From a virus: a stretch of 24,367 nucleotides of DNA. The position numbers were made by a program, and so were the translations under genes. The stretch's first letter is position 1. Every line of letters begins with the position of its first letter. Under the pieces are notes generated by a model that ran no database searches, had not been told where the DNA came from, and saw only the letters and a list, made by a program, of their open reading frames with translations. Where the stretch lies: the IMG/VR virus record IMGVR_UViG_3300031216_000065, positions 1 to 24,367 of that record; one strand, written 5' to 3'. Below, piece by piece: positions 1 through 24,367 of the stretch.

Positions 1-7
1 TAATAAT

Positions 8-373
8 ATGATGATAAACGAACTACAAAAAAACGTCCTAAAATGGGCAGAAGACAAAGGAATCTTGAGCAAAGCTACTATGCTGACTCAGATTAACAAG
101 ACTCAGGAGGAATTGACCGAGACTAGGGACGCGATCATACAATACAATGAATTAGTAAAAACCAGTTACGCTCATAACGCAACTGATCAAGATAGATTAG
201 CATGCTTAGATATAGAGATCACAGACGGTATAGGAGACCAGCTAATCACGCTGATAATCCTAGCAGAGCTTCATGACTCAAGCATCACGGAATGCCTTAA
301 ACACGCTTACAACGAGATCAAGGGCAGGACTGGCAAGATGATAGACGGAACTTTTGTTAAGGATCAGCCATAG
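8..373 (+). CDS. MazG-like nucleotide pyrophosphohydrolase
   Basis: 121 residues, the size of a single-domain phage MazG-like protein. MazG-family all-alpha NTP pyrophosphohydrolases hydrolyse (d)NTPs to the monophosphate and pyrophosphate, using Mg2+ held by an EExxE...ExxD acidic cluster. Visible here are Q-E-E-L-T-E at about residues 33-38 and D-I-E-I-T-D-G-I-G-D at about 69-78, followed by the helix that ends in R-T-G-K-M-I-D-G-T-F-V-K, a common C-terminal signature of phage members. Phage MazG proteins are thought to clean nucleotide pools or alter alarmone levels; which applies here cannot be read. Two ATGs stand in tandem at the start, and the first is taken. No Shine-Dalgarno is seen. 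It ends two bases before a GGGACCAT box, so it may be the last gene of an upstream unit that begins outside the window. Confidence 0.8.
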   Translation: MMINELQKNVLKWAEDKGILSKATMLTQINKTQEELTETRDAIIQYNELVKTSYAHNATDQDRLACLDIEITDGIGDQLITLIILAELHDSSITECLKHAYNEIKGRTGKMIDGTFVKDQP

Positions 374-374
374 A

Positions 375-382
375 GGGACCAT
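375..382 (+). promoter_or_regulatory. GGGACCAT box 1
   Basis: GGGACCAT begins 53 bases before the start codon of the terminase small subunit, directly after the MazG stop codon. It is one of five intergenic copies of GGGACCA(T/A). The regular distance to ATG suggests an upstream activator or promoter element. Function is inferred only from position and repetition. Confidence 0.45.
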
Positions 383-415
383 CACCCGCCATTTACTTTA
401 CAAACACCGTGTATT

Positions 416-427
416 TATAATTGTAAC
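416..427 (+). promoter_or_regulatory. -10 box giving a leaderless terminase message (candidate)
   Basis: TATAAT at 416-421 is followed by six bases and then the ATG of the terminase small subunit, so a start about seven bases after the -10 would fall on the ATG itself. No good -35 hexamer is seen 16-18 bases upstream. That fits an activated promoter using the GGGACCAT box further upstream. Confidence 0.4.
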
Positions 428-967
428 ATGCAAGAGAACAGCAAGAAAGCGACTACCAGAAAGAAAGCGGGGCAACCCTCCGTCTACTCAAATGAACTAG
501 CAGATGAAATATGTGCTAGGATTGCTGATGCTCAATCTATGAGGACTATTTGCAAAGCTGATGATATGCCAGATAAAGCCACGGTGTTTAGATGGTTACG
601 AACTCACAAAGAATTCTGCGACCAATACGCGCGCGCGAAGGAAGAGTCAGCAGATGCTATGCAAGAGGACATGCTAGACATTGCTGATGACGGGACAAAC
701 GATTGGATGGATGTCAACGCAGGTGGTGATGAAGAGGCAAGCTGGAAGATAAATGGTGAGCATGTCCAGAGATCAAAGTTGCGTGTTGATGCCCGTAAAT
801 GGCTCATGAGTAAATTGAAGCCTAAGAAGTATGGAGACAAGATACAAAGCGAGATAATCCAGAAATCAGAACTGGTGATTAGCGATGAAGTTCAGGATAG
901 AATACTGGCAGGAATGGAGCACGCGGCTACAGTGGAACCACCAGAGGCTCACATAGAGAGAGAATAA
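428..967 (+). CDS. Terminase small subunit
   Basis: 179 residues, typical for a small terminase of the Sf6-like type. A basic N-terminus leads into G-Q-P-S-V-Y-S and a helix-turn-helix-like part around residues 20-65 (I-C-K-A-D-D-M-P-D-K-A-T-V-F-R-W-L). A helical oligomerisation part follows (Y-A-R-A-K-E-E-S-A-D), and then R-V-D-A-R-K-W-L-M-S-K-L-K-P-K-K-Y-G-D-K, the characteristic end of this family. These proteins form rings that recognise packaging-initiation DNA and activate the large subunit. The gene lies just upstream of the large subunit, with one tiny membrane-protein gene between. It is preceded by a TATAAT placed for leaderless transcription and by a GGGACCAT box. Confidence 0.88.
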   Translation: MQENSKKATTRKKAGQPSVYSNELADEICARIADAQSMRTICKADDMPDKATVFRWLRTHKEFCDQYARAKEESADAMQEDMLDIADDGTNDWMDVNAGGDEEASWKINGEHVQRSKLRVDARKWLMSKLKPKKYGDKIQSEIIQKSELVISDEVQDRILAGMEHAATVEPPEAHIERE

Positions 968-968
968 A

Positions 969-1127
969 ATGGATATGGAAGAGGGTGAAAAGGATCAGAG
1001 AAAAGAAATGTCCACTATAAATTGTATAGGGTTAGGTATGATGATTGCGGGACTAGCTATGATCCATCCCTCACTAGGATTTATAGCTTTTGGATTTATC
1101 CTTTTGATAAACAACCATAAACCATGA
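969..1127 (+). CDS. Small membrane protein between the terminase genes
   Basis: This is an unbroken 52-codon frame starting at an ATG two bases after the small-subunit stop. Its TGA stop overlaps the large-subunit ATG (ATGA), a typical translational-coupling arrangement. The product has a charged N-terminus (M-D-M-E-E-G-E-K-D-Q-R-K) and then about 33 mostly hydrophobic residues, from I-N-C-I-G-L-G-M-M-I-A-G to G-F-I-L-L-I, ending in N-N-H-K-P. That is one long or two short membrane segments joined by H-P. The tight packing at both ends supports a real gene. The function is unknown. It could be a small holin-like or exclusion protein, but nothing specific is visible. Confidence 0.6.
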   Translation: MDMEEGEKDQRKEMSTINCIGLGMMIAGLAMIHPSLGFIAFGFILLINNHKP

Positions 1128-2509
1128 AACTCAACGCATGGCAACACGCCCTAGTTAAAGGCGAAAAACTCTACCCATGGCAGATTCAATTCCTAGAGTC
1201 GTTTAGTCGCGGTATCCCTAGTATTGCGATGACATGTAACGGAGCCGGTAAGACCACGATCCTTGCGGGTAATGCTGTGGATTGGTTCTTTGCTAAATAC
1301 CCTCAAGGTTGGCTTGTGGCTACCAGCTCATCATTCAACCAGCTACAGAATCAGACATGGGTAGCGATAGACACGAAGCTATCAGGAGATTACAAGGTAA
1401 TGCGCGGTTCATCGCCATTAACCATCAAGACTCCACACCACTTAAAAGAACGCTCAGAGGGTGGCAAAGCTATCGGTGGTGAAGGTATCGGATTCGCTAC
1501 AAATGACGCTGGTAGAGCTGAGGGGTGGCATCCAAAGATAGATGAGCTAACAGATCCCGTCATGATTCTTATTGATGAGGGAAAGACAGTCCCGGATGAC
1601 ATTTGGACAGCATTTGATAGATGCACAGTGAAGTATTTCATGGGGATCTCTTCTGCCGGTCCACCTATGGGGCGTTTCTTTGAGTGTTTCCATTCTCTAA
1701 AGAAATACTACTTCACTATGCAAGTTGACTATACGATGTGTCCACATATCGACATCAACAAAGTGAACAGGATGCGTGATCAATACGGTGAAGACTCCTA
1801 TGAGTTCAATTCCATCATGATGGCTAAGTTCACCGAGCAAGGTGAAGACTTCATCATGACCAAGATGCAGTTAGAGGACGCATTGAAGTTTCAGCCTAAA
1901 GAATCAACTAACGGTGAGAAGGTCGCATTCTTTGACTTCGCCAGGGGTGGTGATGAGAACACATTCACTATCCGGGAAGGTAACAAGATAAGGATTCTTG
2001 ATTGCTGGCGAGATAGAGATACGGTCCAAGCTGTCAGAAAGTTCATACGCATAGCCAAGGTGAACGGTCTATCAAGCGGTGAGTGCTGGGGTGATGCCGA
2101 TGGCTTAGGCGGTCCAATGATTGATGTATTCCATGATGAGGGGTTCCCGATCAATGAGTTTCATGGTGGTGCTAGGGCATTGGATGAGAACTACATGAAT
2201 CTGATCAGTGAAGCATGGATTCAAGGAGCAAGGAGGATTCAGCGAGGCGACTTCAATTTAGGCGTGTTAGATGTCCAGACCGTAGAGCAGCTCACTAATC
2301 GAAAGTTTGAGTGGAATAAAGCTGGGAAGAAAAAGACAGAATCCAAGGATGACATGAGAAAGCGCGGGGTAACTTCACCAGATAGGGGAGATGGTATTAT
2401 GTGCGTGATGATTTGCGGTTCCCATATGTCAGGTGCGATCACTCAAAGCACAGCAGAGTCAGCAGAGATGGGAACCAGCGCGTTTGATAGTGGGCATCAC
2501 GTATTCTAG
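1124..2509 (+). CDS. Terminase large subunit
   Basis: 461 residues, normal for a two-domain packaging motor. The N-terminal ATPase has the adenine-binding Y-P-W-Q at residues 17-20 and the Walker A loop C-N-G-A-G-K-T-T at about 38-45. Walker B is V-M-I-L-I-D-E-G at about 145-153, with the catalytic Glu next to the Asp. The C-terminal RNase H-like nuclease has acidic residues in A-F-F-D-F-A-R-G-G-D (about 267-276), C-W-G-D-A-D-G-L-G-G (about 321-330) and S-P-D-R-G-D-G-I-M (about 417-425). It pumps DNA into the prohead and cuts the concatemer, working with the small subunit and the portal. Its ATG overlaps the stop of the small membrane-protein gene. A hairpin terminator follows directly. Confidence 0.93.
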   Translation: MKLNAWQHALVKGEKLYPWQIQFLESFSRGIPSIAMTCNGAGKTTILAGNAVDWFFAKYPQGWLVATSSSFNQLQNQTWVAIDTKLSGDYKVMRGSSPLTIKTPHHLKERSEGGKAIGGEGIGFATNDAGRAEGWHPKIDELTDPVMILIDEGKTVPDDIWTAFDRCTVKYFMGISSAGPPMGRFFECFHSLKKYYFTMQVDYTMCPHIDINKVNRMRDQYGEDSYEFNSIMMAKFTEQGEDFIMTKMQLEDALKFQPKESTNGEKVAFFDFARGGDENTFTIREGNKIRILDCWRDRDTVQAVRKFIRIAKVNGLSSGECWGDADGLGGPMIDVFHDEGFPINEFHGGARALDENYMNLISEAWIQGARRIQRGDFNLGVLDVQTVEQLTNRKFEWNKAGKKKTESKDDMRKRGVTSPDRGDGIMCVMICGSHMSGAITQSTAESAEMGTSAFDSGHHVF

Positions 2510-2518
2510 GCAAAAGAA

Positions 2519-2541
2519 AAGCCAGCGGTTTAGGCTGGCTT
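2519..2541. terminator. Bidirectional rho-independent terminator between convergent units
   Basis: AAGCCAGC pairs perfectly with GCTGGCTT across a seven-base loop. Read on the minus strand the stem is followed by a T-rich tract (TTCTTTTG), so it mainly serves the minus-strand island. Read on the plus strand it lies ten bases after the terminase stop codon and is followed by a G/T-rich tail, so it may also end the terminase message. Confidence 0.75.
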
Positions 2542-2561
2542 GTGGGTGGTGTTTGGTTTTG

Positions 2562-2738
2562 TTAACAGTTATTTATCAGCTTTTCAATCTGCTTAGCTTG
2601 GCTTCGCCCGTTAAATGCAGCGACAAATTTCAACTTATTTCTACAGTCTGGATCAATCTTGACAGTCAGCGCTACCTTAGCCACCTTGTTAGGCGGTCTG
2701 CCTGCGCCTGCTCGTCTGCCTCCGTTCTTTGGTTTCAT
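2562..2738 (-). CDS. Ribbon-helix-helix-like DNA-binding protein (58 aa)
   Basis: 58 codons on the minus strand. The start overlaps the stop of the upstream minus-strand gene by one base (TAATG), which supports coupling. The N-terminus is basic and glycine-rich (N-G-G-R-R-A-G-A-G-R-P-P, residues 5-16), like a small AT-hook tail. Next comes V-A-L-T-V-K-I-D at 22-29, an alternating polar/hydrophobic beta strand as in the ribbon of MetJ/Arc/CopG proteins. Then come a helix (P-D-C-R-N-K-L-K-F-V-A-A-F-N), a G-R-S turn and a second helix (Q-A-K-Q-I-E-K-L-I-N-N). This is the ribbon-helix-helix plan. It is probably an autorepressor of the minus-strand island, whose two promoters share a 28-bp block. 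It is the last gene of the island, just before the hairpin terminator. Confidence 0.7.
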   Translation of the reverse strand: MKPKNGGRRAGAGRPPNKVAKVALTVKIDPDCRNKLKFVAAFNGRSQAKQIEKLINNC

Positions 2739-2962
2739 TATTTAGCATTAATTGTGAAGGTTCCCTCAAACACATTATCACCAGCAGTATGCCCTTGATT
2801 GCAATATAGTTGAGCATTATTAGCGATACCTTGCTTCGCTTCTGCTAGGTCTTCTATTAGCTCAAGAGCTTCACCTTGATCGCCTGACCAGTCCCCAGAG
2901 ATCATAAAATCTTCATTTGAGGTCACTTTGATTGATGCGTTTTCGTTTTGGATAGTTTTCAT
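2738..2962 (-). CDS. Small protein of unknown function (74 aa)
   Basis: 74 acidic residues, starting M-K-T-I like the 80-residue gene upstream. The body (S-I-K-V-T-S-N-E-D-F-M-I-S-G-D-W-S-G-D-Q-G) looks like a short beta region. A helix with E-A-L-E-L-I-E-D-L-A-E-A-K-Q-G follows, then a C-terminal strand (N-V-F-E-G-T-F-T-I). No signal peptide or membrane segment is seen, and I do not recognise a family. It is a separate cytosolic acidic small protein placed directly upstream of, and overlapping, the ribbon-helix-helix-like gene. Small unrelated proteins next to a regulator resemble anti-defence loci; this is inference from context. Confidence 0.65.
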   Translation of the reverse strand: MKTIQNENASIKVTSNEDFMISGDWSGDQGEALELIEDLAEAKQGIANNAQLYCNQGHTAGDNVFEGTFTINAK

Positions 2963-3004
2963 AATTTAGTTTTGTTTAATTGTTGGTGTTAGTCTTGGTT
3001 AGTA

Positions 3005-3247
3005 TTAAAGTGAGAAGTAGATCTCAGCCTCGGTAGCTTTGCCAGTCAAGCTATCTTGCTTGGTCACATTAAGATTTTTAGCCCCGTTGGGTAGCTCTCT
3101 TGTGAGTTTAGATATTTGATTAGCTGTGATTACCGCCATGTGAGTTTCTCTGAATGATATTTGCTCTTGCTCATTGAGATCTGCTACATCTACTTTGATG
3201 TTTGATGTTGCGGCGGTGTATTGGTCTTGTATTTCGATTGTTTTCAT
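3005..3247 (-). CDS. Small protein of unknown function (80 aa)
   Basis: 80 residues from the ATG of M-K-T-I-E-I-Q-D-Q-Y. A ten-codon upstream extension exists from a TTG but is not preferred: the ATG lies in the same A-rich leader (AAATT-ATG-AAAAC) as the next gene, and the product then shares the M-K-T-I start of its neighbour. The sequence is polar and mixed alpha/beta, with S-N-I-K-V-D-V-A-D-L-N-E-Q-E-Q-I and A-N-Q-I-S-K-L-T-R-E-L-P-N-G. No family is recognised. A promoter block with a TTGCAA -35 and a TAGTCT -10 lies upstream, giving a leader of about 48 bases. It is 42 bases upstream of the 74-residue gene and probably co-transcribed with it. Confidence 0.65.
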   Translation of the reverse strand: MKTIEIQDQYTAATSNIKVDVADLNEQEQISFRETHMAVITANQISKLTRELPNGAKNLNVTKQDSLTGKATEAEIYFSL

Positions 3248-3301
3248 AATTTTATTTAGTTGTTTGTTGTTAATCAAGGCTTCGTTGCCTTTGATGACTA
3301 G

Positions 3302-3329
3302 AGACTACTCTTAATCTGATTTATTGCAA
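3302..3329 (-). promoter_or_regulatory. Minus-strand promoter for the 80-, 74- and 58-residue genes
   Basis: On the minus strand TTGCAA (3324-3329) and TAGTCT (3302-3307) are separated by 16 bases. The -35 half lies in a 28-bp block (3315-3342) repeated with one mismatch at 3694-3721, ahead of the 75-residue gene. The stretch around the -10 is also partly conserved between the copies (GAGTAGT-T-TAG). The repetition is the main evidence that this is a promoter or operator. Confidence 0.55.
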
Positions 3330-3342
3330 GCATTAAATTAAA
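3315..3342. repeat. 28-bp promoter/operator repeat, copy A
   Basis: This copy matches 3694-3721 at 27 of 28 positions (C against T in the middle). It contains the palindrome TTGCAA and an AT-rich tail. It is placed just upstream of a minus-strand gene, as the other copy is. It may be the binding site of the ribbon-helix-helix-like protein of the same island. Confidence 0.7.
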
Positions 3343-3348
3343 CTTTCT

Positions 3349-3411
3349 TCATTTAGTTTTCTTTGTCTTCTCCTTAGTCGTCATTATTTTCCACTTGTTT
3401 TTTATATCCAT
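3349..3411 (-). CDS. Possible 20-residue basic peptide
   Basis: A 20-codon minus-strand frame starts in the leader AAATT-ATG, the same context as the two neighbouring genes. It encodes M-D-I-K-N-K-W-K-I-M-T-T-K-E-K-T-K-K-T-K, a lysine-rich peptide. It sits alone between the 75-residue gene and the promoter of the next gene. Such a short frame can arise by chance. Support is limited to the matching start context and the coding-like gap; it could equally be untranslated leader. Confidence 0.25.
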   Translation of the reverse strand: MDIKNKWKIMTTKEKTKKTK

Positions 3412-3421
3412 AATTTAAGAT

Positions 3422-3448
3422 GCGGGACTCTCACCCGCTTGTTTTTTT
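3422..3448 (+). terminator. Hairpin with T-tract inside the minus-strand island
   Basis: GCGGG (3422-3426) pairs with CCCGC (3434-3438) around a seven-base loop. On the plus strand it is followed by TTG and seven T, the form of a rho-independent terminator. It overlaps the stop codon of the minus-strand 75-residue gene. Read on the minus strand the stem lacks a T-tract, so it may block plus-strand read-through from the terminase operon into the island. Confidence 0.5.
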
Positions 3449-3674
3449 AAGCTCTGAATATTGGAGCCATTGAATAATTCGCTGGCTTGATATACTCGTT
3501 GCCGTCTGAGTCTATTTTGATTTTAACTCTCTGCTCATTACCCATATAAATCACTGTTGCCATTTTAGCGGTGCGCTTGAGAACTGGTAGAGAGAATATG
3601 CAATTGTAATCGCCTATAGATCTCGCTGTAAGTGTGGTATTTGCCTTGATGGTGTTGTTTGTCTGCGTTGTCAT
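3447..3674 (-). CDS. Small protein of unknown function (75 aa)
   Basis: 75 residues, first gene of the minus-strand island. The N-terminal third is rich in Thr and Asn (M-T-T-Q-T-N-N-T-I-K-A-N-T-T-L-T). The rest alternates hydrophobic and charged residues (A-T-V-I-Y-M-G-N-E-Q-R-V-K-I-K-I-D) and suggests a small beta fold. No signal peptide, membrane segment or known motif is seen. Its promoter ends so close to the ATG (a TAGTTT -10, then six bases) that the message would be leaderless. It is separated from the next genes by a hairpin and a second promoter copy, so it is probably its own transcription unit under the same control. Confidence 0.6.
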   Translation of the reverse strand: MTTQTNNTIKANTTLTARSIGDYNCIFSLPVLKRTAKMATVIYMGNEQRVKIKIDSDGNEYIKPANYSMAPIFRA

Positions 3675-3680
3675 ACCTAT

Positions 3681-3708
3681 AAACTACTCCATTTCTGATT
3701 TATTGCAA
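3681..3708 (-). promoter_or_regulatory. Minus-strand promoter of the 75-residue gene
   Basis: On the minus strand TTGCAA (3703-3708) and TAGTTT (3681-3686) are 16 bases apart. The -10 ends six bases before the ATG, which predicts a transcription start at the start codon. It is the second copy of the promoter found at 3302-3329. Confidence 0.55.
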
Positions 3709-3721
3709 GTATTAAATTAAA
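3694..3721. repeat. 28-bp promoter/operator repeat, copy B
   Basis: This is the partner of 3315-3342 with a single mismatch. It lies 15 bases from the plus-strand GGGACCAT box 2, so it forms one half of a divergent control region. Confidence 0.7.
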
Positions 3722-3735
3722 TTAAATACCTTAAA

Positions 3736-3743
3736 GGGACCAT
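3736..3743 (+). promoter_or_regulatory. GGGACCAT box 2
   Basis: GGGACCAT begins 68 bases before the ATG of the 143-residue tail protein, further away than the other copies (51-53). The sequence after it contains TTCACTAGC, resembling TTCAC-GACTAG after boxes 4 and 5. It probably drives or activates the tail genes that follow. Confidence 0.4.
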
Positions 3744-3803
3744 GTTAATGGGTTCACTAGCTACATCTTAGCGTTTAGCGTCTAATTACTACAAACTCAC
3801 GCA

Positions 3804-4235
3804 ATGGCAGACCTAACATGTAACTCAATCTGGAAGATCACGCACGGCTCAACCGTGTTGCTTGACTTCACCGACCGGCTCACAGCGGAGCCTGATTTCT
3901 CCTTTGATAAAGAGGTTGAGGTTTCACCGATGCTCGAAGGTGAGAATGTGGCTATCTTCGACCGGGGGAACGTGTCGCATGAGCTGAGTTATTCCAGGGT
4001 AGTGCGCAAAGCTGACATGACAGCAGCGAGAGAATGGCGAATGAGTCATGACGTGGTGGTCTCTGCGCTCGTTAAAGGTATTTTGACCATAGAGTTCCAA
4101 GGTGGCGATAGCTACACGCTCACGGATGCCGTGGTGCAGTCTATGACGACATCAACAGGAAAAGACGTTAGCGGTCATTCATTTGATGTAATGGCAGAAT
4201 ACAGCATCATCGGAGGGAAACTAGAAATAGTATAA
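3804..4235 (+). CDS. Probable tail protein, beta-rich (143 aa)
   Basis: 143 residues with a regular alternation of beta strands and no helical domain, signal peptide or membrane segment. The C-terminal half (L-T-I-E-F-Q-G-G-D-S-Y-T-L-T-D-A-V-V-Q-S and G-H-S-F-D-V-M-A-E-Y-S-I-I-G) has the look of small tube-, distal-tail- or terminator-type phage proteins. I cannot name the family. It lies four bases upstream of the tape-measure candidate and follows GGGACCAT box 2, so it opens the first tail unit. In many siphophages this position holds a tail assembly chaperone, but no overlapping second frame or slippery sequence is evident. Confidence 0.6.
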   Translation: MADLTCNSIWKITHGSTVLLDFTDRLTAEPDFSFDKEVEVSPMLEGENVAIFDRGNVSHELSYSRVVRKADMTAAREWRMSHDVVVSALVKGILTIEFQGGDSYTLTDAVVQSMTTSTGKDVSGHSFDVMAEYSIIGGKLEIV

Positions 4236-4239
4236 AGTT

Positions 4240-5826
4240 ATGGCAGATAAAGACGTAAAGATAGGGATAGAGGTTGTCAAGAAAGGTGAAGGGGCTAAGG
4301 AAGCTAAGAAAGATATTGATGAACTGAATAAATCCGCTGATAACAACACCAAGAAATTTCAGAAGCAGGGTAATAAGGTTGATCAACTCAAGAGCAAGTT
4401 TAGAGGTCTAAGCAGGACGCTATCGAAAAGCAACCCTAAGTTATTCAAAATGGGTAAATACTTGGGGCGGGGTGGATTACTTTATGCTGGAATAATGTTT
4501 CTTGGTAAAGGCGTTTCTTGGCTCACTGATAAAATAGGGGGTCTAGGTGATAAAGTTAAAGGGTTTGGTGATGATTTAGCTTTGACTGGATCAAAGAGCG
4601 CGGATGCGGTGCAGGGTGTAGGGTCTTGGTTACAGAAAGCTAAGGAGATAGGACCAGCGATCAATAGGACATTGAACCCATTAGGGGCATACATTGACGC
4701 TGTGAAGAAAAACGCTGAGGCTCAACGTGAATTAAATCGCATAAACGCTAAAGCTAAGATGTTACAAGCTCAAGCAACAAAAGCGGTGAATCAAGCCAGA
4801 AAAGAATACGAGGAACTAGACTCAACATTAATCAAGTATGAATCCAGTCTCGTTAGAGCGGGTCAAAAAGAAAAACGATTAGCTGATTTTCTTAAATTAG
4901 GAAATCATGAGATTTCAGAGAGAGCGAAACTATTAGCCGTCCAGAGTGAACGGAGAAAGATAGACATAAATGACAAAGCCGACACAGCTCTGGATTCGAT
5001 AAACCCTAACGATCCTAATGCGGAGAAAATCAGGAGAAAAATAGAGAAGGCTAGAGAGATTGCACTAGAGAAGGTGAGACGTTTTGATTTTAGAGAGAAA
5101 CAAAAAAGACTAGGGAAAGAATTTAATTTAGTGGAAGAATCTCGAAAAGCAGAAGCTAATAAAACTAATCGTTTAAAAGGTTTAACCACGGACAAGCTAG
5201 GGACCAAGCTACTTAGTGATGAGAGGTTTGAGAATCTTCAAAAAAAGGAAAAAAGATTTAAGGATGCTAGAGATCAGAAAGGTGGAGCCACGTTACTTGA
5301 GGGTGAAGATGAAAATGATTTAGTAGGGATCACAGCAGAACTCAAAAAACAAGAGGCTATAAGAAAGAAGATAAAAGAATCAGGCAGATCAGGCGGAGCA
5401 GATGATTTATTCTCAGATATTAAAAAGAGCAAAGAGAAAGTAATAGAGTTACGTGATGAGCTACACGCTTTGAAAGTGAGAGCTAGAGATAATGTCAATA
5501 CAGAGGAAACTAGAAAGCTAGACAGAGGCGCAGGCATAAGGAATCTGAATAGAGATAATGCAAATACAGATAGAGCGGAAGCTAGGGCTATAGCCAGCAA
5601 ACAACTCACTAAGAAGCAAGGAAACGCTAAGACAGCATTGGATAATATTCTGAGTGATGGAGTGGTGACGAAGGGTGAAGAGGCTAAATTCCTAGAGGTT
5701 TTAAAGATACTCAAGACAAGCAACGACTCGAAAAACACCAGCTTCATTAACGCTATAATCAAGGTGACTGAAAACAACAAAGCACTTGAGAAGAAAGTGA
5801 AAGCTCTTAGAATCAGCCAGAAATAA
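4240..5826 (+). CDS. Tail tape-measure-like protein
   Basis: 528 residues, very rich in Lys, Glu, Ala and Arg, and almost wholly helical with coiled-coil character (for example about residues 155-200, 225-310 and 360-440). The first 45 residues (K-V-K-I-G-I-E-V-V-K-K-G then a helix) resemble the start of many tape-measure proteins, which begin with a strand followed by long helices. A single hydrophobic patch (L-L-Y-A-G-I-M-F-L-G-K-G-V-S-W-L) lies at about 79-94, followed by a Gly/Lys-rich turn. At about 1.5 angstrom per residue the length would measure a tail of roughly 80 nm. It lacks the lytic-domain insertions of larger tape measures. A helical tail-internal or scaffold-like protein is the alternative. 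Confidence 0.6.
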   Translation: MADKDVKIGIEVVKKGEGAKEAKKDIDELNKSADNNTKKFQKQGNKVDQLKSKFRGLSRTLSKSNPKLFKMGKYLGRGGLLYAGIMFLGKGVSWLTDKIGGLGDKVKGFGDDLALTGSKSADAVQGVGSWLQKAKEIGPAINRTLNPLGAYIDAVKKNAEAQRELNRINAKAKMLQAQATKAVNQARKEYEELDSTLIKYESSLVRAGQKEKRLADFLKLGNHEISERAKLLAVQSERRKIDINDKADTALDSINPNDPNAEKIRRKIEKAREIALEKVRRFDFREKQKRLGKEFNLVEESRKAEANKTNRLKGLTTDKLGTKLLSDERFENLQKKEKRFKDARDQKGGATLLEGEDENDLVGITAELKKQEAIRKKIKESGRSGGADDLFSDIKKSKEKVIELRDELHALKVRARDNVNTEETRKLDRGAGIRNLNRDNANTDRAEARAIASKQLTKKQGNAKTALDNILSDGVVTKGEEAKFLEVLKILKTSNDSKNTSFINAIIKVTENNKALEKKVKALRISQK

Positions 5827-5843
5827 CAGTAATACCGATTCAT

Positions 5844-5872
5844 TTGACAGTATTTGGGATTTCTGTTATACT
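5844..5872 (+). promoter_or_regulatory. Near-consensus sigma-70 promoter of the lipoprotein moron
   Basis: TTGACA (5844-5849), a 17-base spacer and TATACT (5867-5872) form the clearest promoter in the window. Six bases then separate the -10 from ATG, predicting a leaderless message. Two inverted repeats overlap it: CAGTAT/ATACTG (5848-5853 and 5868-5873) and ATAACAG/CTGTTAT (5823-5829 and 5863-5869). They are possible operator sites. Confidence 0.8.
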
Positions 5873-5878
5873 GGATAC

Positions 5879-6214
5879 ATGAGAAATAAAACGACAACAA
5901 TATTGAGCATTATTATTTTCAGTATCATTACTTCATGTTCTGAGAAAAAAGCAGAGGTTGATAATAACTACGGAGTGGATGATCCTGCTTACAAAACATC
6001 ATTGACTAAATTTCATGAAAACATCATAGAGAATGAAGAATATTTAACAATTGCTTTATCTCCAGAATCCAGAAGTATTGGAGAGAATGATTTAAGGTTA
6101 TCGAGATTAGAGTTTTACTACCTAAAAGATTTATCTAAAAAAATGCCTTTAAAAGAAGCTATTAAAGAAGCGTATAAACTCGCTAGTTTAGACATACTCA
6201 AGAATCCTTCTTAA
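5879..6214 (+). CDS. Lipoprotein moron (111 aa)
   Basis: The N-terminus is a lipoprotein signal: M-R-N-K, a hydrophobic stretch (I-L-S-I-I-I-F-S-I-I) and a lipobox I-T-S-C with Cys at residue 20. The +2 residue is Ser, which in Gram-negative hosts favours the outer membrane. The mature part is about 92 polar, helical residues (S-R-S-I-G-E-N-D-L-R-L-S-R-L-E-F-Y-Y-L) with no recognised domain. The gene is more AT-rich than its neighbours and has its own near-consensus promoter. It sits between tape-measure and hub genes that need no such protein. This is the form of a moron, a gene expressed from a prophage to benefit the lysogen. Superinfection exclusion is a common role for such lipoproteins but is not shown here. 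Confidence 0.75.
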   Translation: MRNKTTTILSIIIFSIITSCSEKKAEVDNNYGVDDPAYKTSLTKFHENIIENEEYLTIALSPESRSIGENDLRLSRLEFYYLKDLSKKMPLKEAIKEAYKLASLDILKNPS

Positions 6215-6216
6215 TA

Positions 6217-6224
6217 GGGACCAT
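6217..6224 (+). promoter_or_regulatory. GGGACCAT box 3
   Basis: GGGACCAT stands two bases after the lipoprotein stop and begins 51 bases before the hub start codon. It probably restarts late transcription after the moron. A weak -10-like CAAAGT lies at the matching place before ATG. Confidence 0.45.
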
Positions 6225-6267
6225 TTCGCATCATTGAGAGAATCCATAAAGCGTTCAAAGTCGCTTC

Positions 6268-8460
6268 ATGGCAATAACGATCAACGGTCAAACCCCAGCT
6301 TATTATGGGGTATCAGTCGCGGGATGGAGTGAAAACACTCTCACCGCGTCTATCCTCACGCTTGATACGGTCGTTGATTCATACAAGACAACCACTCCCC
6401 TGCTCTATGGTGACACCGTAACTGTGCTTGACGGATCGGCGCAATTATTCACTGGCACAGTCACCATGATACCTACTGAGGGGTCAGGAGGTAGCCACAA
6501 CCAATCCTATGAGGTGAGTGACGGCTGGGCATGTCTTGAGCAGATCGTCATGCAGACAGAAAGAGTCTATCCGATCCCTGACGGCGAGGGCGGAACCACT
6601 CAAGAAACTAAGCTATTCTCAGTCGTATCTTACGAGAAAGATCAGAGCATGGGAGAGCGCATCACCGATGTATTGAACTATGCGATCAGCAAGGGAGCGA
6701 ACTTACAGATTGGAACTATCGCAGCGGGTATTGATTGGTGGAGATCAGAATACAAGAACCAGGCATGTTCTGAGATTCTGCGGGACATCATGCGGACTAT
6801 GCCGGATTATCAGCTATACGTTGATGTGAGAACTAGCCCGGCGACTATCTCCATGAAGCTCAGAAGCGATCTTGATTCTAAGACGGTCAACCTCACAGGA
6901 GGTAAAGCAGTAAGCCACTCTCACACTGATTTAAATGATCAAATAGCCTCATCTGTCATCTTGCGTTATGAGTTCCAAAACACCGTTGATGATGAGACTT
7001 TCCTGACCGTGGTGGAAGATAGCGCGGGTGGTAACGATGGAGCAAAAGGAACGGTAATTGAAAGCATTGAAATGGCTGGCAGTTCTGCGAATTACGAATA
7101 CTCACCAGTAACCGCTGAAGAGATACCGGATGAAATGGCATCTGAGGCGGAAAAGGTGACATGGTGGGTGAATCATACGCCAGCACTCAAGTTGATTGCC
7201 GATGAATACGGGATTGATTTTGTGGTCCCTCTTCTGGATATTGCCAACTTCGACAACATCCCAGAGGACATCCACAAGCATAAACTATTCCTCCAAGGCG
7301 AACCAGAACGCCCGGAGCCGATCAACCCGAATGCAACACCAATCACACCAAGCGAGGAACTGACAGACTACCCTAATGAACTAATTGAGGGCGGTGTAAC
7401 TGAATGGATGCGTAAGAAATACAGGATGGTAAATGCGGTCGCGTCTCTAGCAATCAAGGATGTCATGAATGATAATATTTCCGATGTCGTATCGGCGTTA
7501 TACGGAATCATGAAGCGTAAACAGACATGGGCAGGCGATGATTTGCGTATCTGTAAAGTAGAGGGCGCGGTCATGGCTACCAATGCAAGAACCAAGAATT
7601 ACAGACGTTTAGTATCATCAACGCCAGCGGAGGAAATGCCAGTAGGTCTAGCAGCTCAGATCCTAGCGCAATTCTCACAACTCAGGCGCAGAGGGTCAAT
7701 CACTCTAAAAGATCAAGGTATTGATAATCAGTATCGAATCGGGCAGAGTCTTAACTTATCGAACGGTAAAACAGCGTGGGCAAGCATGGATGAGAGTATC
7801 GTCGGGGTGAGTCATGATCTAGCATCAGGAAACACAACGATTGAGTATGGACCTACTGAAACCATGGGGGCGCAAGACTTTATAGAACGGCTCAGAGCAT
7901 CACGTAGGAACGTTTATGTGATTCTGGGTGGTAGCGGTTCATCTGCGGAGGCTAACGCATCAGGCGGGACGGTAGCTACACCTAGCAGTAGATTTACACT
8001 GACTTCAGAAGCAGGGACAGATAAACCATTCCTTCTCACTGCTAGACGGACAGAAGCGGGTGTTTATAAATACAAAGTGAGCAATGAAACATCATCTGTA
8101 GTGGACGGGACGGCCAGCGTGATTGATATTTCAGAGGCAGGATTTAACGAGGAAAAGGACATCACAGGTATTAAATACATCGTTCTTGAATTTTCTTACA
8201 CCGATAAAGACGCGGAAGGTAATGGAGGCGGGGTCAGGTCAGGGCCAGAGATACTAGACGTAGATAAAGCTGACTCCGTAGAGATTGATTATCACGCCAG
8301 CGGATTACAAAGCAAAGCTAGATTGATCATCGGGAAAGTAGAAACTACAGGCGGCAACGTGGTAGCGACTCAGCACGCAGAGACATGCCAGATGCTTCAT
8401 GACATGTTCGATAACGGACAACTCGTAAAAGGATTCATCAGCTACCCCTTCACGGACTAA
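6268..8460 (+). CDS. Tail hub / baseplate protein
   Basis: 730 residues. The N-terminal 230 residues show the plan of tail hub proteins (gp27/gpD-like fold). First is a beta barrel (L-T-A-S-I-L-T-L-D-T-V-V, L-L-Y-G-D-T-V-T-V-L-D-G, Q-L-F-T-G-T-V), then an alpha/beta part with D-V-L-N-Y-A-I-S-K-G and A-C-S-E-I-L-R-D-I-M-R-T-M-P-D-Y-Q. The middle (about 235-430) is an acidic insertion. From about 455, P-V-G-L-A-A-Q-I-L-A-Q-F-S-Q-L-R-R-R-G-S and the following strands return to the hub fold. The last 150 residues start with a Gly/Ser-rich linker and form an extra beta domain. It should cap the tail tube and join it to the fibres. The stop shares one base with the next start (TAATG). A minor tail protein is the alternative. 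Confidence 0.7.
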   Translation: MAITINGQTPAYYGVSVAGWSENTLTASILTLDTVVDSYKTTTPLLYGDTVTVLDGSAQLFTGTVTMIPTEGSGGSHNQSYEVSDGWACLEQIVMQTERVYPIPDGEGGTTQETKLFSVVSYEKDQSMGERITDVLNYAISKGANLQIGTIAAGIDWWRSEYKNQACSEILRDIMRTMPDYQLYVDVRTSPATISMKLRSDLDSKTVNLTGGKAVSHSHTDLNDQIASSVILRYEFQNTVDDETFLTVVEDSAGGNDGAKGTVIESIEMAGSSANYEYSPVTAEEIPDEMASEAEKVTWWVNHTPALKLIADEYGIDFVVPLLDIANFDNIPEDIHKHKLFLQGEPERPEPINPNATPITPSEELTDYPNELIEGGVTEWMRKKYRMVNAVASLAIKDVMNDNISDVVSALYGIMKRKQTWAGDDLRICKVEGAVMATNARTKNYRRLVSSTPAEEMPVGLAAQILAQFSQLRRRGSITLKDQGIDNQYRIGQSLNLSNGKTAWASMDESIVGVSHDLASGNTTIEYGPTETMGAQDFIERLRASRRNVYVILGGSGSSAEANASGGTVATPSSRFTLTSEAGTDKPFLLTARRTEAGVYKYKVSNETSSVVDGTASVIDISEAGFNEEKDITGIKYIVLEFSYTDKDAEGNGGGVRSGPEILDVDKADSVEIDYHASGLQSKARLIIGKVETTGGNVVATQHAETCQMLHDMFDNGQLVKGFISYPFTD

Positions 8461-9779
8461 TGGGAGAACAAATCACATTCAGACCTAGAGGAAGAGGATG
8501 CGCGGTGCAATTATGGGATGGAGCTGTGAGCATTACTGAGCCAAGGTTGAAGTTTATAAAGGGGTGGCTGACTGGAGGAACTGACCCAGAGGATGGGAGC
8601 GTAGAGTGTGGTGATGGGGTTTCTAGAGGCTACACGTTAGAGGTCACTAAAGATGAGCTTATAGAGATTATGTATAGGGTGAAGGACGCTGTATATGTGT
8701 CTGGTGAATTTACTTTTGAAGGGGTTGAGCCATATTGGGATCCAGAATGGTCACAGAATGAGCTTATCTCAAGTAACACAATTAAATTTGGATCTACCAC
8801 TCCGCCTGTTAAATTAGTTGAAATGGTATCAGGGGTAGATAGTTACGGGGCTGAATCACACCACTGCATGAGAGGACATCACACTTCCTATCAAATTAAA
8901 GACGCTACAGACACTGGTGCTCCACAGGATAATTTAAGCGATGCTCTCTTGGATTCTATATTTGAGCCGATGTATGAGGTTGGAACGGCGTTAGAAGATT
9001 CTTTTTCTGTAGGTTCTGATCCTTATGAGGTATATGGAAAACTTAGAGTAAGAGATACTATCAGCATGGGCGGGAGTGAATACATTATGTGGTTAAATGT
9101 AGGAGGTCTTGAAAGAGCTCGGTTGGTAGACACACTTCCTACGTTTGAAAATCATTTCGGTTCTGGTGACCCTATGGTTTTTCAATCAAGAGCTGGAGAT
9201 TATAATGTGCCCTACCATAGCGTCCCTTATCCTAGTAGTTTTAGGACAGGGTTTAGTTTGCAGGCAGAGTCCAATAAAGAGGTTAGCCAAACACCTCAGA
9301 CGTTCTATGCCCCTTATCAGCATACAATTATACATCCTGATTACCCAGGTGAACCGACATTCACCGAATACTACGGTGCTGGGCTTGGATTAGAGTTTTC
9401 TGGTAATGTTGGGTGGGTAGATGGTGGCACGGGACATCCATTTGGTGCTGGCAGTAGATTATTTATACAAGTAGATTTCGTTGTGTCTTCAGCCATGGAG
9501 ACTGATTTAGACCAAGAAGAGATTCTTCTTTCTAATGTAGAAGGTAGAAGTATTTTCAGAAACAAATCTCCTGCTGACACTAGATTAGTTCTAGAATTAT
9601 CAGAAGGCAGACAAGTTTCTTGTCCTTTATATTTCGCCACTATATATTTAAATTTTTATATTGACTACAGACATGCGGACGGGGGTGTTGATTGGGTATT
9701 CAAAGCTACTAAATGGTGGGAATACGATGACGGCAAAGGAAACCCAATTTACAAATCAACCACAGGAAAACGAATTTAA
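8460..9779 (+). CDS. Probable distal tail protein (439 aa)
   Basis: 439 residues, beta-rich and acidic, with many aromatic and glycine residues. There is no signal peptide, coiled coil or clear motif. The first 100 residues (I-T-F-R-P-R-G-R-G-C-A-V-Q-L-W-D-G-A and L-K-F-I-K-G-W-L-T-G-G) are the most ordered part. The C-terminus has Y-L-N-F-Y-I-D-Y-R-H-A-D-G-G-V-D-W and K-W-W-E-Y-D-D-G-K-G-N. It is translated from an ATG that overlaps the hub stop by one base, so it is made together with the hub and is probably a tail-tip component or fibre anchor. Codon use looks slightly more AT-rich than in the hub. No family is recognised. Confidence 0.6.
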   Translation: MGEQITFRPRGRGCAVQLWDGAVSITEPRLKFIKGWLTGGTDPEDGSVECGDGVSRGYTLEVTKDELIEIMYRVKDAVYVSGEFTFEGVEPYWDPEWSQNELISSNTIKFGSTTPPVKLVEMVSGVDSYGAESHHCMRGHHTSYQIKDATDTGAPQDNLSDALLDSIFEPMYEVGTALEDSFSVGSDPYEVYGKLRVRDTISMGGSEYIMWLNVGGLERARLVDTLPTFENHFGSGDPMVFQSRAGDYNVPYHSVPYPSSFRTGFSLQAESNKEVSQTPQTFYAPYQHTIIHPDYPGEPTFTEYYGAGLGLEFSGNVGWVDGGTGHPFGAGSRLFIQVDFVVSSAMETDLDQEEILLSNVEGRSIFRNKSPADTRLVLELSEGRQVSCPLYFATIYLNFYIDYRHADGGVDWVFKATKWWEYDDGKGNPIYKSTTGKRI

Positions 9780-9798
9780 CAAATAACCATAAAAAACC

Positions 9799-10875
9799 AT
9801 GAGCAATATCACAGCAAATATCAGCGTAAGACACCAAGGGGCGGGAAGCACCGCTACTAATTCAGCTAACAGAATTTCAGCAGAGGAATCATTCAGCATT
9901 GACTCTCTGGAGTTCTCGACAACAGCGGTAGCATTGACACCATCAACCGTTATCACTCCAAAGGATTACTTTGTGCGAAACCTCTCCGGAGACGACATGC
10001 TCGTTTCACTAGACAATGATAGCACTTATCCCTTAGCAGTTCCAGCGGGTGAAGCTACCTTGATTTCGCTAGACGTAGCTGGGAGCGCAGAAACGTCAAC
10101 AGTGGTAGCAGAAGCGGATATTTACGCAGACCTATCAGCAAAGTATTTCGACCTCACGGACAGAGCGGGAAGCGTTCGCGTTTGGTTCAATACTGGAGTC
10201 TTTGCCAAAGTCACTCTCACAATGGACACTCAGCCAGCAGACGGTGACACGATGACCATTGGAGCCAGAACCTACACATGGCAATCAACCCTCACAAATG
10301 TGGATGGAAACATCTGGATTGGCGCGGATCTAGCAGCAGCGAAATTGAACCTAGGATACGCCATCGCAGCAACAGGCGGCACTTCTGGAACTGACTATGC
10401 GGCGGCGATGACAGCAAACACTCAGGTATTTATCGGAGCGTTCGCAACCAATGACGCAATTTTCACAGCACTTACCGTAGGAGTAGCAGGAAATGCTCTA
10501 GTATCAACGGAGACATTCACAGCAGGAACTAACGTATTTTCAGCGGTAACTCTCACAGGTGGTCTAGCGGAATCAGTTCAGCCAGCAGGATCTCCAAACA
10601 GATTCTTGCCAGTAGTCCTAGTGCCTAACAGCACAGCAATAGTCAACGCTGTAGCGATTGCCTTGGCTTTGACTACCGATGATGAGTTCACTAGTGCAGT
10701 GCCTACCACAGCAACCCTCACAGTGATAGATCAACACGCAGGGACTAGAACAGACATCGCAGACGGTGACACAACATGGACCGTAGCAACCACTCAGCAA
10801 GGAGCGGCACTACCGGTAGTATTCGCTAAATCAAAAGGAACTAGCCAAGCGCAAATCATGGTGGTTCCAGTTTAA
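9799..10875 (+). CDS. Virion structural protein with a phage beta domain
   Basis: 358 residues, rich in Ala, Thr and Val, low in Lys. Residues about 132-255 (D-T-Q-P-A-D-G-D-T-M-T-I-G-A-R-T-Y-T-W, then W-I-G-A-D-L-A-A-A-K-L-N-L, then V-G-V-A-G-N-A-L-V-S-T-E-T and V-T-L-T-G-G) follow a pattern common in phage structural proteins. There it reads as: measure with set size, index over set elements, then a Thr-rich strand ending in L-T-G-G. The flanks (1-130 and 265-358) are also all-beta. The leader is A-rich (AAAAAACCATG). The gene stands alone between the tail unit and the portal, where a decoration or adaptor protein could lie. The role is inferred from composition and place. Confidence 0.55.
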   Translation: MSNITANISVRHQGAGSTATNSANRISAEESFSIDSLEFSTTAVALTPSTVITPKDYFVRNLSGDDMLVSLDNDSTYPLAVPAGEATLISLDVAGSAETSTVVAEADIYADLSAKYFDLTDRAGSVRVWFNTGVFAKVTLTMDTQPADGDTMTIGARTYTWQSTLTNVDGNIWIGADLAAAKLNLGYAIAATGGTSGTDYAAAMTANTQVFIGAFATNDAIFTALTVGVAGNALVSTETFTAGTNVFSAVTLTGGLAESVQPAGSPNRFLPVVLVPNSTAIVNAVAIALALTTDDEFTSAVPTTATLTVIDQHAGTRTDIADGDTTWTVATTQQGAALPVVFAKSKGTSQAQIMVVPV

Positions 10876-10921
10876 TAAATGACACTTTACTTTACCTAAC
10901 TAAAAACATAAAAACAAACTT

Positions 10922-13324
10922 ATGAATCACTATCATCAAACCAAGTCGATCAAGTCACAAAAGATTGACGAACCTATTGTTCAAAATAAAGCGCAAGACA
11001 GGCTTTTAGAATTATTCAATCGTGAAGAGCTACCTGGAACCGTGAGAGAGAATCTTGCAGGAGCATTATCTGGTAACCTAGCGAGACAGCAGCTCATGTT
11101 TCAAGCGATGATAGATACTACCCCTAGACTTCAGAAGAATCTAGCAGAGGTAGCGGATGCTGTGAAGGGTGCAAAATGGCAGTTCACGGCTAAGAAGATG
11201 AGGGGTGAGGAAGAGCCAAGCAAGGAAGCTATCGAGCGTATGGAGTTCATCGAGGACGCTTTCAAGGACACATCACCAAGCGTTGTTAGGAATGAGAAGA
11301 ACCACAAGCAAGTTGTGCGTGATTTAGTCTATGGATACTATATGGGTCATCACGTAACTGAGATTCATTGGCAAAATAGAGATGGGATATATAATCCCCG
11401 GGCATACAAGTCAGTCCCTCCTAGATTCTACGGATACCCGTTCTTTGATGAAGATGATGACAGGCTCATGTTTGATCCAAGCGGTAGAGAGTCACAAGAA
11501 TACATTGACTTTCCAGAAGATCGTTTCTTGATAGCGATGAACTCAGGACACACTGGACACATGGCGACATCTGCACCATTACGTGCGCTCACAGGTTATT
11601 GGCTGGCTTCTAACTTTGGATTGAAATGGCTCATGTCATTCTCTCAACTCTATGGAGTGCCTTTCCGCTGGGGAACTTACTCAGATGAATTGGGAAAGAA
11701 AGCACTCAGCACAATGCTACAGAACATCGGCTCAACTGGCTGGGCATCTGTCCCGAAAGGAACTGATATTGAGTTTAAGGATGCGGCAAAAGGTGTAGGT
11801 TCACTACCACAGCAGGGGCTTATTGATATGGCTAATGAGGCTTTCGATATTTTCATCCTAGGGCAGACTCTCACATCATCACAAGGTGACACAGGCTCAC
11901 AGGCTCTAGGCAATGTTCATAACGAGGTAAGGCAAGGTGTATTCCAAAAAGTGGGTGACTACGTGGGTGATATACTCAACACGCAGCTGATACCGTCTAT
12001 CTCTAAGCTGAACTATGGAGACGTTGAAAACCTCCCTACTATCGAGCCAGTATTTGAGAAAAAGGAAGATCCTAAGCTACTAGCTGAGAGAGATGCTATG
12101 CTCATCAGCATGGGAATGGAAGTTGATAAGGATTGGCTCTATGATCGTCATGGCGTTCCAATTCCTAAAGATGAGAAGAATATATTTAAACCAGCTTCTA
12201 CTCCGGATGGTGGTCAGGGAGATCCTGACACGGGGGGCGGCAAGCCTCCTATAGAAACAAAGGAGAAAGAGGGTAAAAAAAAGGATAAGGTTAAAGCCGC
12301 GTTTGATCCTGAGCAGGATAGGGGTGATGATGGGAGGTGGATTGATAGGGGCGAGGTTAATGAGAAGATCCAAAGGACGAGGGATTTAATCGCAAACGGG
12401 CGAACAGAAGAGTCAATAATATCTGATTTAAAGTTAGCTTCTGAGGGTGACATTCCCATACCTAAAGACCTCGATGACAAAATAGACGTGCTGGCTTATG
12501 GTTATGCAGATGGTGAAATGATCACCACAGCAACAGAGAATATTGACATATTTTGGACAGATGACTTGGTTAACCCGCAACACTTATTTGACACACAAGG
12601 CATGGATTGGGCAAACTCAGTTGACTTCTCTGAGCCTGTAGAGTTAGGCGTTGATGAGGTCGGAAAACTATACATTGAAGATGGTCATCATAGATGGTTC
12701 GCATCTGGAAAACTAGGGAGAGAAGTGACGGGGCAGATAGTTAAATTCAAAGGGAATCCACTCGTTAAGATAATAAAAGACGGAGTAGCTAACAGAGCGA
12801 AACCTGATTATAAAATAGAAGGCGCATTCAACCCTAACCAAGACAGGGACGAAAACGGGATGTGGACGGACGGGGGCTTAAATGATACTGAGAAGAAAGC
12901 CACGTCAATAATGAGGGAAGGCTACAGAAAAGCCAAAACCCTTTATGATATGCCTATAGATGAGCGTATAAAGCAAGCTATCGAAACGGTTAAAAAAGGA
13001 GGTTATGCGGGTCTATCTAAGGTAGATAAATACGCAGTTTCTCCAATGAAAAACGTAAGAGACAGGGATAATCTGCAAGAGGAATTTGCAGAGCGATTTA
13101 AGAATCATTTAGAAAAACATGAATCAGAGCCATCATACAATGAGGGAGAGTTTTTAGATACACTAAGGAAACACAACGCCCTACTAAGAGCATCCAACGT
13201 AACCCCAGAATCCCTAGAAACCCAGAAGCAATCCATATTCTCAAAGATGGAGCAAGCACTAGAAGACGGGAAACTCCTTTCATGGGAACCGCTGGATGAG
13301 CTGCTTAAATCAACAATAAAATAA
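10922..13324 (+). CDS. Portal protein (DUF935 / Mu gp29-like) with C-terminal modules
   Basis: 800 residues, about 300 longer than a usual Mu-type portal. Residues 1-425 are the portal: L-A-G-A-L-S-G-N-L-A-R-Q-Q, then L-V-Y-G-Y-Y-M-G-H-H-V-T-E-I-H-W, P-L-R-A-L-T-G-Y-W, and F-G-L-K-W-L-M-S-F-S-Q-L-Y-G-V-P-F-R-W, all typical of the DUF935 family. The portal is the 12-fold ring through which DNA enters and leaves the head. A charged Gly/Lys linker (425-460) leads to a motif F-D-P-E-Q-D-R-G-D-D-G-R-W (461-473). A module follows (474-635) with a ParB/sulfiredoxin-like E-D-G-H-H-R-W-F-A-S-G-K-L at about 586-598. A second motif is at 636-648, and a helical module (649-800) ends the protein. No stop or frameshift separates these parts. 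They may be virion-borne cargo. Confidence 0.85.
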   Translation: MNHYHQTKSIKSQKIDEPIVQNKAQDRLLELFNREELPGTVRENLAGALSGNLARQQLMFQAMIDTTPRLQKNLAEVADAVKGAKWQFTAKKMRGEEEPSKEAIERMEFIEDAFKDTSPSVVRNEKNHKQVVRDLVYGYYMGHHVTEIHWQNRDGIYNPRAYKSVPPRFYGYPFFDEDDDRLMFDPSGRESQEYIDFPEDRFLIAMNSGHTGHMATSAPLRALTGYWLASNFGLKWLMSFSQLYGVPFRWGTYSDELGKKALSTMLQNIGSTGWASVPKGTDIEFKDAAKGVGSLPQQGLIDMANEAFDIFILGQTLTSSQGDTGSQALGNVHNEVRQGVFQKVGDYVGDILNTQLIPSISKLNYGDVENLPTIEPVFEKKEDPKLLAERDAMLISMGMEVDKDWLYDRHGVPIPKDEKNIFKPASTPDGGQGDPDTGGGKPPIETKEKEGKKKDKVKAAFDPEQDRGDDGRWIDRGEVNEKIQRTRDLIANGRTEESIISDLKLASEGDIPIPKDLDDKIDVLAYGYADGEMITTATENIDIFWTDDLVNPQHLFDTQGMDWANSVDFSEPVELGVDEVGKLYIEDGHHRWFASGKLGREVTGQIVKFKGNPLVKIIKDGVANRAKPDYKIEGAFNPNQDRDENGMWTDGGLNDTEKKATSIMREGYRKAKTLYDMPIDERIKQAIETVKKGGYAGLSKVDKYAVSPMKNVRDRDNLQEEFAERFKNHLEKHESEPSYNEGEFLDTLRKHNALLRASNVTPESLETQKQSIFSKMEQALEDGKLLSWEPLDELLKSTIK
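12302..12340 (+). repeat. Linker motif 1 (portal residues 461-473)
   Basis: F-D-P-E-Q-D-R-G-D-D-G-R-W, followed by I-D-R-G. It marks the border between the portal core with its charged linker and the ParB-like module. It is nearest to motif 3 in the neighbouring head protein (R-G-D-D-G-R-W in both). Confidence 0.8.
12827..12865 (+). repeat. Linker motif 2 (portal residues 636-648)
   Basis: F-N-P-N-Q-D-R-D-E-N-G-M-W, followed by T-D-G-G. It separates the ParB-like module from the last helical module. It is nearest to motif 4 (R-D-E-N-G-M-W in both). Confidence 0.8.
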
Positions 13325-13325
13325 C

Positions 13326-15965
13326 ATGATACCAGACGCGTTAAAATTATTCCAGCAAAAGGAATCCGTTCCATCTGAAATGCTCACGAAGGATTGGGCA
13401 ATGGTGGATGTATGGACTAAGGAAAGATCCTTCTGGATGGCAGGGGTGGAAGATGTCAATATTCTGCAAGCATTCAGAGATGAGGCTGAGAAGATGGCGG
13501 GTGGCACTAGCTCCGGCAATGAATCCATGAACAGGCTCACTCTCTACCTTGAAAAAATAGGGTATCAGCCAGAGAAAGGTGAAGAGGGATCTATCAAAGA
13601 CTTGAGTTCATGGCGACGCATGAGCGTGGCACTAGATACGAATGTCAGTATGATGCGTGGCTGGGGAATGAGAGAGCGGGCTTTGAATACGTTGAGAATC
13701 TTTCCAGCATGGCAGTTTAGGCGTATATCAGACAAGGAGGAAAAGAGAGAGTGGGCAGCACGTTGGCAAGTAGCCTATGAACTAACAAAGAACTTCCCCG
13801 GAGCAACACCTAGCAGCGGTGATGATGATGCGCCAGGTGCAGCCATGATAGCTCATCCAATTTGGGCGGTGTTGTCTCAGTTTGGCAATCCTTACCCGTT
13901 ATTCGATTGGGGCAGCGGTATGGGAGTCATGAGGGTGAGCAGAAGCAAAGCTAAGAAGATATTTGATTTAGATGATCCTAGAATAAAGGCGATGTGGGAA
14001 ACTAGACCAGTGATGGAGTCACCTAACAAGTCATTACAAGCGAACCCTGCGGTGACGGATGACAAACTAAAGGAAAGTCTAAATAAACGCCTAAAAGGTC
14101 TTGCGAAGTGGGATGGTGATACATTGGTTCATACTGATCCTAACGGCTCGAAACCGTCAAGTCAGGGTGATCTAATAGCATCATGGGATAATATGCCAGA
14201 TGGTTTTGAGACCAAGCAGAAAGACTCCCTTAATACATGGCTAGAAAACCCAGATGCTGAGTATGAATCAGGCGGCGGTATATGGGATGACATCGAGCGA
14301 TTGGCTGAACGGCTTAAACCATCTGAGGAAATTGATCTTTACAAGCAACTACCATTTCTATCAAAAGATGAGAGAGATTCATTCGTTGAGAAGTTCACTA
14401 GAGACGGGTATCAAACTGGATTCAATGCGCCCGCAGAGTCATGGACTAGTAAACTCCTCTCATCTATCAAGGATACGTGGTCAATTCTATTCAAGGCAGA
14501 ATCCACCACTCAGGCGAAAGATGTTAGAGAGCTGGTGAAGCTGTATCATGACAACCCAAACGTGATCAAGAACTCTGAATTTTTATACGTCAAGGGCGTA
14601 GCGATGGAAGTAGTCAAGGCAGATGAGAACACGGCAACTAAAGTGATCACTTTGACGCTCAGAGAGAAGGTGACAGGCTCGGATATTGTGAAGAGTGCCT
14701 TTGACCCTAGACAGTCTAGGGGTGATGATGGGAGATGGGTTGACGAAGATGGTGAAAGTGGTGATAGTGAGGCTATGGATAAGGAATACATGAAAGCCGT
14801 CGAGTCTGGTGACGTGGAGGCTCAGCAGGCTATGGTGGATGATAGAGCTAAGGAGATGGGGTATAATTTATCTCACAGAAGAAAAAAAGAGGATGAAGAT
14901 CCTAGAGAAACAGGTCACGTTATACAGTTTACCGATTATGATAATTATGACGAAAATTTGAATTACGGGGATTATAATTACCTCATTAAATCTAAAGATT
15001 TGCAAGATGTTCCTGATTGGGCGGTTGATTGGTATGTTGATGAAAGTGGTTTTATGGATTCATACAAAGAATTCAACCCTAACGAATCAAAAGATGATGT
15101 ATGGCGTGAGGCGTGGGATGGCATGAATCCTAAAAACATAGTGGATTCAGCACAATTTTGGGATGATGGACAAGGAGTTTCTGCTTTTTGGAGTGAAAAC
15201 GAAAGCAGACTACTAAAAGATAATATCAAAGGATTCACTACGCCTAACGGGGCTGTTATATTTGACAGCCATGAGTTGAATATAAAATCAGCAGACCCCA
15301 TAACCTACGACGACAACGGCAAAGTAATACCACTCAGCGAGCGGTTCAACGAAGACCTAGACGACATCAGATCAGCGTTCAACCCTGAGCAAGCTAGGGA
15401 TGAGAATGGCATGTGGGTTGACGAGGGTGGTGAAAGTAGTGATAGTGATGGCGTGACTAAAGAAAAAACTCAAAAGTTCTCAAATTATGACGATCTTTAT
15501 AATTCGATGAATAACGATTTAATAGATCAAGGTAAATACGGGGCGGTATTCAATGCTGATGAGGATGGTTTTATATTAAAAGTATCTAACGGTGATGACG
15601 CTTATGAGGCTTATATCAAGTTCATACAAAATGAAAAACCAAGCGGGACTTTATACCCGAAAGTATCAGACTCATGGAATTTAGATGACGGGAGTTTTTG
15701 TTGCTTAGTTGAAGAGGTAACACCAATAATTAAAAGGGGTGATGCTTACAATATTGAAGAAATGCTTAATCTTATATCTATGGGTGAATCTCTTCCTAGT
15801 AACTATGCTGATCTAGCTTCATCCGTGAGTGTCAATGAGACAACATACAGCAACTTTTTAAAGTCTTTAGAGTCTCTAGGTGATGATGATATCCATGTGG
15901 GTAACATAGGGACAAGGGAAAATGGTGAGCTAGTCATCTTTGATCCAGTGAAACCGAAAAGATAA
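13326..15965 (+). CDS. F-like minor head protein (MuF family) with C-terminal cargo modules
   Basis: 879 residues, roughly twice the core size. Residues 1-458 are the head part: W-T-K-E-R-S-F-W-M-A-G-V near the start, then D-T-N-V-S-M-M-R-G-W-G-M-R-E-R-A-L, and G-N-P-Y-P-L-F-D-W-G-S-G-M-G-V at about 196-210. The last corresponds to the conserved Y-P-P-F-x-F-x-S-G-M stretch of Mu-like head proteins. Motif 3 (459-471) opens a module (472-684) that ends in I-K-S-A-D-P-I-T-Y-D-D-N-G and V-I-P-L-S-E-R-F, known from phage polyvalent proteins. Motif 4 (685-697) opens the last module (698-879), which is kinase-like: G-K-Y-G-A-V-F (736-742), Lys752, Asp855-I-H-V-G-Asn860 and Asp873. MuF proteins enter the head with DNA and in some phages carry toxin domains. 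It starts one base after the portal stop. Confidence 0.8.
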   Translation: MIPDALKLFQQKESVPSEMLTKDWAMVDVWTKERSFWMAGVEDVNILQAFRDEAEKMAGGTSSGNESMNRLTLYLEKIGYQPEKGEEGSIKDLSSWRRMSVALDTNVSMMRGWGMRERALNTLRIFPAWQFRRISDKEEKREWAARWQVAYELTKNFPGATPSSGDDDAPGAAMIAHPIWAVLSQFGNPYPLFDWGSGMGVMRVSRSKAKKIFDLDDPRIKAMWETRPVMESPNKSLQANPAVTDDKLKESLNKRLKGLAKWDGDTLVHTDPNGSKPSSQGDLIASWDNMPDGFETKQKDSLNTWLENPDAEYESGGGIWDDIERLAERLKPSEEIDLYKQLPFLSKDERDSFVEKFTRDGYQTGFNAPAESWTSKLLSSIKDTWSILFKAESTTQAKDVRELVKLYHDNPNVIKNSEFLYVKGVAMEVVKADENTATKVITLTLREKVTGSDIVKSAFDPRQSRGDDGRWVDEDGESGDSEAMDKEYMKAVESGDVEAQQAMVDDRAKEMGYNLSHRRKKEDEDPRETGHVIQFTDYDNYDENLNYGDYNYLIKSKDLQDVPDWAVDWYVDESGFMDSYKEFNPNESKDDVWREAWDGMNPKNIVDSAQFWDDGQGVSAFWSENESRLLKDNIKGFTTPNGAVIFDSHELNIKSADPITYDDNGKVIPLSERFNEDLDDIRSAFNPEQARDENGMWVDEGGESSDSDGVTKEKTQKFSNYDDLYNSMNNDLIDQGKYGAVFNADEDGFILKVSNGDDAYEAYIKFIQNEKPSGTLYPKVSDSWNLDDGSFCCLVEEVTPIIKRGDAYNIEEMLNLISMGESLPSNYADLASSVSVNETTYSNFLKSLESLGDDDIHVGNIGTRENGELVIFDPVKPKR
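14700..14738 (+). repeat. Linker motif 3 (head protein residues 459-471)
   Basis: F-D-P-R-Q-S-R-G-D-D-G-R-W, followed by V-D-E-D-G-E. It lies at nearly the same distance from its start codon (residue 459) as motif 1 in the portal (residue 461). It opens the polyvalent-protein-like module. Confidence 0.8.
15378..15416 (+). repeat. Linker motif 4 (head protein residues 685-697)
   Basis: F-N-P-E-Q-A-R-D-E-N-G-M-W, followed by V-D-E-G-G-E. It follows D-D-I-R-S-A and opens the kinase-like module. Confidence 0.8.
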
Positions 15966-16004
15966 GATAAATAAGTAGATAGGACTAAACGCATCTTGTA
16001 ACAA

Positions 16005-16012
16005 GGGACCAA
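16005..16012 (+). promoter_or_regulatory. GGGACCAA box 4
   Basis: GGGACCAA begins 51 bases before the ATG of the gpG-like gene, in a 90-base gap. The next bases (TTCACAGACTAGG) closely match those after box 5 (TTCACGGACTAGC), giving a conserved block of about 21 bases. CATGAT at 16044-16049 is -10-like and ends six bases before ATG. Confidence 0.5.
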
Positions 16013-16055
16013 TTCACAGACTAGGCAATTTCCCTGCATCGCTCATGATACTAGC

Positions 16056-16712
16056 ATGATAACCATTAAAGTAAACGTAGATGACGCAGCAAGCGGTCAT
16101 TTAGATAAGCTACAAGAGGCGTTAGATGATAAAGCGGCGATCAATCTTGCCGTGGTCACAGGCGCGGAAGAGGCTTTAAAAGAGAATCTACTTACCAACT
16201 ACGTTCCAAGGAATCAACGCGGTAACTTCTGGGAGCGTGTTTTTAATTCTACTGAATCACACTCAGATGATGACAGCGCGACAATCACCATGTCAGAGCT
16301 GGGGATCAGGTTAAGGATTTACGGTGGTGATGTTCGCCCTGGAGTTAACCCCGCAGCATCGGGACCAAGAAAAGGATTACCCACAAAAGCGTTGGCGATC
16401 CCTAGCAGTTCCGTCCCTGTAGTAGATGGTAGACAACTCAACCCTGCCGCAATGGGGTTACTTGCTTATCTCAGTGGAAAGGGTGGAGACTCTACCGGAT
16501 ACCTTGTCGAAGGTGAAGAGGTGAAGAGGACGCGAGACACTGCGAAAGGCAAGAAAGGCTCCACGTATGTTAGAGCGAAATCTAGCGGGGCATTACTCTA
16601 CACTTTGCGCTCAATCACCCGTCATAAAGGGGATGATAACATCATCAATGAAGATGAGATGGGGAAAGGCGCGGTAGATGCGCTGGCAGATTACTTTGAC
16701 TCATTCAGTTAA
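16056..16712 (+). CDS. Virion morphogenesis protein (Mu gpG-like)
   Basis: 218 residues. The order is an N-terminal strand (M-I-T-I-K-V-N-V-D-D), a helix (H-L-D-K-L-Q-E-A-L-D-D-K-A-A-I-N-L-A), then N-Y-V-P-R-N-Q-R-G-N-F-W and a beta part with G-I-R-L-R-I-Y-G-G-D-V-R-P-G. This agrees with the phage virion-morphogenesis (gpG-like tail completion) family, where a conserved stretch links a helix to a Gly-rich basic region. The C-terminus (S-I-T-R-H-K-G-D-D-N-I-I) carries the H-K-x-D that is frequent in the family. The position between F-like head protein and protease is the Mu order. A GGGACCAA box lies 51 bases upstream. The function in Mu-like phages is in head-tail joining. Confidence 0.65.
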   Translation: MITIKVNVDDAASGHLDKLQEALDDKAAINLAVVTGAEEALKENLLTNYVPRNQRGNFWERVFNSTESHSDDDSATITMSELGIRLRIYGGDVRPGVNPAASGPRKGLPTKALAIPSSSVPVVDGRQLNPAAMGLLAYLSGKGGDSTGYLVEGEEVKRTRDTAKGKKGSTYVRAKSSGALLYTLRSITRHKGDDNIINEDEMGKGAVDALADYFDSFS

Positions 16713-16720
16713 GGGACCAT
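16713..16720 (+). promoter_or_regulatory. GGGACCAT box 5
   Basis: GGGACCAT follows the gpG-like stop codon immediately and begins 53 bases before the protease ATG at 16766. TAATCT at 16754-16759 ends six bases before that ATG. The downstream bases TTCACGGACTAGC match box 4. Confidence 0.5.
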
Positions 16721-16765
16721 TTCACGGACTAGCACGATTCATGTCTTCACGGTTAATCTGTGATC

Positions 16766-17743
16766 ATGTTAATCAAAGCATCATTTAGCCAAGAAGTAAC
16801 GCAGGAGGGTAAGTCAATGGTATTCATTCCAGAAGGGACTCACACCATCACCCCTAGCGTGAACGGTAAGGCAAAAGAAATTACTGTTAGAGTTTCGCCT
16901 AAGGATGGCGAGAATATAGCCCAGAGGATTCAAGCCTCACTAGAATCAAGGAATCAGAAAAATAAGGTTCGGGCTATCTTTGACTTTGACCACAAGGACA
17001 CGGGACCAGCGGCGGCACTTCCTCAGAGGTTTTTCTATGAAGCTGGTAAAGGCATCATGGTTGAACGTGAGCTTACAGGAGCAGGGTCTAAGGCTATTAA
17101 AGCTAAGGACTACTCCTATTTCTCCCCGGTCTTCCTGATCAATAAACAGGGCATCCCTAGCGGTCTTCCAGATAAGGGACCATTAGGCGCACTAGTCAAC
17201 GATCCCGCTTTTAGAGATATTGAACGTATCGCAGCTAAACAAGCTGAAACCACAAAACCAGAAACCATGAATGAACTAGTAAAATGCGGTCTTCTCACTG
17301 AGGACGAATCCGCCAAAACAAACGCAGGGGAAATCGCAAGCAAGCGCGTTTCCGCAATGACGGCCGACAACGATAAGGTCACAGAACTCAATAAGCAGAT
17401 CGAAGCACTTGAAGCTGAGAAGAAAGCACTAGGGGAAACCGTAGAGGCATCTAACAAGGTCATTCTTGACGCTAAAGAAGCTAACGCTGATTCACTCATC
17501 GTAGCAGCAGTGGCAGACGGTCGCATCTCCGCTAAAGACGAAGACAGCAAGACATTCTGGAAAGATTCAATCCTTTCTAACGAGTCAGCAGTCAAAGCTC
17601 TTAGCGCACTCCCTAAGAAAAACGAGGGAATCACTAAACCAATCGTTCAAGCTGGTAACGGCTCACAAGCGAAGGAAGACGAACTAACCGGGCTTGACGC
17701 TGTAGAAGCATCACTCGCCAAAGAAATCGAAAACTCTAACTAA
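16766..17743 (+). CDS. Prohead protease and scaffold (Mu gpI-like)
   Basis: 325 residues from the ATG. A GTG two codons earlier is possible, but the -10-like box and spacing favour the ATG. The N-terminal half is the protease: V-R-A-I-F-D-F-D-H at about 66-74 and A-K-D-Y-S-Y-F-S-P-V-F at about 111-121 are the conserved parts of the Mu I-like peptidase family. It is followed by P-L-G-A-L-V-N-D-P-A-F. The C-terminal half (from about 168) is helical, with a coiled coil (V-T-E-L-N-K-Q-I-E-A-L-E-A-E-K-K-A-L) and an acidic end, as expected of a scaffold. In Mu one gene yields both protease and scaffold from an internal start, and the same is proposed here. The capsid gene follows after six bases. 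Confidence 0.8.
   Translation: MLIKASFSQEVTQEGKSMVFIPEGTHTITPSVNGKAKEITVRVSPKDGENIAQRIQASLESRNQKNKVRAIFDFDHKDTGPAAALPQRFFYEAGKGIMVERELTGAGSKAIKAKDYSYFSPVFLINKQGIPSGLPDKGPLGALVNDPAFRDIERIAAKQAETTKPETMNELVKCGLLTEDESAKTNAGEIASKRVSAMTADNDKVTELNKQIEALEAEKKALGETVEASNKVILDAKEANADSLIVAAVADGRISAKDEDSKTFWKDSILSNESAVKALSALPKKNEGITKPIVQAGNGSQAKEDELTGLDAVEASLAKEIENSN
17267..17743 (+). CDS. Internal-start scaffold protein (candidate)
   Basis: An in-frame ATG inside the protease gene (M-N-E-L-V-K-C-G-L-L) is preceded by AAACC, the same context that precedes most start codons here (AAAAAACCATG). Translation from it gives 158 residues: the coiled coil and the acidic C-terminus without the protease. Mu makes its scaffold Z from within gene I, so the parallel is direct. 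It is a nested start in the same frame and not a separate gene. Confidence 0.45.
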   Translation: MNELVKCGLLTEDESAKTNAGEIASKRVSAMTADNDKVTELNKQIEALEAEKKALGETVEASNKVILDAKEANADSLIVAAVADGRISAKDEDSKTFWKDSILSNESAVKALSALPKKNEGITKPIVQAGNGSQAKEDELTGLDAVEASLAKEIENSN

Positions 17744-17749
17744 AAAACC

Positions 17750-18694
17750 ATGAAAAACACATTACTAGATCTCACTAAGAGAACAGCAGGTGCAAAAGAA
17801 GTAGGTCTCATTGAAGAGAATCTACAATACGCACCAGAAGTAGCGATGGTCCCAGCTAAGACCATTGCAGGGACATCATACACCACACTTGCAAGAGTAG
17901 GACTACCAACAGTAGGCTTCACTTCTGTAAACCAAGGTGTCACCGCAAGCAAGTCAACTTATAAGAATGCGCTAGTTCAGACATTCCCGCTTCGTTCACT
18001 CGTTAAGGTTGACAAGGCACTCGTAAACGCAGATTCATCACTCCCATCACTTCAGACAGACGAAGCAAGTGGAGTAATGGAAGCCGCTCTACGTCATATA
18101 GGTCGTCAATTCTACTACGGTCAAAACGCAGGTGGTGACTCAGAAGGTTCAATCGGTCTTCAGGATGTTGTAGGTGCTGAACAGACCTTCGATGCTTCTG
18201 GAACTACTGCCGACACTGGATCATCTGTTTACCTTGTTAAATTCGGACGTAAGGACGTTCAAATGGTATTCGGCAACAACTCCACACTTTCACTTGCTCC
18301 ATTCCGTGACGAGACTCTTACAGACTCAGACGGCGGTGAATTTGACGGTTCAGTTGCTCACCTTACAGCTTGGCAGGGTGTCCAATGCACAAACCCTAAT
18401 TCAGTGGTTCGTATTGCTAACCTTACAGAAGATTCTGGCAAAGGTCTAACAGACGCGATTCTTGCGAAAGCTCTAGCACTATTCCCTAGCGGAGTAACTC
18501 CAGACGCTATCTTTATGACTCGTAGAACTCGCTCACAGCTTCAAGCTGACAGAGCTACCCGCACCGCTACACGCGGCAACGGTAAAAACGGTTCAGTAGG
18601 TGGTGGTTCAACTTACTCCCCTACTCCAACTGACTTTGAAGGAATCGCTTTGACTCCTACAGATTCAATTCTCAACACTGAGCCATTAATCTAA
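17750..18694 (+). CDS. Major capsid protein (Mu gpT-like, HK97 fold)
   Basis: 314 residues, the size of Mu-type capsid proteins. It lies directly after the protease/scaffold and before the cement protein. The sequence is low in Cys and Trp and has the mixed pattern of an HK97 fold. A helical N-arm (L-L-D-L-T-K-R-T-A-G-A-K-E-V) precedes a part with V-N-Q-G-V-T-A-S-K-S-T-Y-K-N and F-P-L-R-S-L-V-K-V-D-K. The long backbone helix is A-S-G-V-M-E-A-A-L-R-H-I-G-R-Q-F-Y-Y-G. Further on are F-M-T-R-R-T-R-S-Q-L-Q-A-D and F-E-G-I-A-L-T-P-T-D-S-I, typical late elements. Codon choice is noticeably biased (ACA, GCA, CTT, GGT), as in a highly expressed gene. The leader is AAAAAACCATG. Confidence 0.85.
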   Translation: MKNTLLDLTKRTAGAKEVGLIEENLQYAPEVAMVPAKTIAGTSYTTLARVGLPTVGFTSVNQGVTASKSTYKNALVQTFPLRSLVKVDKALVNADSSLPSLQTDEASGVMEAALRHIGRQFYYGQNAGGDSEGSIGLQDVVGAEQTFDASGTTADTGSSVYLVKFGRKDVQMVFGNNSTLSLAPFRDETLTDSDGGEFDGSVAHLTAWQGVQCTNPNSVVRIANLTEDSGKGLTDAILAKALALFPSGVTPDAIFMTRRTRSQLQADRATRTATRGNGKNGSVGGGSTYSPTPTDFEGIALTPTDSILNTEPLI

Positions 18695-18721
18695 TCACCT
18701 AACCCATAGAAAACTAAAATC

Positions 18722-19123
18722 ATGAGCACTAATTTCTCACGTAATCTAAAAGATAAAGATAAAGAAGTAACAGCTACTCTAGCGCAAGCTGGTGTTAATT
18801 CACCAAGCATTGACCTAGAGCAGATCGAAGGCGGAGACATCGAGCAGATCGTAGGTCAGCTAGTAGTCCCAGTCACAGCAGGAATCACCGATGCAAAAGT
18901 CCTCACGTTCAAACTAGAGGACAGCGCAGACAATTCGACATTCGCAGCCATTGATCCACTTATCAGCACCACAGCAACAGGTGCGGGCGGTAACGGAACC
19001 CCGGCACTCGATACTCGTTTCAGATTCCCACCAGTTACTCGCCGCTATGTCCGTATCGCTCAGACAGCGACTAGTTCATCAGGCACATTCACCAATGATC
19101 TAACATTCAGATTATTGTTCTAG
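18722..19123 (+). CDS. Capsid cement / decoration protein (Bbp16-like)
   Basis: 133 residues, beta-rich. The pattern V-L-T-F-K-L-E-D-S-A-D-N-S-T-F-A-A-I, then D-T-R-F-R-F-P-P-V-T-R-R-Y-V-R-I-A and a final strand (L-T-F-R-L-L-F) matches capsid cement proteins of the Bbp16 type. Those have a jelly-roll-like fold and bind at the capsid surface. It sits 27 bases after the capsid gene, where such proteins usually lie. It is followed by a terminator, so the capsid-cement pair ends a transcription unit. A head fibre protein is the alternative. Confidence 0.65.
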   Translation: MSTNFSRNLKDKDKEVTATLAQAGVNSPSIDLEQIEGGDIEQIVGQLVVPVTAGITDAKVLTFKLEDSADNSTFAAIDPLISTTATGAGGNGTPALDTRFRFPPVTRRYVRIAQTATSSSGTFTNDLTFRLLF

Positions 19124-19150
19124 CACATTTGTTGTCATAATAAAAAACCA

Positions 19151-19190
19151 AGTCACCTCGCGCTTTTTTCATATTTTGCGCGGGGTGGCT
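19151..19190 (+). terminator. Rho-independent terminator after the capsid genes
   Basis: A 13-bp stem (19151-19163 with 19178-19190, two G-U pairs) encloses a T-rich loop of 14 bases. ACTTTTC follows. It lies in the 80-base gap after the cement gene and should limit transcription from the strongly expressed capsid genes into the connector genes. The tail of the hairpin runs into the leader of the next gene. Confidence 0.7.
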
Positions 19191-19203
19191 ACTTTTCAAA
19201 ATC

Positions 19204-19623
19204 ATGCCTTGGATCTCACTCACTAAAGAACACATTCAATCTAGGTTGGCTAGTCACGAACTAGACGCAATCGAAGATACGGGCGGTGGCTCAGGTGATC
19301 GTTTATCGGGCATTATAGAGCAAGTCACATTTCTTGTGCGCTCAAAAGTCGCAGGGTGTCATAAGAACATTCTGGGAGCAACAGGCACTATTCCAGATGA
19401 GTGTCTTCACGCGGCGGCGACGTTAGCAAAACACGACATCAGGGCATCACTAGGATCTAATACAGAAGATACTGAGTTGATGAGAGATGAATATAGAAAC
19501 GCAAACCAATTTTTAGATAAGGTCGCTACGTGCGACATAGGAATCAACGATACAGGTAACGCTGAAACCGTTGATGAGGCAGAATCAGGATGTTACGGGG
19601 GGGATGCTACACTTGTATTTTAA
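19204..19623 (+). CDS. Head-tail connector (gp6 / DUF1320-like)
   Basis: 139 residues. The N-terminus (M-P-W-I-S-L-T-K-E-H-I-Q-S-R-L-A-S-H-E-L) is the usual opening of small connector proteins that bind under the portal. The helices that follow (I-I-E-Q-V-T-F-L-V-R-S-K-V, C-L-H-A-A-A-T-L-A-K-H-D-I-R-A-S-L) and a last helix (M-R-D-E-Y-R-N-A-N-Q-F-L-D-K-V-A) complete the helical bundle. In Mu the equivalent gene (gp36) lies just after the capsid genes, as here. The C-terminus contains Cys residues and Gly-Gly but no known motif. It overlaps the next start by one base. Confidence 0.65.
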   Translation: MPWISLTKEHIQSRLASHELDAIEDTGGGSGDRLSGIIEQVTFLVRSKVAGCHKNILGATGTIPDECLHAAATLAKHDIRASLGSNTEDTELMRDEYRNANQFLDKVATCDIGINDTGNAETVDEAESGCYGGDATLVF

Positions 19624-20051
19624 TGAGTAAGTTTCTCGACATAGCAGACGCAATGAAAACCGCTATTGAATCAGTGGTTGAGACTACTGACATCAAAGTT
19701 GTGGTTGATCGTCAATCCAATTTACAAAGCCATTTTGATCAGCACATCGGCAAAGTAAAAGCTGGGGTAGCCATAATCAAGTTCAACAGCTCATCAAGCA
19801 CTAGCGATGATGCAGAGGGACCACGAATGAACGGTAAATACACGATTACCATCGTAGGTTACGCAGTCCTAAGAGCCGGTAAGACGCTACTAGATGACAT
19901 CGTAGAAACTATCTGCAAGAAACTCCATCACTGGAAAGATGTAACGACTAACCACTGCCAGAACGAGGCCTATGTCACCAATCTGCAAGTGGTAGAGGAC
20001 GGTAAACACATAGCCTACCAAATTTCACTAAAGAAAGTCATTCAACTCTAA
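19623..20051 (+). CDS. Tail terminator-like protein
   Basis: 142 residues from the ATG that overlaps the connector stop (TAATG). An in-frame extension upstream would run through the connector gene and is not used. The order is a helix (L-D-I-A-D-A-M-K-T-A-I-E-S-V-V), strand (I-K-V-V-V-D-R-Q), strand (G-V-A-I-I-K-F-N), strand (G-K-Y-T-I-T-I-V-G-Y), helix (L-L-D-D-I-V-E-T-I-C-K-K-L-H-H-W) and final strands (A-Y-Q-I-S-L-K-K-V). This agrees with the alpha/beta fold of tail terminator proteins and with Mu gp37-like proteins in this position. The protein should end tail-tube growth and join the tail to the head. Confidence 0.6.
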   Translation: MSKFLDIADAMKTAIESVVETTDIKVVVDRQSNLQSHFDQHIGKVKAGVAIIKFNSSSSTSDDAEGPRMNGKYTITIVGYAVLRAGKTLLDDIVETICKKLHHWKDVTTNHCQNEAYVTNLQVVEDGKHIAYQISLKKVIQL

Positions 20052-20059
20052 CACAAACC

Positions 20060-20269
20060 ATGAGCGATAAAAAAGAATCACCAAAGAAAGCACCAGCTAA
20101 AATAGCTGATGAAGTCCTATTAAAATGCACAGTTCTAAAGCAAGCCGATGGTAAGCCCGTTCTTATGGGAACTATGTGGTGCGGGTCAGGAGCTAAGACT
20201 ATCATGACTGAATCAAAAGCCAAAGCAGCGGAAAAACTAGGATGGGTTAAAATCAACGGCATCGCTTAA
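20060..20269 (+). CDS. Small conserved-looking protein between connector and tube (69 aa)
   Basis: 69 residues. A lysine-rich N-terminus (S-D-K-K-E-S-P-K-K-A-P-A-K) precedes a compact part with V-L-L-K-C-T-V-L, G-K-P-V-L-M-G and A-A-E-K-L-G-W-V-K-I-N. The order of a strand, a polar turn, a strand and a C-terminal helix resembles small proteins found between tail terminator and tail tube in Mu-like phages, but no name can be given. The leader is ACAAACCATG, eight bases after the terminator gene. It is probably part of the same operon. Confidence 0.55.
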   Translation: MSDKKESPKKAPAKIADEVLLKCTVLKQADGKPVLMGTMWCGSGAKTIMTESKAKAAEKLGWVKINGIA

Positions 20270-20302
20270 TCAATTTCACCTAAAACCAAACACTAAAAAA
20301 CC

Positions 20303-20845
20303 ATGAACGAAAAACTAATACTCGGAACATTTATCTCATTTGCTGAAACTGGAACCACCATTGACTCAACAACAGTAGGACCAGCAGCATTTCCAGATGA
20401 CGAACCTACAACAAATTGGGCATCCATCGGTTGCGTGCTAGAATCTGACTGGGAGACTGAGAAGGAAACTGACACGGACTATTGCCCTAATGAAGCAGGA
20501 GGTTACTCTAAGACGGAAGACGAGCAGACAGTAAGAGACATCATCAAATTCAAGGTTCGTGAATCAAGCGAACTATTTATGCGAATGATGCTCGGATTTC
20601 CTGCAATCATTGTAGATGACGCGGCTCAAGTTCCATTCACCGAAACTAGAAGATTCATCGAAGGATGGATTAAAGTGCAAGGCGTAGGTGAAGACGGGGA
20701 TGACAGAGTAGTCATGAAAGTTTACGGCAAGCTCAAACTAGATGAGAACCCTAAGTGGTCTAAAGACCCTACTAAGCCAGGTTACAAGTTTGAAGTAGCA
20801 GCAAACGCAATCGCAACAGCGATACCAAGCAACATCATCGCTTAA
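20303..20845 (+). CDS. Tail tube protein
   Basis: 180 residues, beta-rich with one helix (S-E-L-F-M-R-M-M-L-G-F), typical of siphophage tail tube proteins. Visible parts are L-I-L-G-T-F-I-S-F-A-E-T-G, a segment with W-A-S-I-G-C-V-L-E-S-D-W, strand pairs around R-D-I-I-K-F-K-V-R-E, R-F-I-E-G-W-I-K-V-Q-G-V and R-V-V-M-K-V-Y-G-K-L-K-L. The C-terminus is T-A-I-P-S-N-I. The leader is CTAAAAAACCATG. No sheath gene precedes it, so a non-contractile tail is inferred. The tape measure is not downstream as usual but 16 kb upstream. Confidence 0.6.
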   Translation: MNEKLILGTFISFAETGTTIDSTTVGPAAFPDDEPTTNWASIGCVLESDWETEKETDTDYCPNEAGGYSKTEDEQTVRDIIKFKVRESSELFMRMMLGFPAIIVDDAAQVPFTETRRFIEGWIKVQGVGEDGDDRVVMKVYGKLKLDENPKWSKDPTKPGYKFEVAANAIATAIPSNIIA

Positions 20846-20854
20846 TCTAACATT

Positions 20855-22132
20855 ATGGCAATAGGCGAGAGAATTATCAGGGCAAAGCTGGATTTATCTC
20901 TAGCCCCGTCATCACTACTCAGATTTGAAACGTGGCAAGCAAACGCTACCACGTTTCAGATCGGAGTCTTTAGCGGAACCACGGTTGAGAGTGTCAGCGA
21001 TGTCCAGAGTATAAATTGCCGAGTCATGGCAGGTCGTCTCAGCGCGGTCGTTCTCGCTGATAAAACCATCACCAGTTTTGACGACACGTTAGCATCTTCT
21101 ACATGGACAGACGCATCTAAGCAACACGGGGTTTTCGACTTCACGAATGCAGAGATGAATCTTGCGGTTGAGGGTAGCGGCTCAGAGTTCTGGATTGTTT
21201 TTACTGCTATACTTTCAAGCGGGGAAGAGAGAACCCTGCAAGCTGGCAACCTCATGATTTATGAGGATAACAACGAGGCAGCAGACCCAGTTCCTGAGAA
21301 CACAGGCACAGCTCTAACCCTAGAGCAAGGTGACGCTCGCTACATGGCACTCGGAAGCGGTGGAAGCGGAGACCTAATCTCAACAAATAACCTATCAGAC
21401 GTAGCAGATGCGCCCACAGCACTAACGAATCTTGGCGCTGAACCAGCGAAAGGCGCGGATGATAACTTCGTGACAGATGCGGAAAAAACAAAGCTATCAA
21501 GCGTAGAAACAGGAGCGACAGCAGATCAAACAGGGTCAGAAATAAAATCGGCTTATGAAAGTGAAACAGATACCAATGCTTATACGGATGCAGAGAAATC
21601 AAAGCTTGCGGCACTACTAGGTGGAGCGAATAAGATAGACGCAACCGCAGCGCCAACCGTAAACGACGACTCTGCAAATACTTCAGAAAACGGAGCGTTT
21701 GAAATCGGGTCAATATGGGTAGATGCAACAGCGGATGAGGCTTACAGGTGCGTAGATTCGACAGCCACATCAGCGGTATGGGTTAATACAACATTAGACT
21801 CTACTGAACTCGCGGCGGTAGCATTTAGCGGTTCAGCTTCCGACTTAATCACAGGAACACTCCCATCATCAGCAGGGGCGTTGATGGATTCTGAGGTCAC
21901 GAACCTGGCGCAAGTTAAAGCATTTAGTTCTGCCGATTACGAACCAGCGAAAGGCGCGGATGATAACTTTGTCACAGATGCGGAAAAGGTGAACATATCT
22001 TTAATAGTTAAAAGCGACATCACAGGCGTTACAGGAGCAGACGCAATCGCCAACATGATGAGCCTCACACAAGCTGAATATGACGCAATAGTCACGCCTG
22101 ACGCATCAACCCTATACGCAATAACAGACTGA
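20855..22132 (+). CDS. Tail fibre protein
   Basis: 425 residues. An N-terminal beta part (1-140) should attach to the tail. Next comes L-E-Q-G-D-A-R-Y-M and [17 protein letters not shown], a repeat known from many phage fibres. It is followed by [22 protein letters not shown] and [11 protein letters not shown], the classical coiled/triple-beta fibre motif. [16 protein letters not shown] occurs twice, the second time close to the end. The last residues ([10 protein letters not shown], then L-Y-A-I-T-D) form the kind of tip seen on receptor-binding fibres. It lies ten bases after the tube gene and one base before the leucine-rich-repeat protein, which may extend the same fibre. Confidence 0.75.
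21440..21486 (+). repeat. Fibre direct repeat, copy A
   Basis: 47 bases that recur at 21941-21987 with two mismatches, in the same reading frame. They encode [16 protein letters not shown]. The DNA identity is higher than the protein needs and suggests a fairly recent duplication within the fibre. Confidence 0.8.
21941..21987 (+). repeat. Fibre direct repeat, copy B
   Basis: Partner of the copy at 21440-21486, 501 bases (167 codons) downstream. Recombination between the copies would remove 167 residues in frame and shorten the fibre. Confidence 0.8.
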
Positions 22133-22133
22133 T

Positions 22134-23555
22134 ATGCCAACTACAGGAAAACTATATTTAGGATCAACGCTAATTTCTGGCGGCGGGGAAGCGGAAGCAT
22201 GGGTGAGAAATCCAGATTGGATAGCTATGCCAACACTCACAGCAGGGGTAGATGAAAAGGTTTATGGCATCATTGCGGTAGGCACTGGTAATTCTAACTT
22301 CGTGAGCTTTGAATTTGAAGGAGCGTATAACGTGGATTGGGGAGATGGAAACAGTGAAGACGTGGCTAACTCAGTCGATGCTCAGCACAACTTTGACTAT
22401 GCAGACCTAAGCTCTAGCACAGAGTTTGCTTTAGGTAGTTTTGGCGATACTCACAGACAAGCATTAGTGACGATTACGCCGCAGGCTGGGCAGTCTCTCA
22501 CTAAGGTTAATTTTAATAAGAAGCACACTCAATCAGGACTTAATGATTACCGAACACCATGGCTAGATATAGCTATTTCAGCGGCTAATTGCACATCTTT
22601 AACGGTTGGATCTACATCTGGAAATCTCGCCCTATTAGAGCGGTGCAATGTGGTAGATGTGGGTGTCCTCACTAGCGCATCATTAATGTTTCAGGGTTGC
22701 TCATCCCTGCAATCAGTTCCTTTGTTCGATTTATCGTCAGCGACTAACGCATCATACATGTTTAGATATTGCTCATCCCTGCAATCAGTTCCGTTATTCG
22801 ATTTATCGTCAGTGACTGACGCAGCAAACATGTTTCAGGATTGCTCATCCCTGCAATCAACTCCGTTATTCGATTTATCGTCAGCGACTAACGCATCAAT
22901 AATGTTTCAGGGTTGCTCATCCCTGCAGTCAGTTCCGTTATTTGATCTTTCTTCAGCGACTAACGCATCATACATGTTTAGATATTGCTCATCCCTGCAA
23001 TCAGTTCCGTTATTCGATTTATCGTCAGTGACTGACGCATCATACATGTTTGATGCTTGCTCATCCATGCAATCAGTTCCGTTATTTGATTTATCTTCAG
23101 CGACTAACACATCATACATGTTTCGAAAATGCTCATCCATGCAATCAACTCCGTTATTTGATTTATCGTCAGCGACTGACGCATCATCAATGTTTGATGT
23201 TTGCTCATCCCTGCAATCAGTTCCTTTGTTCGATTTATCGTCAGCGACTACTACAGCATACATGTTTAGATATTGCTACGCCCTGCAATCAGTTCCGTTA
23301 TTTGATCTTTCGTCAGCGACCACGACAACAAGCATGTTTCAGTCTTGCGATAGTTTACAATCAGGAGCAACAACAGGGCTGACTGTATCCTTGAGCTACG
23401 ATGACCTTAAACTCTCAGCGGTAGAGATTGACCGCATATTTACCAACCTAGGAACTGCCAGCGGGACACAGACTATCACAGTAACTAACAACTGGGGGAG
23501 CGCAACATGCGATCCAACCATCGCCACAGCGAAAGGCTGGACGGTAGCTAATTAA
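22134..23555 (+). CDS. Leucine-rich-repeat (DUF285/BspA-like) receptor-binding protein
   Basis: 473 residues. A short fibre-like start (T-G-K-L-Y-L-G-S-T-L-I) leads to a PKD-like beta domain with V-D-W-G-D-G at about 65-70. Residues 185-400 are nine tandem 24-residue repeats, M-F-x-x-C-S-S-L-Q-S-[VT]-P-L-F-D-L-S-S-[AV]-T-[ND]-A-S-x. These belong to the DUF285/BspA type of leucine-rich repeat known from bacterial surface proteins and phage tips. A tenth, partial repeat leads to a C-terminal cap that ends in A-T-A-K-G-W-T-V-A-N. The two residues after M-F change from repeat to repeat (QG, RY, QD, DA, RK, DV), as expected at a binding face. It lies next to the fibre gene and is probably the adhesin that meets the host surface. 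Confidence 0.75.
   Translation: MPTTGKLYLGSTLISGGGEAEAWVRNPDWIAMPTLTAGVDEKVYGIIAVGTGNSNFVSFEFEGAYNVDWGDGNSEDVANSVDAQHNFDYADLSSSTEFALGSFGDTHRQALVTITPQAGQSLTKVNFNKKHTQSGLNDYRTPWLDIAISAANCTSLTVGSTSGNLALLERCNVVDVGVLTSASLMFQGCSSLQSVPLFDLSSATNASYMFRYCSSLQSVPLFDLSSVTDAANMFQDCSSLQSTPLFDLSSATNASIMFQGCSSLQSVPLFDLSSATNASYMFRYCSSLQSVPLFDLSSVTDASYMFDACSSMQSVPLFDLSSATNTSYMFRKCSSMQSTPLFDLSSATDASSMFDVCSSLQSVPLFDLSSATTTAYMFRYCYALQSVPLFDLSSATTTTSMFQSCDSLQSGATTGLTVSLSYDDLKLSAVEIDRIFTNLGTASGTQTITVTNNWGSATCDPTIATAKGWTVAN
22686..23333 (+). repeat. Nine tandem 72-bp repeats
   Basis: Each unit starts with ATGTTT and encodes 24 residues. Units 1-3 and 4-6 partly form a higher-order 216-bp duplication: unit 1 and 4 encode the same peptide, and units 2 and 5 differ at only a few bases near their ends. 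The remaining units differ mostly at bases 7-12 and in the last nine. Copy number could change by unequal recombination without breaking the frame. Confidence 0.9.
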
Positions 23556-23569
23556 ACTATAAAAAAATC

Positions 23570-23953
23570 ATGAAAGGATTCTACAAAAAAGAAGAAAGCG
23601 GAGCAATAGCTCAAGCTAACGAGATACACACACCAGATGGCTCATTTAACGAAGAGAATAAAAGTGATGTGGTTGACGGCTGGGAGTGGTTCGATACCGC
23701 TGAGGAAGCTTATGCTAAGTTTGCCGCGCCAAAGGGAGTGACGAAGCTCACCATCATGCTCAGGCTTGATGCTCTAGGTAAATGGGACACGTTCAAAGGC
23801 TTGCTCACTCAACTCCCACAACTCACACAAGACGCATGGGCATTGGCTCAAGACGTTAAAGCAGATGATCCCATGTTCTTGCAATATTCAGCAACTCTAA
23901 AAGGTGCCTTGAGTCTAACAGATGAGCAATTCGATACTCTACTAACACCATAG
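23570..23953 (+). CDS. Protein after the receptor-binding gene, possible fibre accessory (127 aa)
   Basis: 127 acidic residues. The N-terminus (M-K-G-F-Y-K-K-E-E-S-G-A-I-A-Q-A-N-E-I) looks like a short beta region. The middle has D-G-W-E-W-F-D-T-A-E-E-A-Y-A-K-F. The rest is helical (L-R-L-D-A-L-G-K-W-D-T-F-K-G-L-L, then D-A-W-A-L-A-Q-D-V-K-A-D-D-P-M-F). No signal peptide or membrane segment is seen. Genes in this place often serve as fibre assembly proteins, but I do not recognise one. The leader is A-rich (TAAAAAAATCATG), without Shine-Dalgarno. Confidence 0.55.
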   Translation: MKGFYKKEESGAIAQANEIHTPDGSFNEENKSDVVDGWEWFDTAEEAYAKFAAPKGVTKLTIMLRLDALGKWDTFKGLLTQLPQLTQDAWALAQDVKADDPMFLQYSATLKGALSLTDEQFDTLLTP

Positions 23954-23960
23954 ATGCATA

Positions 23961-24260
23961 ATGCGATTAACAATTCCAGACAACTATGAAGGAGGTGCAA
24001 GTCTCCCTAAATTTTACCGAAACCACATAGAAAGATGCTATCCAAGTTGGGTGATCATTTACATAGACAGAGCAGGAAGAGTCCACGATTGGCTCACAGA
24101 CAGATACCCAGATCAGAAGAGAAACAACCGCAAGATATTTAAACTACTACTAGAAAAATATAACATACCTAAGACAATAATCCGCAAGCTGTGCTTTGGT
24201 TTATGGGTTTACGATCACTCACCAAAAATAATTCAAAAACTACTACAAAAAACATCATGA
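23961..24260 (+). CDS. DUF1353-like phage protein
   Basis: 99 residues. The order G-G-A-S-L-P-K-F, then R-A-G-R-V-H-D-W-L, followed by a basic helix (D-Q-K-R-N-N-R-K-I-F-K-L-L-L) matches the DUF1353 family. There, a D-G-A-S-I-P segment and an H-D-x-L segment are the conserved elements. Its biochemical role is not established; members occur near lysis and tail genes. The start is seven bases after the preceding stop. The stop overlaps the next ATG (ATGA), so the gene is coupled to a possible lipoprotein, a pairing that could belong to a lysis cassette beyond the window. Confidence 0.65.
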   Translation: MRLTIPDNYEGGASLPKFYRNHIERCYPSWVIIYIDRAGRVHDWLTDRYPDQKRNNRKIFKLLLEKYNIPKTIIRKLCFGLWVYDHSPKIIQKLLQKTS

Positions 24261-24367
24261 AACTAAAACTACTAATAACCACAGCATGTATCGCAAATAT
24301 ATCTTGCACTAATCTAACAAAACCAGATGGCACGAATCTAAAAACATTTGGAGCAAATATAGCGATG
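24257..24367 (+). CDS. Possible lipoprotein, cut by the window edge
   Basis: 37 codons remain, with no stop before the edge. The start is M-K-L-K, then a hydrophobic stretch (L-L-I-T-T-A-C-I-A-N-I) and S-C at residues 16-17. After that it is polar (T-N-L-T-K-P-D-G-T-N-L-K). This looks like a lipoprotein signal, although the residue three before the Cys (Asn) is unusual. The ATG overlaps the upstream stop. A spanin outer subunit or another phage lipoprotein is possible; the part seen does not decide. Confidence 0.5.
   Translation, partial: MKLKLLITTACIANISCTNLTKPDGTNLKTFGANIAM

Follow-up and report, generated by a model that had tools for sequence, protein, structure and literature searches.

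An exchangeable, probable tail-tip adhesin with a known LRR repeat array in a tailed-phage sequence

The viral sequence analysed here (the window, IMG/VR record IMGVR_UViG_3300031216_000065, 24,367 nt) encodes, directly after a tail fibre gene, a 473-aa protein that carries nine tandem repeats of 24 amino acids. Comparison with related phage loci makes it reasonably probable that this protein is a tail-tip adhesin that can be exchanged and that binds through an LRR domain. We infer its presence in the virion, its position at the tip of the fibre, its binding of a receptor, and the contact of a variable strip of residues with that receptor. The array itself belongs to an ordinary, known repeat family in an informative setting: the gene lies in a cassette that has been exchanged, together with half of the fibre gene, relative to a near-identical phage (L003; loci are numbered with an L throughout). 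The features of the region are as follows.

20855..22132, + strand: 425-aa tail fibre gene, directly upstream of the adhesin ORF (PHROG tail fiber, 5e-15)
21487..24231, + strand: cassette exchanged relative to L003, which has unrelated 1.6-kb DNA in its place
21941..21997, + strand: second copy of a 16-residue motif inside the fibre gene (91% identical to L003 4480-4536)
22064..22126, + strand: Phage_tail_C (tail tip) domain, fibre C-terminus (PF24243, 1.5e-8)
22134..23555, + strand: 473-aa ORF, DUF285 / BspA-type LRR (PARCEL-repeat) protein, probable tail-tip adhesin (PF03382, PF13306, TIGR02167, AlphaFold2)
22182..22673, + strand: N-terminal region ahead of the array, with a WGDG (PKD-like) motif common to phage homologues (alignments)
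22686..23333, + strand: nine 72-nt (24-aa) tandem units (TRF, unit alignment, codon shuffles)
22737..22823, + strand: 87-nt tract with an exact duplicate 216 nt further downstream (most recent multi-unit duplication)
22953..23039, + strand: second copy of the 87-nt tract (exact repeat comparison)
23570..23953, + strand: 127-aa ORF in the cassette (N-terminal and C-terminal parts match different neighbours elsewhere)
23961..24260, + strand: 99-aa ORF in the cassette (no relative among the fetched loci)

Profile searches assign the array to a known repeat type. The protein matched the Pfam families PF03382 (DUF285; 2.2e-37, 127.9 bits against a cut-off of 25) and PF13306 (BspA-type LRR_5; 3.5e-14, above cut-off) as well as the NCBIfam model TIGR02167 (PARCEL repeat; 2.6e-22, 78.1 bits against a cut-off of 30). 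An AlphaFold2 model calculated from 30 sequences, namely the window protein and 29 homologues, reached a pLDDT of 92.5 and a pTM of 0.88, with residues 1-16 below 50, and it predicts with confidence that the repeats form an LRR solenoid. The best solved structural match of the model was 4fs7, an LRR protein of Bacteroides ovatus (Z 23.0, rmsd 3.5, 349 residues, 19% identity), which was also the top PDB match by sequence. DSSP assigned a bridge at unit residue 21 in all nine units of the model and a strand at residues 10-15 in the ninth. Viral structural matches bore the names 'Bacterial surface protein 26-residue repeat', 'PKD domain-containing protein' and 'BspA family', and it is from these names that the PKD-like label of the WGDG region was taken. 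Within that region W69-G72 was invariant or almost so in two homologue alignments.

The nine consecutive units occupy exactly 22686-23333, all in frame and each starting with ATG TTT (M-F), and a partial tenth unit begins with M-F at 23334. Their consensus is M-F-x-x-C-S-S-L-Q-S-V-P-L-F-D-L-S-S-A-T-x-x-x-x. TRF returned 9.0 copies at period 72 (score 847) and 3.1 copies at period 216 (score 938), and the mean pairwise identity of the units, 82.6% against 29.7% (maximum 33.3%) in 2,000 codon shuffles, excludes chance as the origin of the repeats. Coordinates, TRF and shuffle test therefore agree with the nine in-frame 72-bp repeats described in an earlier reading of the window (the initial annotation). 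Its wording 'nearly identical' was a little strong for these clear repeats, since unit pairs share 72-97% of their nucleotides and 63-100% of their residues. The 216-bp higher-order duplication that it had noticed between units 1-2 and units 4-5 was recovered as 87 exact nucleotides at +216; units 2 and 5 are 97.2% identical, and units 1 and 4 agree in all 24 encoded residues. The recent growth that it had deduced applies to this tract only. Mean silent divergence between units is pS 0.23, so that the 87-nt tract alone looks recent and most of the array's growth is not. Likewise, the suggestion that the two residues after each M-F vary most held for residue 4, the most variable position in the window (six residues across nine units), and failed for residue 3, which with three types is level with residue 21 and slightly behind residue 24. 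Between units of the window pN/pS was 1.47 at residues 3, 4 and 21-24, a grouping picked after the window had been inspected, and 0.27 at the rest.

We compared the window with L003, which was found by a search with the window fibre and lies on a 35-kb contig (L083 and L084 are the same contig, and it was counted once). The two phages are 99.2% identical over window positions 16961-21486 and then continue in unrelated DNA, until homology resumes from about 24250 for the window's last 136 nt at 97% identity. Fibre residues 1-163 are identical in both. In the interval between, the window carries the C-terminal half of its fibre, the DUF285 gene and the ORFs of 127 and 99 aa, while L003 carries the remainder of its own longer fibre, which totals 626 aa, and a 115-aa ORF. 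The 99-aa ORF had no relative among the fetched loci. A profile search of the 35-kb L003 record gave no DUF285 match, in a run that matched DUF285 in three of four records. The same search found DUF285 in none of 13 records related to the window by major capsid protein (48-65%), several of which are short fragments; control genomes gave no match there either. At the left edge of the exchange lies the motif coding for 16 residues that is present twice in the window's fibre, a plausible crossover anchor. Phage tail fibres are modular and exchange their C-termini, with a conserved N-terminal part, a replaced host-recognition part and homologous boundaries. The window cassette resembles such an exchange in all three respects and differs from the ordinary case in that its module also holds a separate LRR adhesin gene.

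These two phages differ in a second tail-region gene as well (window 8460-9779; L286 167-1165 in the L003 phage). Its first 50 residues or so and its ending WWEYDDGKGNPIYKSTTGKRI are common to both; between them, where the window has about 1.1 kb, the L003 phage has about 0.77 kb of different DNA (439 versus 332 aa). The product of this gene is another candidate host-recognition protein. This pattern of conserved ends around a replaced middle would fit a phage whose main receptor-binding protein is the 8460-9779 product, with the DUF285 protein as an accessory adhesin that might, for instance, attach loosely to polysaccharide or mucus. We regard that arrangement as conceivable, if on balance doubtful, given that the 8460-9779 gene had no match in Pfam or PHROG and that the DUF285 cassette is exchanged too. 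It is not exclusive of a role for the DUF285 protein as a tail-tip adhesin.

We determined the fraction changed at each unit residue over 64 aligned units from nine homologous pairs, three of an original 12 pairs (L140/L199, L119/L120 and L149/L160) having been dropped as cluster repeats. Residues 3, 4, 6 and 23 changed most (0.47, 0.56, 0.47 and 0.55); the fraction was 0.42 at residue 24 and 0.36 at residue 21, against 0.00 at residue 5 and 0.03 at residues 12 and 13. Taken together, these six residues (3, 4, 6, 21, 23 and 24) had a mean change of 0.47 versus 0.15 elsewhere, which none of 5,000 phase rotations reached, with the proviso that only residues 3-4 had been named beforehand, that 6, 21, 23 and 24 were chosen after the data had been seen, and that residue 7 (0.38), as fast as residue 21, lies outside the set. 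The proposal to compare residues 3-4 with the rest of the unit in related phages was thus borne out, both being among the fastest.

Rapid change of this kind is what a passive spacer or structural tail element would also display if its variable residues were an unconstrained surface and the cassette moved with the fibre for assembly reasons. At the six variable residues pN/pS was 0.66-1.32 in seven pairs, and at residues 3-4 it was 0.90 when pooled over 12 pairs; values around or below 1 do not prove positive selection, and relaxed constraint could also give them. The same residues are moreover variable across the family generally, as unconstrained surface positions would be. We nevertheless consider a passive spacer unlikely, because the gene is replaced together with the C-terminal half of the fibre, the part that usually carries host recognition, and because the interior of the array can diverge faster than the rest of the gene even at silent sites. 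The latter was seen between two allele types, those of L140 and L200. In the loci L194 and L203, which represent them, the gene ends are 95-100% identical and the array falls to 73%. Between L140 and L200, silent sites diverge by 0.035 outside the array and by 0.19-0.26 within it, and a position-by-position comparison gives 72-85% identity for units 7-11, which have been replaced in place, and 90-100% for the other units. Since silent divergence is raised inside the array, the comparison points to recombination of the array interior with another array at constant length.

An alignment-based scan gave at least 314 confirmed stretches related to the window protein, of which the best 80 were kept as loci. 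At 70 of these 80 a same-strand gene lay upstream within 400 bp. Once near-duplicates had been left out, 65 of the 70 upstream genes were scanned: 13 matched collagen-type tail fibres, four Phage_tail_C and three Mtd_N, the domain at the N-terminus of the major tropism determinant; these sets may overlap, and at least 44 of the 65 had no tail-related Pfam match. A reverse transcriptase (RVT_1) that might indicate a diversity-generating retroelement was found in neither of the two records searched (L003 and L114), in a search that matched three of 14 control genomes. The pair of fibre tip and adhesin seen in the window recurs in L125, L126 and L163, where the upstream fibre tip is 63% identical to that of the window over 51 aa and the adhesin N-terminus reads MPTTTGKIYLGSTL, versus MPTTGKLYLGSTL in the window; weaker fibre-tip matches occur in L188, L149, L154 and L160. 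The 127-aa ORF of the cassette had 38 matching loci (E up to 1e-3), and the match started -91 to 272 bp from the end of the DUF285 gene in all 33 computed loci (three of the 38 were not computed, and three contigs are counted twice among the 33); two loci (L085 and L087) matched the ORF and lacked DUF285. In its N-terminal part the ORF is similar to genes that immediately follow other DUF285 genes, and in its C-terminal part to a gene of the related phage L085 that comes after a collagen-like fibre.

Exchange of these genes is visible between other phages too. L142 and L197 have 2,560 nt in common with L203 at 93% identity, a block that comprises the end of the fibre gene, a 119-aa ORF, the DUF285 gene and the start of the next gene. 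Between the 7.7-kb loci of L197 and L203 blastn gave no match outside the block, and between the longer L142 and L203 it gave two short ones (169 and 74 nt); tblastx added weaker matches in the fibre genes of L142/L197 and L203 and one short match downstream. L273 and L277 have 3.1 kb in common at 90% and no blastn match outside. Because the L197/L203 and L273/L277 blocks lie between largely dissimilar flanks, such DUF285 genes move as cassettes, and the left edge of such a cassette can lie inside the fibre gene. For the window's own gene, searches with peptide patterns found no direct relative in viral contigs and one distant Gordonibacter locus in genome contigs; neither a second copy of the gene nor a near relative of the window carrying it was found in viral contigs, genome contigs or the L003 record.

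The window's gene, which the initial annotation had called a receptor-binding protein, thus does what such a gene would be expected to do: it follows a tail-fibre gene, it is exchanged with the C-terminal half of that fibre, and its homologues recur beside fibre genes. From this we infer the binding itself. It is decidedly unlikely that the product is instead a surface protein of infected or lysogenic cells (lysogenic conversion), as bacterial DUF285/BspA proteins might lead one to think. Plasmid-borne members, where annotated, are indeed entered as BspA family leucine-rich repeat surface proteins, and PARCEL repeats have been described in surface lipoproteins (Roske et al. 2010, PMC2996958, passages). 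A location inside a fibre cassette directly after the fibre gene, repeated by the homologues, speaks against this alternative.

The initial annotation had further proposed that the number of repeats changes quickly. No gain or loss of units was found among ten intact L140-type alleles (88.5-100% identity) or seven L119-type alleles (86.3-100% identity), that is in none of 17 intact alleles in two clusters, whereas phase variation would have the number differ between near-identical genomes; several of these alleles are identical copies, so the independent comparisons are few. The count excluded L204 and L205 for their interrupted frames and L283, L281, L282 and L285 as partial or distant; L206-L214, L279, L280 and L284, which are more distant, fall outside the 86-100% group. 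In L204, L205 and L199 the L140-type gene has an interrupted or shifted frame, through either real inactivation or assembly error. The number was not constant in all relatives either. One 24-aa unit separates L130 from L157 (93% identity; L157 is cut off at a contig end), L178 from L184 (56%) and the window from L114 (51%); L119 and L120 (77%) are two units apart, L146 and L172 (65%) differ by 25 aa, and L119 and L280 (65%) differ by two units and a 53-aa block. The number was kept in L149/L154 (87%), L149/L160 (78%), L179/L191 (77%), L118/L122 (75%) and L123/L124 (71%). Unit number thus changes by whole units and at a slow pace, chiefly between more distant relatives. Many arrays among the best 80 of the at least 314 homologues also had TRF periods of 144, 216 or 288 nt, which is consistent with block-wise duplication of units, although TRF can favour multiples of a basic period.

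All sampled loci are metagenomic contigs, and seven of the best 80 (of at least 314) homologues stop short at the 3' end, each of them inside the array. Arrays of this kind therefore break assemblies, and every unit count carries that risk. It is nonetheless highly unlikely that the repeat number of the window is an assembly artefact: its units can be told apart at 72-97% identity, with a single tract of more than 50 exact nucleotides, and the reading frame is intact on both sides of the array. Most improbable is the quick switching of repeat number by slippage or recombination, tuning host range, that was originally proposed; an 87-nt exact repeat is long enough for homologous recombination and the truncated L157 lies exactly one unit from L130, but the 17 close alleles are constant and the silent divergence between units is about 0.2.

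For the tail-tip adhesin that we favour, these results suggest the following mechanism. The adhesin would be produced directly after the tail fibre, and its probable place is the tip of that fibre. The conserved M, F, C, L, P, L, F and T would hold the solenoid together, and residues 21, 23, 24, 3, 4 and 6 would form a variable strip round the M-F-x-x-C corner that is likely the binding face. Specificity could then change on three scales. At the largest, recombination inside the fibre gene would swap a whole cassette of fibre C-half, adhesin and small downstream genes; at the middle scale, the middle of the array would be rewritten by recombination with other arrays, unit number being kept; and at the smallest, the variable residues would undergo point change. 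Gain or loss of whole 24-aa units would be slower than any of these. More tentatively, and with much more doubt than belief, we suggest that LRR tail-tip adhesins form a common pool among tailed phages, a recombining repertoire in which cassettes hop between dissimilar phages via the fibre gene and array interiors are reshuffled at constant length, re-sorting the hypervariable M-F-x-x-C strip. If this were true, phages would possess in this repertoire a counterpart of the LRR-based variable lymphocyte receptors, with its variable strip away from the L-x-x-V-P-L core stretch.

DUF285-like repeats are found in several named phages: in tail protein I (gp35) of Klebsiella phage ST16-OXA48phi5.4, in Synechococcus phages S-CBWM1 (putative tail protein) and S-SKS1, in gp103 of Sphingomonas phage PAU and in Vibrio phage vB_VhaM_pir03. 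Some of these DUF285/LRR proteins lie inside or among annotated tail genes, as in the window, and none is close to the window protein (about 24-39% identity among the matches listed). In the part of the pir03 gene table available, DUF285 proteins are entered without function (PMC7765460). Titles, openings of abstracts and passages of papers found in the open-access PMC literature contained no assignment of a receptor-binding role to phage DUF285 proteins. A CASP16 paper (PMC12750041) was set aside as irrelevant, since in the relevant passages its LRR and its tail fibre are separate targets. DUF285/BspA repeats of unassigned function in phage genomes and exchangeable tail fibres are known separately; linking them gives a testable role to many phage proteins that carry no annotation beyond 'BspA family leucine-rich repeat surface protein' or 'hypothetical'. 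The variable residues mark where specificity should lie. To a specialist, cassette exchange and array rewriting will be useful rather than startling.

The closest bacterial systems share the repeat. BspA-type LRR proteins of Bacteroides, such as 4fs7, have an LRR solenoid like that predicted here; the window protein differs in being phage-borne and in having the WGDG N-terminal domain and a KGWTV-type C-terminal ending common to phage homologues. PARCEL / DUF285 / TIGR02167 surface proteins carry the same repeat by profile, and according to passages of the PARCEL paper they too have variable numbers of tandem units, combine conserved hydrophobic with variable hydrophilic residues, and are mobile between genomes (PMC2996958). 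The unit given in those passages is 25 aa long, against 24 aa in the window, and the proteins are bacterial membrane proteins, in contrast to a repeat protein in a phage tail-fibre cassette; the paper covers bacterial and eukaryotic genomes, and in the text available the word 'phage' occurs only in a reference title. It also describes a dyad signature. In the coding DNA of the window's array the best dyads had 10/15 and 10/12 pairs and were not significant (with synonymous shuffles as the null, P 0.43 and 0.33; with codon-column permutations, P 0.23 and 0.08), by a method other than the paper's MEME. A 118-aa antisense open frame runs through the array (window 22907-23263, - strand) and is probably a by-product of codon composition; opposite-strand ORFs are mentioned for PARCEL arrays too (PMC2996958, in part).

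The window also encodes a Mu-type portal (3.5e-74). Because its nearest relative among named phages is that of Akkermansia phage Chantilly (30.7%), the host may be Verrucomicrobial. The portal ORF (800 aa) and the ORF that follows it (879 aa), together at 10922-15965, contain recurring segments of the type SAFDPxQxRxDxGRWxD, which in the portal ORF are located beyond the portal domain.
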